The translations under genes were made by a program, and so were the position numbers. This document shows, one piece after another, positions 1 through 64,000 of a stretch of DNA of 64,000 nucleotides. A model generated the notes under the pieces. The model was not told where the DNA came from. It worked only from the letters and a program-made list of their open reading frames with translations, and did no database searches. The stretch is from positions 1 to 64,000 of the forward strand of contig NZ_UYYD01000001.1 in NCBI RefSeq assembly GCF_900625105.1. The letters run 5' to 3'. Within the stretch, counting starts at the first letter, position 1, and each line of letters begins with the position of its first letter. This stretch comes from Agathobaculum sp. Marseille-P7918 (GTDB lineage: Bacteria; Bacillota; Clostridia; Oscillospirales; Butyricicoccaceae).

Positions 1-165
1 GCGAATGGGCAGCGCCGGTGAGAGGGCGCTCGTGGCCGCCTTTTGCGAATGGGCAAGTGCGGCGTTGTTTCGGCTTCCTGACCTGCATCGTGCTGGCGTG
101 CGCGATACCCGCCTGTGGCGCGGAAGCAAGTTCCGTTCGTGCCTGTTTTGCTGATTTCTCATACA

Positions 166-310
166 AATTTTCCTTTCTGAACGTAAAAACGGACATAATA
201 CTGCATAAAAACAGTTTTACGTCCGTCGTTCGTGATAGTCTATATTGTAGGCTATTCGGTGTTCTGAAATTCTTACGGTCCGGAGGGCAGACTGCTCCCC
301 GGGCGGGCTA
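166..310. repeat. Diverged repeat unit, copy 1, with stem-loop
   Basis: A stem-loop at 190-225 has 14-base arms with two mismatches (arms CGGACATAATACTG and CAGTTTTACGTCCG) around an A-rich loop. It is preceded by a TTTTCCTTTCTGA-like block and followed about 60 bases later by GGCAGACTGCTCCCCGGGCGG. The same three blocks recur in the same order at 452-622, so the two units look like an old duplication. Function unknown; a structured RNA, a terminator or a small mobile repeat are all possible. Confidence 0.55.
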
Positions 311-451
311 CTCTGACTCATGAAAAATCTTACCTAGTTACAAGTTCAGTATACAATTAAAAGTAACCTTCGTAAATAGGAAGTTTTTTCGTATTGCACC
401 ATGGATGAAAAAGTGGTTTACTAAAAAGTTCAGACTATCGGTACCCTCGTT

Positions 452-622
452 CATTTTTCCTTTCCTGAGTAAAAAGGACATAGCACTGCATAGCAGTTCT
501 ATGTCCTAAGGGCTTCTGATTTCATGTGAATTTTGTGCGTATACCTGCGGTATCGCGTCAATTCTTGGTTGCCAATCCATTTATAACGGCGCAGAAGGCA
601 GACTGTCCCCTGGGCGGTGATA
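452..622. repeat. Diverged repeat unit, copy 2, with stem-loop
   Basis: A stem-loop at 476-506 has 13-base arms with one mismatch (GGACATAGCACTG and CAGTTCTATGTCC) and a 5-base loop. It is flanked on the left by TTTTCCTTTCCTGAGTAAAAA and on the right by GGCAGACTGTCCCCTGGGCGG, the same order as copy 1 at 166-310. The stem pairing is kept although the sequence has drifted, which suggests that the fold matters or mattered. Confidence 0.55.
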
Positions 623-904
623 CGATGACAACAAAAAATACGAAAACCTGAGTTCATTTTTATTATAGCGCGGCTGATGCCGCTTGTATAGTTGACATTT
701 TGTCGGGTATATAAATTTATTTGCTGATAGGAGATAATTCAGCTTGCATTTTGAAGTTGCTTTGTCGACGAAAGAATACTGATTAGATTTATCACAATCC
801 AATGCTTTACAAAATTGCGCGAATGTGCGTTGTTGTCTGGAAAAATCAACTAGCCTGTGCTATGCTTAATTAAAACAGAATTATTTCTGGGAGGATATGC
901 TACC

Positions 905-3652
905 ATGACAGATGTGCAGCAGCGGGCGGCGGCAAAAGATTTTACAAAATATTGGACAGGCCGAGGGGACGAGAAACAGGAAACACAGCGTTTTTGGATT
1001 GACTTGCTGCGGAACGTCTACGGCGTGGAAGAACCGGAAAAAGCCATTGAATTCGAGTATCCCGTGAAGCTGGATCATGTCAGTTTTATTGATGGATATA
1101 TCCGGGAGACTCGTGTGCTTATTGAGCAAAAGGGCGCGGACATTGATCTGCGGCGGGGCTACAAACAGTCTGATGGTTCCATGCTGACACCCTATCAGCA
1201 GGCTCGTCGCTATGCAGGCTATCTGCCCCATGATATGAATCCACGTTGGATTGTGGTTTGCAATTTCCGTGAGTTTCATATCCACGATATGAACCGTCCG
1301 AATGACGAGCCGGAAGTAGTGGCACTGGACGATCTAGAGAAAGAATATCATCGCTTGAACTTTCTGATAGACACCGGGGACGAGAATATCAAAAAGGAGA
1401 TGGAGGTCTCCTTACAGGCCGGCGAAATCGTTGGCGTCCTGTATGATGCTCTCTTGAAGCAATACAAAGACCCGGAATCCCCGGAGACACTGAAAAGTCT
1501 GAACGCCCTGTGTGTTCGGCTGGTATTTTGTCTGTACGCCGAGGATGCGGAGATTTTCGGCGGTCATGGTAAATTTCACGACTATATGCAACGGCACCAG
1601 AGCGATGCCAGACGCGCCCTGATTGACTTGTTTCGGGTGCTGGATACAAAGCCGGAAGCCAGAGACCCCTATATGGACGACGATCTCGCCGCATTCCCCT
1701 ATGTCAACGGTGGTCTGTTTGCCGATGAGGATATCATTATCCCCCGGCTGGATGAAAACATCGTAGATCTGATTCTCCACCGGGCAAGCGAGGATTTCGA
1801 CTGGTCTTCCATTAGTCCCACCATCTTCGGTGCTGTGTTTGAAAGCACTTTGAACCCGGAGACCCGGCGCTCTGGAGGAATGCACTATACCAGTATTGAG
1901 AACATTCACAAGGTCATTGACCCGCTGTTTCTGGATGACTTAAAGGCTGAATTGAAGGAAATTCAAGAAATCGCTATCGAACGGACTCGAAAACTCAAGC
2001 TCAAAGCGTTTCAGGCCAAACTGGCTGGTCTAACCTTTCTCGACCCGGCTTGCGGTTCAGGCAATTTCCTGACAGAGACTTACTTATCTTTACGTCGATT
2101 AGAAAATAAAGTTCTGGCAGTGCTCAATTATGATCAGATAATATTGGATATGGACAATCCAATTCAGGTCTCTATTAGTCAGTTCTATGGCATCGAGATC
2201 AATGACTTTGCTGTGACAGTAGCCAAGACAGCATTGTGGATCGCGGAAAGCCAGATGATGAAAGAGACCGAGGACATCATGCACATGTCTCTGGACTTTC
2301 TTCCGCTGAAATCCTACGCGAATATTGTGGAGGGTAATGCCTTGCGGCTGGATTGGGAGAGCGTTGTTCCAAAGAATAAGCTGAATTACATTATGGGTAA
2401 CCCGCCGTTTGTTGGTTTCACCTATATGACCTCAGCACAAAAGGCAGATATGCAAACAGTTTTTCCTAAAACAAAAAATCTTGATTTTGTTTGTGGATGG
2501 TATAAGCGGGCTTCTGATTTTATTCATGGCACAGTAATTGAGTGCGGATTTGTTTCTACGAATTCTATTGCACAAGGCGAAACTGTTTCGGCATTATGGA
2601 AGTACCTGAATATTAAAATCAATTATGCATACCACACATTTATATGGGATAGTGAAGCAAAATTAAAGGCTCATGTTCACTGTGTTATCATTGGTTTTGC
2701 AGATTTCGACAGAAAAGTCAAGTGGATATTTCAGGGAAACAATAGGATTCAAGTAGAAAATATCAATGCGTATCTATGTGACGCGCCCAATATTATCGTT
2801 GCGAGTCGAAGTAAGCCATTGTGTAATGCCCCGGCAATGGTGTATGGAAACAAGCCAGCGGATGGTGGAAATTTGCTCATTGAAGATAGCGATTATAATG
2901 ATTTCATATGTAAAGACCCAGATTCAGCAAAGTTTATTCATCCATTATTAGGAGCATTTGAGTATCTACACAATAAGAAACGATGGTGCCTATGGTTGAA
3001 GGGTGTATCACCCGCTGAACTGCAAAAGTGTCCATTAGTAATGGAACGCATTAAACGTTGCAAAGAAACAAGGGAAAATAGCATTGCCGCTGGCATCCGA
3101 AAATTTGCTGATACTCCGATGCTATTTGCTCAAATAACCCAACCAGAGGGTGCAGATTATATTATCATTCCGCGAGTATCATCTGAACGCAGACGGTATG
3201 TGCCGATGGGATTCATGAGTGCAGAGACGATTGTTACGGATTTAGTTCAAATTGTTCCGAATGCTTCACTCTTCGAATTTGGTGTTCTAACCTCAAATGT
3301 ACATATGGCTTGGATGCGCGCTGTAAGTGGAAGATTAAAGAGCGATTATCGTTATTTAAAAGACATTGTCTACAATAATTTCCCTTGGCCCACGCCCACC
3401 GATGCTCAGAAGACTAAAATCGAGGAGACCGCCCAAGCCATTCTGGACGCTCGCGCCCTTTATCCAGACTCCAGCTTGGCTGATCTTTATGATGAGGCCA
3501 CCATGCCCCCGGAACTGCGCAAAGCCCATCAGCAGAACGATAAGGCCGTCATGCGCGCCTATGGTTTTGACATCAAAACCACCACCGAGACATCTTGCGT
3601 AGCGGAGCTGATGCGGATGTATCAAAAATTGACGGAAGAAAGCAAGAAATAG
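905..3652 (+). CDS. MmeI-like type IIG/IIL restriction-modification enzyme
   Basis: A single 915-residue polypeptide expected to combine DNA cleavage, N6-adenine methylation and target recognition. The N-terminal part has a PD-(D/E)XK-like site (D63, E74-Q-K76). The SAM-binding motif I FLDPACGSGNF is around residue 380, catalytic motif IV NPPF is at N499, and the C-terminal third should hold the target-recognition domain. I chose ATG 905 because GGGAGGA lies just upstream; an in-frame start at 857 has no such site. The gene is alone, with no separate R or S subunit and no BREX or DISARM partners. Bases 2430-3370 are much richer in A+T than the two ends of the gene, which suggests a swapped recognition segment. 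A solitary class I DNA methyltransferase is the alternative, but the EXK site argues for an active nuclease. Confidence 0.85.
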   Translation: MTDVQQRAAAKDFTKYWTGRGDEKQETQRFWIDLLRNVYGVEEPEKAIEFEYPVKLDHVSFIDGYIRETRVLIEQKGADIDLRRGYKQSDGSMLTPYQQARRYAGYLPHDMNPRWIVVCNFREFHIHDMNRPNDEPEVVALDDLEKEYHRLNFLIDTGDENIKKEMEVSLQAGEIVGVLYDALLKQYKDPESPETLKSLNALCVRLVFCLYAEDAEIFGGHGKFHDYMQRHQSDARRALIDLFRVLDTKPEARDPYMDDDLAAFPYVNGGLFADEDIIIPRLDENIVDLILHRASEDFDWSSISPTIFGAVFESTLNPETRRSGGMHYTSIENIHKVIDPLFLDDLKAELKEIQEIAIERTRKLKLKAFQAKLAGLTFLDPACGSGNFLTETYLSLRRLENKVLAVLNYDQIILDMDNPIQVSISQFYGIEINDFAVTVAKTALWIAESQMMKETEDIMHMSLDFLPLKSYANIVEGNALRLDWESVVPKNKLNYIMGNPPFVGFTYMTSAQKADMQTVFPKTKNLDFVCGWYKRASDFIHGTVIECGFVSTNSIAQGETVSALWKYLNIKINYAYHTFIWDSEAKLKAHVHCVIIGFADFDRKVKWIFQGNNRIQVENINAYLCDAPNIIVASRSKPLCNAPAMVYGNKPADGGNLLIEDSDYNDFICKDPDSAKFIHPLLGAFEYLHNKKRWCLWLKGVSPAELQKCPLVMERIKRCKETRENSIAAGIRKFADTPMLFAQITQPEGADYIIIPRVSSERRRYVPMGFMSAETIVTDLVQIVPNASLFEFGVLTSNVHMAWMRAVSGRLKSDYRYLKDIVYNNFPWPTPTDAQKTKIEETAQAILDARALYPDSSLADLYDEATMPPELRKAHQQNDKAVMRAYGFDIKTTTETSCVAELMRMYQKLTEESKK

Positions 3653-3711
3653 ATGAGAGATTTAATTATTGGCGTTGTTTCAACCCTGATTTCGACAACT
3701 ATTAAAGGAAA

Positions 3712-3741
3712 GGCTCGACGCATTTTACGCCGAGCCTTTTA
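3712..3741. terminator. Bidirectional terminator
   Basis: The stem GGCTCG/CGAGCC is followed by TTTT on the plus strand and TTTCCTTT on the minus strand. It lies between the convergent restriction-modification gene and the PTS gene and can serve both. Confidence 0.75.
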
Positions 3742-3771
3742 TCTGCCGTCAACATGGCAGAAAGGGGAAGC

Positions 3772-5637
3772 TTACTTCGTAATGATTTGTCCATGGCCGA
3801 CATTGCCGAACGGAACAAACGCGATTGTTTTATCCGCAGGCTCAGTGACGATCAACATGGTCGTCATATCATAGCCTTTGTTGCGAAGCATGTCCACATC
3901 TACGCGAAGGATGGGCTGTCCGGCCTGCACGGTGTCGCCTTCGGCCGCCAGAAGTGTAAATCCGTTGCCCTTTTGCTCAACCGTGTTGATTCCAACGTGT
4001 ATCAATACCTCTACGCCGTCCGGGCGTGTTATACCGAAAGCATGTCCGGTATCGGCCAGCATACCGATTGTGCCGTTGCAAGGTGCGGTGATGAGACCGT
4101 TTTCGAGCACGAAGGCAACGCCGTCGCCCAAAATCTTGCCAGAAAAGGTTTCGTCGTTAACGGTGGTGATGTCTACCATCTCGCCGTCTACAGGTGCGGT
4201 CAGCACATCATCTGCTGCAGGGGCGAGGACGGGCGTGTTAGTGTCCTGCGTCGTGTTGGTCGAGGAATCGGTATCCGACGTAATTAGAAAGGTGACCACT
4301 GCCGATACAACGATGGCCATAGCAATTGCAGCCGCTGCAGCGATAATCGTATCCTGGAAGATTGGCAGCGCCAACAAGGTCGAATAGCCCATGATGTATA
4401 CACGCGCACCCAACAGTGCCGCAACAATGCCGCCAGCCGCGCCGCCGACCATCACGCCGATCATTGGCTTCTTACGCGGCAGATTGATGCCGTAGATTGC
4501 CGGTTCAGTTACGCCGGCTACAATGCAGCCGAACGCGATGCCCAGCGCTTCCGAGCGCTGGTTTGCATTTTTGGCGCGCAGTCCGACGCCAATGCAGGCG
4601 CCGCCTTCGGCCATGTTATGCAGGATGAAAGCGGGACGGAAAATCGAATCATAGCCCGGCTCCACAAGGGCTTGCGTCATAAAAGGCACAAGTGCCGTGT
4701 GCATACCGCACATGACCAGCCACGGCAGGCAGGCCGCCAGCGCACCGACTGCCACAAAGCCGATATTGTCGCCAAGGAATACAAAGATTTTGGCAAGATA
4801 AGTGCCCAAAAATCCGCCGAGCGGTGCAAGCGCCAGAAAACCGATGCAGGCGGTCACGGTGACGGTGCAAAGCCCGACCAGAAGCGACTTGAAAATACCG
4901 GGGATGATTTTGTTGAAGAACTTCTCCATGTAGAAGGCCAGCAGCGAGATCAGAAGTGCCGGCAGCAGGGAACTGGAGTAGGATGCCAGCCACAGCGGCA
5001 ACCCCAGAAAGCTGACCGGCTCACCGGCTGCGACGAGTGCGGTGTAATTGCCGTGCAGCAGTGCCGCCGCCGCGATCATGGCATAAATGGGGGTTGCGCC
5101 CAGCTTGGACGCCGCTCCGTAGGCTACAAAAATCGGCATGAAGAAGAACGCCGCATCCGCTACGCCGCTGAGTACGGTATAGGTGGTCGAATCCGCAAAA
5201 CCGCTGTTCACCAACGTAATCAGCAGCAGGACAACCTTGAGCATACCGCCTGCCACCAAACCGGGCAGCATAGACGCTACTGCGCCGGATACATAACCCA
5301 GCGCACCCAGTACCGCGGTTTTAGGGGTGAGGGGCTGCTTTTTTGCATCCAGATTTTCCGTTGTTTCCGCACTGGCATTCAGGTGGAAATCACGGATTGC
5401 TGTTTCGTAGACCGGCAGCAGATTCTGGCCCAGAATAACCATATACTGCCCGCCGGCAGAAACCACGCCCAGAACGCCCTTGACCGCTTTAATCCGCTTG
5501 GTATCGGCGCGGCTCTCATCTTTGAGCACAAAGCGCAGACGTGTCATGCAGTGCCCCAGTGAAATAACATTTTCCGCGCCGCCGACCAGCTGGACAATGT
5601 CATGCGCCATTTCCGTATAATTTAATTTTTCCGCCAT
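3772..5637 (-). CDS. bglF: PTS beta-glucoside transporter subunit EIIBCA
   Basis: Membrane permease that imports and phosphorylates a beta-glucoside using phosphate from HPr. Domain order: EIIB at residues 1-90 with phospho-cysteine C30 in LGHCMTRLRF; a hydrophobic EIIC of about ten membrane segments at about 105-460; a short linker; and EIIA at the C-terminus with H547 in EVLIHVGINTV. The 621-residue length is normal for the family. Start at 5637 is chosen for AAGGGGAAA about 10 bases upstream. It lies 20 bases after the GH1 gene and is surely co-transcribed with it. The exact sugar cannot be read; arbutin/salicin/cellobiose-type substrates are likely. Confidence 0.92.
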   Translation of the reverse strand: MAEKLNYTEMAHDIVQLVGGAENVISLGHCMTRLRFVLKDESRADTKRIKAVKGVLGVVSAGGQYMVILGQNLLPVYETAIRDFHLNASAETTENLDAKKQPLTPKTAVLGALGYVSGAVASMLPGLVAGGMLKVVLLLITLVNSGFADSTTYTVLSGVADAAFFFMPIFVAYGAASKLGATPIYAMIAAAALLHGNYTALVAAGEPVSFLGLPLWLASYSSSLLPALLISLLAFYMEKFFNKIIPGIFKSLLVGLCTVTVTACIGFLALAPLGGFLGTYLAKIFVFLGDNIGFVAVGALAACLPWLVMCGMHTALVPFMTQALVEPGYDSIFRPAFILHNMAEGGACIGVGLRAKNANQRSEALGIAFGCIVAGVTEPAIYGINLPRKKPMIGVMVGGAAGGIVAALLGARVYIMGYSTLLALPIFQDTIIAAAAAIAMAIVVSAVVTFLITSDTDSSTNTTQDTNTPVLAPAADDVLTAPVDGEMVDITTVNDETFSGKILGDGVAFVLENGLITAPCNGTIGMLADTGHAFGITRPDGVEVLIHVGINTVEQKGNGFTLLAAEGDTVQAGQPILRVDVDMLRNKGYDMTTMLIVTEPADKTIAFVPFGNVGHGQIITK

Positions 5638-5657
5638 GATTCTTTTCCCCTTTCCCT

Positions 5658-7289
<1,632 letters not shown>

Positions 7290-8102
7290 TCAAATATTTT
7301 GGCTTTTCTGCACATACTCCCGGTACTTATAGGCGATGATATCCGTAATTACCCCATACACTATGCGATGGGTACATAGGGAGCGGGTTTTCTGATAGCG
7401 AACACAATAGGCCACCCGTGGGTCATGCTCGATTTGCGGGTTGGAGGTGATGACAACTACCTTGGCGTGTGTGCGTGAAAAGGCGCGCTTGTTTGCAAAA
7501 TCATCGATTTGCTGATATTTATCCAGAAAGTCTCCCGAATCGCTGAATACGATAATCAGCACATCTTCTCCTGCATTTTGAATAAAATTGTCTTGCTTCA
7601 GGTCGTTGAGGTTAGTGACAATAAATTTTTTGTTGTAAGCCAGCTTGATCTGAAAATCCAATGCAGCCGTTTCGGAGAACATCAGGCCAAACGCGCCGAC
7701 CCGCTGATAGTGCGCCAAATCCCGCACCAGACGATCCCCCGCACTCCAGTCCAGAGAGCGGTAGGTTTCACCGATATCCTGTTGTACGGTGAGCATATAG
7801 GAGTCAAGGGAGGTATCCCGGATATAATCCATCACGTTCGTTACATAGTTAAACTGGTTGTGGTATTTGTTATCCAAAAATACCGATGCATCGCGGAAGT
7901 CGGCAAAGTCATCGTATCCAATATAGCGGATGAATTTGGAGATCGTGGATTTGGAAACCATACAGGCTGCCGCCAGTTCACTGATAGAGTAATGCTGTAG
8001 TGCATCAAAATTTTGCAGCATGACAACCGCAATGTGATAATAGGTGGAGTCCGCTTCTTCCTCGTTTAAGAGAATCAAAAGACGGTGGAAGAGCATACCC
8101 AT
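7290..8102 (-). CDS. MurR/RpiR family transcriptional regulator
   Basis: Sugar-phosphate-responsive DNA-binding protein of 270 residues. The N-terminal helix-turn-helix (about residues 1-77) contains the family-typical SISELAAACMVSKSTISKFI. The C-terminal SIS domain (about 105-245) binds the phosphosugar and includes the LIIVFSDSGD strand-loop. The ATG has GGAGGG upstream. It is encoded just upstream of, and in line with, the GH1 and EIIBCA genes, which it probably controls. Whether it activates or represses cannot be read from the sequence. Confidence 0.9.
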   Translation of the reverse strand: MGMLFHRLLILLNEEEADSTYYHIAVVMLQNFDALQHYSISELAAACMVSKSTISKFIRYIGYDDFADFRDASVFLDNKYHNQFNYVTNVMDYIRDTSLDSYMLTVQQDIGETYRSLDWSAGDRLVRDLAHYQRVGAFGLMFSETAALDFQIKLAYNKKFIVTNLNDLKQDNFIQNAGEDVLIIVFSDSGDFLDKYQQIDDFANKRAFSRTHAKVVVITSNPQIEHDPRVAYCVRYQKTRSLCTHRIVYGVITDIIAYKYREYVQKSQNI

Positions 8103-8404
8103 GATAAACCCTCCTTTTTGTGTCGGTTTGCGACAAACGTTGAATGTGTAAGTTATATAATTGAAATGAACGCATCAAACGATTCACGAAAATCAGATGT
8201 CTGTTAGAATTAAGGTTCTCATACGTATTCTGACAGAAAGGGCTAAGTGATAAGATACTCTTTATTCTATCATAGATTTTGCAGACCGCAAGAAGGGGAA
8301 GTATCTGAGAGCTGAAGAACACAGTACTATCCAAGTTTTGAAGAAGCAGTGATTCCGTAACCGTATGGCGACCCGTATCATCTATTGCCGCTATCCATGC
8401 ATAA

Positions 8405-8495
8405 GCATGTTCGTGATGAAACCGTAATACAGCGAGCGTAGGAAAAAGTTTTTCTGTCATGTTAAAGAAATAGATAATCTGGGATGAAATAGCAT
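8405..8495 (-). repeat. Dispersed repeat, copy A
   Basis: About 90 bases closely match 14608-14711. Shared blocks include ACAGCGAG followed by AAGTTTTTCTGTCAT, and then GGGATGAAATAG / GGGATAAAATAG. Read on the minus strand, both copies begin an open frame MTEKL(F/L)P(T/A)LAVLR and then diverge, so they may be remnants of the same gene start. Each copy lies a few hundred bases upstream of one of the two beta-glucoside cassettes. Confidence 0.6.
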
Positions 8496-8514
8496 AAGTT
8501 TATGATAAAAAACC

Positions 8515-8525
8515 ACCCCCGAGAG
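8515..8525 (-). terminator. Distal arm of a terminator split by the IS
   Basis: ACCCCCGAGAG here pairs (one G-T wobble) with CTCTTGGGGGT at 9859-9869 on the other side of the IS element. Read on the minus strand, the distal arm is followed by GGTTTTTTATC, a typical U-run. Without the IS this would be a factor-independent terminator for the licT operon with a loop of about 21 bases; the element lies in that loop. Confidence 0.65.
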
Positions 8526-8606
8526 TCAAGACGCAATGTGTCCCAGTGAACTGCTCCGGATTGTGCGGACAGTACAAAAAAGCCCCCTGATAGGAAATGT
8601 TGCGTT

Positions 8607-9467
8607 TTAGGAGGAGAGGCGTTGCGTTAGCGGCGGCTCTCCTGTTTTTAACTGGATGCGCTCGTGGTTATAAAAGTGAATGTATCGGTCAATCATCTCA
8701 TTGGCCTCGGAAAAGGTAGCAGGCTTGTGCCGGTAGATACACTCTGTTTTGCGGATAGAAAAGAAATTTTCCGCCATAGCGTTGTCATATGGATTTCCTC
8801 TTCTTGACATAGATGGTGTAATGCCGTATTGTTTAGTTAGGTTAAAGTACGCTTGGGAAGTATACTGAAACCCTTGGTCGCTGTGGAGCTGCAACTCCGC
8901 AGCGATCTTCTTTTTCTCCTGTTTCATAGCCAGACGAATGGTATCCAGAACCAGATTTACCGTCTGCCGGGTTCCGGTCTTGTAAGCCACAATGCTGTTG
9001 TCATAGAGGTCTCGGATCATAGACAGATACACGACACCCTGTTTGGTTTGAATATACGAAATATCCGTTACCCATTTCGAGTTTGGCCTTTGTGCGTGAA
9101 ATTGGCGGTTGAGCAAATTCGCGTATTTATGTACCTGTCGGCCCATCTGCTGCCATTTTCTGTGACGGCGGATTTTAGAAAGCAGATCATATTTCTTCAT
9201 AATACGTAAAATTGTTTTAGGATTACGGTAGATACCCTCATTGTTTTTCAGCCATTGCCACATCCTGCGATATCCATAGGTTTCAAAACACTTCCTTTGC
9301 TGCTGACTAATTTTTTCTATCAGTTCGGCATCTTTTACCGGCCTGCCCAAGCGACTTACGAAGCTATAGTAACCACTTCGTGATACGGCAAAGAAATCGC
9401 ACATAACGATTACTGGATATTCTGTTCGATGACGATAGATCACAGCGTATTTTACAGACGGCTTCAC
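8607..9467 (-). CDS. IS3-family transposase OrfB (DDE integrase domain)
   Basis: 286 residues with an rve-type catalytic core. The DDE residues are in WVTDISYI, LHSDQGFQYTS and NAMAENFF, with the 35-residue second spacing typical of IS3. The start is GTG 9465-9467 and overlaps the stop of orfA in a GTGA arrangement, so translation may be coupled; a fused OrfAB made by frameshifting is usual in this family but I did not pin down a slippery site. The N-terminus carries the HTH_21-like linker (CDFFAVSRSGYY). Confidence 0.93.
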   Translation of the reverse strand: MKPSVKYAVIYRHRTEYPVIVMCDFFAVSRSGYYSFVSRLGRPVKDAELIEKISQQQRKCFETYGYRRMWQWLKNNEGIYRNPKTILRIMKKYDLLSKIRRHRKWQQMGRQVHKYANLLNRQFHAQRPNSKWVTDISYIQTKQGVVYLSMIRDLYDNSIVAYKTGTRQTVNLVLDTIRLAMKQEKKKIAAELQLHSDQGFQYTSQAYFNLTKQYGITPSMSRRGNPYDNAMAENFFSIRKTECIYRHKPATFSEANEMIDRYIHFYNHERIQLKTGEPPLTQRLSS

Positions 9468-9775
9468 TTCCTTCCGGTGGATTGCAGAAAATCCCGCAGT
9501 AACTTGTTCTCCATTTTGAGCCGGGCAATCTCGTAAGCCTGTTCCGCTTCTTTATTGCGTGGCAACGCATCTTTCCTCGGCCGACCTACAGGTTTTGGAT
9601 TGAGTCCTGCCGCGATTTTTCTTTCCCGACGCCGATAGCGCTTTAGCAAATCTTTGACTTGCTCTTTTGAAAGTCCGAAGTGATCTGCAATTTCGCGCTT
9701 GGTTTTACCCGCTTTTTTCATCTCGACAATCTCGGCTTCCCAAATTTTAAGATGCGTATATTTTCTCTTGCACAT
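9464..9775 (-). CDS. IS3-family transposase OrfA (helix-turn-helix)
   Basis: 103 residues. The helix-turn-helix at about residues 18-48 (KREIADHFGLSKEQVKDLLKR) binds the element ends, and a leucine-zipper-like helix (ARLKMENKLLRDFL) at the C-terminus should mediate dimerisation with OrfAB. The ribosome site GGGGG lies inside a strong hairpin (9781-9820), so readthrough transcripts from outside would be translated poorly. Confidence 0.9.
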   Translation of the reverse strand: MCKRKYTHLKIWEAEIVEMKKAGKTKREIADHFGLSKEQVKDLLKRYRRRERKIAAGLNPKPVGRPRKDALPRNKEAEQAYEIARLKMENKLLRDFLQSTGRK

Positions 9776-9780
9776 AGCGA

Positions 9781-9820
9781 TACCCCCTGATGTAGTTCTA
9801 TTTTCCTACATCAAGGGGTA
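9781..9820 (-). promoter_or_regulatory. Hairpin masking the orfA ribosome site
   Basis: Arms TACCCCCTGATGTAG and CTACATCAAGGGGTA pair almost perfectly around a short AT-rich loop. On the minus strand the 3' arm contains the GGGGG that precedes the orfA start. A transcript entering from the flanking licT operon would fold and hide the site. Protection from impinging transcription is known for several IS elements; its use here is inferred. Confidence 0.6.
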
Positions 9821-9858
9821 TTTTGTCACTGTCCGTTTTTACTGGACCCGTTCACCAG

Positions 9859-9869
9859 CTCTTGGGGGT
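9859..9869 (-). terminator. Proximal arm of the same split terminator
   Basis: CTCTTGGGGGT lies about 57 bases after the licT stop and pairs with 8515-8525. The 1.3-kb insertion separates the arms, so termination here is probably lost or weakened. Confidence 0.6.
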
Positions 9870-9926
9870 TGATAGATTTCAGCACTTAAAAGGTGTAAGC
9901 TGCGGTGCGTTTTGAAAAAGCAAACG

Positions 9927-10757
9927 TTACAGCATGATGCGCGTCATGTGGATGGTCAGGTAGATCAGTTCTTCGCGTGGGATATCGACCTGTAGGTTGC
10001 GCTGCATATAGCCTGCGATGCGCTTGGCACAGGCATAGGCCTGCGGGTTCTGTTCCAGCACCGGCTCGAGCACCTGAATATCCTCGCCTTTGAGCATCTT
10101 GCCGTCGAGCACACGCTCGATGAAGAACTGCATGTGCGTCAAAAAGCGTGAATAATGGATAGAGTTCTCGTCGATTGTCCGGCCAAAAGACATTTGGATG
10201 ATGCCGTACATGTCCTTGAGCATGCGCATGGCCTGCATGGTGCGCTCCATATCCGGGTTTTCGGTCTGCGCGTTGACCAGATGGAAGGCGATGTTTCCTG
10301 CTTCTTCGGGCGGCAGCTCGATATCCAGCCGCTCGTTCAGCAGCGCGCGGATCTGCTGACCGGTTGCGAACTCCTTGGGGTAAAACCGCTGCACCTCCCA
10401 CAGCAGCCGGTTGGGCAGCACGATATGCTTGCGGCAGCGCTCGACCGCGTAGACCAGATGGTCGAATAGCGTCACGAACAGCTGGTCGCTCAGCTTGCCG
10501 GGGAACTGCTCATAGGCCAGCTGCAAGGCATCTTCGAGTGTTTCGGCAAAGGTATCCGGAATCTCCTGCAGCAGCTGCATATATCGCTGTGCGGAGCTCT
10601 CGTCCTGCAGCACGAACACCTTTTGAATTTGTTCCTGCCGCAGCTCTTCGCCCACCTGATTGAGAAAGCGCAGGCCCTTGCCCATGACGATCTGCTCGCG
10701 CCCGTTTTCGTCCGCTGCAAGCAGCAGATTGTTGTTAAGGATCTTGCGCACGATCAT
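9927..10757 (-). CDS. licT: LicT/BglG-family transcription antiterminator
   Basis: 276 residues. The N-terminal CAT RNA-binding domain (about 1-58, beginning MIVRKILNNNLLLA) binds an RAT hairpin. Two PTS-regulation domains follow (about 66-170 and 171-276) with conserved histidines phosphorylated by HPr and the cognate EII. ATG 10755-10757 has AGGAGAG upstream. It is the last gene of the PTS-GH1-licT operon and should act on the RAT at 14215-14242, so it controls its own synthesis. Its downstream terminator is interrupted by the IS element. Confidence 0.93.
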   Translation of the reverse strand: MIVRKILNNNLLLAADENGREQIVMGKGLRFLNQVGEELRQEQIQKVFVLQDESSAQRYMQLLQEIPDTFAETLEDALQLAYEQFPGKLSDQLFVTLFDHLVYAVERCRKHIVLPNRLLWEVQRFYPKEFATGQQIRALLNERLDIELPPEEAGNIAFHLVNAQTENPDMERTMQAMRMLKDMYGIIQMSFGRTIDENSIHYSRFLTHMQFFIERVLDGKMLKGEDIQVLEPVLEQNPQAYACAKRIAGYMQRNLQVDIPREELIYLTIHMTRIML

Positions 10758-10799
10758 ACCGTTATCTCTCCTACCTGAGAAGTTTCTCTGCTTTCTATT

Positions 10800-14100
<3,301 letters not shown>

Positions 14101-14167
14101 AAGGAACCCCTTTCTTTGTGGTGCAGAGCCGTCCGGTCCGCTGCGCGCGATACGGTTCAAACGGCAC

Positions 14168-14220
14168 AAAAAAAGACCACAACAAAAAATCATCCAGAAG
14201 ATGATCCTTTGCGTGGTCTT
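14168..14220 (-). terminator. LicT-controlled leader terminator
   Basis: On the minus strand, AAGACCAC pairs with GTGGTCTT and is followed by seven U residues, just before the EIIBCA ribosome site. Its 5' arm overlaps the end of the RAT hairpin, so the two folds exclude each other, as in the known bgl/lic/sac antitermination switches. Confidence 0.88.
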
Positions 14221-14242
14221 GCCTGCATTACCAGTAACAGCC
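14215..14242 (-). promoter_or_regulatory. RAT antiterminator site for LicT
   Basis: Minus strand reads GGCTGTTACTG, five variable bases, then GCAGGCAAGACC, which matches the ribonucleic antiterminator consensus of the BglG/LicT family. It lies in the leader of the PTS-GH1-licT operon and overlaps the terminator arm. Confidence 0.9.
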
Positions 14243-14260
14243 ATTCAATTGACTGAAATT

Positions 14261-14289
14261 AGTCTAGCAGAGCACAGTAGAAAAAACAA
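14261..14289 (-). promoter_or_regulatory. Sigma-A promoter of the PTS-GH1-licT operon
   Basis: Minus strand: -35 TTGTTT, 17-base spacer, extended -10 TGC-TAGACT. It is placed so that transcription starts about 10 bases before the RAT. Confidence 0.65.
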
Positions 14290-14838
14290 TGCGCAAGTCC
14301 GACAAAAAGATGTGTGTTGAGTTGTGCAGGGTGGAGAAAGAATGCTACTGATACGAATTTTTCGCAGTTATTCTATATCGCTGCGCGTTGACACTTCGCT
14401 TGATCAGTGCTTCTGGGATTGTGATATGGTTGTTCATCTGCAAACACTCATCTCTTTTACATCGGACGCATTCGTTGGTACGGATGGGAGTACACAGCTT
14501 GCAGCATTGACTTCCAGAGAAAAGGATAGTCGGAGTTCGCCCGTGCTATCTATGCATCTATGGATTGAAGCCAATCAACAGAACAGCAGTATGGTATTGT
14601 GTTGTCAGGTGCTCGTCATGAACCCGTAACACAGCGAGTGCGGGAAGAAGTTTTTCTGTCATTTTTCTGTCATGTCAAAAGAAAGACATGATTTGGGATA
14701 AAATAGTATAAAAATAATACACAGTAATATGAAGTAATATTTGTTAACATCGATACATGAAACAGCTTTTCAATATAGTATATCACCAAATAAAACAAAA
14801 CGGTATTGTAAGATACGTGAGGAGAATAACATAGCCGA
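14290..14838. other. Gene-poor, AT-rich stretch at the right end of the accessory arm
   Basis: No supported gene. It holds repeat copy B and then about 120 bases of very AT-rich sequence running into the tRNA fragment. The open frames across it have no ribosome sites and no protein-like features. Confidence 0.6.
14608..14711 (-). repeat. Dispersed repeat, copy B
   Basis: Matches 8405-8495. It carries an extra tandem TTTTCTGTCAT, so the minus-strand frame starts twice, and it is broken by stops after about 30 codons. See copy A. Confidence 0.6.
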
Positions 14839-14892
14839 ACTGTAAATCTGTCGTCTATGACTTCGGTGGTTCGAATCCACCACCTCCCACCA
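14839..14892 (+). pseudogene. tRNA-Tyr 3' half (truncated; probable att site)
   Basis: The sequence contains the anticodon loop CTGTAAA (anticodon GUA, 14840-14846), a 3' anticodon-stem strand TCTGT, a long type-II variable arm (14852-14864), the T arm GGTGG-TTCGAAT-CCACC (14865-14881), acceptor strand ACCTCCC, discriminator A and encoded CCA (14890-14892). The bases upstream cannot supply the 5' acceptor strand, the D arm or the matching ACAGA stem. So only the 3' half remains, as found at the distal end of elements that integrate into a tRNA gene. Confidence 0.85.
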
Positions 14893-14898
14893 GTTACG

Positions 14899-14932
14899 AA
14901 AAGCACTCCAAACGGAGTGCTTTTCTTCTTTT
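14899..14932 (+). terminator. Terminator after the tRNA fragment
   Basis: Stem AAAAGCACTCC/GGAGTGCTTTT with loop AAAC and a pyrimidine tail TTTTCTTCTTTT. It is probably the original terminator of the tRNA-Tyr transcript. Confidence 0.8.
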
Positions 14933-15063
14933 ATGCCGTGGTTTTGTTTAAAAAAGTTCGTGTTTTGCGTTTTGGCCTTTGACCGCACAAGACGCCGTAA
15001 AACATGCAAACCCTGTCCGCAGGCATGCGTCTGCGGACGGGGTTCGTCTGTGTAGGAAAGCGT

Positions 15064-15303
15064 TCATTCTGCCGTGACGTCCCGCTGCATCAGCCGGATG
15101 GCAAGGCCGGTAAAGACCACCGTATATGCGGCGCAGGCCAACAGAAAAGGCACAAGTGCAATCGTCATTTGCGGGTTGTTCGCGCGCATGCCGAGGGAGA
15201 GCAGCGAATAGGGGAAAGCGTAGCCCCAGCCCTGCCCGAGAATCAGCAGGCCGAAAATCCCGCCGATCAGGCCAAAGGCCACCGGCGGCGCAGCACACGG
15301 CAC
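15064..15303 (-). pseudogene. Fragment of an ABC-2 type permease
   Basis: About 79 codons, highly hydrophobic, with AFGLIGGIFGLLILGQGWGYAFPYSLL and a final membrane helix ending AIRLMQRDVTAE. This resembles the C-terminus of ABC-2 permeases of the lantibiotic-immunity/bacitracin type. The frame is open a little further upstream to a stop at 15373-15375, but there is no proper start or N-terminal part. It looks like a truncated remnant on the chromosomal side of the integration junction. Confidence 0.5.
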
Positions 15304-15495
15304 CGGCTTGAAACTGGTCGCGCAGATCGCGGCGGCGCACGGCGGGCAGGCGCGCTTTTTCCCGGGCGCGGTTTATCGCTGCGAGCTGTGGCTGCCCGCG
15401 GCGCACCCATGAAAAATGCCGGCAGCCGGGCGGCATCGCATGGGTTTGAGACAGCCTGTCTGATATCATCCCAGAGAAAAAACGGTCGAAAACAG

Positions 15496-15524
15496 TTTGC
15501 ATCCCTTCTTTAATATGATATGAT
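15496..15524 (+). promoter_or_regulatory. Sigma-A promoter of the sensing operon
   Basis: -35 TTTGCA, 17-base spacer, -10 TATGAT, about 25 bases before the first start codon. The ribosome site GAGGGGGG follows. Confidence 0.65.
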
Positions 15525-15548
15525 GGAAGAAAATGAGGGGGGCTGGCG

Positions 15549-16496
15549 ATGAAATGGAGATGGCTGCTTCTCGCGTTGTGCGGTGTGGTGTTGACGGTGT
15601 GGCTCTGTCTGACGCTGGGCGCATGGGGCGGGCAGCAGGAGGAGCCGCTGCGCATCGGCGCGACGTACATGACGATGAACAACCCGTTTTACAGCGTCAT
15701 TGACGAAGAACTTCGGCTGATGATCGAAAGCCGCGGCGATATTCTGCTGACGCGCGACCCGGCGCTCGATCAGGACAAGCAGAACGACCAGATCCATGAG
15801 CTGCTTTCCGACGGAATCGATCTGCTGGTGATCAACCCGGTGGATTATCAGCAGATCCGCCCGGCTTTGGAAGAGGCGCGCGCGGCAGGTGTGCCGGTTG
15901 TGATCGTGGATTCGCAGGTCAGCGATCCCACACTGGTAGCCTGTACGATCGCGTCGGACAATTATGGCGCGGGCGTATTGTGTGCCGAGCATCTGATGCG
16001 CACGCGGGATGCGGCGTGCATCGCGCTGCTCGAGCATCCGGCCGCGCAGTCGGGCGTGGACCGCATTCAGGGGTTTTGCGATACGATCGCCGGCCATCCG
16101 CAGTATCAGATTGCCGGCCGCGCGAGCAGTGACGGCCAGCTGGAACTGGCCATGCCGGCACTCGACGGCCTGCTGGACAGCAACCCGGCGATTGATGTGG
16201 TCATGGCGCTCAACGATCCCACGGCGCTGGGCGCGATGGCGGCGCTGGAGGAACGGCATCTGCTCGACCGGACGCTGGTTTACGGTGTGGATGGCGCGCC
16301 GGAAGCGAAAAACATGATTTTTGAAGGTGCCATGACGGCGACGGTTGCCCAGTCGCCCATTCAGATCGGCCAGACCACGGCGCAGGTGATCTATCAGATC
16401 CTGTCCGGTGAGCCGTACGAGACCGAAATCATTGTGCCGGTCGAACTGATCACGGCGGAGAACGTCAGCCAGTTCGGCGCGGACGGCTGGCAGTAA
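15549..16496 (+). CDS. RbsB-like sugar-binding protein, membrane-anchored
   Basis: 315 residues. One N-terminal hydrophobic segment (about residues 3-27, no lipobox Cys and no clear cleavage site) is followed by a type-1 periplasmic binding fold: LRIGATYMTMNNPFYSVIDEEL, then the D-G-I-D-L-L-V-I-N-P strand and PVVIVDSQV. It should bind a monosaccharide outside the membrane. No ABC permease or ATPase is nearby; instead the gene starts a coupled operon with a histidine kinase and a response regulator. It therefore probably presents sugar to the kinase rather than to a transporter, as XylFII does for LytS in clostridia. Ligand unknown. Confidence 0.85.
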   Translation: MKWRWLLLALCGVVLTVWLCLTLGAWGGQQEEPLRIGATYMTMNNPFYSVIDEELRLMIESRGDILLTRDPALDQDKQNDQIHELLSDGIDLLVINPVDYQQIRPALEEARAAGVPVVIVDSQVSDPTLVACTIASDNYGAGVLCAEHLMRTRDAACIALLEHPAAQSGVDRIQGFCDTIAGHPQYQIAGRASSDGQLELAMPALDGLLDSNPAIDVVMALNDPTALGAMAALEERHLLDRTLVYGVDGAPEAKNMIFEGAMTATVAQSPIQIGQTTAQVIYQILSGEPYETEIIVPVELITAENVSQFGADGWQ

Positions 16497-16510
16497 AGGG
16501 GGAAGGCACC

Positions 16511-17818
16511 ATGCAAAAGGACGAGAGCCTGACCCTGCTGCGGCAGGTGATGCTGCTGATCAATCTGGCGCTGTGCGCGTTTATCAGTGCCGTGTTTGTG
16601 CTGACCCCGCTGCGTGCGGCGCAGCGGGCGGAAGGCGTACATTTCTTGCAGGGACTGAGCAGCCTGCCCGCCGCACCGTGGAGCGTCGCCTTTGCGGCGA
16701 TGGGCTTTGCCGCATTTGTGATGATCGACCTGCTTTGCCGGCGCGGCAAGCTGGGCAGCGGTCGGCCGGCGCTGTGGCTGGAACCGGCCTTTGCGCTGCT
16801 CGTGATTCTGGCGCTGCATTTGGACTATAACGGGCTGCTGCTGCTTGCGGTGGTCAACTTGGTCGATCGCCTGCGCGGCCGCGGACGGATGCGCTTTCTC
16901 GCGGCGATGACCTCGCTCTATCTGCTGACCAGTCTGGATGTGCTCCGGTCGGGGTTGGGCATGGTTTCCGTGTCCGAATATCTGGCCTATTACGAGGGGC
17001 AGCCGCGTCAGCTGATGCAGTCGGCGATCGGCTTGCTCAGCGCGCTCAACCTGATCCTGTTTCTCGGGTATATGGTCATTCTGGTCGGACGGCGGACGGA
17101 AGAGAACGCCGCCATCCGCCGGTTGAATGGCGAACTGGAACGGGCGAACGAGAAACTGTCCGTTCTTAATGTCCAGCTGAAAAACTATGCCGCAGAAAGC
17201 GAGCGTATGGCGGAGACCCGCGAGCGCAACCGCCTGGCGCGCGAAATCCACGATACGCTCGGCCATGCGCTGACCGGTATCACCGCCGGGGCGGACGCCT
17301 GCATCGAGATGATGGATATTTCGCCCGATATGGCGCGCAAACAGATGGAATTGATTGCGAAAACCGCCCGCGCGGGCATGAACGAGGTGCGCCGTTCGGT
17401 CAGCGCGCTGCGCCCGGACGCGCTGGAGCGTTTCCGCCTGTCCGAGGCGCTGGCCAAGCTGTGCAGCGAGATGCAGCAGACCTCACATGCCGAGATTCGG
17501 CTGGACATGCAGCAGACCGATCTGCGCCTGTCGCAGGACGAAGAGGATGCGGTGTACCGAATCGTGCAGGAAAGCGTGACAAACGCCATCCGGCACGGGC
17601 ATGCGACCGAAATCAATGTGTGCCTGTCCTGTCAGGAGCGCCGCATGTCGATCGTGGTGCAGGATAACGGCATCGGCTGCGCGAAGATTGAGCAGGGCTT
17701 CGGATTGCGGCATATGCGCGAGCGGCTGCGGCTGCTCGGCGGCAGCCTGCGCGTGGACGGAACCAACGGCTTTCGGATTGAGGCCGATATACCGCTTCGA
17801 TGGGGGGATGAAGTATGA
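16511..17818 (+). CDS. NarL-type sensor histidine kinase (multi-TM)
   Basis: 435 residues. Six hydrophobic segments in about 1-195 leave only short loops, so there is no sizeable extracellular sensor domain. A coiled coil (about 198-235) leads into a HisKA_3 dimerisation domain with phospho-acceptor H247 in LAREIHDTLGHALTG. A HATPase_c follows with N-box VQESVTNAIRHGHA and G-box DNGIGC plus GFGLRHMRERL. The gene starts 15 bases after the binding-protein gene and its stop overlaps the regulator start (ATGA). The missing sensor domain fits a kinase that reads ligand through the neighbouring binding proteins. Confidence 0.92.
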   Translation: MQKDESLTLLRQVMLLINLALCAFISAVFVLTPLRAAQRAEGVHFLQGLSSLPAAPWSVAFAAMGFAAFVMIDLLCRRGKLGSGRPALWLEPAFALLVILALHLDYNGLLLLAVVNLVDRLRGRGRMRFLAAMTSLYLLTSLDVLRSGLGMVSVSEYLAYYEGQPRQLMQSAIGLLSALNLILFLGYMVILVGRRTEENAAIRRLNGELERANEKLSVLNVQLKNYAAESERMAETRERNRLAREIHDTLGHALTGITAGADACIEMMDISPDMARKQMELIAKTARAGMNEVRRSVSALRPDALERFRLSEALAKLCSEMQQTSHAEIRLDMQQTDLRLSQDEEDAVYRIVQESVTNAIRHGHATEINVCLSCQERRMSIVVQDNGIGCAKIEQGFGLRHMRERLRLLGGSLRVDGTNGFRIEADIPLRWGDEV

Positions 17819-18492
17819 TCCGCGTATTGATTGCAGACGATCAGGAGCTGATTCGTCAAAGTTTGAGCTTTGTGCTGGATGCGCAGGCGGATATCGAGAT
17901 GGTGGGCACCGCGTCCAATGGGCGCGAAGCGATTGAACTGGTGCGCAAGGAAAAACCGGATGTCGTGCTCATGGATATCCGTATGCCGGAGGTGGACGGT
18001 GTGGAGTGCACGCGGCTGATCAAGGCCGCTCATCCGGAGATCAAGGTTATCATTCTGACGACCTTTGACGATGACGAATATGTGTTCGGCGCGCTGCGCT
18101 ACGGCGCGTCCGGCTATCTGCTCAAGGGCGTTTCGGTCAAGGAACTGGCCAATGCCGTGCGCGAGGTGGTGCGCGGCGGGTCGATCATCATGCCGGGCGT
18201 GGCGTCCAAGGCGCTGGAAATGTTTGCGCGCATGGCGCGCGGCAGCATGCAGATCCCGGTTAACGCCAAGCAGACGGACGAGCTGCAGGAAAACGAATGG
18301 CGTGTGATCCGTGAGGTCGGCTGCGGAAAATCCAACAAGGAGATCGCGGCGGCGCTCTGTCTGTCGGAAGGTACCGTGCGCAATTATCTGAGCAGTGCAC
18401 TGAGCAAGCTCGACCTGCGCGACCGCACGCAGCTGGCCATCTGGGCGGTGCAGACCGGGGTAGCGGCCAACCCCTATGGAGACAAGCCATGA
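17815..18492 (+). CDS. LuxR/NarL-family response regulator
   Basis: 225 residues. The receiver domain (1-120) has acidic residues D8 and D9, phospho-acceptor D54 in VVLMDIRMP and a Lys in GYLLKG. The C-terminal helix-turn-helix (about 155-215) contains GKSNKEIAAALCLSEGTVRNYLS. It overlaps the kinase stop by 4 bases, and its own stop overlaps the start of the second binding protein. Probable target: the PTS operon starting at 20010, which has a weak -35 and repeated TGTCA sites upstream. That link is inferred. Confidence 0.93.
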   Translation: MIRVLIADDQELIRQSLSFVLDAQADIEMVGTASNGREAIELVRKEKPDVVLMDIRMPEVDGVECTRLIKAAHPEIKVIILTTFDDDEYVFGALRYGASGYLLKGVSVKELANAVREVVRGGSIIMPGVASKALEMFARMARGSMQIPVNAKQTDELQENEWRVIREVGCGKSNKEIAAALCLSEGTVRNYLSSALSKLDLRDRTQLAIWAVQTGVAANPYGDKP

Positions 18493-19793
18493 TGAGGGCG
18501 GTCAAACGGCTGACGGGCGGGGGGCTGCTGGCGGCGCTGGTGCTCGCCGTCACAGTGTTCGGCTCCTCGCGGGAAACCGTGATCACGGTCGGCGTGATTG
18601 CCGGCAGCTACTGGGATGCCCCGACGGGCAACTGCTATGCGGTGATAGATGACGCGATTGCCCGGTTTGAACAGGCGCACCCCAATGTGCGTGTGGAATA
18701 CACCAGCGGTATCCTCAAACGGGACTATTCCGAATGGCTGGCGGATCAATATCTGCTGGGCAAAGAGCCTGATGTTTTTCTGGTAATGCCAGAGGATTTC
18801 GGCATGCTGGCGGAGCTTGGCGCGCTGCAGCCGCTGGACAGTCTGCTGCAAAACGACGGCGCCGTGTCCGAGGCGGATTTTTATCCGGCGGCGCTGGAAA
18901 GCGGCGTGTCCGGCGGCGTACAGTACGCGCTGCCGTATGAATGTGTGCCCACGCTCATGTTTGTCAACAAGACGCTGCTCGAGGCGGAGGGCATCCCCGT
19001 GCCGGACAGCGACTGGACGTGGGAGGATTTCTATGCGATCTGCGCCAAAGTTACGCGGGATACCGATGGCGACGGCACGATCGACCGCTTCGGCAGCTAT
19101 GGCTACACCTGGCGGGACGCGTTGGTGTCCAACGGCGCGGCGCTGTTCGACGAAAACGGCAGCCGATGCCTGATTGCGGAGCCGTCCTCGGTGGAGGCGG
19201 TGGAATTTGCGCAAAAGCTCGAACAGCTTTATGTGGACTGCGATATCACCGCGCGCAGTTTTGACGAAGGAAATGTCGCGTTCCGGCCGTTTCTGTTTTC
19301 CGATTATCGGACCTATCAGCCGTATCCTTGGCGCATCAAGCGGTATTCCGGCTTTGAGTGGGACTGCATCCCCATGCCGGGCGGGCCGTCCGGGTCCGGT
19401 CGGTCCGAGCTGAGCACCGTGCTGGCGGCGATCAGCAGCCGTTCCTCCCAGCAGGCGCTGGCGTGGGAGCTGCTCAAAGAGCTGACCTGCTCGGACGAGA
19501 CGCAGGAGATGCTGTACACCGATTCGCATGGCGTGTCCGCGCTGCGGCGCGTCACGCAGTCGCCGCAGACCCAGCGGATCTTGCAGCAGGATACGCCGGG
19601 CGACAGTCAGCTCGGGCTCGAGATTCTGTCGGATGTCATGGAGCAGGCGGTCACAGCGCCGCATTTCCGGTCGTATGATCAGACGCTGCTGCTCGCGGAA
19701 AGTCTGGTGGCAACCGCGATGGAGGACGACCATAATCTGGCGCTTCAGCTGCAGCGCGTGCAGCGTGAGCTGGAGGAATATTTGCAAAATTAA
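18489..19793 (+). CDS. Extracellular solute-binding protein, MalE-like
   Basis: 434 residues with an N-terminal hydrophobic segment (about 8-26) but no lipobox Cys, so it is either membrane-anchored or secreted. The mature part has the type-2 binding fold of ABC carbohydrate-binding proteins (VDSLLQNDG-like domain start, PYECVPTLMFVNKTLLEAEGI, DWTWEDFYAIC). It is translationally coupled to the response regulator and ends the operon before a strong terminator. No cognate permease or ATPase is encoded in the window. With the RbsB-like protein this gives two unrelated binding proteins around one two-component system. Confidence 0.88.
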   Translation: MMRAVKRLTGGGLLAALVLAVTVFGSSRETVITVGVIAGSYWDAPTGNCYAVIDDAIARFEQAHPNVRVEYTSGILKRDYSEWLADQYLLGKEPDVFLVMPEDFGMLAELGALQPLDSLLQNDGAVSEADFYPAALESGVSGGVQYALPYECVPTLMFVNKTLLEAEGIPVPDSDWTWEDFYAICAKVTRDTDGDGTIDRFGSYGYTWRDALVSNGAALFDENGSRCLIAEPSSVEAVEFAQKLEQLYVDCDITARSFDEGNVAFRPFLFSDYRTYQPYPWRIKRYSGFEWDCIPMPGGPSGSGRSELSTVLAAISSRSSQQALAWELLKELTCSDETQEMLYTDSHGVSALRRVTQSPQTQRILQQDTPGDSQLGLEILSDVMEQAVTAPHFRSYDQTLLLAESLVATAMEDDHNLALQLQRVQRELEEYLQN

Positions 19794-19821
19794 ATCCGAT
19801 CTTTTGGGTTAAACCCCGATC

Positions 19822-19869
19822 AGCCGGTTCCGGCTTTGGCAATGTGTCAAAACCGGAACCGGCTTTTTT
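19822..19869 (+). terminator. Terminator of the sensing operon
   Basis: Arms AGCCGGTTCCGG and CCGGAACCGGCT, followed by a run of T. It separates the sensing operon from the PTS operon. Confidence 0.9.
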
Positions 19870-19888
19870 GCATTTTTGGACAAAGCAA

Positions 19889-19937
19889 ATGACATTTGTC
19901 ATGTAAAACAGGATAAGTGTCATCTGACATTCGTGAC
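19889..19937 (+). promoter_or_regulatory. Candidate operator upstream of the mannose-family PTS operon
   Basis: Two inverted repeats built on the same half-site, ATGACA-TT-TGTCAT (19889-19902) and TGTCA-TC-TGACA (19918-19929), lie 28 bases apart centre to centre. A third half-site GTGACA follows at about 19933-19938. A possible -10 TAAAAT is at 19970-19975 with no good -35, which would suit an activator. Response regulator 17815-18492 is the nearest candidate. Confidence 0.5.
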
Positions 19938-20009
19938 AAAGTGCAGATGTAAATTGATGGCTCGATTGGTAAAATTGACTCAACAAAAACGAGAAAGGGG
20001 AAACACAAC

Positions 20010-20435
20010 ATGAGATATCTGATTTTGGTCAGCCACGGCACCTTCGCACCGGGCCTGCACAACGCGGTGGGCATGATGGCCGGCGCAGACCGCAAGGATA
20101 TCCGCTCGACCAGCCTGCTGGACGGTATGGATGTGGACACCTACCGCAAGGCGTTTGCCGAACTGGTTGCCGATGTCACGGAAGAGGATGAGATCCTGCT
20201 GTTTGCCGACATCATCGGCGGCTCACCGCTGACGACCGCGATGGAGGTGCTGACCGAAAAAGGCCTGCTGCCGCACACGGCTGCCATCGGCGGCATGAAC
20301 CTGCCGCTGGTACTGACTGCTGCCTTTGCGGACGCGGACGCACCGCTCGAGCAGGTTGCAGCCGAAATCATGGAAGAGGGCCGCGGACAGCTCAAGCCGT
20401 TTGCGCTGGACGGCGGCGACGAAGACGAGATCTGA
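20010..20435 (+). CDS. PTS mannose-family subunit EIIA
   Basis: 141-residue cytoplasmic phosphocarrier. H9 in LILVSHGTFAPGL is the residue expected to take phosphate from HPr, and FADIIGGSPLTTAME is a family signature. ATG with GAAAGGGG upstream. First gene of the EIIA-EIIB-EIIC-EIID operon; here IIA and IIB are separate proteins rather than the fused IIAB of E. coli ManX. Confidence 0.93.
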   Translation: MRYLILVSHGTFAPGLHNAVGMMAGADRKDIRSTSLLDGMDVDTYRKAFAELVADVTEEDEILLFADIIGGSPLTTAMEVLTEKGLLPHTAAIGGMNLPLVLTAAFADADAPLEQVAAEIMEEGRGQLKPFALDGGDEDEI

Positions 20436-20470
20436 GGATAATTTGCAGCACGGAATAAGGAGGAAATCAT

Positions 20471-20965
20471 ATGTCTATTTCATTTATTCGCGTAGATGAC
20501 CGCATGATTCATGGTCAGACCTGCACCCGCTGGGCGCTGGAATATCCCTGCGACGGCCTGATCGCCGTCAACGATAAGGCAGCCAAGACGCCGGTACTCA
20601 AGGCAGCGTACAAGAACGCCAGCGACAAAAAGACCTTCGTCTGGACGCTCGACGAGTGGCGCGCCAAGTGCGGCAAGGTGCTGGCCAGCAAGGACCGTTA
20701 TTTCCTGATCACCAAGGACCCGATCACGATGAAGAAGATCCTCGTCGATGACGGCTTTGATCCCGGCGAGGTCAAGACGGTCATCATCGGGCCGTGCAAC
20801 GACCGTGAGGGCGCGGTCAAGCTGGGCAACAACCAGTCCATCACGCAGGAAGAGGCGGACGCACTCGAGGCGATCATGCAGAAGGGCTACGAAGTGGAAT
20901 TTGCCCTGATTAAAGAAGCCGCCATTGGCAACTGGAGAAAATTCCGCGGCCAGTTCGGCTATTGA
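20471..20965 (+). CDS. PTS mannose/fructose/sorbose subunit EIIB
   Basis: 164-residue cytoplasmic subunit. The active His is H14 in IRVDDRMIHGQ, the family signature. It passes phosphate from EIIA to the sugar during transport through EIIC/EIID. Ribosome site AAGGAGG. Normal length for the family. The sugar cannot be read: mannose, fructose, sorbose and N-acetylgalactosamine members all look alike at this level. Confidence 0.94.
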   Translation: MSISFIRVDDRMIHGQTCTRWALEYPCDGLIAVNDKAAKTPVLKAAYKNASDKKTFVWTLDEWRAKCGKVLASKDRYFLITKDPITMKKILVDDGFDPGEVKTVIIGPCNDREGAVKLGNNQSITQEEADALEAIMQKGYEVEFALIKEAAIGNWRKFRGQFGY

Positions 20966-21043
20966 TCGTATCCAAAGGCTGCCTTGTGCGGCTTTGTGAT
21001 AACAACAAAAGGGGTTTTATCAGAAAGGTAAGGTGAAGGATTT

Positions 21044-21904
21044 ATGGAAATCCAGGTATGGCAGGCAGCATTGTTCGGCTTGTTCGCCTGTTTGGCGTCC
21101 ATGCCCGGCCTTGGCGGCACGGTATTCGGCAACTACACCTTGGGCCGTCCGTTGGTCGCAGGTTTGGTAGTCGGCCTGATCATGGGTGATGTGCAGACCG
21201 GTATCTATCTGGGCGCAGCCATTCAGGTTGTTTACATCGCGCTGGTCACGCCCGGCGGCACGGTATCCGCGGACGTACGCGCCATTTCTTACATCGGCAT
21301 CCCGCTGTCCATCGTTGCGGTGCACGGCATGGGCCTGAGCCCGGCGTCGCCGGAAGGACAGGCAATGGCAGTCACCCTCGGTTCTGCGGTTGGTACGCTC
21401 GGCACGGTGCTGTTCTACGGCACGGCAACCGTCAACCTCGTCTGGCAGCACATGGGCTGGCGCGCGCTGGAAAAGGGTAATCTGCGCAAGCTCTATCTGG
21501 TCGATATGGGGCTGCCGTGGATCTCGCACATCCTGTGCTCGTTTATCCCGACGTTCATCATCACCAAGGTCGGCGTCAACATGGTTGACCTGATGAAGGC
21601 GTATCTGCCGATGGACGGCATCGCTATGAAAACGCTGTTTACGGTCGGCTCGCTCCTCCCGGCAGTCGGTATTGCGATCCTGCTCAAGCAGGTGGCGACC
21701 AAGCCGGTCGATCTGTTGACCTTCCTGTTCGGCTTTACGCTGGCGGCCTGCATGGGTCTGAACCTGATCGCGGCGTCGGTCGTCGGCGGTTTCTTCGCGG
21801 TCATCAATTACCGCATCAAGCTGCTGAGCATGCAGAAGGCTGCGCCCGCTGCCGCGTCTGACGCCGGCACGGACGAATTCGACGATGACGAGGAGGAGAT
21901 TTGA
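21044..21904 (+). CDS. PTS mannose-family subunit EIIC
   Basis: 286-residue membrane protein with seven to eight hydrophobic segments and the EIIC-sorbose signature PLVAGLVVGLIMGDVQTGIYLGAAIQ. Together with EIID it forms the sugar channel. The acidic C-terminal tail (DEFDDDEEEI) is unusual but harmless. Its stop lies just before the EIID start and the tail codons also provide the EIID ribosome site AGGAGGAG. Confidence 0.93.
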   Translation: MEIQVWQAALFGLFACLASMPGLGGTVFGNYTLGRPLVAGLVVGLIMGDVQTGIYLGAAIQVVYIALVTPGGTVSADVRAISYIGIPLSIVAVHGMGLSPASPEGQAMAVTLGSAVGTLGTVLFYGTATVNLVWQHMGWRALEKGNLRKLYLVDMGLPWISHILCSFIPTFIITKVGVNMVDLMKAYLPMDGIAMKTLFTVGSLLPAVGIAILLKQVATKPVDLLTFLFGFTLAACMGLNLIAASVVGGFFAVINYRIKLLSMQKAAPAAASDAGTDEFDDDEEEI

Positions 21905-21906
21905 CC

Positions 21907-22728
21907 ATGGCTGAAAAGAAGCTTTCCAAAAAGGCGCTTGCGAAATCCTTCCGCAACTGGTATTACGGCCATCTGACCTGCTTCTCGCAGGAGCACATGC
22001 AGACGTTCGGCTACCTGTGCGCCATGCTCCCGCTGGTAGAGGAGCTGTATGACACCAAGGAGGAGCAGAAGGAAGCCCTCCAGACCTATTCCGCATTCTT
22101 CAACACCGAGCCGCAGCTCGGCACGGTGATCGTCGGCATGACCGCAGGCCTCGAGGAGGCCAAGGCCAACGGCGAAGAGATCGACGGCGAAATGATCAAC
22201 GGTATCCGCGCCGGCCTGATGGGCCCGGTTGCCGGTATCGGCGACAGCCTGCTGGTCGGTACGCTCATTCCGATCCTGCTGGGCGTGGCGCTCGGCATGT
22301 CGTCCGGCGGCTCGCCGCTCGGCGCGATCTTCTACATCATTGTTTACAATCTGGTGCTGACGCTCGGCATGCGCTTTTTGTACTACAAGGGCTACGAACT
22401 GGGCGGCAAGGCGGTTGAGCTGATCGTCGGCGAGAAGGCAAACGCCATCCGCGAGTCGGTCATCATGCTGGGCACCATCGTCATCGGCGCGGTTGCCGCA
22501 ACCTGGATTTCGATCACGACGCCTCTGGTCCTGCCCGGCGACATCGCCTTGCAGACCGGTGTACTTGATACGATCTTCCCCAAGATCCTGCCGCTGGCTG
22601 CCGTCATGTTCTGCTACTGGCTGATGAGCAAAAAGAAAATGGCGCCGACGACCGTTATGCTCATTCTGGTCGGCGTGGCGCTGATCGGCGTGCTGCTCGG
22701 CTTCTTTGATCCGCAGCTGAGCTACTAA
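21907..22728 (+). CDS. PTS mannose-family subunit EIID
   Basis: 273-residue membrane partner of EIIC with the family segments FRNWYYGHLTCFSQEHMQ and GPVAGIGDSLLVGTLIPILLG. I chose ATG 21907 because AGGAGGAG is 9-16 bases upstream; an in-frame TTG at 21901 would sit too close to it. C-terminal hydrophobic segments end at LLGFFDPQLSY. Confidence 0.93.
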   Translation: MAEKKLSKKALAKSFRNWYYGHLTCFSQEHMQTFGYLCAMLPLVEELYDTKEEQKEALQTYSAFFNTEPQLGTVIVGMTAGLEEAKANGEEIDGEMINGIRAGLMGPVAGIGDSLLVGTLIPILLGVALGMSSGGSPLGAIFYIIVYNLVLTLGMRFLYYKGYELGGKAVELIVGEKANAIRESVIMLGTIVIGAVAATWISITTPLVLPGDIALQTGVLDTIFPKILPLAAVMFCYWLMSKKKMAPTTVMLILVGVALIGVLLGFFDPQLSY

Positions 22729-22757
22729 GACAAAGATTTGGAAAGGAGTTTTCGCAG

Positions 22758-23042
22758 ATGAAAACCAAACTGAGTAAGAAAACGCTGCTTTTGGAAGCCC
22801 AGCAGCAAAAGGACGCGCTGAAACGGCTGCAAGGCTGGCTCAGGAATGCGATGCTCCTTTCCTCGTGCGCTGCGGTGCTGGCCTGGTGGGGCCTGAGCGG
22901 AGGCGGACTCCGCCTGGCCTGCGGCGTGGCGGGCATCGTACTGGCAGCGGTCAGCGTGGCCTGTGCCGCCCTGATCGGGCTGGGCATCCACAACGGCCGC
23001 CGCAATGTGGACCACATCCTAAAGGCGGTGGAGCAGGCATGA
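22758..23042 (+). CDS. Small two-TM membrane protein of the PTS operon
   Basis: 94 residues, not recognised. A basic amphipathic N-terminus (about 1-28) is followed by two hydrophobic helices (about 30-48 and 52-76) and a short polar tail. Ribosome site GGAAAGGAG. Its stop overlaps the start of the first HAD phosphatase (ATGA), so it belongs to the operon. A role in assembling or tuning the EIIC/EIID complex is only a guess. Confidence 0.75.
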   Translation: MKTKLSKKTLLLEAQQQKDALKRLQGWLRNAMLLSSCAAVLAWWGLSGGGLRLACGVAGIVLAAVSVACAALIGLGIHNGRRNVDHILKAVEQA

Positions 23043-23860
23043 GCAAGACCGGCAGCACAGCGTTTCCCCTTCGCCTGTTGTGTCTGGATATTGACGGAAC
23101 CCTGCTCGACACCGCGCATCAGCTGCCGCCCGAAAACCGGGCGGCAGTGCGGTTTGCGGCGGACAGAGGGATATGCATTTGCCTGCTGTCCGCCCGGCCG
23201 CCGCAGGCAATCGCGCCGATTGCGCATGCGCTGGGCGTGCCGGGGCCGGTGGCGAGCTTCGGCGGGGCGCTGATTGAACAAGGAGATAAGCGCATTTTCG
23301 ACCGCAGACTGCCCGTGGATACGGCGCGGACGGTGATCGATCTGGCGCGCAAGCAGGACATTTCGCTCAGCCTGTACCGCGACACCGCTTGGTGTGTCGA
23401 GCGGGAGGACGGATGGAGCCTGCGGGAAAGCGCGATCACCGGGCTGCGTCCGACGGCGCTGCCGCTTGTGCAGGCGCTGGCAGAGGGCGCGCCGCACAAG
23501 CTGCTGTGCATGGGCGAGGCGGCGCAGATCGACCGGTTTGACCGAACCTTACAGCAGCGGATGCCGGAAGCTGAACTGCTCCGCTCCAAGGACGAATATC
23601 TGGAGATCATGCCGCGGCAGGCGGGCAAGGCGGAAGCGCTGCTGACGATGTGCCAGTATCTTGGCATTGCACCGGCGCAGGCTATGGCGATCGGTGATCA
23701 CGATATCGACTGCGCGCTGCTGCGTGCGGCGGGCGTCGGCGTGGCGATGGGCAACGGCTCGGACGCCGCGCGGAAGGCGGCCGACTGGATCGCGCCGGAC
23801 AACGACCACGCGGGCGTGGCGGCCGCGGTGTATCATTGGATCGGGGAGGGAGACAAATGA
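23039..23860 (+). CDS. Cof-type HAD-IIB sugar phosphatase (first)
   Basis: 273-residue cytoplasmic hydrolase. Motif I is LCLDIDGTLLDT with the nucleophile Asp, motif II is in CLLSARPP, and the motif IV region reads AIGDHDIDCALL; the large C2 cap lies between. It probably dephosphorylates sugar phosphates produced by the PTS. Start ATG 23039 overlaps the previous stop, and its own stop overlaps the start of the second phosphatase. Motif IV has GDHDID rather than the usual GDxxND, so metal binding relies on the second Asp. Confidence 0.88.
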   Translation: MSKTGSTAFPLRLLCLDIDGTLLDTAHQLPPENRAAVRFAADRGICICLLSARPPQAIAPIAHALGVPGPVASFGGALIEQGDKRIFDRRLPVDTARTVIDLARKQDISLSLYRDTAWCVEREDGWSLRESAITGLRPTALPLVQALAEGAPHKLLCMGEAAQIDRFDRTLQQRMPEAELLRSKDEYLEIMPRQAGKAEALLTMCQYLGIAPAQAMAIGDHDIDCALLRAAGVGVAMGNGSDAARKAADWIAPDNDHAGVAAAVYHWIGEGDK

Positions 23861-24663
23861 AATATCGTTTGCTTGCGCTCGACTTGGACGGCACGCTGCT
23901 CAATTCCCAAAAGGAGATCACGCCCGAAACGCGCAAAGCGCTTGCGTGGGCCAAGGCGCGCGGCGTTTATGTGGTGCTGTCCACCGGCCGCATCGTGGGC
24001 GAGGCCGCGGAGTTTGCCCGCGAGATCGCCTGCGAGGACAAGATGGTCACTGCGGGCGGCGCGGCGATCGCCACAGCGTCAGACGAGCGCATTCTGGAAA
24101 GCTGGGCGATGCCCTGCGAGATCGGTGCGCAGGCGGTCGCGGCGGTGCAGGATCTGCCCGTGCGCGTGATGATTTATGTGGGCGACAAAATCTATATCAA
24201 CCCGTTTTCCGACCGCGATTTTGTGCAGAACTATCGCGTCGAAGGGTTTCACGCCAACAAGGTCGTGCTGGACGATATTGCGGGCGCAATCCGGGCGCGC
24301 GGGCTGGATGTGACCAAGGTGTATGCAATCGGGGAGCGTGCCGATCTGGACAAGGCGCTCGAGACCATCCGCCTGCTACCGGGCATCACGATCACCAGCT
24401 CGGGCAGCGATAATTTCGAAGTCATGCCGGCGGGCGTGGACAAGGGAAGGGCACTGATTCGTCTGGGTGAAATGCTCGGCGTGGCACCCGAGGAAATGGT
24501 CGCCATTGGCGACAGCGACAATGACGCGGCCATGCTGCGCGCGGTCGGCATGCCGGTGGCGATGGGCAACGCCGACCCGGCGCTCAAAACTGTGGCGAAG
24601 TATGTCACAGCCGACTGTGACCACGACGGCGTGGCACAGGCAGTGTATCATCTTTTTTCATAA
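23857..24663 (+). CDS. Cof-type HAD-IIB sugar phosphatase (second)
   Basis: 268 residues. Motif I LALDLDGTLLNSQ, motif II VVLSTGRI, conserved Lys in AGVDKGRAL and motif IV AIGDSDNDAAML are all canonical. It is coupled to the upstream phosphatase by an ATGA overlap. Two related HAD-IIB enzymes in a row after a mannose-type PTS suggest dephosphorylation of the imported sugar phosphate or relief of sugar-phosphate stress; the substrate is unknown. Confidence 0.92.
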   Translation: MKYRLLALDLDGTLLNSQKEITPETRKALAWAKARGVYVVLSTGRIVGEAAEFAREIACEDKMVTAGGAAIATASDERILESWAMPCEIGAQAVAAVQDLPVRVMIYVGDKIYINPFSDRDFVQNYRVEGFHANKVVLDDIAGAIRARGLDVTKVYAIGERADLDKALETIRLLPGITITSSGSDNFEVMPAGVDKGRALIRLGEMLGVAPEEMVAIGDSDNDAAMLRAVGMPVAMGNADPALKTVAKYVTADCDHDGVAQAVYHLFS

Positions 24664-24713
24664 AACCTTTGGCATAAAGCATGTATGAGGCTGGCATGAA
24701 AGGAGCGTTAAAA

Positions 24714-24902
24714 ATGAAGGATTATATGACCATTCCGGAAGCCGCAATCAAATGGGGCGTCAGCGCGCAGCAGGTGCGGAGAGAATGCGAGAAATCCCGC
24801 ATTCGCGGCGTGATCCGTCTGAGCCGCCGGTGGTTTATCCCGGCGGATGCCGTATTGCCGCCTGAACTGGAATATGCGGTCATCAAAAGGATTTCCGCTT
24901 GA
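24714..24902 (+). CDS. Small helix-turn-helix protein (excisionase/MerR-like)
   Basis: 62 residues with one winged helix-turn-helix: MTIPEAAIKWGVSAQQVRRECEK as helices, then GVIRLSRRWFIPADAV as wing. The pattern is that of small DNA-binding proteins related to excisionases and MerR heads. ATG 24714 has AAGGAGCG upstream; an upstream in-frame ATG does not. It lies 50 bases after the phosphatase and 28 before the PHP gene. Target unknown. Confidence 0.75.
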   Translation: MKDYMTIPEAAIKWGVSAQQVRRECEKSRIRGVIRLSRRWFIPADAVLPPELEYAVIKRISA

Positions 24903-24929
24903 GCAACGACTGGATAGGGGGGCAGAGCA

Positions 24930-25835
24930 ATGGCGCAGACCGATCTGCATATGCATTCTTCCGTCAGCGCGGATGGAGAGATCTCGCCGCGCGGACTGGC
25001 GGAGCTGTGCTGTCAGGAGGGCGTGACGCTGGCGGCGCTGACCGATCACAATGATGTTGCGGGATCGGCGGAATTTATCTGGCGCTGTGCGCAGCTGGGG
25101 GTGCAGGCGATTCCCGGCGTGGAACTGGACTGCCTGCATCAGGCAACCCATCTGCATCTGCTCGGCTACGGCATTGATATTGCCAGCCCGCGTTTGCAGC
25201 ATACGATACAGGAGGTGCGCGGCCTGCAAATCGAGGCAGGGCTGCGCCTGATGGACGCCGTGGCGGCGCTTGGCATTCGGTTTCAGCGGGATCAGGTGCT
25301 GGAACTGGCGGGAGACGGCGCGGTATGCGCGGAAACGATCGCGCAGTCCGCGCTGCAACTGCCGGAAAACCGCGCGCATCCGCTGATCCGTCCGCTGTTG
25401 CCGGGCGGGAAGCTGGCCGACCGTCCACTGGCCAATTTCTATTGGTCGGTCTGTGCACCGGGCAAACCGGCAGCCGTGTCGGTTGATTTTATGACGGCAG
25501 CGCAGGCCGTCTGCCTGATCCATGAGGCGGGCGGGATCGCGGTGCTGGCACATCCGGGCGCCAGCATGTCGGACGAAGAGGCGCTGGACGAGGTGCTCGC
25601 CCTGCCGCTGGACGGCGTGGAAGCGTTCAGCAGCTATCACACCGCAGAGCAGGCAGCGCTTTATCGGCAGAAAGCGGTGGAGCGCAACCTGTTGCTCACA
25701 GGCGGCAGCGATTTCCACGGCAGAAGCAAACCGGATGTGCGCTTGGGCGCGATCGATTGGCAGGGATGCGAAAACGAGGCGTGCTCTACGCTGCTCGCTG
25801 CGCTGGCGCAGCTGCGGCAGAACAAGCCGTCATAA
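24930..25835 (+). CDS. PHP-domain phosphoesterase
   Basis: 301 residues. The metal-binding motifs of the PHP family are present: DLHMHSSVSADG near the start, LTDHND at about 40, GVELD at about 65, VLAHPGA at about 205 and GGSDFHG at about 258. The closest known activities are 3',5'-nucleoside bisphosphate phosphatase (RNase AM) and related phosphoesterases. Ribosome site GGGGGG. Last gene before the terminator; whether it belongs to the PTS operon functionally is unclear. Confidence 0.88.
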   Translation: MAQTDLHMHSSVSADGEISPRGLAELCCQEGVTLAALTDHNDVAGSAEFIWRCAQLGVQAIPGVELDCLHQATHLHLLGYGIDIASPRLQHTIQEVRGLQIEAGLRLMDAVAALGIRFQRDQVLELAGDGAVCAETIAQSALQLPENRAHPLIRPLLPGGKLADRPLANFYWSVCAPGKPAAVSVDFMTAAQAVCLIHEAGGIAVLAHPGASMSDEEALDEVLALPLDGVEAFSSYHTAEQAALYRQKAVERNLLLTGGSDFHGRSKPDVRLGAIDWQGCENEACSTLLAALAQLRQNKPS

Positions 25836-25855
25836 ATGTGTTTTATGGCAAAAAG

Positions 25856-25885
25856 AAAGGTCGGAAGCATGCTTCCGACCTTTTT
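25856..25885. terminator. Bidirectional terminator (28-base perfect palindrome)
   Basis: AAAGGTCGGAAGC and its exact inverse complement form a perfect stem followed by T runs on both strands. It serves the PHP gene (plus) and the carboxypeptidase gene (minus). Confidence 0.92.
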
Positions 25886-25895
25886 GCGTATTGGA

Positions 25896-27443
25896 TTATG
25901 CAGCCTGCGCATTTTCCGGCTGCGCATCGATCTCTTCGGGCGTTTCGGATGCGGTATCCTCCGCGCTTTGAGGCGCGGCGATTTCAATGTCTGCGGAGAG
26001 AACAAGCTGTTCCACGCCGGTGCTGCCCGTGGGGCCGACGACGAAGGATAGCGTGTGCAGGCCGGGCTGCGCGTCAGCCGGAACACGGAGCGTGTACTGG
26101 CTGGCCGCCTGATCGTTCAGGATCGTGAAGGCGTTGTTGGAATAACCGGGGATTGCCTCGCCGTCCCACTGCCAGCCGGCGGGCAGCTGCACGCGGTAGA
26201 TGTCGTTTGCGCCGAGGACGTCGGCGGTGATGGTCAGCGTCTTGCCGGGATAGACGGCTGCGCTGCGGATGTTGAGCGAGCCGGTATAGGAGACCGGACG
26301 CTGTTCGATCGCGACCGTGGTGTCGGCGCGCTTTTCCGTGCCGTCCGGCATGGTCAGCACAAAGGAAACGTCGAGGGTATCGCCGGTCAGCTCACGCAGC
26401 GTATAGTTGAGCGTGCTGGTCTTGTTGGCGGTCACCTGGAAGTTGCTGTTGCCGTAGTTTTCCACAGCTTCCCCGTTGACGTACCACTGCGCTTTTGCGG
26501 TATAGGCCGCGGAAACGCCGCTCAGCTGCACGGTGAAGGACGCGGGCTGATAGGGGCGGACGCTGTCGGGCTGCGCAGTGATGCTGACGCCGGTCGAGGC
26601 GCGCGATGCGTCGCGCTTCTGGATCTGGTCGAAGCCGTAGTCGAGCAGCTGGCGGGAATCCGCGAAGCGCTGCGCGTCGCTCGTGGACTTCATCACGACT
26701 GCGATCACGCGGCGGCCGTTGCGGACGGCGGTCGTGGTCACGCAGTAGCCTGCGGCCGAGATGGTGCCGGTTTTGAAGCCGTCCAGCCCTTCGTACGGCG
26801 CCATGGTGTTGAGCAGGTGGTTGGTGTTGTTGTAGTAAGTGCCGTTGAAGCTGAAACCGCTCTTTTTCGTGATGCGCAGGATATCGGGATAGGTGTCAAT
26901 GAAGATCTTGGTCAGCTTGGCCTGTGAACGGGCCGTGATATAGTTGGGCTGCGCGCCGTGGCAGTTGTAATAGGTGGCGTTCAGGCCGAGGGACTTGGCG
27001 GTGGCGTTCATGCGCGTGACAAACGCGCTTTCGCTGCCGCTGATGTGCTCAGCCATGGCGATGCAGGATGCGCTGGCCGACGGAATCATAATCAGGTGCA
27101 GCAGGGTGTCCACGGTGTAGGTCGCGCCTTCGGTCAGCGGGACGGCGGTCGGGTAATTGGAATCGCGCGACTTGACTGCGACGTTATGGCTGATCTTCAC
27201 CGGGGTGTCGAGCGTGATCGTACCGGCTTCCAGCTCTTGATAAACGATGTAGGCCGTTAGAACCTTGGTCATGCTGGCGGGCACGCGTGCGACGTCGCCG
27301 TTGTAGGAGTACAGCTCTTCGCCGGTGTCGCCGTCCATGACAAAGACGCTTTCCGCCTGAAAACTCAGCGCCAGCGCGCTGGGTACGCCGCTGCCGACGC
27401 ATAGAATGGCCGCAAGACATACCGCAAGAATTCTTTTGTACAT
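25896..27443 (-). CDS. D-alanyl-D-alanine carboxypeptidase (S11 family)
   Basis: 515 residues. A signal peptide (about 1-26, cleavage near SALA-LS) exports it to act on peptidoglycan stem peptides. The SxxK motif is S57-M-T-K60 and the KTG motif is in GLDGFKTGT. In the second motif the usual S-x-N is replaced by S122-A-S124, which is unusual for an active penicillin-binding protein. After the catalytic domain come about 200 residues of beta-rich, Ig-like sequence rather than the usual short anchor helix. ATG 27441-27443 has AAGGGGG upstream; 33 upstream codons lack support. Confidence 0.88.
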   Translation of the reverse strand: MYKRILAVCLAAILCVGSGVPSALALSFQAESVFVMDGDTGEELYSYNGDVARVPASMTKVLTAYIVYQELEAGTITLDTPVKISHNVAVKSRDSNYPTAVPLTEGATYTVDTLLHLIMIPSASASCIAMAEHISGSESAFVTRMNATAKSLGLNATYYNCHGAQPNYITARSQAKLTKIFIDTYPDILRITKKSGFSFNGTYYNNTNHLLNTMAPYEGLDGFKTGTISAAGYCVTTTAVRNGRRVIAVVMKSTSDAQRFADSRQLLDYGFDQIQKRDASRASTGVSITAQPDSVRPYQPASFTVQLSGVSAAYTAKAQWYVNGEAVENYGNSNFQVTANKTSTLNYTLRELTGDTLDVSFVLTMPDGTEKRADTTVAIEQRPVSYTGSLNIRSAAVYPGKTLTITADVLGANDIYRVQLPAGWQWDGEAIPGYSNNAFTILNDQAASQYTLRVPADAQPGLHTLSFVVGPTGSTGVEQLVLSADIEIAAPQSAEDTASETPEEIDAQPENAQAA

Positions 27444-27659
27444 GATAAAACCCCCTTGTTGTCGCGTATGATTCCGGTAAATAGGCTGCATACGCTTGCG
27501 TATTGCCTTTTTGCATAAAAATAGAAACAATACCAAATTCATTTTAGCAGATATGACGAATATTGAAAAGGGGGTTTCATAAAAAATGACAGAATATGCA
27601 AAAAAAGAGAAGCGCTTTGCGGGCTTTATAAATAACGTGTGAATTCTGACCGCAATTGC

Positions 27660-27689
27660 TTGACTTTAACTGGGAAAAATGGTTAGATA
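27660..27689 (+). promoter_or_regulatory. Sigma-A promoter of the AI-2E-family gene
   Basis: -35 TTGACT, 18-base spacer, -10 TAGATA. It overlaps the in-frame TTG at 27656 and so rules that codon out as the start. Confidence 0.7.
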
Positions 27690-27730
27690 TATATCAATAT
27701 CAAACCACAAAAATGGATGAGGGTTTAACG

Positions 27731-28900
27731 TTGAATCTGAATCGCGATACAATGAAAAAAATCATGGGGCTGATTGCTTTTGGGATCCTGCTGTATGTGG
27801 GTTTGCAGAACACCCGGATGGTATCGGCTGCGCTGCGCTATCTGGCGGGATTGACCGCGCCGTTTTTGATCGGCGGCTGCATTGCGTTTATCCTGAACGT
27901 CCCCATGCGCTTTTTTGAGCAAAAGATTTTTGCAAACAGCAAGGCAAAAAGCAGCAAACGCATGCGGAAAATGCAGCGGGTGTTCAGCTTGCTGCTCACA
28001 TTGGCTGTGGTGCTTGGCGTGATCGTGATTGTGCTGTTTATGGTGGCACCGGAACTGTACAGTTCGTTTGCTGCCATCGGGCGCGAAATGACGAGCTTTG
28101 GAAGACGCCTGCCGCAGATTCTGGAGGAAGCGGGAGAACGTCTGCCCATGTTCGCCGATGAAATCCGCAAGATCGAGGCCGACCTGCTCGACGTCAACTG
28201 GAAAGAGATCGGCCAGATGGCGAAGGATTTCCTGCAAAACAGCAATTTCCTGAGCAGTACAGTTGATATTGCAACGTCTGTGGTCAGCGGCGTGACCAAT
28301 ACCATCATCGGTCTGGTGTTTGCGATCTATATCCTGCTGCAAAAAGAAAATCTGGGCCGTCAGTTCCGCCGTCTGTTTTATGCGGTATTCCCGGAAAAGC
28401 ATGTTGATCGCTTTCTGGAGGTCTGCAACCTGACGTCCGCTTCCTTCAACAGCTTTCTGTCCGGCCAGTGCCTGGAGGCGTTCATCCTCGGCATGATGTT
28501 CTTTATCAGCATGTCGGCGCTGCAAATGCCCTATGCGCTCGTGATTGCCGTTCTCATCGGCGTGACCGCGCTCATCCCAATCTTCGGCGCCTTCATCGGC
28601 TGCATTGTGGGCGCGTTCCTGATCCTGATTGCCAGCCCGATGCAAGCGCTGTGGTTCATCGTGCTGTTCTTGGTGCTGCAGCAGATCGAGGGCAACGTCA
28701 TTTATCCGCGCGTGGTCGGCGGCTCGGTCGGCCTGCCGTCCATCTGGGTATTGGTGGCTGTCACACTTGGCGCAAGTGTGGCGGGCGTGCTGGGCATCCT
28801 GTTTGCCATTCCGGTGGTTTCGGTGGTATATACGCTGCTGCGCGAATATGTGCGCGACAGCATCCGCGAGCGCGGCATCGCAGAAAACAAAATTCAATAA
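27731..28900 (+). CDS. AI-2E family transporter (PerM/YdiK-like)
   Basis: 389-residue membrane protein with about eight hydrophobic segments, a cytoplasmic amphipathic middle part (about 120-190) and the conserved LIPIFGAFIGCIVGAFLIL and IEGNVIYPRVVG signatures. Members export small molecules or ions; AI-2 export is shown only for a few. I chose TTG 27731 because GGATGAGGG is 8 bases upstream, it follows the promoter, and it gives the family-typical N-terminus MNLNRDTMKKIMGLIAFGIL. Confidence 0.88.
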   Translation: MNLNRDTMKKIMGLIAFGILLYVGLQNTRMVSAALRYLAGLTAPFLIGGCIAFILNVPMRFFEQKIFANSKAKSSKRMRKMQRVFSLLLTLAVVLGVIVIVLFMVAPELYSSFAAIGREMTSFGRRLPQILEEAGERLPMFADEIRKIEADLLDVNWKEIGQMAKDFLQNSNFLSSTVDIATSVVSGVTNTIIGLVFAIYILLQKENLGRQFRRLFYAVFPEKHVDRFLEVCNLTSASFNSFLSGQCLEAFILGMMFFISMSALQMPYALVIAVLIGVTALIPIFGAFIGCIVGAFLILIASPMQALWFIVLFLVLQQIEGNVIYPRVVGGSVGLPSIWVLVAVTLGASVAGVLGILFAIPVVSVVYTLLREYVRDSIRERGIAENKIQ

Positions 28901-28906
28901 GTACAG

Positions 28907-28940
28907 CGGCCCGAAACCGGATTTCGGGCCGTTTGCTTTT
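28907..28940 (+). terminator. Terminator after the AI-2E-family gene
   Basis: CGGCCCGAAA/TTTCGGGCCG stem followed by TTTGCTTTT. Confidence 0.85.
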
Positions 28941-28979
28941 GCCGAAATATAAACAAATCATGAATTTTCTGCTTACTAC

Positions 28980-29008
28980 TTGATTTTTCCTTAACACAGG
29001 ATTATCAT
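28980..29008 (+). promoter_or_regulatory. Sigma-A promoter of htpG
   Basis: -35 TTGATT, 17-base spacer, -10 TATCAT; the predicted transcription start falls at the edge of the CIRCE element. Confidence 0.75.
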
Positions 29009-29015
29009 ATCAGTG

Positions 29016-29042
29016 TTGGCACTCTAAGATGGAGAGTGCTAA
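29016..29042 (+). promoter_or_regulatory. CIRCE operator (HrcA site)
   Basis: TTGGCACTC, nine bases, GAGTGCTAA: one base away from the consensus TTAGCACTC-N9-GAGTGCTAA. It lies between the promoter and the htpG start, so HrcA should repress htpG and heat or misfolded protein should relieve this. Confidence 0.95.
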
Positions 29043-29069
29043 TACCAAAAAACAGAGGTGTAGGAAATC

Positions 29070-30977
29070 ATGGCAAAGAAGCAGTTTAAGGCGGAATCCA
29101 AGCGTCTGCTGGATTTGATGATCAATTCCATTTATACGCACAAGGAAATTTTTCTGCGTGAACTGATCTCGAATGCGTCGGATGCGACGGATAAGCTGTA
29201 CTATAATGCGATGAAGGAAGGCAGAACGGGCATTACGCGCGACAGCCTGCCGATCGAAATCACGCTGGACAAGGAAAACCGCAAGTTCGTGATCGAGGAT
29301 CATGGCTGCGGCATGACGGCGGAGGAGCTCGAGAGCAACCTCGGCACGATCGCGCGCTCGGGTTCGCTTGCGTTTAAGAAGGAAAACGACGCGATGGACG
29401 ATGTGGATATCATCGGCCAGTTCGGCGTCGGTTTTTATGCGGCGTTCATGGTGGCAAGCCATGTGGAAGTGGTTTCGCGTGCCGTTGACAGCGAGCAGGC
29501 AAACCGCTGGGAGTCGGACGGTGCTGCTGGTTATACTGTAACGCCGTGCGAGAAGGCGGAAAACGGTACACGCATCACGCTGACCATCAAGGAGAACACA
29601 GAAAACGAGAATTACGACGAGTTTTTGGAACCGTACCGTGTGCAGGGTCTGGTCAAGAAGTATTCGGATTATATCCGCTACCCGATCAAGATGGATATGA
29701 CACGCTCGCGCATGAAAGAGAAGCCGGCCGACGCAGGGGACGATTACAAGCCCGAGTGGGAAGAGTATACCGAGAACGTAACGCTCAACTCCATGGTGCC
29801 GATCTGGAAGAAGTCCAAGAAAGAACTGAAGGACGAGGATTACAACACCTTCTATACCAGCAAGTTCTATGATTATCAGCCCCCGCTGTGTCATATCCAC
29901 ACCAGCGTGGAAGGCGCGGTCACCTATACCGCGATGCTGTTCATCCCGGCGCATGCCCCGATGGACTATTACACCAAGGATTATGAAAAGGGCTTGCAGC
30001 TGTATTCCAACGGCGTGCTGATCATGGATAAGTGCGCGGACCTGCTGCCCGACCATTTCAGCTTTGTGCGCGGCATGGTGGATACGGCGGATCTGTCGCT
30101 CAACATCTCGCGTGAGATGCTCCAGCATGACCGTCACCTGAAGGCGATCGCGCAGAGCCTGGAGAAGAAGATCAAGAGCGAGCTTGTCAAGATGCAGAAG
30201 GACAAGCGCGAGGATTACGAGAAGTTCTGGCATGCGTTCGGCCGTCAGATCAAGTACGGCGCTTATGTGCAGTACGGCGCGCATAAGGAGCTGCTGCAGG
30301 ATCTGCTGATGTACTATTCTTCGACCGAGGATAAGCTGGTAACGCTGGACGAGTATGTTTCCCGCATGAAGGAAGACCAGAAGTATATCTACTATGCCTG
30401 CGGCGAGACGGTTGACAAGATCAAGCTGCTGCCCGCGATGGAGACGCTGCGCGACAAGGGCTACGAGGTTCTGTGCCTGGATGACAACATCGATGAATTC
30501 TGCATCAAGATGCTGGCAAATTACAAGGAGAAGGACTTCAAGTCGATTGCCGATGCGGATCTGGGTCTGGACAGCGAGGACGATAAGGAAGAGATCAAAA
30601 AGCTCACCGAGGAGAAGAGCGCATTGCTCACCGCGTTGGGCGACGCCCTGTCCGGCAAGGTGAAAAAGGTCGAGTTGACGCGCCGCCTGAAGAGCCATCC
30701 GTGCTGCCTGCGTGCAGAAGGTCCGGTGACGCTCGAGATGGAAAAGGTGCTCAACCAACAGGCGATGGACGACAGCCAGCGCGTACACGCGGAGCGTGTG
30801 CTCGAGCTGAACGCCGAGCATCCGATCTTCCGCAAGCTGTGCCAGCTGCAGGAGGAGAACTCCGATCAGCTCAAGACCTATGCCGATATCCTGTATACGC
30901 AGGCGCTGCTGATCGAGGGCCTGCCGGTGGATGATCCGGTGGCTTATGCCAATGCGGTCTGCGATCTGATTTCTTGA
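29070..30977 (+). CDS. htpG: Molecular chaperone HtpG (Hsp90)
   Basis: 635-residue cytoplasmic ATP-dependent chaperone. The GHKL ATPase domain (about 1-215) has RELISNASDA, EDHGCGM and QFGVGFYAAFM. The middle domain (about 225-490) and the C-terminal dimerisation domain follow; length is normal and there is no eukaryotic MEEVD tail. It is preceded by a promoter and a CIRCE element, so it belongs to the HrcA regulon here, unlike B. subtilis htpG, which is not under HrcA. Confidence 0.96.
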   Translation: MAKKQFKAESKRLLDLMINSIYTHKEIFLRELISNASDATDKLYYNAMKEGRTGITRDSLPIEITLDKENRKFVIEDHGCGMTAEELESNLGTIARSGSLAFKKENDAMDDVDIIGQFGVGFYAAFMVASHVEVVSRAVDSEQANRWESDGAAGYTVTPCEKAENGTRITLTIKENTENENYDEFLEPYRVQGLVKKYSDYIRYPIKMDMTRSRMKEKPADAGDDYKPEWEEYTENVTLNSMVPIWKKSKKELKDEDYNTFYTSKFYDYQPPLCHIHTSVEGAVTYTAMLFIPAHAPMDYYTKDYEKGLQLYSNGVLIMDKCADLLPDHFSFVRGMVDTADLSLNISREMLQHDRHLKAIAQSLEKKIKSELVKMQKDKREDYEKFWHAFGRQIKYGAYVQYGAHKELLQDLLMYYSSTEDKLVTLDEYVSRMKEDQKYIYYACGETVDKIKLLPAMETLRDKGYEVLCLDDNIDEFCIKMLANYKEKDFKSIADADLGLDSEDDKEEIKKLTEEKSALLTALGDALSGKVKKVELTRRLKSHPCCLRAEGPVTLEMEKVLNQQAMDDSQRVHAERVLELNAEHPIFRKLCQLQEENSDQLKTYADILYTQALLIEGLPVDDPVAYANAVCDLIS

Positions 30978-31015
30978 TGTAAGAAAGAATTTTGGGAACA
31001 AAGGAGGCGCGCCCC

Positions 31016-31930
31016 GTGAAAAAATTGCTTTGGATCGTCAATCCGCACGCTGGGCGCGGCGCAATGAGCGGCAAGATCATTGGCTGCGTCAACGCGTTTC
31101 AGCAGGCGGGCTATGAAGTGATGCTGTATGTGACGCAGGGCGCGCAGGATGCGACCCGCATGGTGCGCGAGCGCGCCGGGGAATTTGACCGCATTGTGTG
31201 TGCGGGCGGAGACGGCACGCTCAACGAAGTGGTCACGGGCCTGATGGAAGCGGACACACGGCCGCCGCTGGGCTATATTCCGGCCGGCACGACCAATGAT
31301 TTCGCGCTCAGTCTGGGCATTTCCAAAGTGCCGGCGGAGGCAGCCGTGGTCGCCGTCGGGGACAATTTGCAGGCGCTCGATATCGGACGGTTCAACGACC
31401 GGTATTTCAACTATATCGCGGCGTTCGGCGTGTTTACCGAGGTGTCCTATGCCACGCCGCAGCAGTCCAAAAATATTTTCGGCCGCGCGGCATATATTCT
31501 GGAAGGCGTGAAATCGCTCGCCAATATCAAGGAGCACCATATCCGTGTAACCAGCGCGGAAATGACGATCGAAGACGATTTTATTTACGGCATGGTTTCC
31601 AATTCGGTGTCGGTCGGCGGCTTCAAGGCCATCACGCCGGACGGTGTCGCATTGGATGATGGTCTGCACGAAGTGCTGCTTGTGTATCCGGTGGAAAACC
31701 CGATGGAATTGCAGTGGCTGGTCAATGACCTGTTGACACACAATATGGAATCGACTCGGTTTGTGTATTTCCGCACATCGCAGATCACGTTTGATGCGGC
31801 GGAGGAAGTGCCGTGGACGCTGGACGGCGAGTTCGGCGGCGCAACCAAGCGGGCGGAGATTACCAACTGTGCCCGCGCGATCACCTTTGCCACCGGCAAC
31901 AACAAGAATCTGGAACAGCCGGCAAAATAA
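31016..31930 (+). CDS. Diacylglycerol kinase-like lipid kinase (DagK/YegS family)
   Basis: 304 residues. Signatures NPHAGRG at the start, GGDGTLNEVVTGL at about 62 and PAGTTNDFA at about 90 are those of the DAGK catalytic domain, which phosphorylates diacylglycerol or a related lipid at the membrane. The start is GTG 31016, preceded by AAAGGAGG; an in-frame TTG at 30992 is unsupported. Probably recycles diacylglycerol from lipoteichoic acid synthesis. Confidence 0.92.
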   Translation: MKKLLWIVNPHAGRGAMSGKIIGCVNAFQQAGYEVMLYVTQGAQDATRMVRERAGEFDRIVCAGGDGTLNEVVTGLMEADTRPPLGYIPAGTTNDFALSLGISKVPAEAAVVAVGDNLQALDIGRFNDRYFNYIAAFGVFTEVSYATPQQSKNIFGRAAYILEGVKSLANIKEHHIRVTSAEMTIEDDFIYGMVSNSVSVGGFKAITPDGVALDDGLHEVLLVYPVENPMELQWLVNDLLTHNMESTRFVYFRTSQITFDAAEEVPWTLDGEFGGATKRAEITNCARAITFATGNNKNLEQPAK

Positions 31931-31938
31931 GCAGAAAA

Positions 31939-31970
31939 AGGCCCGCAGAGCAATGCTCTGCGGGCTTTCT
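31939..31970. terminator. Terminator between the lipid-kinase gene and dpaB
   Basis: GCCCGCAGAGC/GCTCTGCGGGC stem followed by TTTCTT on the plus strand, and on the minus strand by CTTTTTCTGC. Confidence 0.85.
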
Positions 31971-31984
31971 TGTGTCAAATCGTC

Positions 31985-32575
31985 TTAGTGTTCGCCTGGT
32001 GCCAGGAAAATGGGCTGCAATTGCCGGTTTTCCAGCGCGGCGCCGATGGTTTGCGGGATGCGGTCCATGTCTGCGACCAGCGAGCGCGGCTTGGCAAACG
32101 GCGCGTCCTGCCGCAGGGGCACAAAGTAATAGTGCTTGCGGTTGAGCAGCGCGCCGAGGTTGGCCGCGCTGCCGGACAGTGCGTCGTTGGTGGAAACGGC
32201 GAGCACAACGGGCTTTTCCCCGCGCAGGTGGCTTTTGACCGCCATGGTGACCGGGGTATCGGTTACGCCGTGCGCCAGTTTGGCCAGTGTATTTCCCGTA
32301 CAGGGCGCGACGACCAGAATGTCGAACATCTTTTTCGGTCCGATGGGTTCGGCGGCGGGGATCGAGTCGATCGCCTCGCGTCCGGTGGCATGATGCAGAC
32401 GGCTGCGCCACATATCGGCAGAACCGAAGCGGGTGTCCAGCGTTGCGGCGTTGGTGGACAGGATGGGGGTGACCTCGCAGCCGCGGGAGACCAATGTTTC
32501 CACGATGGGAAGCACTGCGGCGAAGGTGCAGAAGGAACCGGTCAGCGCAAAGCCGATGCGGATGGGTGGGGTCAT
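31985..32575 (-). CDS. dpaB: Dipicolinate synthase subunit B
   Basis: 196-residue flavoprotein-like subunit (SpoVFB) that, with DpaA, makes dipicolinic acid from a lysine-pathway intermediate in the mother cell of sporulating bacteria. Signatures are IGFALTGSFCTF at the start and ILVVAPCTGNTLAKLAHGVTDTPVTMAVKSHLR. It overlaps dpaA in ATGA. Its presence shows that the organism can form heat-resistant spores, or descends from one that could. Confidence 0.95.
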   Translation of the reverse strand: MTPPIRIGFALTGSFCTFAAVLPIVETLVSRGCEVTPILSTNAATLDTRFGSADMWRSRLHHATGREAIDSIPAAEPIGPKKMFDILVVAPCTGNTLAKLAHGVTDTPVTMAVKSHLRGEKPVVLAVSTNDALSGSAANLGALLNRKHYYFVPLRQDAPFAKPRSLVADMDRIPQTIGAALENRQLQPIFLAPGEH

Positions 32576-33447
32576 AGCATGCCCTCCTCGTGAAAGATGG
32601 TGCGGATGGTGTCGTGGATCGCGTGCGCGGCGGTGAGCGGAGCGACTTTGCCGGGCAGTGACAGCGCATGCAGCAGGCGGCAGCCGGACGGCAGCTGCGC
32701 GTCGGGCGCGACGCCGCCGGGAAGGGAGGCCAGATCGATCACCAGGCAGGGCGGCGTCAGGCCTGCCAGTTCCGCGTCGCCGAGCACCGGCGCGGGCACG
32801 GTGTTGAAGATGAGATCAAATCCGGCCAGCTTTCCGGCGAGATGGCGGGTGTCCAAAGTCTGCATGCCCGCGGTTTGGATGCGTGCGAAATCGCGCGGAG
32901 AACGCGCGGAAACCGTGACCAAAGCATCCAGCGCGCGCAGTTTGTGTGCCAGCATCGCGCCGATGCGGCCGTAACCGATCACCAGACAGCGCGCCTTTTG
33001 CAGGGTGAACGCTGTCTGCTCCATCGCCAGCTGCAAAGCGCCTTCGCAGGTTGGCACCGCGTTGCGGATGGCGAGCTCGTCGCGCGCTAAGTAGTCGATC
33101 AAGCGCAGGTTGTTCTGTACGGCGCGGGCGTGCACCCAAAAGGGCACGGAACCGGCCAGCGTGAGCGTGCCTGCCGGGATGGCGTCCAGCACGTCGATCA
33201 GCGGATAGGATGTGTTGGAGAGCGGGGCGTTGAGCTGGGAATTGCCATGCTGCACGGGAAGCGGCAGGATGACGGCCTGCACGTCGGTAAAGCAGCTGCG
33301 GGGATCGCTGACAGCGGCACACCCTTCGATCGGGTGGCGTTCCAAGGCAAAGGTGCGCACGGTATACCCATCGGCATGCAGCAGCGCAGCAAGATGGGCC
33401 TGCCGGATATCGCCGCCGGCCACCGCAAGGGTTGCCGATTGATTCAT
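32572..33447 (-). CDS. dpaA: Dipicolinate synthase subunit A
   Basis: 291 residues (SpoVFA). The N-terminal domain (about 1-120) starts LAVAGGDIRQAHLAALLHADGY. The Rossmann NAD(P) domain has CLVIGYGRIGAMLAHKL at about 153, and IDLASLPGG lies near the end. It works with DpaB in mother-cell dipicolinate synthesis. Ribosome site AAAGGAGG; a sigma-K-like promoter lies 20-50 bases upstream. Confidence 0.95.
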   Translation of the reverse strand: MNQSATLAVAGGDIRQAHLAALLHADGYTVRTFALERHPIEGCAAVSDPRSCFTDVQAVILPLPVQHGNSQLNAPLSNTSYPLIDVLDAIPAGTLTLAGSVPFWVHARAVQNNLRLIDYLARDELAIRNAVPTCEGALQLAMEQTAFTLQKARCLVIGYGRIGAMLAHKLRALDALVTVSARSPRDFARIQTAGMQTLDTRHLAGKLAGFDLIFNTVPAPVLGDAELAGLTPPCLVIDLASLPGGVAPDAQLPSGCRLLHALSLPGKVAPLTAAHAIHDTIRTIFHEEGML

Positions 33448-33467
33448 AAGTAATTCCTCCTTTGTGC

Positions 33468-33495
33468 CATCCTATGCTGGCATTCCGGCGGCGGT
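33468..33495 (-). promoter_or_regulatory. Sigma-K-like promoter of dpaAB
   Basis: Minus strand: AC, 17 bases, then CATAGGATG. This is one base off the sigma-K consensus AC-N16/17-CATANNNTA. Position and the known mother-cell expression of spoVF in B. subtilis fit; it is a prediction. Confidence 0.55.
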
Positions 33496-33500
33496 GCGGC

Positions 33501-33546
33501 GGGGCAAAAAGCAAACCGCTTTGGCGGATAAAACGCCAAAGCGGTT
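33501..33546 (-). terminator. Terminator of the DegV-family gene
   Basis: AACCGCTTTGGCG/CGCCAAAGCGGTT with a 7-base loop, followed on the minus strand by TTGCTTTTTG. It insulates dpaAB from the upstream genes. Confidence 0.88.
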
Positions 33547-33581
33547 GGTGAAAAGCTTTTGGAATTGAAATGCCTCAAAGG

Positions 33582-34451
33582 TTATTCGGGCTTGCGGTCG
33601 CCGCCGAAGAAGAACGTGGTCAATACGCCGGGGCCGGTGTGCGAGCCAATGACGGTGCCGATGCAGCGGATATCCGCACGCACGCCGCCTTTTTGCAGCA
33701 GATCGGCCAGCGTCTGCGCGTCATCCGGGCAGTCGCCGTGACCGATGCGGACGACCTGGTTTTTGTCGCTGATCTCGCGCAGGGTGCGTTCGGCCAGATA
33801 CTGGATCGCTTTCTGACGGCCGCGAACCTTGCCGCAAACCTCGAGCTTGCCCTCGTCGTTGACCCAGATCAGCGGCTTGATGCCGAGCAGGCTGCCGACC
33901 ACGGCCGAGGTTTTGCTCAGGCGGCCGCCGCGGTGCAGGTGGTTTAGGTCGTCCACTGTGACCAGATGGATGACATGCAGGCGCATTTGCTCAATGGCGG
34001 CGGCGGTCACTTCAGCGGTGCAGCCGCTGTCGCGCATATCGCGCGCCTTGTCCACCAGCAGATACTCGCCGCCGGTGGCGGAAAGCGAATCCACGCAGAA
34101 GATTTTCCGGTCGGGGTAGAGGGGCGCCAGTTCGTCGCGCGCCATGCAGCCCGCGTGAAACGTGCCGGACAGGCCGGACGAAAAACCGATATACAGAACG
34201 TCCTGACCGGCGTCCAGCGCTTCGCGGAACAGCTGGAGGAAGGTATCCAGCTTGGCCTGCGAGGTGGTCGAGCGTTTGCCCTGCCGCAGCAGGTCATAAA
34301 ACTGATGGAAGGGGACGGTTTGACCGCAGTCCTCTTCGATGGTGCGGTTGTCAATGGTAAAGGAAAGCGGCGCGTACTTGATATCGTTCTTGGCGAAATA
34401 GGAAGCGTTTTCGTCGATCGTAGAGTCGGTGATGAGCGTGAACGGATGCAT
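33582..34451 (-). CDS. DegV family fatty-acid-binding protein
   Basis: 289 residues in the two-domain DegV fold that holds a fatty acid, in firmicutes used to feed fatty acids to the kinase FakA. ITDSTIDENASYFAKNDIKYAPLSF at the N-terminus, TSQAKLDTFLQLF and IGFSSGLSGTF, and CVDSLSATGGEYLLV in the middle are characteristic. Ribosome site AAAGGAG. It follows the M24 peptidase gene after 27 bases. Confidence 0.93.
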   Translation of the reverse strand: MHPFTLITDSTIDENASYFAKNDIKYAPLSFTIDNRTIEEDCGQTVPFHQFYDLLRQGKRSTTSQAKLDTFLQLFREALDAGQDVLYIGFSSGLSGTFHAGCMARDELAPLYPDRKIFCVDSLSATGGEYLLVDKARDMRDSGCTAEVTAAAIEQMRLHVIHLVTVDDLNHLHRGGRLSKTSAVVGSLLGIKPLIWVNDEGKLEVCGKVRGRQKAIQYLAERTLREISDKNQVVRIGHGDCPDDAQTLADLLQKGGVRADIRCIGTVIGSHTGPGVLTTFFFGGDRKPE

Positions 34452-34478
34452 GTGCGTTCTCCTTTCGGGATGGTGGTT

Positions 34479-35675
34479 TTAACCGGTGATTTCCAAATCG
34501 GTATCGCACGCACCCGTCAGAGAGCGCGCCGGACCATGGGATACGATTTCGTAGGTGTTTTCGCAGCCGATCAGGCCGATGCCTTCCAGTGCGATCTTGG
34601 GTTCGACGGCCAGCGTCATACCGGCGACGAGGGGTTCCTCGAAGCCCTTGGCCAAAACCGGGGTTTCGTCCATGGTCAGGCCGATGGAATGGCCGAGGAA
34701 TTTGCAGGCGTTCATAAAGCCGCCGCGGAATGCCGGGTCCACACAGGCGAGTATCTTCTGATATACCTCGGCCGGAACGGCGCCGGGCTGCAGCATGGCG
34801 GCCGCTTCATTTTCCAGAAACACGCATTGCTCTCTGGCCGCGCGGATCAGGCTGCCCTGCGGGTGACGGCTCAGTTCGCCGAAATAGAAGGTGATGCTTT
34901 TATCGGTATGGTAGCCATGCATGCCGCAGGGGATGTCCAGCAGAATGGTATCGCCCACGCGCAGGCGGCGCTCGGAAGAGCCGATGGATTTCATTGCGAT
35001 GCAGGTGCCGACTGTGCCGGAGGGGCTGTCCAGTGCGGCGGCGCGCAGGCTGTTTTCGCTGAAGCTGGCAACGCCAAGCACGTCCTCGGCTGCCGGCTGG
35101 TTGAAGCGCGAAATGCCCATCGCGCCGCGCTCCAGCATGGCGGTGCAGACTTCCACGCAAAGGCGCGCTTCGCTCACGCCGGGACGCAGCAGGGCAGGGG
35201 TGATCTGCTCGATCACCTGCTGGTGCAGGCGGCCGGCTTTGCGCATGCAGTCCAGCTCGTATCCGCTCTTGATTGCGCGCAGGCCCGCGAGAACATCATC
35301 CGCCGGCTTGGGGGTAAAGGGCAAGTATTTGCGCAGCATGTTCAGCTTTTGCAGCGTCATGGTGCGCGAAGCGACATAGACGGTTTCCGGCACGTTGGGG
35401 AAGGCCTCTGCAATGCCGCGGAAGCTGCCAAGCGGACGGATATCCCCGAAAAGCGACTCCTGCTGTGCGCAGTCGAACGAGTGCCGGACAAATAAAACGG
35501 CCTCGTCCGGGGTGATGACAAGCGCCCCTTCCTGCATGGTGCCGGTGAAATAATAAAGATCGATTTTGTTGTCCAGAATCATCATGGACCATGCGGGATC
35601 GCGCTCGGTCATGACATGGCGTAAACGGTCGAGACGGGCCGACAGTTCATCGGCAGGAACAGGGGTATGGGGCAT
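34479..35675 (-). CDS. M24 family aminopeptidase (Xaa-Pro dipeptidase-like)
   Basis: 398-residue cytoplasmic metallopeptidase. The N-terminal creatinase-like domain (about 1-145) is followed by the pita-bread fold. Metal ligands visible are the Asp pair in LLDIPCG and GYHTDKS, His in KFLGHSIG, Glu in VEPK and Glu in GCENTYEI. ATG 35673-35675 has GGAGGA upstream; a much longer frame reaching 37937 is only read-through of other genes' antisense. It probably releases N-terminal residues next to proline. Confidence 0.9.
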   Translation of the reverse strand: MPHTPVPADELSARLDRLRHVMTERDPAWSMMILDNKIDLYYFTGTMQEGALVITPDEAVLFVRHSFDCAQQESLFGDIRPLGSFRGIAEAFPNVPETVYVASRTMTLQKLNMLRKYLPFTPKPADDVLAGLRAIKSGYELDCMRKAGRLHQQVIEQITPALLRPGVSEARLCVEVCTAMLERGAMGISRFNQPAAEDVLGVASFSENSLRAAALDSPSGTVGTCIAMKSIGSSERRLRVGDTILLDIPCGMHGYHTDKSITFYFGELSRHPQGSLIRAAREQCVFLENEAAAMLQPGAVPAEVYQKILACVDPAFRGGFMNACKFLGHSIGLTMDETPVLAKGFEEPLVAGMTLAVEPKIALEGIGLIGCENTYEIVSHGPARSLTGACDTDLEITG

Positions 35676-35756
35676 TGCTATCGTCCTCCGGTAAAGAATT
35701 TTAATTTTGTATACTTTATCATAACACAGATTTGAACCAAGGGCAATGCATGCGCA

Positions 35757-35785
35757 TTGACTTTTATAAATTGGTGCGCTATCAT
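35757..35785 (+). promoter_or_regulatory. Sigma-A promoter of the cardiolipin synthase gene
   Basis: -35 TTGACT, 17-base spacer, -10 TATCAT. Confidence 0.75.
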
Positions 35786-35822
35786 GATATATGTGAAAGT
35801 TTTTGATGAAAGGAGTCGGGTT

Positions 35823-37349
35823 ATGCGCAGACTGTTTGGCCGCCTGTTGGGCGATCGTCGGGTCGTAGGCGGCTTTTTGCTGGCGCTCCAGCTTTTGATC
35901 GTGATATATGGCTTGGATTGGCTGAGCGGAGCATGGAGCTGGGTGCCGCGTGTTTTGACCGTGCTGAGTGTGATCATTGTCATTTGGCTGGTCCGCAAAT
36001 ATGATAATCCGACCTATAAGATCACCTGGATCATCGTTATTTTGCTGCTGCCGCTGTTTGGCGGACTGTTTTATCTGCTCTGGGGCAACACGCCGTTCAA
36101 CCGGGCGCGCACGCAGCATAAATACGAGCCCAATCCGCCGGATTTCCGCGACTATATGCGCACACCGGCAACCGAAGAGCTGGCGAAGCGCTATCCGCGC
36201 CATGCATCGCGGGCGCGTTATATTGCCTCGCTCGACGGCATGCCCGCATGGACCAACACCGAAGTGCATTATTTCCGTGTGGGCGAAGAGATGTTCGCCT
36301 CCATGTGCGAGGAACTTAAACGGGCGCATAAATTCATCTTTTTTGAGTACTTTATCATCGAGGAAGGCGTCATGTGGAACACCATCCTCGATATCCTTCA
36401 GCAAAAGGTGCGGGAAGGCGTGGATGTGCGCGTCATTTATGACGACGTCGGCTCGATTGCGACGCTGCCGCAGCACTATGACCGCTATCTGCTCTCGCTT
36501 GGCATCCGCGCGGTCCGGTTCAACCGGTTTATCCCGACGCTTAACACCTATCTGAACTATCGCAACCATCGCAAGATGATGATTATTGACGGCAACGTCA
36601 GCTATATGGGCGGCATCAATCTGGCGGATGAGTATATCAATAAAAAAGTCCGTTTTGGCCATTGGAAGGACACCGGCATCATGCTGCGCGGCGAGGGAAC
36701 GGCCAACATGACTTCGCTCTTTTTGCAGATGTGGGAGTATGTGACAGGGGAGATCGTGCCGCCGCTGGACGCGTACCTGCCGACGGTCAAACTGCCGCCG
36801 GACGGTTATGTGCAGCCGTTTGCGGACTCCCCGCTGGATGATCTGAATATCGGTGAATCCATTTACCTGCAAATTATCCATAATGCACGCGATTATGTGT
36901 ATATCACAACGCCTTATCTGGTGCTCGACAACGAGATGATCACCGCGCTGACAATCGCGGCCCAGTCCGGCGTGGATGTCCGCATTCTGACGCCGGGCAT
37001 TCCGGATAAAAAACTGGTTTATATGATCACGCGGTCCTATTACCAGCAGCTGCACCGCGCCGGCGTCAAGATTTACGAATACCGTCCCGGCTTTTTGCAT
37101 GCGAAAAGCATTGTGTCGGATGATGACACGGCGGTGGTCGGCACGATCAACATGGATTTTCGTTCGTTTTTCCTGCATTTTGAATGCGCGACCTGCTTTT
37201 ATAACAGTTCGGTGGTCGGCGCGGTCAAGCAGGATATTCTGGAAACCATCAATGTCAGCCGTCAGATCACGGATGAATGGCTGCACAAGGTGCGGTGGCT
37301 GCGGTCGATCGTGGCAAGCGTGCTGCGTTTGTTTGCGCCGCTGCTGTGA
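35823..37349 (+). CDS. cls: Cardiolipin synthase
   Basis: 508-residue membrane enzyme that joins two phosphatidylglycerol molecules. Two or three N-terminal membrane segments (about 15-90) precede two PLD domains. The first has the HKD motif NHRKMMIIDG; the second has HAKSIVSDD. ATG 35823 has AAAGGAG upstream; 22 codons before it overlap the promoter and are rejected. The divergent neighbour is the M24 peptidase gene. Confidence 0.95.
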   Translation: MRRLFGRLLGDRRVVGGFLLALQLLIVIYGLDWLSGAWSWVPRVLTVLSVIIVIWLVRKYDNPTYKITWIIVILLLPLFGGLFYLLWGNTPFNRARTQHKYEPNPPDFRDYMRTPATEELAKRYPRHASRARYIASLDGMPAWTNTEVHYFRVGEEMFASMCEELKRAHKFIFFEYFIIEEGVMWNTILDILQQKVREGVDVRVIYDDVGSIATLPQHYDRYLLSLGIRAVRFNRFIPTLNTYLNYRNHRKMMIIDGNVSYMGGINLADEYINKKVRFGHWKDTGIMLRGEGTANMTSLFLQMWEYVTGEIVPPLDAYLPTVKLPPDGYVQPFADSPLDDLNIGESIYLQIIHNARDYVYITTPYLVLDNEMITALTIAAQSGVDVRILTPGIPDKKLVYMITRSYYQQLHRAGVKIYEYRPGFLHAKSIVSDDDTAVVGTINMDFRSFFLHFECATCFYNSSVVGAVKQDILETINVSRQITDEWLHKVRWLRSIVASVLRLFAPLL

Positions 37350-37383
37350 TGCGGCCGCGAGATATGGGGAAGGATGAGAGCAT

Positions 37384-38145
37384 ATGCAGCAGCAGGAGCG
37401 GATCTTGTTTGCCATCCTGGATGCAGGAGAGCTGTTGCTGACGGCGGGCGCAGAAGTGGCCCGCGTGGAGGATACCATCCGCCGCATGGCGGGGGCGTAT
37501 GGCTTTGTGCGCACGGACGTTTTGACGATCACGGCCAGCATGGTGGTGACCGCGCAGACATCGGACGGCGAGGTGTTCACCCAGACCCGCCGCATTCTGC
37601 GGCGCGAAACCGATATGCGCCGCATCGAAGCGGTCAATGCGCTGTCGCGTGAGGTGTGCCGTAGTCCGCTGCCGCTCGAGATGCTGCATGACCGGGTCGA
37701 GGCGATCCGCAACATGCCGGACGGCGCAAAATGGCGCGTGCCGGCAGCATATCTGCTGATCGCGGGCTCGTTCGCGGTGTTTTTCGGCGGCTCGTGGCGT
37801 GACGGCATCGCGGCTATGCTGTGCAGCATGGCGCTGTACGGTGTAGGGCGTGTCGGCGCGCGGATCAATTTGCAGCCGATCGTGCTGACCGTCATCAGTG
37901 CGGCGGTGATGTGCCTTTGCGCCTTGGTGACCGTCAAGGTCGGACTGGGACAAGGGCTGGATTACATCATCATTGGCAACATCATGCTGTTGATTCCAGG
38001 GATCGCGCTGGTGACGTCGCTGCGCGATATGATTGTGGGCGATACCATCAGCGGTCTGCTCGGTGCATGCGAGGCGCTTTTGCGTGCCATCGCCATTGCG
38101 GGCGGTTGCGCGCTGGTACTGATGCAGTTGGGAGGCGTGGTATGA
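37384..38145 (+). CDS. Threonine/serine exporter, N-terminal half (ThrE/YjjP)
   Basis: 253 residues. A cytoplasmic N-terminal part (about 1-110) contains LDAGELLLTAGAEVARVEDTIRRM, the DUF1212 signature. Five hydrophobic segments follow. It is expected to work with the product of the next gene; in Corynebacterium both halves are one ThrE protein. The stop overlaps the next start in ATGA. Confidence 0.92.
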   Translation: MQQQERILFAILDAGELLLTAGAEVARVEDTIRRMAGAYGFVRTDVLTITASMVVTAQTSDGEVFTQTRRILRRETDMRRIEAVNALSREVCRSPLPLEMLHDRVEAIRNMPDGAKWRVPAAYLLIAGSFAVFFGGSWRDGIAAMLCSMALYGVGRVGARINLQPIVLTVISAAVMCLCALVTVKVGLGQGLDYIIIGNIMLLIPGIALVTSLRDMIVGDTISGLLGACEALLRAIAIAGGCALVLMQLGGVV

Positions 38146-38600
38146 ACGCGCAAATGATACTGCAAGTGGTTATGGCGATGATCGGTGCGCTGGGGTTCGG
38201 ACTGTGGTTCCACATGTCCGGCGGGCGGCTGCTGGTGATCACGCTGGGCGGCGCGGCCAACTGGATTTTCTATCTGGTTGGCATGGCCATGTACGGCGAT
38301 CGCGTGATTGCGTTTTTCGTCGCGGCGCTGGCGACGGCGGTGCTGGCGGAAATTCTGGCGCGGCTGATGAAAACCCCGGTGATTACCTTGCTCGTGCCCA
38401 TGCTGGTGCCGCTCATTCCGGGCGGCGACCTGTATTACACCACGCTGGCGCTCGTGCAAGGGGATATGGAGGCGTTTGCGCAGTACGGCGGCATGTTCAT
38501 CCGCGAGGCGGGTGCGATCTCCTTCGGCATCATCTTGGTGGCGTGCGCGGTGCAGATGGCGCTTCGCCTGTGGGGACTGTTTCGCGAGCAAAAGATATAA
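38142..38600 (+). CDS. Threonine/serine exporter, C-terminal half (YjjB)
   Basis: 152-residue membrane protein with four to five helices and the conserved MLVPLIPGGDLYYT segment of the ThrE_2 family. It is coupled to the N-terminal half by a 4-base overlap, and together they should export threonine/serine or related small molecules. Confidence 0.92.
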   Translation: MNAQMILQVVMAMIGALGFGLWFHMSGGRLLVITLGGAANWIFYLVGMAMYGDRVIAFFVAALATAVLAEILARLMKTPVITLLVPMLVPLIPGGDLYYTTLALVQGDMEAFAQYGGMFIREAGAISFGIILVACAVQMALRLWGLFREQKI

Positions 38601-38602
38601 CA

Positions 38603-38639
38603 AAAAGCGTTCCGCATGACAAAAATGCAGAACGCTTTT
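38603..38639. terminator. Bidirectional terminator
   Basis: AAAAGCGTTC/GAACGCTTTT stem between the convergent ThrE-like pair and the HAAS-domain gene; T runs on both strands. Confidence 0.85.
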
Positions 38640-38962
38640 CAGTAAATAAAATACAGGATGAGATAGACCAGACAGCCGGCGATCCCGGCCCAGATCAACA
38701 GCGTCAGCAGCAGGCAAAACACATAGCTGACGGGAAAACGCGCATGCCGCAGGCTTTCACCGAGTTCGTCCGGATCTCCGAGACTGCGCAGGGCGGCCGA
38801 AACCGCCTGGTCGGGGGATTCCCCGCGGTCACGGATCAGATATTCTGCGCGGGATAAAATATGGTCGGTCAGTTCGCGCCGCACGCGCGCGCGGTAAGGC
38901 GGCCAGAACAGATGACGACACACCTGATTGAGATAGCGGGTGATGCGTTCATCCGAGGACAC
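38639..38962 (-). CDS. HAAS-domain membrane protein (DUF1700-like)
   Basis: 107 residues. The cytoplasmic N-terminal HAAS domain (about 1-75: YLNQVCRHLFWPPYRARVRRELTDHI, then ALRSLGDPDELGESL) is followed by one C-terminal membrane helix. Start GTG 38960-38962 with GGAGG upstream, overlapping the end of the PadR gene by 14 bases. Such proteins are typically paired with PadR regulators and may sense membrane or ligand signals. This one is shorter than usual, with only one clear helix. Confidence 0.8.
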   Translation of the reverse strand: MSSDERITRYLNQVCRHLFWPPYRARVRRELTDHILSRAEYLIRDRGESPDQAVSAALRSLGDPDELGESLRHARFPVSYVFCLLLTLLIWAGIAGCLVYLILYFIY

Positions 38963-39299
38963 ATGCCTCACCTCCGACCACCTTGCCGAATTGTTTGCAA
39001 AACGATTCCCATTCGCGGCGGCAGCGCGCAAGCGTTTTGACGCCCTGACGGGTCAGCTGATAATAGCGGCGGGGGCGTCCCGCATCGGACGCACGCTCGT
39101 AGGAGCGTACCTCGCCGCGCGCTTCCAGCCCATGCAGAATGGGGTAGAGCGTGCCCTCCTTCATGGAGAAGGTCTGGTCGGAACGGCATTCCAGTTCGCG
39201 GATGATCTGATAGCCGTATTTGTCCTCATCCTCGAGCAGGGCGAGGACAAGCAGGGTGTTGCTGCCCGGAAAAGCCGGGTCGTTTTTCTTGCGCGGCAT
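38949..39299 (-). CDS. PadR family transcriptional regulator
   Basis: 116 residues; winged helix-turn-helix with NTLLVLALLEDEDKYGYQIIREL and FSMKEGTLYPILHGLEARGEVRSYER, followed by a C-terminal dimer helix. Start ATG 39297-39299 fits GGAGG eight bases upstream; an in-frame GTG three codons earlier overlaps that site. It usually represses itself and the adjacent HAAS gene. Confidence 0.92.
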   Translation of the reverse strand: MPRKKNDPAFPGSNTLLVLALLEDEDKYGYQIIRELECRSDQTFSMKEGTLYPILHGLEARGEVRSYERASDAGRPRRYYQLTRQGVKTLARCRREWESFCKQFGKVVGGEACVLG

Positions 39300-39454
39300 G
39301 GGGAACACCTCCGGATACCTCGATTTTCGATGTATTCATAGTATATCCCGCAGGATACGTTGTGTCAAACATTTAATTTGGCAGATCCCTTGCTTTATGG
39401 GCGGAATTCGTGTATTATAGTCAAGTATTCGTTCGCTTTGGAGGATGAAAATAA

Positions 39455-39946
39455 ATGTTTTCTGATTTGTTCCAATGGCTGCTCGGCGCGGGCCGAGAGC
39501 TTGCGGTTGTGATTATTTCCATGGTGCCGCTGGTGGAGCTGCGCGGCGCGGTGCCGCTGGGCGTTGCGGTCGGGATACCGGAAACCACGCTGATTCCGCT
39601 GGCGATTCTTGGCAATATGGTCCCGATTCCGTTTTTGCTGTTTTTCGGTGAGAAAATTCTGGACTGGGTATGCACGCTGCCGCCGCTGACCAAATTTGCC
39701 ACCGCGTATAAACAGAAACTGCTGTCCAAGACCGATCAGGTGACCAAATATGCGCGCATCGGTCTGTTCCTGTTTGTGGCCATCCCGCTGCCGGGTACCG
39801 GCGCGTGGTCGGGCGCATTGATCGCCACTATTTTGAAAATGCCCAAAACCAAAGCGCTGCTGTCCATTCTGGCGGGCGTGATCACCGCGGGCATCATCAT
39901 GCTGATCGCGTCGCACAGCGTGATCGGTGTGGTCAATCTGTTTTGA
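39455..39946 (+). CDS. Small multidrug-export family membrane protein (COG2426)
   Basis: 163 residues with four hydrophobic regions. MVPLVELRGAVPLGVAVG and AIPLPGTGAWSGALIA are the family signatures. Despite the family name, transport activity is poorly established. Ribosome site TTGGAGGA. Alone between PadR (divergent) and the terminator. Confidence 0.88.
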   Translation: MFSDLFQWLLGAGRELAVVIISMVPLVELRGAVPLGVAVGIPETTLIPLAILGNMVPIPFLLFFGEKILDWVCTLPPLTKFATAYKQKLLSKTDQVTKYARIGLFLFVAIPLPGTGAWSGALIATILKMPKTKALLSILAGVITAGIIMLIASHSVIGVVNLF

Positions 39947-39947
39947 A

Positions 39948-39982
39948 AAAAAGTCCCAAGCCAAATGGCTTGGGACTTTTTT
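39948..39982. terminator. Bidirectional terminator
   Basis: AAAGTCCCAAGCC/GGCTTGGGACTTT stem with T runs on both sides, between convergent genes. Confidence 0.9.
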
Positions 39983-39985
39983 GGT

Positions 39986-41167
39986 TTACTTGGACCGGAA
40001 GGTGTGTGCGTTGAGAATGGCGGCGGCCAGCAGGCAGATCGCAGCGATCAGCAGCATGGCGAATCCAAACCGGATGCCGACATGATCCGCCGCAAGGCCG
40101 ACCACAGTCGGCGCGACGGCGCCGCCGACGCCCGTGATGGAGACGAACAGGCCCATGCAGATCGGATAGCGGGAGAAAATGTCGCCGGCGTTGGACACCG
40201 AAGTGCCATACATGCCAGACATGCAAAGGCCGAGGCCCGCGGTGGCGATCAGCAGAAGCGGCAGGGCAGTGGCACAGACCAGCAGCGCGAGGAAGGCGGC
40301 AATACCGGTGCACATCACCAGCATCATCTGCCAAGGCTTCCAATGCGCGGCGATCAGGCTGCAGGAGAAGCGGCCGACCAGTAGCGCAACCCAGAGCAGC
40401 GAAGTGACGATCTGTGCGGCGCTGGCATCCAGCGCACCGGAATCGATGTAAAACGTGGTCAGCCAGCCCATCATGGACGCTTCCACCGCCTGATAGAAAA
40501 ACCCGATCGCGGTGGTCTGCCAGAAGATGTGCTCGCGGAAGAACCCAAAGCCGCCGCTGGCCGGCGTTTGATAGCCTTCCGCCGGGCGTTCGTCCTCGAT
40601 GTGCATGAACAGGCCGAATACCAGCGCCGCAATCAGCAGGACGAGCGCGGCGATCATCGCCAGACGCCAGCCGTTGCTGCCGCGCTGTAGGCAGACCAGC
40701 GTCAGAATCGGTGCGACGCAGGCGCCGATGGCAAAGAAGGCATGCAGCAGATTGAGGGGCGTGGCGTTGCCGCCGGAATAATCGCTCATGATGCGGTTGT
40801 TGTAGTCGGTGACCGCGCCCTTGGCCAGGCCGGTGAGCAGCATGGCGGCGATCAGCCAGAGGGGAGCGCCGTACAGCAGCATCATCAGGAAGCCGACCGG
40901 CATGAGCGCGTACAGCAGCAGGTAGGCGCGTTTGAGGCCGAGCTTGACCGATGCGGTACCGGTAATCAGGCCGACCGCAAGGTAGCCGACCGACTGGACG
41001 GACAGCAGCGTGCCGCCGGTTTTATAATCCAGCGCGTAGGCTTCGCGCAGCTGCGGCAGTACCGAACCGAGCATGATCAGGCCGATGCCCAATGCAAAAT
41101 AGACCAGAAACAGCTCCGCAACGACGTAGGTTTTTTGTTTGCCGAGCGAAGCGAAAAATGCTTTCAT
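39986..41167 (-). CDS. Major facilitator superfamily transporter
   Basis: 393 residues with 12 predicted membrane segments in two bundles. The N-terminal VVAELFLVYFALGIGLIMLGSVLPQLREAY and the loop after TM2 (GTASVKLGLKRAYLL) fit sugar/organic-acid MFS permeases such as the fucose-permease-like group. No operon partner gives the substrate. Start ATG with AAGGAGA upstream. Confidence 0.88.
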   Translation of the reverse strand: MKAFFASLGKQKTYVVAELFLVYFALGIGLIMLGSVLPQLREAYALDYKTGGTLLSVQSVGYLAVGLITGTASVKLGLKRAYLLLYALMPVGFLMMLLYGAPLWLIAAMLLTGLAKGAVTDYNNRIMSDYSGGNATPLNLLHAFFAIGACVAPILTLVCLQRGSNGWRLAMIAALVLLIAALVFGLFMHIEDERPAEGYQTPASGGFGFFREHIFWQTTAIGFFYQAVEASMMGWLTTFYIDSGALDASAAQIVTSLLWVALLVGRFSCSLIAAHWKPWQMMLVMCTGIAAFLALLVCATALPLLLIATAGLGLCMSGMYGTSVSNAGDIFSRYPICMGLFVSITGVGGAVAPTVVGLAADHVGIRFGFAMLLIAAICLLAAAILNAHTFRSK

Positions 41168-41224
41168 GGGATAAGATCTCCTTAATTATATTGCAGGAAG
41201 TGAAATGGGATCACTGGACGCAAA

Positions 41225-41256
41225 AGAACAGCGGACCGGAATCGGTTCGCTGTTCT
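41225..41256 (-). terminator. Terminator of the nicotinate phosphoribosyltransferase gene
   Basis: AGAACAGCG/CGCTGTTCT stem with additional inner pairing, followed by TTTTGCG on the minus strand. Confidence 0.7.
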
Positions 41257-41269
41257 GGCGGTTTTTGCA

Positions 41270-42712
41270 TCAGATGCGGCAGGATTCAAGCAGTTCGTGT
41301 TTGCAGTCCCACAGCTTTTTGGACAGGTCCACAAAATAGGTCTGCGGATTTTCAAAGCGCTTGATCTGGTCCCAAAGCGTTTCCACTTCGGACAGGCAGT
41401 AGCTGCGGATGTCCTTGATGTCCGGGCTGGTGTAAACGCAGCGTCCGGCTTTGAAAAGCTGCACGCGCAGCGGGCGCACGGTGTAATCCGTGACCACGCG
41501 CTTTTTCCAAGTGTGGATCGGGTGGAACAGGGTATACGGCTGGCTGTCGTCGATGACTTCGTCATAAACGGTCAGCACGTCGCCCAATGCCTTGCCGGTC
41601 TTGTTGTCCATCAGGCGGTAAACCTGCTTGAAATGCGGCGTGGTGATCTTTTCGACGTTTTCCGAAACCTTGATCTTGGGGATGATCTCGCCATCGGCGT
41701 TTTCGACTGCGGCAAGCTTGTACACACCGCCGAAAACCGGCTCGGACTTGGAGGTAATCAGGCGCTCGCCAATGCCGAAGGAATCCACCTTGGCGCCCTG
41801 TACCAGCAGATCGCGTACCAGATATTCGTCCAGTGAGTTGGACGCCATAATCTGCATGTCCGGGAAACCGGCTTCATCCAGCATATGGCGCGCTTCAATG
41901 GACAGATAGGCGATATCGCCCGAGTCCAGACGGATGCCGCGCGGGCGGATGCCCTTTTGCTCGACCATCTCGCGGGCGACCCGGATCGCGTTGGGCACGC
42001 CGGATTTGAGTACATTATAGGTATCGACCAGGAAAATGCAGTTATCCGGATAGATATCCGCATAGGCCTTGAAGGCTTCGTATTCGCTGTCGAACATCTG
42101 CACCCAGGAATGCGCCATGGTGCCGCCGGCAGGGATTTTGAAGTCGCGGTCCGCCAGCACGCAGGCCGTGCCCTGGCAGCCGCCGATGTACGCGGCGCGC
42201 GCGCCGTAGATGGCGCCGTCATAGCCTTGCGCCCGGCGCGAGCCGAATTCGAGCACCGTGCGGCCCTGCGCCGCGCGGGTGATGCGGTTCGCCTTGGTAG
42301 CGATCAGCGTCTGGTGGTTGATGGTCAGCAGGACCATGGTTTCCACGAACTGCGCCTGAATCATCGGACCGGCGACGGTGACCAGCGGCTCGCCGGGGAA
42401 AACCGGCGTGCCTTCCGGCACCGCCCAGACGTCACATTCAAATTTGAAATGGCGGAGGTAGTGCAGGAATGCTTCGGAGAAGCAGCCGCGTCCGCGCAAA
42501 TATTTGATATCCTCTTCGGTAAAGTGCAGATTTTTGAAATAATCAATCAGCTGCTCCACGCCTGCCATGATGGCATAGCCGCCGCCATCGGGCACGCGGC
42601 GGAAAAACATGTCAAAGTATGCGCGGCGATCCGCGATCCCTTTTTCAAAGTAGCCATGTGCCATAGTAAATTCATAAAAGTCGGTCAACATGGTCAGATT
42701 TTTGTCTGTCAT
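41270..42712 (-). CDS. pncB: Nicotinate phosphoribosyltransferase
   Basis: 480-residue cytoplasmic enzyme converting nicotinate and PRPP to nicotinate mononucleotide for NAD salvage. MLTDFYEFTMAHGYFEKG at the start, ITRAAQGRTVLEFGSRRAQGYDGA, and FLVDTYNVLKSG plus GIRLDSGDIAYLS carry the PRPP- and substrate-binding residues of the family. A strong promoter and a NiaR-like operator precede it, which fits control by niacin. Confidence 0.95.
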   Translation of the reverse strand: MTDKNLTMLTDFYEFTMAHGYFEKGIADRRAYFDMFFRRVPDGGGYAIMAGVEQLIDYFKNLHFTEEDIKYLRGRGCFSEAFLHYLRHFKFECDVWAVPEGTPVFPGEPLVTVAGPMIQAQFVETMVLLTINHQTLIATKANRITRAAQGRTVLEFGSRRAQGYDGAIYGARAAYIGGCQGTACVLADRDFKIPAGGTMAHSWVQMFDSEYEAFKAYADIYPDNCIFLVDTYNVLKSGVPNAIRVAREMVEQKGIRPRGIRLDSGDIAYLSIEARHMLDEAGFPDMQIMASNSLDEYLVRDLLVQGAKVDSFGIGERLITSKSEPVFGGVYKLAAVENADGEIIPKIKVSENVEKITTPHFKQVYRLMDNKTGKALGDVLTVYDEVIDDSQPYTLFHPIHTWKKRVVTDYTVRPLRVQLFKAGRCVYTSPDIKDIRSYCLSEVETLWDQIKRFENPQTYFVDLSKKLWDCKHELLESCRI

Positions 42713-42767
42713 TGCGAAAACGCCCCTTTGCGCGCGGAAACCGTGCGCTTTTATTCATTCCCTGCAT

Positions 42768-42781
42768 CTGTCTTGACACAG
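42768..42781 (-). promoter_or_regulatory. NiaR-like operator
   Basis: Palindrome CTGTC-TTGA-CACAG with core TGTCTTGACA, resembling sites of the niacin-responsive repressor NiaR (YrxA). It falls just downstream of the predicted transcription start of the nicotinate phosphoribosyltransferase gene. Resemblance is from memory of the consensus. Confidence 0.5.
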
Positions 42782-42794
42782 TACATTTATAGAT

Positions 42795-42823
42795 ATCATA
42801 GTACCTTTTTAACAAAAGTGCAA
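42795..42823 (-). promoter_or_regulatory. Sigma-A promoter of the nicotinate phosphoribosyltransferase gene
   Basis: Minus strand: -35 TTGCAC, 17-base spacer, -10 TATGAT. Confidence 0.7.
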
Positions 42824-42851
42824 GCATTTCTTTCACAATGAAAATACAGAG

Positions 42852-42888
42852 ATTGAATATTTATGCATTACATAAAATATTTATAAAT
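42852..42888 (+). promoter_or_regulatory. ArgR operator (two ARG-box-like sites)
   Basis: TTGAATATTTATGCA (42853-42867) has the palindromic TGAAT-N4-ATTCA pattern of ARG boxes with one mismatch. A second, weaker AT-rich site ATAAAATATTTATAAAT (42872-42888) follows. They lie directly upstream of the argG -35, where arginine-bound ArgR/AhrC would block transcription. Confidence 0.65.
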
Positions 42889-42893
42889 TTTTC

Positions 42894-42922
42894 TTGCCAA
42901 ACGATGGGATCGGGAGTATAAT
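42894..42922 (+). promoter_or_regulatory. Sigma-A promoter of the arginine operon
   Basis: -35 TTGCCA, exactly 17 bases, consensus -10 TATAAT. Confidence 0.85.
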
Positions 42923-42962
42923 GAAACAGTCGAAAAAATGACAGGTACGGAGGTACGGAGAC

Positions 42963-44216
42963 ATGGAAAAGAAATATAACAAAGTAGTTCTGGCATATTC
43001 GGGCGGTCTGGATACTTCGGTGCTGATTCCGTGGCTGAAAGAGCATTACGGCTGCGAGGTCATTGCGGTATCCGGCAATGTCGGTCAGGCGGGTGAGCTG
43101 GACGGTCTGGAAGAGAAGGCGCTCAAGACCGGCGCGTCCAAGCTGTACATCGAGGATCTGACCAAGGAATTTGTCGATGACTACATCATCCCGACCATGA
43201 AGGCCGGTGCAACCTATGAGCAGTATCTGCTGGGCACTTCGTTTGCGCGTCCGATCATTGCAAAGCGCATCGTGGAGATCGCGCTCAAGGAAGGCGCGGA
43301 CGCCATCTGCCATGGCTGCACGGGCAAGGGCAACGATCAGGTGCGTTTTGAGCTGGCGATCCATGCGTTTGCACCGCAGATGGATATCATCGCGCCGTGG
43401 CGTTTCTGGGAGCTCAACAGCCGTGAAAAGGAAATCGCTTACGCGGAAGCACACAACATTCCGCTCAAGATCAATAAGGAGACCAACTACTCCAAGGATA
43501 AGAACCTGTGGCACCTGAGCCACGAGGGCCTCGACCTCGAACTGCCGTCCAACGAGGCGCCGATCAACCGTCCGGGCTTCCTTGAGTTGGGCGTTTCGCC
43601 CGAGCAGGCGCCCGACAAGCCGACTTACGTCACCATCCACTTCGAGAAGGGCGTTCCGACCGCGGTTGACGGCGAGGAAATGGATTCGGTTGCCATCATC
43701 GAAAAGCTCAACAAGCTCGGCGGTGAAAACGGCGTCGGCATCCTCGATATCGTCGAGAACCGTCTGGTCGGCATGAAGAGCCGCGGCGTATATGAGACCC
43801 CGGGCGGCACGGTGCTGTATGCAGCGCATCAGAAGCTCGAGGAGATCACCCTCGACAAGGAGACCGCGCACTACAAGGCGCAGGTCGCGATGAAGTTCGG
43901 CGAACTGGTTTACAACGGCCAGTGGTACACCCCGCTGCGCAAGGCGCTCTCCGCGTTCGTGGATTCCACGCAGGAAACCGTCACCGGCGACGTCAAGCTC
44001 AAGCTGTACAAGGGCAACATCATCCCGGCGTCCGTCACCTCGCCGTACAGCCTGTACTCCGAGGATATGGCAACCTTCAACGAGGACGACTGCTACGATC
44101 AGGCGGATTCTGCAGGCTTCATCAACCTGTTCGGCCTGCCGCTCAAGGTTCGTGCGCTGAACGACCAGATCCTGTATCAGAAGACCGGCAAGCACTTCCC
44201 GTCGGTAGAAAAGTAA
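42963..44216 (+). CDS. argG: Argininosuccinate synthase
   Basis: 417 residues. Ligates citrulline and aspartate using ATP, the seventh step of arginine synthesis. The PP-loop [16 protein letters not shown] binds [19 protein letters not shown] and [22 protein letters not shown] are conserved blocks. It leads the seven-gene operon. Ribosome site GGAGGTACGGAG. Confidence 0.97.
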
Positions 44217-44227
44217 TTGAAAAGATC

Positions 44228-44262
44228 GTGGGGCGGCATGTCCGAACGTGCCGCCCTGCGGG
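44228..44262 (+). terminator. Weak hairpin between argG and argH
   Basis: GGGCGGCA/TGCCGCCC stem followed by TGCGGGTGTTTTG. There is no clean T run, so it is more likely a processing or partial attenuation site that sets argG above the rest of the operon. Confidence 0.4.
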
Positions 44263-44283
44263 TGTTTTGTGAGGTAACGCAAT

Positions 44284-45678
44284 ATGGCAAAATTATGGGC
44301 AGGACGGTTTCAGAAAGAAACCGATCTGGTGGTAAACGACTTTAACTCGTCCATCCTGTTTGACTGCCGCTTATATAAAGAGGATATCACCGGCTCGATC
44401 GCACATGCGACCATGCTGGGCAAGCAGGGCATCATCGAGGAGCATGAGGCGGAGAAGATCGTCGAAGGCCTCAAGGGCATCCTGAAGGACATTGAGGACG
44501 GTAAGGTGGAGTTCTCGCTCGATTACGAGGATATCCACATGAACATTGAGCAGCTGCTGACCGAGCGTATCGGCGACACGGGCAAGCGCCTGCATACCGG
44601 CCGCTCGCGTAACGATCAGGTTGCGCTCGACATGCGTATGTATGTCAAGAGCGAGATCCGCGAGATCATCTCCATGATCTGCACCTTTATGAAGGCGCTG
44701 TGCAAGAAGAGCCGCGAAAATTTGGATACGGTCATGCCGGGCTATACGCATCTGCAGCGTGCGCAGCCGACCACGTTTGCACATTATATGATGGCCTATG
44801 CCAACATGCTCAAGCGCGATATCGGCCGTTTGCAGGATTGCCTCGAGCGCATGGATGAAATGCCGCTCGGCTCGGGCGCGCTGGCGTCCACGACCTATCC
44901 GATCGACCGTGAGTTTGTCCGGCAGCAGCTGGGCTTTGCCCGCCTGACCGACAACTCGCTTGACGGCGTTTCCGACCGTGACTACTGCGTGGAGTTGCTC
45001 TCTGCGCTGTCCATCCTGATGATGCACCTGTCGCGTCTGTCCGAGGAGATCATCTCGTGGTGCTCGTGGGAGTTCAAGTTCGTGGAACTGGACGACGCGT
45101 ATTCCACCGGTTCGTCCATCATGCCGCAGAAGAAAAACCCGGACGTATGTGAGCTGATCCGCGGCAAGACCGGCCGTGTGTACGGCGCACTGACCACCAT
45201 GCTGACTGTTTTGAAGGGCCTGCCGCTTGCGTATAACAAGGATATGCAGGAGGATAAGGAAGCCGTGTTTGGTGCGATCGATACGGTCAAGCAGTGCCTC
45301 GAGGTGTTCACGCCCATGTTCTCCACCATGACGCTGCTCAAGAATAACATGCGCAAGGCGGCGTCCCGCGGCTTTATCAACGCCACCGACTGCGCGGATT
45401 ACCTGACCAAAAAGGGTGTTCCGTTCCGCGACGCATACAAGACGGTCGGCCGTCTGGTCAACCAGTGCATCAAGGCGGATGAGACGCTCGAAACCATGAC
45501 CATGCGCGACTTTGCTGCGATTTCGGATAAGTTCGGCGACGACATTTATGACGCGCTCGATCTGCGCACCTGTGTTGCCGGCAGAAAGGTGACCGGCGGC
45601 CCTGCGCCGCAGGAGGTCACCCGCCAGATCGACAAGATCGAAAACTTCATCGCGGAGGTAGAGGGCGATGAAGCCTAA
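44284..45678 (+). CDS. argH: Argininosuccinate lyase
   Basis: 464 residues. Splits argininosuccinate into arginine and fumarate. The fumarase/aspartase-superfamily signature GSSIMPQKKNPD with the catalytic Ser loop is present, as are HTGRSRNDQVALDMR and MPGYTHLQRAQP. Ribosome site TGAGGTAA. Its last codons overlap the argC start by 11 bases. Confidence 0.97.
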   Translation: MAKLWAGRFQKETDLVVNDFNSSILFDCRLYKEDITGSIAHATMLGKQGIIEEHEAEKIVEGLKGILKDIEDGKVEFSLDYEDIHMNIEQLLTERIGDTGKRLHTGRSRNDQVALDMRMYVKSEIREIISMICTFMKALCKKSRENLDTVMPGYTHLQRAQPTTFAHYMMAYANMLKRDIGRLQDCLERMDEMPLGSGALASTTYPIDREFVRQQLGFARLTDNSLDGVSDRDYCVELLSALSILMMHLSRLSEEIISWCSWEFKFVELDDAYSTGSSIMPQKKNPDVCELIRGKTGRVYGALTTMLTVLKGLPLAYNKDMQEDKEAVFGAIDTVKQCLEVFTPMFSTMTLLKNNMRKAASRGFINATDCADYLTKKGVPFRDAYKTVGRLVNQCIKADETLETMTMRDFAAISDKFGDDIYDALDLRTCVAGRKVTGGPAPQEVTRQIDKIENFIAEVEGDEA

Positions 45679-46588
45679 AGTATATATTGACGGCAAAGAG
45701 GGCACGACCGGCCTGCAGATCTACGACCGCCTTTCCGGCCGGGATGACATCGATCTGCTGCTGATCGACGAGGACAAGCGCAAGGACACCGAGGAGCGCC
45801 GCAAGTTCCTGAACGCAGCGGATATCGTGTTCCTGTGCCTGCCGGACGCCGCGGCGAAGGAAGCGGTCACGCTCATCGAAAACGACCATACCCGTGTCAT
45901 CGACGCGTCCACCGCGCATCGTACCAACCCGGACTGGGATTACGGCTTTGCCGAGCTGTCCAAAGCGCACCGCGCGGCGATTGCAGACTCCAAGCGCGTG
46001 GCCAACCCCGGCTGTCACGCAAGTGGGTTTATCTCGTCCGTGTATCCGCTCGTGGCGCGCGATGTCGTGCCTGCGGATTTCGCGTTCACCTGTTTTTCGC
46101 TGACCGGCTACTCGGGCGGCGGCAAAAAGATGATCGCGGAATATGAGGACGCAAATCGGGATGTTTGCCATGATTCCGAGCGCATCTACGGACTGAACCT
46201 GCATCACAAGCATCTGCCGGAGATGGAATACGTCTGCGGACTGACCCAGCCGCCGGTGTTTGTGCCGGTGGTCGGCGATTTCTATAAAGGCATGGCCACG
46301 ACCGTCATGCTGCCCGGTTTGGACGCGGAGCGCGTCCACGAAGCGCTGCAAGCGCATTACGAAGGGCAGAAGCTGGTCACGGTGGCGCCGCTTGGCGGGG
46401 ATGCACCGGTGATTTATGCCAACACGCTCGCCGGACACGACAGCCTGCGGCTGATCGTAAACGGGCACGAGGAGCAGACCATTGTCACAGCGCTGTTTGA
46501 CAACCTCGGCAAGGGGGCGTCGGGCGCGGCGGTGCAGAATATGAACATCATGCTCGGACTGGACGAGACGACCGGTCTGACACTGTAA
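45668..46588 (+). CDS. argC: N-acetyl-gamma-glutamyl-phosphate reductase, short type
   Basis: 306 residues. NADPH-dependent reduction of N-acetylglutamyl phosphate. The N-terminal VYIDGKEGTTGLQIYDRL and the catalytic Cys in VANPGCHASGF are visible. The length and the GKEGTTG start are those of the short (type 2) ArgC rather than the 340-residue GATGYxG type of Bacillus. Starts inside the argH end, showing tight coupling. Confidence 0.95.
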   Translation: MKPKVYIDGKEGTTGLQIYDRLSGRDDIDLLLIDEDKRKDTEERRKFLNAADIVFLCLPDAAAKEAVTLIENDHTRVIDASTAHRTNPDWDYGFAELSKAHRAAIADSKRVANPGCHASGFISSVYPLVARDVVPADFAFTCFSLTGYSGGGKKMIAEYEDANRDVCHDSERIYGLNLHHKHLPEMEYVCGLTQPPVFVPVVGDFYKGMATTVMLPGLDAERVHEALQAHYEGQKLVTVAPLGGDAPVIYANTLAGHDSLRLIVNGHEEQTIVTALFDNLGKGASGAAVQNMNIMLGLDETTGLTL

Positions 46589-46627
46589 CGATCCTGACGG
46601 CGCATTGCATAAAGGAGAAATGAAACA

Positions 46628-47836
46628 ATGAAAATTATCGAAGGCGGCGTGTGCGCCGCACAGGGGTTTACCGCGGGCAGCATCCGCTGCGGCATCAAGG
46701 CAAGCCGCACAAATGACGATACTGCTGTCATTTTCAGCGCGTGCGAGTGCACCGCTGCGGCAACCTATACGATGAACCGCGTCAAGGCGGCGCCGGTTTA
46801 CGTCACCATGGAGCATCTGGAAAACGGCGTGGCGCGTGCGATCATCGCCAATTCGGGCAACGCCAACGCCTGCGCACCCGATGGTATGGAGAACGCCCGC
46901 CGGATGGCGAAGGCGGCTGCTAAGCTGCTCGGCGTGGACGAGGACGACGTGGTCGTGGCTTCCACCGGCGTTATCGGCCAGCGCCTGCCGGTCGAGTGCA
47001 TTGAGGAGCACCTGCCGGAAATCAAACTGGAAGAGAACGGCTCGGAAAAGGCCAATTATGCCATTATGACGACCGATACGCGCACCAAAACCGCGGCGGT
47101 CGAGTTTACGATCGGCGGCAAGACCTGCCGCATCGGTGGCATCTGCAAGGGCAGCGGCATGATCCATCCGAACATGGGCACCATGCTGTCCTTCATCACG
47201 ACCGACTGCGCGATCACGCATGAAATGCTGACGGATGCCTTGCAGGAGAACGTGCGCAAGACGTATAATCGGGTTACGGTCGATGGCGATACCTCGACCA
47301 ACGATATGTGCGTCGTGCTGGCAAACGGCAAGGCGGGCAACGAGCTGATCGACTGGCAGGACGAGGATTATCAGGTGTTCTGCAAGGCGCTGAACGAGGT
47401 CAACACGCGTCTGGCGCGTCAGATCGCGGCGGACGGCGAGGGCGCGACCAAGCTGGTCACCTGCACGGTGAGCGGTTCGCGTTCGGAAGAGACGGCCGAG
47501 CGTCTGGCCAAGGCGGTGGTCGGCTCGAATCTGGTCAAGGCGGCCATGTTCGGCGCGGACGCCAACTGGGGCCGCGTGCTGTGCGCGATGGGCTATTCCA
47601 AGGCGCCGTTCCGTCCGGAATACGTCACGGTGGCGTTTTCTTCTCCGGCAGGCAGCATCACGGTCTGCGAGAAGGGCGAGGCGGTCGATTTTGATGAGGA
47701 TGCCGCCAAGAAGATCCTGAGCGAAAATGAGGTCACCATCGCGATCAATGTCAACGAAGGCGAGGACAGCGCGACCGCATGGGGCTGCGATCTGACATAT
47801 GATTATGTCAAGATCAACGGGGATTACCGCACCTGA
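46628..47836 (+). CDS. argJ: Bifunctional ornithine acetyltransferase / N-acetylglutamate synthase
   Basis: 402 residues. Recycles the acetyl group from acetylornithine to glutamate, making the pathway cyclic. The self-cleavage and nucleophile site lies in NYAIMTTDT, with the Thr of the TDT/TT region becoming the new N-terminus; oxyanion-hole residues are in VASTGVIGQ. Whether it also uses acetyl-CoA cannot be read, but no separate argA is seen in the operon. Ribosome site AAAGGAGAA. Confidence 0.95.
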   Translation: MKIIEGGVCAAQGFTAGSIRCGIKASRTNDDTAVIFSACECTAAATYTMNRVKAAPVYVTMEHLENGVARAIIANSGNANACAPDGMENARRMAKAAAKLLGVDEDDVVVASTGVIGQRLPVECIEEHLPEIKLEENGSEKANYAIMTTDTRTKTAAVEFTIGGKTCRIGGICKGSGMIHPNMGTMLSFITTDCAITHEMLTDALQENVRKTYNRVTVDGDTSTNDMCVVLANGKAGNELIDWQDEDYQVFCKALNEVNTRLARQIAADGEGATKLVTCTVSGSRSEETAERLAKAVVGSNLVKAAMFGADANWGRVLCAMGYSKAPFRPEYVTVAFSSPAGSITVCEKGEAVDFDEDAAKKILSENEVTIAINVNEGEDSATAWGCDLTYDYVKINGDYRT

Positions 47837-47868
47837 TCCATTCATAAAAAATAAAGGGAAGAGGCAAC

Positions 47869-48741
47869 ATGGACACACAACTTGATGCAGAGCTGAAGGC
47901 CAAAATCCTGGTCGAAGCCCTGCCGTATATCCAGAAATACTATGGCCAGACTGTCGTGGTGAAGTACGGCGGCAACGCCATGATCAACGAAGAACTCAAG
48001 GACGCGGTCATCCATGACCTGGTGCTGCTCAATCTGGTCGGCGTCAAGGTCGTTGTGGTGCACGGCGGCGGACCGGAGATTACCGAGATGCTCAAAAAGA
48101 TCGGTAAGGAGTCCAAGTTTGTCAACGGCCTGCGCTACACCGACCGCGAAACCATGGATATCGTACAGATGGTGCTGTGCGGCAAGGTCAACAAGGACCT
48201 TGTCACGCTGCTCGAAAAGGCGGGCGGCCGCGGCATCGGTCTGGGCGGCATGGACGGCGGCATGTTCCAGGCCAAGCGCTTGACCGACCGCACCGGCACG
48301 GACTACGGCTATGTCGGCGATATCGTGGACGTCAATCCGGCGCCGGTCATCGACGTGCTCGAGCAGGGCTATATCCCGGTCGTTTCGACGGTCGCGCAGG
48401 GCGTGGACGACGAGACCAACTATAACATCAACGCGGACACCGCAGCGTGCAAGCTGGCGGTTGCGCTGGGCGCGAAAAAGCTCATCCTGCTGACCGATGT
48501 GCGCGGCCTGATGCTCGATCCGGACGACGAGTCGACCCTGCTGACCAACCTCAAGGTTTCCGAGGTGCCGCGTCTGATGCGCGACGGCGTCATCAAGGGC
48601 GGCATGATCCCCAAGGTGGATTGCTGCGTCGAAGCGGTCCGCAAGGGTGTGGATCAGGCAAATATTCAGGATGGCCGTGTCAAGCATTCGATTTTGATCG
48701 AACTGCTGTCCAAGGTGGGCGTCGGCACGATGTTCCAGTGA
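47869..48741 (+). CDS. argB: Acetylglutamate kinase
   Basis: 290 residues. Phosphorylates N-acetylglutamate. VVVKYGGNAM and VVVVHGGGPEI are the nucleotide/substrate loops, and NINADTAACKLAVALGAKKLILLTDV is the distal ATP site. The N-terminal helix (about 1-20) is of the extended type found in arginine-sensitive, hexameric enzymes, so feedback inhibition is likely but unproven. Confidence 0.97.
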   Translation: MDTQLDAELKAKILVEALPYIQKYYGQTVVVKYGGNAMINEELKDAVIHDLVLLNLVGVKVVVVHGGGPEITEMLKKIGKESKFVNGLRYTDRETMDIVQMVLCGKVNKDLVTLLEKAGGRGIGLGGMDGGMFQAKRLTDRTGTDYGYVGDIVDVNPAPVIDVLEQGYIPVVSTVAQGVDDETNYNINADTAACKLAVALGAKKLILLTDVRGLMLDPDDESTLLTNLKVSEVPRLMRDGVIKGGMIPKVDCCVEAVRKGVDQANIQDGRVKHSILIELLSKVGVGTMFQ

Positions 48742-48757
48742 GAAGGAAGAGAAATCA

Positions 48758-49939
48758 ATGACATATCAAGAACTCAAGGCCGAGGAAAACAAATATGTAA
48801 TGAACACCTACGGCCGTTTCCCGATCGCGCTTGACCATGGCGAGGGCGCGACCGTATGGGATGTGGAAGGCAAAAAGTACATCGACCTTGCCTCGGGCAT
48901 CGGCGTCAACTGCATGGGATATAACAACCCCAAAATCGTGGACGCGATCACCGAGCAGGCGCACAAGCTGATGCATGTTTCCAACCTGTTTACGACCGCG
49001 CCGATGGTGCAGGTGGCCAAAAAGCTGGTGGAAAAGACGCATCTGAACGGCAAGGTGTTTTTCGCAAACTCGGGCGCGGAGGCGAACGAGGGCGCGATCA
49101 AGCTGGCGCGCAAGTATTCGTTTGACAAATACGGCGAAGGCCGCTATAAGATCGTAACGCTCATCAATTCGTTCCACGGGCGCACGGTGACCACGCTCAA
49201 AGCGACCGGTCAGGACCGGTTCCACAATTACTTTTTCCCGTTTACCGAGGGCTTTGATTACGCCGAGGCCAATGACTTTGACTCGGTCCGCAAAAAAGTG
49301 GACGACATGACCTGCGCGGTCATGATGGAGCTTATTCAGGGCGAGGGTGGCGTGCTGCCGCTCGATCCGGCGTTCGTCAAGCAGGTCGAGGCGCTCTGCC
49401 GCGAAAAGGATCTGCTGCTCATCATTGATGAGGTGCAGACCGGTATCGGCCGCACGGGCAGCCTGTTCTGCTTCCAGCAGTACGGCATCCGCCCGGATGT
49501 CGTGACCATGGCCAAGGGCCTTGGCGGCGGCATGCCGATCGGCGCAGTGCTGGCTGCGGAAAACTGCGCGAATGTGCTGACGCCGGGCACGCATGCGACC
49601 ACCTTCGGCGGCACGCCGATCGTGTGCGCAGCGGCCAACGCCGTGCTCGACACGGTTGGGGACGGTCAGTTCCTAGCTGCTGTGAAGGAAAAGGGCGAAT
49701 ATTTGAAAAACGGCATCCTGTCCCTCGGCTCGCCCAACATCCACGGTGTGCGCGGCATGGGTCTGATGCTCGGCATCATTGTGGACGAAGGCAAACACAC
49801 GGTCTTTGCCAACCAACTGATCGAAAAAGGCGTGCTGGCGATCACGGCAGGCAAGAACGCCGTCCGTTTGCTGCCGCCGCTGACCATCTCCAAGGAAGAG
49901 ATGGACGAAGCGCTCAACATTATGAAAGAGGTGTTTTGA
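48758..49939 (+). CDS. argD: Acetylornithine aminotransferase
   Basis: 393-residue PLP enzyme. The Schiff-base Lys lies in TMAKGLGGGMPIGAVL; FFANSGAEANEGAIKLAR and LLIIDEVQTGIGRTG are the cofactor-binding blocks. Transfers the amino group of glutamate to N-acetylglutamate semialdehyde. Stop immediately precedes the TTG start of argF. Confidence 0.97.
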   Translation: MTYQELKAEENKYVMNTYGRFPIALDHGEGATVWDVEGKKYIDLASGIGVNCMGYNNPKIVDAITEQAHKLMHVSNLFTTAPMVQVAKKLVEKTHLNGKVFFANSGAEANEGAIKLARKYSFDKYGEGRYKIVTLINSFHGRTVTTLKATGQDRFHNYFFPFTEGFDYAEANDFDSVRKKVDDMTCAVMMELIQGEGGVLPLDPAFVKQVEALCREKDLLLIIDEVQTGIGRTGSLFCFQQYGIRPDVVTMAKGLGGGMPIGAVLAAENCANVLTPGTHATTFGGTPIVCAAANAVLDTVGDGQFLAAVKEKGEYLKNGILSLGSPNIHGVRGMGLMLGIIVDEGKHTVFANQLIEKGVLAITAGKNAVRLLPPLTISKEEMDEALNIMKEVF

Positions 49940-50854
49940 TTGAAGCATTTACTCAAGCTGCTGGACTGCTCCACGGAGGATATCATTGGCCTGCTCGATC
50001 TGGCCGATCAGCTGAAATACGAAAAGAAGCATAACATTTCGCACCGCCATCTGGAGGGCAAGAGCCTCGGCATGATCTTCCAGAAGTCGTCCACCCGCAC
50101 GCGCGTCTCGTTCGAGACCGGCATGTATCAGCTGGGCGGTCAGGCGCTGTTCCTGTCCAACCGCGACCTGCAGATCGGCCGCGGCGAGCCGGTGCAGGAC
50201 ACCGCGCGCGTGCTCAGCCGTTATCTGGACGGCATCATGATCCGCACCTATGCGCAGAAGGAAGTCGAGGATCTGGCGGAGTACGGCTCGATTCCGGTCA
50301 TCAACGGCCTGACCGATTTCTGCCATCCGTGCCAGGTGCTGGCCGACCTGATGACCATTCGTGAGAAGTTCGCGGTGCTCGAGGGCATCAAGATGTGCTA
50401 CATCGGCGACGGCAACAACATGGCAAACTCCCTGATCGTCGGCGGCCTCAAGACCGGCATGAAGGTGTCGATCGCCACGCCGGAGAAATACCGTCCGCAT
50501 GCGGACGTGATGGCGTTTGCCGAGGGCAATCCGAACTTCTTCATCACGGACGATCCGATGAAGGCCGCGGAGAATGCGGACGTTGTTATCACCGACACTT
50601 GGGCTTCCATGGGCATGGAAGCGGAAAAGGAAATCCGCATGAAGGCGTTCAAGGGCTATCAGGTCAATGACGAACTGCTGGCTGCCGCAAAGCCCGGCTG
50701 CATGGTGCAGCACTGCCTGCCGGCGTATCGTGAGCAGGAGATCACCACCAAGGTGTTCGAGGCGCACGCGGATGAGATCTTCGAAGAAGCGGAGAACCGT
50801 CTGCACGCGCAGAAGGCCGTCATGGTGACGCTCATGGGCAATCAGGACGCATAA
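49940..50854 (+). CDS. argF: Ornithine carbamoyltransferase
   Basis: 304 residues. Makes citrulline from ornithine and carbamoyl phosphate. Carbamoyl-phosphate loop KSSTRTRVSFE, HPCQVLADL, and ornithine loop HCLPAYR are intact. The start is TTG 49940-49942, directly after the argD stop, with AAAGAGGTG as ribosome site. Last gene of the operon, before a strong terminator. Confidence 0.97.
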   Translation: MKHLLKLLDCSTEDIIGLLDLADQLKYEKKHNISHRHLEGKSLGMIFQKSSTRTRVSFETGMYQLGGQALFLSNRDLQIGRGEPVQDTARVLSRYLDGIMIRTYAQKEVEDLAEYGSIPVINGLTDFCHPCQVLADLMTIREKFAVLEGIKMCYIGDGNNMANSLIVGGLKTGMKVSIATPEKYRPHADVMAFAEGNPNFFITDDPMKAAENADVVITDTWASMGMEAEKEIRMKAFKGYQVNDELLAAAKPGCMVQHCLPAYREQEITTKVFEAHADEIFEEAENRLHAQKAVMVTLMGNQDA

Positions 50855-50868
50855 AAAAAGCGCATTTG

Positions 50869-50910
50869 GGGCGCATCCGTCAGGATTTGTGGCGGATGCG
50901 CCTTTGTTTT
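50869..50910 (+). terminator. Terminator of the arginine operon
   Basis: GGCGCATCCG/CGGATGCGCC stem followed by TTTGTTTT. Confidence 0.9.
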
Positions 50911-50934
50911 CCATTCTGCGGGATGGTGTGGTTC

Positions 50935-50963
50935 TTGACGAACGGTCGGGAGAATGGTAAGAT
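50935..50963 (+). promoter_or_regulatory. Sigma-A promoter of the MATE gene
   Basis: -35 TTGACG, 17-base spacer, -10 TAAGAT. Confidence 0.75.
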
Positions 50964-50973
50964 TAGAGAAAAC

Positions 50974-51000
50974 AAGGGAGGAGCTGGGAGCTCCTCCCTT
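50974..51000 (+). promoter_or_regulatory. Perfect 12-bp hairpin at the 5' end of the MATE mRNA
   Basis: AAGGGAGGAGCT and its exact inverse complement around a GGG loop. It begins about 4 bases after the expected transcription start. There is no T run, so it is not a standard terminator. The 5' arm carries an unused AGGAG. mRNA stabilisation or control is possible. Confidence 0.65.
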
Positions 51001-51039
51001 GCTTCCGTATCGGAAAGGCAATGCAGATGAGGTGAAACT

Positions 51040-52416
51040 TTGAGCGAACAGCAAATTGATTTTTCCAAGGGGAGTGTGCGGCGGAGCACGCTGGCGGTGG
51101 CATCGCCGATGCTGGTGGCGCAGGCGCTCAACTTGCTTTACAATATCGTGGACCGGATCTATATCGGTAAAATCCCGGGGGAGGGCACGATCGCGCTGGC
51201 GGGACTTGGGATCTGTTTCCCGGTGATCACGCTCGTGACGGCGTTTGCCAACCTGTTCGGTTTGGGCGGTGCGCCGCTGTGTTCGATCGCGCGCGGACAG
51301 AAAGACGAGGACGGCGCGCGCAAGGTGATGACCAACGCGTATTTTATGCTGCTGCTGACCGGTGTTGTGCTGACCGTTCTGGGGATCGCGCTGCACAAGC
51401 CGATCCTGTATTTATTTGGCGCGAGCGACGCGACCTATCCGTATGCCGCGGCGTATATGATCATCTATCTGCTGGGTACGGTGTTCGTGATGACGTCGCT
51501 GGGGCTCAACCCCTATATCAACAGTCAGGGGTTTGCGCGCGTCGGCATGCTCACGGTGCTGCTGGGCGCGGTGGCCAACATCGTGCTCGATCCGATCTTT
51601 ATTTTTCTGTTGGGCATGGGCGTGCGCGGCGCGGCGCTGGCTACCATTTTGTCGCAGCTTCTGTCGGCCATTTGGGTGTTGCGGTTTTTGACCGGGCAAA
51701 AAGCCGAACTGACCATGCATTTCCGTGGATTCCGGCCGGATCTTGGCTGCATCCGGAAAATTGCGCTGCTCGGCACTGCCAGCTTTGTCATGTCGTTTAC
51801 CGACTGTCTGGTGCAGGTGGCATGCAACGCAACATTGCGGCAGTTCGGCGGTGATCTTTACATCAGCGTGATGACGGTCATCAATTCCGTGCGTCAGATT
51901 GCGCAGACGCCGGTCATGGCGATTTCGGACGGCGCGTCGCCGGTCATCAGTTATAACTACGGCGCGCATGCGTTTGCCCGTGTGCGGGAGGCGATCCGCT
52001 TTATGACGCAGCTCGCCTTTGGCTATACGCTGCTGATTTGGGGATTGGTGTCCGCGTTCCCGATGTTTTTCATTATGATCTTCAACCATGAGCCTGAGCT
52101 GCTGTCGCTCGCTGTGCCGGCGCTGCATATTTACTTTTTCGGCTTTGTGATGATGGCGTTTCAGTTTTCCGGGCAGTGTGTGTTCAAATCGCTCAATAAG
52201 GCGCGGCTTGCAATCTTTTTTTCCTTGCTGCGCAAGGCGATCATCGTCGTGCCACTGACACTGTGGCTGCCGCATGTGGCGGGACTCGGCGTCAACGGTG
52301 TGTTTATCGCGGAACCCATCTCCAATTTTGTGGGCGGCTTGCTGTGCTATCTGACCATGCGCCTGACCGTGATGCCCGAACTCAAACAAGGCGCAAAGCA
52401 GGAAGCGCACGGATGA
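51040..52416 (+). CDS. MATE family efflux transporter
   Basis: 458 residues with 12 predicted membrane segments in two repeats. LPMLVAQALNLLYNIVDRIYIGKI-like start (A-S-P-M-L-V-A-Q) and a second half beginning near IALLGTASFVMSF are typical of NorM/DinF-like Na+- or H+-coupled exporters of cationic drugs. The start is TTG 51040 with GAGGTGA upstream. Monocistronic with its own promoter and leader hairpin. Confidence 0.92.
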   Translation: MSEQQIDFSKGSVRRSTLAVASPMLVAQALNLLYNIVDRIYIGKIPGEGTIALAGLGICFPVITLVTAFANLFGLGGAPLCSIARGQKDEDGARKVMTNAYFMLLLTGVVLTVLGIALHKPILYLFGASDATYPYAAAYMIIYLLGTVFVMTSLGLNPYINSQGFARVGMLTVLLGAVANIVLDPIFIFLLGMGVRGAALATILSQLLSAIWVLRFLTGQKAELTMHFRGFRPDLGCIRKIALLGTASFVMSFTDCLVQVACNATLRQFGGDLYISVMTVINSVRQIAQTPVMAISDGASPVISYNYGAHAFARVREAIRFMTQLAFGYTLLIWGLVSAFPMFFIMIFNHEPELLSLAVPALHIYFFGFVMMAFQFSGQCVFKSLNKARLAIFFSLLRKAIIVVPLTLWLPHVAGLGVNGVFIAEPISNFVGGLLCYLTMRLTVMPELKQGAKQEAHG

Positions 52417-52512
52417 AAGTCTGGAAAAATACGGTTTGGCCTTGCTTTTGCACAGGCTTTTCGGTATAATGACTGCGTAACCGGCAAAAAAGCCGCAAAG
52501 GAGAAACCATTC

Positions 52513-53049
52513 ATGGAACTGCATTATGATATTACCAAACAGGATTATATTGATTTTAACCTCAATTATTATGTGAATAACGCGGTCGTGCAGCGTAGTA
52601 TTCTGATAACGCGCATCGCCACGGCAGTGATTGTGATTTTGGGCGGTACGGCGCTGATGTACTGGGTCAAGGGCCTGAGCGTGTTCAGCGTGCTGGTCTA
52701 TCTGGCGCTGGCGGCCGTATGCTTTTTCGGCACGCCGTGGTATATGAAGCGCAAGGTGGTCAAGAACACCGAGCGGATTTTGCGCAATGCCCGCAACAAG
52801 CAGCTCTGCGGCCCCAAGACGCTGACGCTGGGGGAGGATTCGTTTGAACTGAAAGGGGAGAACGAGGACACCACCTATCAGTATGAGGCCGTACAGCGTA
52901 CTGCGTCGGACGAAGGGCATTATTATATTTTTGTCGATGAGTTTTCCGCGATCATCGTGCCGTTTTCCGCGTTTGCCGATGCGTCGCAGAAGCAGGAATT
53001 TTATGACCGCATCACGGTGCACATCGAGGACGAAGCGCTCAAATGCTGA
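52513..53049 (+). CDS. YcxB-like membrane protein
   Basis: 178 residues. Two hydrophobic helices at about 36-53 and 56-76 follow a polar N-terminal strand region, and a C-terminal cytoplasmic beta-rich domain (about 95-170, SFELKGENEDTTYQYEAVQR and VPFSAF) matches the YcxB-like pattern. Function unknown for the family. Ribosome site AAAGGAGAA. Confidence 0.8.
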   Translation: MELHYDITKQDYIDFNLNYYVNNAVVQRSILITRIATAVIVILGGTALMYWVKGLSVFSVLVYLALAAVCFFGTPWYMKRKVVKNTERILRNARNKQLCGPKTLTLGEDSFELKGENEDTTYQYEAVQRTASDEGHYYIFVDEFSAIIVPFSAFADASQKQEFYDRITVHIEDEALKC

Positions 53050-53050
53050 A

Positions 53051-53079
53051 AAAAAGCTCCCTTTTGCGGGAGCTTTTTT
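53051..53079 (+). terminator. Terminator after the YcxB-like gene
   Basis: AAAAGCTCCC/GGGAGCTTTT stem with a T run. Confidence 0.9.
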
Positions 53080-53147
53080 GCTTGACAGGGAACCGTATCC
53101 CAAAGCGGTGCGTCTAACCAAGTACCATAAACAAGGGAGGGATTGCC

Positions 53148-54827
53148 ATGAAACGAAGGATTTTAGCGGCGCTGCTCAGCTTGTGTCTGCTGCTGCCGGT
53201 GGCTGCCGGGGCGACAAGCGTTCCGGCGGAGGGAGATCAGGCGGCTGTGTCCCGCATCGGGTTCCTCGGTGAGCTGGCGCAGGCAATCGGGGCGGACACC
53301 AGTGCGTATGCGGATGTGGAGCTGCCGTTTACCGACTGCTCGCAGGATGAAAGCATTGCGTGGGCGTGGTACAACTGGCTGATCAACGGGGACGGAACGG
53401 GTGCCTGCCGTGCCAACGAAATCAACCGGGAGGAAGCGGCGACCATCCTCGGCCGCTGGATCGACCACACCTATACCGAGCTGCCCGCAGGCTGCGGTAC
53501 CGGTGCGCCGAACATGGATAATATCTCCGAATGGGCGCAGGACGGCGTGATGAAATGCTGGATGTACGGCATCATCGACACGGACGACGCGCTGGATTTC
53601 CGTCCGCAAGACCGGGTGACCGTGGCGGACGCCAAGGAATGGTGCGGCAATCTGCGCAAGCTGGCGGAGCTGCCTGCGGATTTGCAGACGGATGCGCCGG
53701 GCTTTGCCGATGCGCTGGTGCGCGCGGCGGCCCCGAGCGGCAACTGGACGCTTTCGCCGTATTCCGCGCGGCTGTGCCTTGCCATGCTGGCAAACGGCGC
53801 GAAGGGCGAAACGCAGCAGGAGCTGCTGGATGCCTTGCAGATCGACGATCTGGATGCGTTTAACCAGCGCGTCAAGGAACTGATGGAAACGTACGACGGC
53901 TACGCGCGCATTCTGTCGCTCGACACGGCAAACTCCATCTGGATCAACCAGAGCTGGTTTGACGGCAAGGGCGCATTCCTGTCGGATTTTGCCGAGAAGA
54001 TGAAGCAAGATTATCGCGCAACTACCGAAGAGGTCACGGACGCGGATTCGGTGGAACGGGTCAACGAATGGGTAAATGAAAAGACCAACGGCAAAATTCC
54101 GGCCATCCTGACCGAGGACAACCGCGATTTTGTCACAGCGCTGATTAACGCGGTGTACTTCAAGGCCGCGTGGGAGAATGAATTTTCCGAGAATCAGACA
54201 GAAAAAGCCGACTTTACCAATGCCGACGGCACGACCGGCACGGTTGATATGATGCACCAGACTAGCGGCTTTGGTTACTATGCGGCGCCGGGCGTCGAAG
54301 CGCTTCGGATGAATTACCGAAAATACGCGGCGGACAACCCGGAGGGAGACAACTGGGAAATTTTCCGGGATGCGGATTTCAGCATGTATCTGATCAAGTC
54401 GGACGAGCCATTGGACGTGCAGCATCTGTTGGATCGTGCAGAATTTGAGTATGGATTGGTCAATGTGTCCGTGCCGAAATTTAAGGTGGAATACGGTGCG
54501 GCGCTCGACGATGCGCTGCAAGCGCTCGGCGTCAAAACGGCCTATGACCCGGAAAAGGCCGACCTGACCGCGATGCTTGACCCGTCCGGCCTGCCGGGCG
54601 GCCAACATTTCCTCGACACGGTGCTGCAAAAGGCGTATATTGCCGTTGACGAAAAGGGCACCGAAGCCGCGGCTGTCACCGTGGCGGCAGACACCGGAGG
54701 CGCGGCGATGCCGGATCGTCCGCCGCTCGAGCGCGAATTCACGGCCGACAGCCCGTTCTGGTTTGTCATTCGGGATAACGCAAACGGGGAAATTCTGTTT
54801 GTCGGTCGGTACGAAACTGCCGAATAA
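53148..54827 (+). CDS. Secreted SLH-serpin fusion (serine protease inhibitor)
   Basis: 559 residues. A signal peptide (about 1-22) is followed by two S-layer-homology-like repeats (about 30-180: PFTDCSQDESIAWAWYNWLINGDG, and ISEWAQDGVMKCWMYGII), and then a full serpin domain (about 185-559). The reactive loop has an inhibitory hinge, E502-K-G-T-E-A-A-A-V-T511, so the scissile bond should be near G518-A519. The C-terminal block SPFWFVIRDNANGEILFVGRY is canonical. Likely displayed on the cell wall to trap proteases that cut after small residues, such as elastases. Ribosome site GGGAGGG. Confidence 0.92.
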   Translation: MKRRILAALLSLCLLLPVAAGATSVPAEGDQAAVSRIGFLGELAQAIGADTSAYADVELPFTDCSQDESIAWAWYNWLINGDGTGACRANEINREEAATILGRWIDHTYTELPAGCGTGAPNMDNISEWAQDGVMKCWMYGIIDTDDALDFRPQDRVTVADAKEWCGNLRKLAELPADLQTDAPGFADALVRAAAPSGNWTLSPYSARLCLAMLANGAKGETQQELLDALQIDDLDAFNQRVKELMETYDGYARILSLDTANSIWINQSWFDGKGAFLSDFAEKMKQDYRATTEEVTDADSVERVNEWVNEKTNGKIPAILTEDNRDFVTALINAVYFKAAWENEFSENQTEKADFTNADGTTGTVDMMHQTSGFGYYAAPGVEALRMNYRKYAADNPEGDNWEIFRDADFSMYLIKSDEPLDVQHLLDRAEFEYGLVNVSVPKFKVEYGAALDDALQALGVKTAYDPEKADLTAMLDPSGLPGGQHFLDTVLQKAYIAVDEKGTEAAAVTVAADTGGAAMPDRPPLEREFTADSPFWFVIRDNANGEILFVGRYETAE

Positions 54828-54831
54828 ACGG

Positions 54832-54860
54832 TTGACAAAAGCGTTTTTGGGGTATAATAT
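54832..54860 (+). promoter_or_regulatory. Sigma-A promoter of the T-box-thrS unit
   Basis: -35 TTGACA at 54832-54837, with -10 TATAAT (15-base spacer) or TAATAT (17-base spacer). Confidence 0.75.
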
Positions 54861-54879
54861 AAGCATGTATTATTGCAAA

Positions 54880-55135
54880 AGGCGATGAAGGAAATCCCGT
54901 AGAACCCCAAAAAACACCTGCAAGAGAGCGGATGACGTGGCTGAGAGCGTCCGCAGGTGCGGGCAAGGCGGCACCGATTCCCGAGCCCCGCGGCGGAAAA
55001 ACGCAGTATGCCGCGGCGTCCCGTCCACGTTACGGACTCCAGAGCGGTAAGCCCGCAAAAGGGCTTGCAAGCAGGGTGGAACCGTGGGTTTATTATAAGC
55101 TCACCCCTGATCTTACGTCGGGGGTGGGCTTTTTT
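54880..55135 (+). promoter_or_regulatory. T-box riboswitch upstream of thrS
   Basis: The leader contains the conserved T-box AGGGTGGAACCGTG (55073-55086), which pairs with the uncharged tRNA acceptor end, followed by a terminator (55097-55135: AGCTCACCCCTGA/TCGGGGGTGGGCT and a T run). Upstream lie long helices, including CACCTGC/GCAGGTG and GCCGCGG-type stems. A threonine codon ACC at 54973-54975 is a possible specifier, but I could not fold stem I with confidence. Uncharged tRNA-Thr should stabilise the antiterminator and allow thrS transcription. Confidence 0.93.
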
Positions 55136-55170
55136 GTTCTCCCCGCAACAACAAAAGGAGGAACACTGTG

Positions 55171-56925
55171 ATGTCCGAAGAAAACAAGTACACGTTTGAA
55201 AACCCGGAATACCGCGACACCTACCGCCACACGGTATCGCATATTCTTGCGCAGGCGGTCAAGCGCCTGTATCCGGAAGTGAAGCTCGCGATCGGTCCGT
55301 CGATCGAAAACGGCTTCTACTATGACTTTGATGCGCCGTTCTCCTTCACGCAGGAGAATCTGGATGCGCTCGAAGCCGAGATGAAGAAGATCTGCAAGGA
55401 GAAGCTGCCGCTCGAGCGCTTTGAGCTGCCGCGTGCGGAAGCCCGCAAGCTGATGGAGGACAAGGATGAGCCGTACAAGGTGCAGCTGATCGACGACCTG
55501 CCGGAGGACGCGACTATTTCGTTCTACAAGCAGGGCGAGTTCACCGATCTGTGCGCCGGCCCGCATCTGGATTCGACCGGCCGCGTCAAGGGCAACGGCA
55601 TCAAGCTGATGAATGTCACCGGCGCATATTGGCGCGGCGACAGCAAGAACAAGATGCTGCAGCGTATTTACGGTACGGCTTTTCCGAAGAAGGACGAGCT
55701 GGACGCATATCTGAACATGCTGGAAGAGGCTAAAAAGCGCGACCACCGTCGTCTCGGCAAGGAACTCGGTCTGTTCATGCTGACCGAGGAAGGCCCGGGT
55801 TTCCCGTTCTTCCTGCCCAACGGCATGACGCTCAAGAACACTCTGATCGACTACTGGCGCGAGGTGCATAAGAAGTACGGCTATGTTGAGGTTTCCACCC
55901 CGATCATCCTCAGCCGCAAGCTGTGGGAGCGTTCCGGCCACTGGGATCACTACAAGCAGAACATGTACACCACAGTCATTGACGACGAGGATTTCGCCAT
56001 CAAGCCGATGAACTGCCCGGGCGGCATGCTGGTTTACAAATCCCAGCCGCACTCCTACCGCGAACTGCCGCTGCGCGTGGGCGAGCTGGGTTTGGTGCAC
56101 CGTCACGAGCTGTCCGGTGCGCTGCACGGCCTGTTCCGCGTGCGCTGCTTCACGCAGGACGATGCGCACATCTTTATGACCCCGGATCAGATGAAGGACG
56201 AGATCAAGAACGTTGTCAAGCTGTTTGACGAAGTGTACTCGGTCTTTGGCCTGACCTATACGATCGAGCTGTCCACTATGCCGGAGGACCACATCGGCAC
56301 GGTCGAGCAGTGGGAGCACAATCAGGATGTCCTGAAGGAAGCGATCACCGAGCTGGGCAAGCCCTTTACGATCAACGAGGGCGACGGCGCGTTCTACGGC
56401 CCGAAACTGGACTTCCATCTGGCCGATTCGCTTGGCCGCACCTGGCAGTGCGGCACGATCCAGCTGGATTCCCAGTTGCCGGAGCGTTTTGAACTCGAGT
56501 ACATCGGCGCGGACGGCGAGAAGCATCGCCCGATCATGATCCACCGCGTGGTACTGGGTTCGATCGAGCGTTTCATTGGCGTCATCACCGAGCACTTTGC
56601 CGGCGCGTTCCCGACTTGGCTTGCACCCGAGCAGGTGCGCATCATGCCGATGACCGACCGCAATGTGCCGTGCGCGCAGGAGGTTGTGAACCAGCTGACG
56701 GCTGCCGGCTTCCGCGTGACGATGGACGACCGCAACGAAAAGATCGGCTACAAGATCCGCGAGGCGCAGGTGCACAAGGTGCCGTATATGGTCGTCATTG
56801 GCGACAAGGACGAGGAAAAGGGCATCATCTCGGTGCGCGAGCGCAAGACTGGCGAGACCACGCCGATGGAGCTCTCCGAGTTCATTGAGAAGCTCAGCTA
56901 TGAGGTTAAGGAAAAACTGAGATAA
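55171..56925 (+). CDS. thrS: Threonyl-tRNA synthetase, lacking the TGS domain
   Basis: 584 residues. Starts almost directly with the editing domain (YRHTVSHILAQAVKRLYPEVKL), so the about 60-residue N-terminal TGS domain of the usual 640-residue enzyme is missing. Catalytic motifs are intact: MNCPGGMLVYK with the zinc-binding Cys, HRHELSGALHGLFRVRCFTQDDAHIF, and the anticodon-binding domain from about 490. ATG 55171 was preferred over the adjacent GTG 55168 because AAAGGAGG is better spaced. Controlled by the T-box just upstream. Confidence 0.95.
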   Translation: MSEENKYTFENPEYRDTYRHTVSHILAQAVKRLYPEVKLAIGPSIENGFYYDFDAPFSFTQENLDALEAEMKKICKEKLPLERFELPRAEARKLMEDKDEPYKVQLIDDLPEDATISFYKQGEFTDLCAGPHLDSTGRVKGNGIKLMNVTGAYWRGDSKNKMLQRIYGTAFPKKDELDAYLNMLEEAKKRDHRRLGKELGLFMLTEEGPGFPFFLPNGMTLKNTLIDYWREVHKKYGYVEVSTPIILSRKLWERSGHWDHYKQNMYTTVIDDEDFAIKPMNCPGGMLVYKSQPHSYRELPLRVGELGLVHRHELSGALHGLFRVRCFTQDDAHIFMTPDQMKDEIKNVVKLFDEVYSVFGLTYTIELSTMPEDHIGTVEQWEHNQDVLKEAITELGKPFTINEGDGAFYGPKLDFHLADSLGRTWQCGTIQLDSQLPERFELEYIGADGEKHRPIMIHRVVLGSIERFIGVITEHFAGAFPTWLAPEQVRIMPMTDRNVPCAQEVVNQLTAAGFRVTMDDRNEKIGYKIREAQVHKVPYMVVIGDKDEEKGIISVRERKTGETTPMELSEFIEKLSYEVKEKLR

Positions 56926-56988
56926 GATTTTTTTGACAAGTCCAAATGATCCGTTGATCTGCCCGATATACCGAAAGGGGATTTTGGT

Positions 56989-58755
56989 ATGAAAAAGCTG
57001 GTTGCTGTTTGTTTTGCTTGTCTGATGCTGTTCTGCGCCGCCGGTGCGGCGCAGGTCGGCACAATTGATAACGGCTATCCGGGGGACACGGAAGCACAGG
57101 CACAGCTGCTGCATGACCTTGGCCTGTTCCGCGGAACGGAAAACGGATTCGAGCTGGAAAAGCCCATGACCCGCGCCGAGGCCGCCGCGATGCTCACGCG
57201 TCTGCTGGGCGCGGAGCAAGAAGCGCTGCATGGGACGTGGACGCATCCGTTTGCCGATGTGCCGCAGTGGGCCGATCCCTATGTCGGCTGGCTGTACGAA
57301 AACGGTCTGACCAAGGGCACTTCCGCCACGACGTACGGGGCGGAGCAAAACGTGACCTGTGGACAGTATTGCACTTTCCTTGCCCGTGCTTCAACGGATG
57401 ATGATTTTTACTCCTGGCTGCTCCGGTATGGGGAAAACGAGGAGGAACGCTGCGATGCGGCGGGCTTTGTCCGGGGTGACGCGGTTTCGCTCTCCGTGCG
57501 GCTGCTCGAGCAGCATTACACCAGAAATGGCGATACCAATGGGTTTAGCGTCGCGCAGAAGCTGATCAATCAGGGCGTATTTACTGCGGAACAGCTGAAA
57601 ACAGCGGCGCAAAACGTGCTGCCGTTTGCGTATCGGTGTTCCGGCGAGGGTGCCGATACCGAGGTGTGTTATACGACGGCAGGCGTGACGGTGGAATCGG
57701 TCAAAGCAGGTGCGCAGGTCAGTGTGTGCACACTGGACGATGGTGCGCCGCCGGTTTATGCGGTAGTTGGCGGGTCCGGTGAGGAAAAAACACTGTGCCG
57801 GATCGAAATGGAGCCGATGCGGCTGGTTCCGATGGATACCTGTGGCAGCGAAGCGGATTATTATGATTTGTGCCGGGTCGGCGGCACGGACTACTTTTAT
57901 ATCGATGTTTGGCCGGATGATTCGCTCAAAAAGACGTCTGTTTTGATGATACGGGGCAACACCGTGCAGTTGACGGACATCAGATTGGAAGGCGAATGGC
58001 AGCTCCGTTCGTGGAAGGACGGGCAGCTTATGCTGGGCGAGACCGGCTGGCTGCTGACCGAAAACGGTGCCGAGTCCACACAGATGCGGGGACTGGTTTT
58101 TGCAACCTTGCCGGACGGCAGAATGGTGACCCAGTGGGTGAATGAAGAGCAGACCACGATCTATACCTGGACACCGGATGGGCAGCCGGTCAACACGATC
58201 GCCGTGAAGAACGATTTGCTGGCTTATCCGTTGGACGATGCGCGCGTAGTATTTGCGCCGCAGCTGAAAAATTACAATAACGTATACTTTTGGGGCAGTG
58301 CGGGTCTGTACCGCATGGATGCGGACGGCCTGACACAGATCACGCCGCTGCCGACCTATGATTATACGCGTAACCCGTCGGACGACAGCATTGTGATTGT
58401 CACGCACGACCGCAGCCGCTTTGTGGCTTACTCAGAAAGCGCAGTCACGATGCGCACAGGCGATACGCTTATGCGTATCCTGTCGGACGGCACGGTCGAG
58501 CCGCTGCTGCCGGAACTGCCGGAAGGCAGCTTGCTGCTGGATCAGGTCGGCTTTTTGGATGATGGACGCATCCAGTTTACCATGCTCAAGCCAACCGAGC
58601 CGCGCATGATGGGGCGTTTTACCTGCGTTCTGGATGATGGCAAGGTCACCGTGACTGACGCGACGGATGATATTTTCTATATGTGGGGCGAGGACGCGAT
58701 CCAAGTCGAGCAGGCGCGTCTGGACGCGCTCGGCGTCGGCGTCGGTGCGGCTTAA
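56989..58755 (+). CDS. S-layer-homology protein with a WD/DUF5050-like C-terminal part
   Basis: 588 residues. A signal peptide (about 1-21) and SLH repeats (about 35-190: LHDLGLFRGTENGFELEKPMTRAEAAAMLTRLLG is the best) attach the protein to the wall. The remaining about 380 residues are beta-rich, with repeated strands such as DYYDLCRVGGTDYFYIDVWPDDSL and LYRMDADGLTQITPL that suggest a beta-propeller; not a recognised enzyme. Ribosome site GAAAGGGG. Its SLH part is close to that of the protein at 61630-63003. Confidence 0.82.
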   Translation: MKKLVAVCFACLMLFCAAGAAQVGTIDNGYPGDTEAQAQLLHDLGLFRGTENGFELEKPMTRAEAAAMLTRLLGAEQEALHGTWTHPFADVPQWADPYVGWLYENGLTKGTSATTYGAEQNVTCGQYCTFLARASTDDDFYSWLLRYGENEEERCDAAGFVRGDAVSLSVRLLEQHYTRNGDTNGFSVAQKLINQGVFTAEQLKTAAQNVLPFAYRCSGEGADTEVCYTTAGVTVESVKAGAQVSVCTLDDGAPPVYAVVGGSGEEKTLCRIEMEPMRLVPMDTCGSEADYYDLCRVGGTDYFYIDVWPDDSLKKTSVLMIRGNTVQLTDIRLEGEWQLRSWKDGQLMLGETGWLLTENGAESTQMRGLVFATLPDGRMVTQWVNEEQTTIYTWTPDGQPVNTIAVKNDLLAYPLDDARVVFAPQLKNYNNVYFWGSAGLYRMDADGLTQITPLPTYDYTRNPSDDSIVIVTHDRSRFVAYSESAVTMRTGDTLMRILSDGTVEPLLPELPEGSLLLDQVGFLDDGRIQFTMLKPTEPRMMGRFTCVLDDGKVTVTDATDDIFYMWGEDAIQVEQARLDALGVGVGAA

Positions 58756-58758
58756 CTT

Positions 58759-59052
58759 CTACTCAAGCGCGCGGAAGTTGTCCGAACGGCGGAACACCTT
58801 GACATGGTACAGCCGTCCCGCTTCCAAAGGTCCAAAGGCAAATTGTCCCTGTTCGTCGGTGTACAGCGCGCCGACCGGTGTTTCCGGTGCGTCCGCGCAG
58901 TAGATCGTCACGAGCGCTCCGGCGGCGGCTTTGCCGTCTGCGCCGGAAACCGTGCCGACAAGCGCGGGACGTTGATCGGCGGAAAGAGAAACCTTGGTCT
59001 GGATGACTTCGTTGGCCGCGGGTTTGACAAAAAAGGACTGGATCAAATTCAT
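58759..59052 (-). CDS. Small carboxypeptidase-regulatory-like domain protein
   Basis: 97 residues without signal peptide. The core (about 28-92) reads PALVGTVSGADGKAAAGALVTIYCADAP then GALYTDEQGQFAFGPLEAGRLYHVKVF, which is the prealbumin-like fold found in CarboxypepD_reg and SpaA-type domains. Function unknown. ATG 59050-59052 with AAGGGG upstream. Sandwiched between an SLH gene and proS and oriented against both. Confidence 0.7.
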   Translation of the reverse strand: MNLIQSFFVKPAANEVIQTKVSLSADQRPALVGTVSGADGKAAAGALVTIYCADAPETPVGALYTDEQGQFAFGPLEAGRLYHVKVFRRSDNFRALE

Positions 59053-59129
59053 TGGGGGAGACCCCTTTCTGATACAAAATTCTATTGACATTTTATGAAA
59101 TACAAACGGAAAAGGTGAGGAACACAATT

Positions 59130-60569
59130 ATGGCAGACAAGAAAAAGCTGGTCAGCGAGATCACGTCCATGGACGTGGACTTCGCGCAGTGGTACACCGA
59201 CATCGTGAAAAAGGCGGAGATGATCGATTATTCTTCGGTCAAGGGCTGCGTCATCATGCGTCCGTATGCACAGGCGATCTGGGAGAACATCCAGAAGACG
59301 CTGGACGGCATGTTCAAGGAGACCGGCCACGAGAACGTTGCGATGCCGATCTTTATTCCGGAGAGTCTGCTCCAGAAGGAGGCCGACCATGTAGAGGGCT
59401 TTGCACCCGAGTGCGCATGGGTCACCCACGGCGGTTCGGAAAAGCTGGAGGAGCGTCTGTGCGTGCGTCCGACTTCGGAAACGCTGTTCTGCGAGCACTA
59501 CGCCAAGATCGTCCGCTCGTGGCGTGATCTGCCCAAGCTGTACAACCAGTGGTGCTCGGTCGTGCGCTGGGAAAAGACCACCCGTCCGTTCTTGCGCAGC
59601 CGCGAGTTCTGGTGGCAGGAAGGCCATACCGTGCACGCCACCGCGGAAGAGGCGATGGAAGAAACCCTGCGCATGCTGAACATCTATGCGAAGTTCTGCG
59701 AAGAGTATCTGGCTATTCCGGTGGTCAAGGGCGAAAAGACCGAGAAGGAGCGCTTTGCGGGCGCGGAAAAGACCTATACGATCGAAGCTATGATGCACGA
59801 CGGCAAGGCGCTGCAGTCCGGCACGAGCCACTATTTCGGCAATGGCTTTGCCAAGGCGTTCAACATGCAGTACACCGATAAGAACAACACCCTCCAGTAC
59901 ATGGAGCAGACCTCGTGGGGCGTGTCCACCCGTCTGATCGGCGCGATCATCATGACCCACGGCGACAACGAGGGCCTTGTCCTGCCGCCGCGCATTGCGC
60001 CGACCCAGCTGGTGGTCATTCCGGTTGCGGCGCACAAGCCGGGCGTCATCGAAAAGGCGCAGGAGCTGCTGGATCTGGTCAAGGCAGCCGGTGTGCGTGC
60101 CAAGATCGACGTATCGGACAACAGCCCCGGCTGGAAGTTCGCCGAGTACGAGATGAAGGGCGTCCCGCTGCGTCTGGAGGTTGGCCCGCGCGACATCGAG
60201 CAGGGTCAGTGCGTTCTGGTGCGCCGCGACAGCCGCGAAAAGACCGTCGTCAAGTTTGAGGATCTGGCAAGCACCATTCCGGCGCTGCTGGAGGACATCC
60301 AGAAGGCGCTGTTTGAAAAGGCGCTCAAAAACCGTGAGGAGCACACCTACACGGCCAAGAGCCTGGACGAGATGAAGGAGATCCTGAAGAACCATGTTGG
60401 CTTTGTCAAGTCCATGTGGTGCGGCGACCGTGCCTGCGAAGAAAAGGTCAAGGAAGAGACCGGTATGCCCAGCCGCTGCATGCCGTTCGAGCAGGAGCAC
60501 ATTGCCGACGTCTGCCCGGTTTGCGGCAAGCCGGCGCACAAGATGGTTGTTTGGGGCATTGCATATTAA
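59130..60569 (+). CDS. proS: Prolyl-tRNA synthetase, archaeal/eukaryotic type
   Basis: 479 residues. Charges tRNA-Pro. This is the short type-3 ProRS without the bacterial INS editing domain. Class II motifs are visible in [39 protein letters not shown] and [18 protein letters not shown]. The C-terminal zinc-like domain has Cys residues in [12 protein letters not shown] and [10 protein letters not shown] and ends in Tyr. ATG 59130 has AAAGGTGAGGA upstream. Confidence 0.95.
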
Positions 60570-60604
60570 AGACAGAGTACAGGCGATACGGAAGGAGACA
60601 GCGC

Positions 60605-61471
60605 ATGCTTGAATTGCTGCAGCCGTTTTTACAAAGCAAGGCAGGATCGGTCATCGGTTCGATCGTTTTTGCGGTGCTGGTGCTGGTTGTCACATTCCTG
60701 CTCGCAAAATTGGTCAACCGGGTGATGCGCCGGTTGGTGGACCGGCATCGGAAAACCAACAGCGGCGCGGCGACCGTGCTGGGATTTGCCCGCTATATCG
60801 CGGTAGCGGCGGTATATTTTGCCGGCGTCATGGTTGTGGTGTACAGCATCCCGCTGCTGTCGAGCGCGGTGCGCACCCTGTTGACCGCAGGCGGCGTCAT
60901 CGCTGTGGTGGCCGGCCTTGCCGCGCAGGAAGCGCTCGGCAGTGTAGTCAGCGGCATGATGATTCTCGCGTTTAAGCCCTTCCGGATGGGCGATGTGGTG
61001 CGGTATATCGACAACGATATTTCCGGCGTGATCGAAGAGATTACGCTGCACCATACTGCCATCCGCACCTGGGAAAACAAGCGCGTCATCATTCCAAACA
61101 GCAAAATGAACAGCGCGATCATTGAAAATGCCGACTATGCCGACAGCAAGGTCTGCGTATTCATGCAGATCGGCATTACCTATGAATCCAATGTGGAGAT
61201 GGCGAAAAAGCTGCTGGCCGAGGAGATTTTGCAGCAGCCGGATTTTCTCGATGTGCGCACACCGGAGCAGAAAGCGGCAGGTGCGCCGCCGGTGCAGGTG
61301 GTTTTGCTGGAACTGGCGGATTCGTCTGTCATATTGCGCGCGTCGCTGTGGGCAAAGGATAACAGCACGGCGTTTGGCCTGAAATGCAAGGTGTTGGAAA
61401 ACATCAAAAAGACGTATGAGCAGAACGGGATTGATATTGCTTATCCCCATTTGGTTGTCATGCAAAAGTAA
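60605..61471 (+). CDS. Small-conductance mechanosensitive channel (MscS family)
   Basis: 288 residues. Three N-terminal membrane helices (about 15-35, 57-80, 85-115); the pore helix TM3 contains GGVIAVVAGLAAQEALGSVVSGMMIL. The beta domain PFRMGDVVRYIDNDISGVIEEITLHHTAIRT follows, then the cytoplasmic alpha/beta cage. ATG 60605 follows proS after 35 bases with GGAGAC nearby, so it may be co-transcribed. Opens on membrane tension to release solutes. Confidence 0.95.
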   Translation: MLELLQPFLQSKAGSVIGSIVFAVLVLVVTFLLAKLVNRVMRRLVDRHRKTNSGAATVLGFARYIAVAAVYFAGVMVVVYSIPLLSSAVRTLLTAGGVIAVVAGLAAQEALGSVVSGMMILAFKPFRMGDVVRYIDNDISGVIEEITLHHTAIRTWENKRVIIPNSKMNSAIIENADYADSKVCVFMQIGITYESNVEMAKKLLAEEILQQPDFLDVRTPEQKAAGAPPVQVVLLELADSSVILRASLWAKDNSTAFGLKCKVLENIKKTYEQNGIDIAYPHLVVMQK

Positions 61472-61477
61472 ATTGCA

Positions 61478-61508
61478 GCGGACTGTCCACTGGACAGTCC
61501 GCTTTTTT
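61478..61508 (+). terminator. Terminator after the MscS gene
   Basis: GCGGACTGTCC/GGACAGTCCGC with a 3-base loop and a T run. Confidence 0.92.
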
Positions 61509-61552
61509 GTAAAAAATGTAAAACGATTTCTCAATAATTCTTACATAAACTA

Positions 61553-61581
61553 TTTACTTTGCTGAACTGAAATGATAGAAT
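61553..61581 (+). promoter_or_regulatory. Sigma-A promoter of the second SLH gene
   Basis: -35 TTTACT, 17-base spacer, -10 TAGAAT. Confidence 0.65.
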
Positions 61582-61629
61582 GAAACAAACAACAGTATGT
61601 TGTACTGTTCAATAAAAGGAGGTCACTCT

Positions 61630-63003
61630 ATGAAAAGCAAAATCAGAATTGCGTTGATCGCGGCTGTGGCAGCGGTTGGCCTGATGGCAACGGCGGGGGC
61701 TGCCAACTTTGGCCACTGTGCAGATCAGCTCAAGGATCTCGGCCTGTTCCAGGGCACACAGCAGGGCTATGAACTGGATCGTGCGCCGACACGCGCCGAG
61801 GCGGCGACCATGCTGGTGCGTCTGCTGGGCAAGGAAGCGGAAGCCAAGACACTGGAGTATACCGCGCCGTTTACCGATCTGGATTCCTGGCAGGAACCGT
61901 ATGTACAGTATCTGTATGAAAACGGCTTGACGACGGGCGCGACCGCGACCACGTTTGAGCCGGAAGACACCTGCTCGGCGCAGATGTACACAACCTTCCT
62001 GCTGCGTGCGCTGGGTTACAGTGATGCAGCCGGCGGCGATTTTACTTACGCACAGGCGATTCCGTTTGGTGAGTCGATCGGTCTGGTGGACTATGCCAAC
62101 TGCGATCAGAGCAACTTCCTGCGCGATCATGTTGCAGCGATGAGCCTGACGGCGCTCAACACGGATGTCAAGGGTGAAAAAGATACCGCCCTGCTGAAGA
62201 AGTTGGTAGCGGACGGCGCAGTAGATAAGAGCAAGGCGGACAACCTGCTGACGTTCTTCGGCCGTTACAACGATTATATGGATGCTTCCAAACAGATGAA
62301 TGGTGCAACCAAATCGGATATGTCGGCTAACATTGTAGCGGATGTGACGATGAGCGGCGTCAAGGTGATGGATCTGTCCATGCCGCTGCGCATGAAGATG
62401 GATCTGAATACGGCGCATATGGATCAGTCCAAGATCGCAGTGACCGGAACGGTCAAGATGGAAATGAACGAAGCACTGGTGGAACCGGGTGCGGAGACCA
62501 CCATCAATCAGGATATTGCTTACTACTATACCGACGGCGTTTATTACATGAACATGGGTGGCCAGAAGGTCAAGATGGATATGTCTTTTGAAGATGTGAT
62601 GGCGCAGCTGGGCGATCTGACCGGCATGCAGTCCTCCGAACCGCTTTGCCTGATTGAGTCCATCAGCGAGTCGGGCAGCGCGATGACAGTGCAGTATTCT
62701 TCGTCCGGCGTGAACGCATTGGTCAATTCGGTTCTGGCCAATATGGGCATGGATCCAAATACGGTCGATATCAGCGTTCAGCTGGAAGATATGACCTCCA
62801 AGGTAACGGTATCCGGCGGCAGCATCAAGAATATGGGCATGACGATGAAGATGTCGATGACCGTGGAAGGTGAGACGGTCACCATGAACATGAGCATGGA
62901 TTGCGACGTCAACGCACTGGGCGGCAACGTAACGGTGACGCTGCCGAACGATCTGGATACCTATGTGGATATGATCGGCGGCGCAAACGCTCCCGCAGCA
63001 TAA
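61630..63003 (+). CDS. S-layer-homology protein with a DUF6612-like C-terminal domain
   Basis: 457 residues. A signal peptide (about 1-23), then SLH repeats (about 25-190) containing LKDLGLFQGTQQGYELDRAPTRAEAATMLVRLLGKE, nearly the same block as in 56989-58755. The C-terminal 230 residues are Met- and Asp-rich beta strands (VMDLSMPLRMKMDLNTAHMDQ, MGMTMKMSMTVEGETVTMNMSMD) resembling the LolA-like/DUF6612 proteins of firmicutes. Wall-attached; substrate unknown. ATG 61630 with AAAGGAGG. Own promoter and terminator. Confidence 0.82.
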   Translation: MKSKIRIALIAAVAAVGLMATAGAANFGHCADQLKDLGLFQGTQQGYELDRAPTRAEAATMLVRLLGKEAEAKTLEYTAPFTDLDSWQEPYVQYLYENGLTTGATATTFEPEDTCSAQMYTTFLLRALGYSDAAGGDFTYAQAIPFGESIGLVDYANCDQSNFLRDHVAAMSLTALNTDVKGEKDTALLKKLVADGAVDKSKADNLLTFFGRYNDYMDASKQMNGATKSDMSANIVADVTMSGVKVMDLSMPLRMKMDLNTAHMDQSKIAVTGTVKMEMNEALVEPGAETTINQDIAYYYTDGVYYMNMGGQKVKMDMSFEDVMAQLGDLTGMQSSEPLCLIESISESGSAMTVQYSSSGVNALVNSVLANMGMDPNTVDISVQLEDMTSKVTVSGGSIKNMGMTMKMSMTVEGETVTMNMSMDCDVNALGGNVTVTLPNDLDTYVDMIGGANAPAA

Positions 63004-63036
63004 CGATTTTTCAAATCCTATCAAGGGCTTCTTATC

Positions 63037-63068
63037 AAAAAAACCGGCGGAACTTCCGCCGGTTTTTT
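63037..63068 (+). terminator. Terminator of the second SLH gene
   Basis: AAAACCGGCGGAA/TTCCGCCGGTTTT, near-perfect palindrome with a T run; may also act on the minus-strand kinase gene. Confidence 0.92.
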
Positions 63069-63082
63069 CTGCATTTTTCGGT

Positions 63083-64000
63083 TTACTCAGGACGATGGAG
63101 CAGTACGGACGAATAAAAGATCCCATCCTTCCATTCAAAACGCGCTGTCCCATGATAATGCTTTGCGGTGACTTAAACGGATTGTGTTCCAAAACCGAAT
63201 CCTCTATGCTTGGTGGAGCGCAGGTGGCCGGATTCCCATTGCGGGGATTCCTGACAGCTGTTATCCACGGTGATGACCAGATGGGACGCCCGGTCCTGAC
63301 AAATCCGCACCTGAATAAAACGATCGCCTGGTATGCTGGCGCAGGCTTCCAATGCGATTTCCAGCAGGTTGCCGATCAGGGAGCAGAGCTCGGTTTCCGG
63401 AATAACGGTATCATCGCCCATCTGGACGGAAATGTCCCAATCGATAGCATTCTGCATTGCCTGTTCGGCATAGTAGTGCAGCACAGCATTGACCGCAAGG
63501 TTTTTGCAGTAGAGCTGCGGAGCGTCGAGCGGCAGGGCTTTGATATGCGCATGCACATAATTGGAAACCGATTGCAGGTCGCCGCTTTGGATATATCCCT
63601 GTAAGGCAACGAAATGATGGCGCAGGTCATGCCGGGCGCGGCGGGTTTCCTCCATGTTTTTTTGCAGCAGGCGGTATTGAGCGGACTGCATTTGCAGGAT
63701 TTCGTTTTCCTGTTCCAGACGCATTTCCTGACCCAGTCCGCGTGCCATCAAATAAAACATCAGATAGAGGAACAAGAGCAGGCACAGCAAAATAAAAGTC
63801 ATGACCGGGTATATGATCATCATACGGCCGGTGTAGAGCGTGTTGTAGTCCAGCGGCTGGATAAAAATATTGATGCCGATAAAAACAACCGGCAGAAGCC
63901 AGAATACATACCAGGTAGTTGGCATCTCCCATTCGGACAGGAGCCATCGCGCGGCGTGAGTGGCGGGATACCAGACGCAAGCGAGCACGGCCCAGCAAAG
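63083..64000 (-). pseudogene. AgrC-like GHKL sensor histidine kinase, partial, with internal stop
   Basis: Runs off the right edge, so the N-terminal membrane part is incomplete. Visible parts: two membrane helices (to about 63740), a coiled coil, the H-box RRARHDLRHHFVALQGY, an N-box, and a G-box GFGFGTQSV. A TAA at 63173-63175 interrupts the frame. After it 29 in-frame codons continue to 63083 with the normal family C-terminus (HYHGTARFEWKDGIFYSSVLL). The N-box reads NLLEIALEA where NLLxNAxEA is expected, so the Mg-ATP Asn is lost. Decaying gene, pseudokinase or sequence error are the options. Confidence 0.75.

Follow-up and report, generated by a model that had tools for sequence, protein, structure and literature searches.

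A probable LevQRST-type four-component sensor and a candidate operator beside a mannose-family PTS operon in Agathobaculum

Why would two sugar-binding proteins of unrelated folds flank a histidine kinase and a response regulator directly in front of a phosphotransferase system (PTS)? This question is raised by a locus in the window, the 64,000-nucleotide stretch of Agathobaculum sp. Marseille-P7918 DNA analysed here, in which four sensor genes (15549-19793; all features are on the forward strand) precede a IIA-IID operon (20010-22728). The sensor genes encode PBP1 (15549-16496), a LevQ-like RbsB-fold binding protein (Pfam Peripla_BP_4, E=1.3e-46), a LevS-like histidine kinase (16511-17818; HisKA_3, E=5.3e-20, and HATPase_c, an assignment also based on a tree), a LevR-like NarL/LuxR-family response regulator (17815-18492; Response_reg and GerE, plus sub-threshold Sigma70_r4 overlaps in Pfam) and SBP (18489-19793), a LevT-like MalE-fold binding protein (SBP_bac_1, E=4.3e-25). 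PBP1 and the kinase gene are 14 bp apart, and the kinase/regulator and regulator/SBP pairs each overlap by 4 bp. The PTS genes encode mannose-family IIA (LevD-like, 20010-20435; EIIA-man, E=2.8e-24), IIB (LevE-like, 20471-20965; PTSIIB_sorb, E=5.2e-33), IIC (LevF-like, 21044-21904; EII-Sor, E=4.7e-60) and IID (LevG-like, 21901-22728; EIID-AGA, E=2.2e-87). Two HAD phosphatase genes follow (23039-23860, Hydrolase_3, E=1.3e-52; 23836-24663, Cof-type, TIGR00099, E=4.9e-55), the second of which perhaps truly starts at an internal ATG (23857). The first-pass annotation had described this arrangement, with its two unrelated binding-protein folds around the kinase/regulator pair and no ABC permease or ATPase alongside; the coordinates and Pfam/NCBIfam families agree with it, and no ABC permease or ATPase was found among the 14 window ORFs (9.9 to 25.8 kb) run against Pfam. 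Absent from that annotation were a hairpin downstream of SBP (see below) and a gene for a small membrane protein in the levX position between IID and the HAD genes (22758-23042), which matched no Pfam or NCBIfam family and in some Lactobacillales loci has counterparts of weak similarity (23-30% identity). GH1/PTS genes flank the window cluster, and the gene for a PHP-domain protein (24930-25835; PF02811) adjoins the cluster only in loci from the same family.

In their parts and gene order these genes match LevQRST of Streptococcus mutans, and the window system is, as judged from sequence, most probably a LevQRST-type four-component sensor and thus of a known kind. In S. mutans the target PTS is levDEFGX (accessible text of PMC3043104 and PMC10900908). 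According to the accessible part of one of these reports, efficient activation of fruA and levD requires all four Lev proteins, the inducers are fructose and mannose, on both of which LevQ and LevT act jointly, the response to them disappears when LevQ is lost and weakens when LevT is lost, purified LevR binds the fruA and levD promoters in vitro, and LevQ is predicted to be anchored by a transmembrane (TM) segment, with ABC transporter genes absent nearby (PMC3043104). S. mutans fruA furthermore requires a 14-bp dyad at -72 to -59, a likely LevR target (accessible text of PMC9241797). LevQRST/levDEFGX is therefore a closer precedent than XylFII-LytS, which had been named at first, and its authors already list similar clostridial operons, in Clostridium acetobutylicum and Dorea longicatena. 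Since the S. mutans cysteine fingerprint (taken from the accessible text of PMC3043104) gave no match on PBP1 homologues in a subset of 126 matching genomes, identity was measured to presumed streptococci. Homology to the presumed streptococcal and lactobacillar loci is strong, and across nine Lactobacillales loci identity was 38-48% for PBP1, 30-36% for the kinase, 55-59% for the regulator, 33-44% for SBP, 36-46% for IIA and 56-70% for IIB, IIC and IID.

The neighbourhood comparison proposed in the first-pass annotation speaks for a conserved unit. All four sensor genes were present in 53 of 56 examined loci (window included), which had been gathered by similarity to these same genes, and a Lev-type IIA accompanies them in 46 of these 53 and is missing from the other 7. 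Searching 394 genomes from the order for strong homologues gave the identical 10 for PBP1 (E<=1e-93) and for SBP (E<=1e-100), and in every one of these the four genes lie close to a IIA-IID operon; on the strength of this order-wide co-occurrence a chance neighbourhood was rejected. The order PBP1-kinase-regulator-SBP, then IIA-IIB-IIC-IID, is common to Oscillospirales relatives and streptococcus-like genomes, often with a small membrane gene after the PTS genes. Most loci keep the linkage to a PTS, even those from other orders and classes. Departures include a reversed PBP1 (G005) and a separation of SBP from IIA by ~2 kb (G044); at the flanks of reversed PBP1 in two loci (L043, L044) the inverted repeats are short (~11-13 bp), and long ones were not found. 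A plasmid search with a relative's SBP gave no match. Each ORF in this comparison was taken from its earliest possible start codon, which makes some of them overlong (e.g. L045, L047, L051, L053, L055, L109).

Between SBP and IIA, a terminator-like hairpin in T-rich DNA (19822-19864; the fold of 19815-19880 has -32.8 kcal/mol) lies 3' of the sensor operon, so that the sensor genes and the PTS probably form separate transcription units. Judged by eye, relatives have a comparable hairpin and T-run at this place. Past the hairpin, and inside the stretch singled out earlier for regulator binding (19880-19940), lies a conserved 14-bp dyad, ATGACATTTGTCAT (19889-19902), a candidate operator for the LevR-like regulator. 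This window copy of the perfect TGACANNTGTCA (TGACA-N2-TGTCA) is the sole one in the 2.83-Mb assembly. An imperfect second copy with 2 mismatches follows 21 bp past the first (19910-19923); by itself it is within the chance range for the window, and its position is the conserved feature. Alignment of 11 upstream regions also revealed a conserved TGACAAA...CAGATG box (19934-19949) beside the presumed promoter. When the 4 other genomic sites that differ from the 14-mer by one mismatch were placed against ORFs, one directly preceded a small helix-turn-helix-like ORF (L192) and the others lay within or beside ORFs on either strand, none making a convincing second target. With one perfect dyad in the assembly, the predicted target of the regulator in this genome is this PTS operon alone, which would make it a dedicated one-target circuit. 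No dyad was found upstream of the window PBP1, and Rfam gave no match for the whole window at gathering score.

The dyad recurs near the IIA start in all 46 loci with four sensor genes and IIA (43 perfect, 3 with one mismatch; placed no further than 450 bp upstream of, or 75 bp inside, the listed start). Over the 1.01 Mb of examined loci TGACA-N2-TGTCA occurs 56 times and ranks first of the 1024 palindromes of that form, ahead of T-rich ones with 35 and 32 occurrences. In three loci (L115, L116, L118) it sits between divergent IIA and PBP1 and could serve both genes. As to autoregulation, the 350 bp before PBP1 were searched in 6 loci with up to 2 mismatches allowed; 5 had no dyad there and the sixth (L086) one weak match. 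In a second four-gene copy in one genome (L050, G028) SBP is followed by a perfect dyad, with no PTS gene found behind it. The motif is not exclusive to the LevR-like regulator: 16 relatives contain 59 perfect dyads altogether (1-9 per genome), 18 in fetched lev loci and 41 outside, and most of the 20 outside copies inspected adjoin unrelated genes. One of these adjoins another kinase (L228), one lies upstream of a GH32-like gene (L229) and one inside such a gene (L218); the neighbours of the others inspected were not recognised as a lev regulon. The gene preceded by the dyad in L229 is, by blastp only, a homologue of the LPXTG-anchored, fructanase-like GH32 gene that a dyad precedes in L166.

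From the gene content, homology, synteny, lipobox-free N-terminal hydrophobic segments and conserved dyad observed here, we infer a clostridial LevQRST-type sensor in which PBP1 and SBP sense one hexose class and act through the kinase and the regulator on the PTS operon, a reading to which we give a probability of about 0.86. PBP1 (LevQ) and SBP (LevT) would be tethered outside the membrane, no longer serving an ABC transporter, and their ligand would be one class of extracellular hexose, most likely fructose, mannose or a close relative. PBP1 residues D121, R172 and Q268 (invariant in 26/26 aligned sequences) and N222 and D248 (kept in at least 90% of that alignment) align with ribose-binding protein positions that we take to be sugar contacts; on the other side, the pocket differs from that of ribose-binding protein in one Arg and two Phe. 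Once loaded, the binding proteins may pass the signal to the cytosolic core of the kinase by way of TM helices, both theirs and those of the kinase, and the kinase would phosphorylate the NarL-type regulator; this in turn is predicted to bind the dyad and its second copy and to activate the PTS operon from IIA. The PTS would import and phosphorylate the sugar, and the co-located HAD phosphatases presumably act on sugar phosphates. The earlier description of the kinase as a six-TM protein without a sensor domain stands in its second part, as no sensor family was found in Pfam and hydropathy indicates little extracellular part; six helices are possible, since hydropathy finds 4 above threshold in the window kinase and 4-7 in full-length relatives.

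Two other readings differ from this one in how the two binding proteins are used. The proteins might mainly serve transport in a distant ABC system, with the kinase pair a neighbour by chance, and an RbsA/RbsC operon does follow the module in one relative (L084), so that the ABC permease whose presence beside homologues was to count against a PTS-linked sensor exists once, with the dyad upstream of its operon. Lipobox-like strings also occur in three PBP1 relatives (L048, L049, L055) and two SBP relatives (L110, L118), where they sit within a longer hydrophobic stretch. In the window, however, PBP1 has a hydrophobic segment at residues 6-24 and SBP an N-terminal hydrophobic TM segment, neither with a lipobox, whereas the 14 other Peripla_BP_4 proteins of the genome comprise 7 exported ones, all 7 with a lipobox, and 7 that begin with a LacI-type DNA-binding domain (calls made by pattern plus inspection by eye). 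This comparison and the four-gene linkage, the latter in loci gathered by similarity to these genes, make an ABC-transport role highly improbable; together with the conserved dyad they uphold the PTS as the probable target, as had been proposed. It is also unlikely, if less remote, that PBP1 and SBP sense two different sugars that the kinase integrates, as the first-pass annotation had it. The folds are unrelated by family, PBP1 being similar to ribose-binding proteins and SBP best matching the arabino-oligosaccharide-binding protein 6rjy (E=7e-29). Yet strong homologues of both proteins share the same 10 genomes, and S. mutans LevQ and LevT losses affect the same sugars, fructose and mannose (accessible text of PMC3043104).

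A main signal within the LevQRST framework other than fructose, namely a mannoside or another hexose derivative, is a more serious contender, though we still consider it doubtful. The surroundings of the window cluster showed no GH32 gene; the only one of the genome lies on the same contig at a distance of ~344 kb, in what by eye is a fructokinase/LacI-type locus, and has no perfect dyad nearby, for which reason a fructanase target was rejected. Two additional HAD phosphatases in the window, and a GH38 mannosidase and phosphomannose isomerase-ROK fusion directly upstream of PBP1 in L045, together with a glycerate kinase and a PTS IIB protein, point the same way. Against this, cluster flanks vary among relatives, with GH1/PTS genes in the window, GH32 in L048, L110 and L115, and in L051 a fragment of a GH32 gene.

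The LevQRST-type sensor need not always be paired with the same transporter. In one family (f60; L081, L083, L085) the module stands beside a mannose-family PTS of another type that has no IIA next to it, and in these loci as in L084 the transport genes are preceded by a perfect dyad, 110-190 bp upstream of the first one. A sensor built from ABC-type binding proteins would thus again control an ABC importer in L084. Tentatively, and at not quite even odds, the four genes plus dyad may constitute a portable cassette coupled in Bacillota to different transporters (Lev-type PTS, other PTS, RbsABC-type ABC). Relatives in which the module adjoins an ABC operon or a different PTS are new, as is the prediction of a candidate operator in clostridia, and a system studied in oral streptococci is now extended to Agathobaculum and Butyricicoccus relatives. 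A concrete candidate operator with a single predicted target makes regulator binding and the inducing sugar directly testable, and the conserved dyad gives a starting point for tracing the regulon in other cassette genomes, in which not every copy belongs to it.

Other systems share parts of this design. XylFII-LytS of clostridia, in which an ABC-type binding protein reportedly signals via a kinase, is said to have one binding protein only; the window kinase differs from it in having HisKA_3/HATPase_c-type domains and, by Pfam, no LytS-type membrane domain. AraPST of Geobacillus reportedly joins a sugar-binding protein to a two-component system; it and CuaD are said to have three components each and to be tied to ABC transport or polysaccharide use, not to a PTS. 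Bacillus lev operons are said to have a similar levDEFG-type PTS under LevR, a sigma-54-type activator; despite the same name, the window regulator is a receiver-GerE protein of the NarL type and not a PRD/sigma-54 activator. The CuaD system of Ruminiclostridium cellulolyticum combines, as here, a sugar-binding protein with a two-component system (accessible text of PMC10384115). With LevQRST the window shares two exported binding proteins of different folds, clustered with a kinase/regulator pair and having an N-terminal TM segment with no ABC permease or ATPase alongside, a kinase with several TM helices (up to 5 predicted for S. mutans LevS) and little extracellular part, an adjacent mannose-family PTS in levDEFG order with a levX-like small gene of weak similarity, and a 14-bp dyad upstream of the target, required upstream of one target in S. 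mutans and conserved here as a candidate operator. Unlike in S. mutans, two HAD phosphatase genes follow the PTS, and the only predicted target in this genome is this operon, in contrast to S. mutans, where fruA is under LevR control as well.

We found the four sensor genes (15549-19793) and the mannose-family PTS operon (20010-22728) in the order described by the first-pass annotation and all on one strand: an RbsB-fold protein (PBP1), a HisKA_3 kinase, a receiver-GerE regulator and a MalE-fold protein (SBP) are followed 3' of SBP by IIA, IIB, IIC and IID, a 94-residue membrane protein of no known family, two HAD phosphatases and then a PHP protein, with a strong hairpin in T-rich DNA between SBP and IIA. 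The window also encodes an MmeI-type restriction-modification enzyme (857-3652) and, on the other strand, an antiterminator with PRD domains, a GH1 protein and a IIBCA PTS (9927-14244), a second GH1 protein with an RpiR-type regulator (5658-8102) and a transposase-like integrase (8607-9467).

The six named loci from a kinase search belong to Agathobaculum and Butyricicoccus. Homologues of PBP1 (E<=1e-40) and SBP (E<=1e-20) occur in 11 and 13, respectively, of 394 genomes of the order, and at stricter limits set post hoc (1e-93 for PBP1, 1e-100 for SBP) the two lists name the identical 10 genomes, all of which carry the four genes near a IIA-IID operon; PBP1 is inverted in genome G005 and the SBP-IIA gap is ~2 kb in G044. 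Among 398 genomes sampled from the phylum, SBP (E<=1e-40) was detected in 10, where it is adjoined by a Lev-type (LevDEFG-like) PTS in five (G000, G048, G583, G657, G700), by another mannose-family PTS without adjacent IIA in three (G745, G633 and G680, in the last ~4.5 kb past SBP), by an ABC operon in one (G430) and, within the fetched stretch of G439, by neither. Matches to PBP1 at E<=1e-30 occur in 126 of 247 genomes of a streptococcus-like genus; the weakest of them, at 30-34% identity, probably represent ordinary RbsB proteins. Neighbourhood comparison of the window and 55 fetched loci, many of them mutual close relatives, bore out the proposed linkage, with all four genes in 53 of 56 loci and IIA in 46 of these 53. 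Because matches to PBP1, the kinase or SBP guided the choice of loci, the four-gene linkage is partly built in, while linkage to the PTS and to the dyad described below is not. The cluster is a true and well conserved observation.

Alignment of 11 loci of the family revealed a conserved block upstream of IIA whose core is the dyad ATGACA-N2-TGTCAT (19889-19902), with an imperfect second copy starting 21 bp after the first and then a TGACAAA...CAGATG box. In the 1.01 Mb of the 56 loci, TGACA-N2-TGTCA occurs 56 times, spread over 48 loci, and ranks first of 1024 palindromes of the same form; the next-ranked palindromes overall are T-rich (35 and 32 occurrences), and the runner-up of identical base composition has 5. 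In all 46 loci with four genes and IIA, we detected the dyad in the stretch from 450 bp upstream of the listed IIA start to 75 bp past it (43 perfect, 3 with one mismatch). It also lies ~182 bp ahead of an LPXTG-anchored GH32 gene (locus L166) and 139 bp ahead of a homologue of that gene (L229), in agreement with the report that S. mutans fruA requires a dyad at -72 to -59, likely the LevR target (PMC9241797). In the 500 bp upstream of GH32 in L110 and L115, dyads are of one mismatch or weaker at best, and the GH32/PTS pair of L048 has none there.

The window's own assembly holds one perfect 12-mer and no copy of a reversed control pattern. The 16 relatives surveyed have 1-9 perfect dyads per genome versus 0-3 for the control; 41 of these 59 dyads fall outside lev loci, and most of the 20 inspected adjoin genes without evident link, which speaks against restriction of the dyad to the lev circuit. 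At L228 (3907) the dyad adjoins an unrelated kinase and apparent ABC transporter genes, from which we infer that the half-site may be common to related NarL-type regulators. The literature searched, mostly outside subscription journals and without the motif itself as query, gave no description of the dyad in clostridia. The site is a useful new operator prediction.

In a kinase tree of 28 rows the window falls in a group of nine family members, and Lev-type PTSs occur to either side of the midpoint root. Within one clade of family f60, comparison of L079 with L081, L083 and L085 suggests replacement of the Lev-type PTS; another f60 locus, L080, groups elsewhere. At L084 (4248-13018) the four-gene relatives are followed by an RbsA/RbsC ABC operon with an FGGY sugar kinase, the dyad lying after SBP and ahead of the ABC genes. 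The RbsB-like gene scored as PBP1 there may belong to the transporter itself, and since only 0.4 kb of contig remains upstream of the histidine kinase, a LevQ may lie beyond view. Two related genomes carry PBP1 in the opposite orientation to the kinase (L043, 8346-9293; L044, 8430-9407), with no long inverted repeats flanking it, and at L115-L118 the PTS and the sensor genes are divergently oriented. A second four-gene copy in genome G028 (L050, 7356-11658) has a perfect dyad behind it and no PTS genes were found there. Near a contig end at L051 (11481-12224), a single ORF matches a central part of GH32 followed by the end of a Peripla_BP_4 domain; it may be a chimera, a remnant or an assembly fault. 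Directly upstream of PBP1 at L045 (12671-19938) lie genes for a glycerate kinase, a phosphomannose isomerase-ROK fusion, a GH38 mannosidase and a PTS IIB, which appear to resemble a mannosylglycerate locus.

PBP1 and SBP each carry a single hydrophobic segment at the N-terminus and lack a lipobox, unlike the genome's 7 other exported RbsB-type proteins, and are therefore likely to be tethered sensors. Sugar-contact residues of ribose-binding protein are retained in PBP1, with an Arg and two Phe positions now Ser, Val and Tyr, so sugar binding is probably preserved, though specificity may differ. By analogy with S. mutans, where genetics make LevQ essential and specificity-setting and LevT a tuner of specificity (PMC3043104), PBP1 would be essential and set specificity and SBP would tune it, with the signal travelling through the kinase TM helices, as in the S. 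mutans model, and the regulator presumably activating the PTS operon. The first-pass proposal that each of the proteins reads a different sugar draws no support from this precedent (PMC3043104).

The architecture itself has already been published as LevQRST of Streptococcus mutans. There, fruA and the neighbouring levDEFG PTS are governed by a pair of binding proteins, a kinase of up to five TM helices and a response regulator; induction is by fructose and mannose, both promoters are bound by purified LevR, and comparable operons are listed for other bacteria, among them Clostridium acetobutylicum and Dorea longicatena (PMC3043104). The PTS operon is also named levDEFGX (PMC10900908). The streptococcus-like loci, by which S. 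mutans is represented here through presumed relatives, share the gene order of the window. By eye, translations of their flanks gave GroEL, GroES and a single-strand binding protein, consistent with the setting of the lev locus. The window system is an ordinary new member of this known four-component family.
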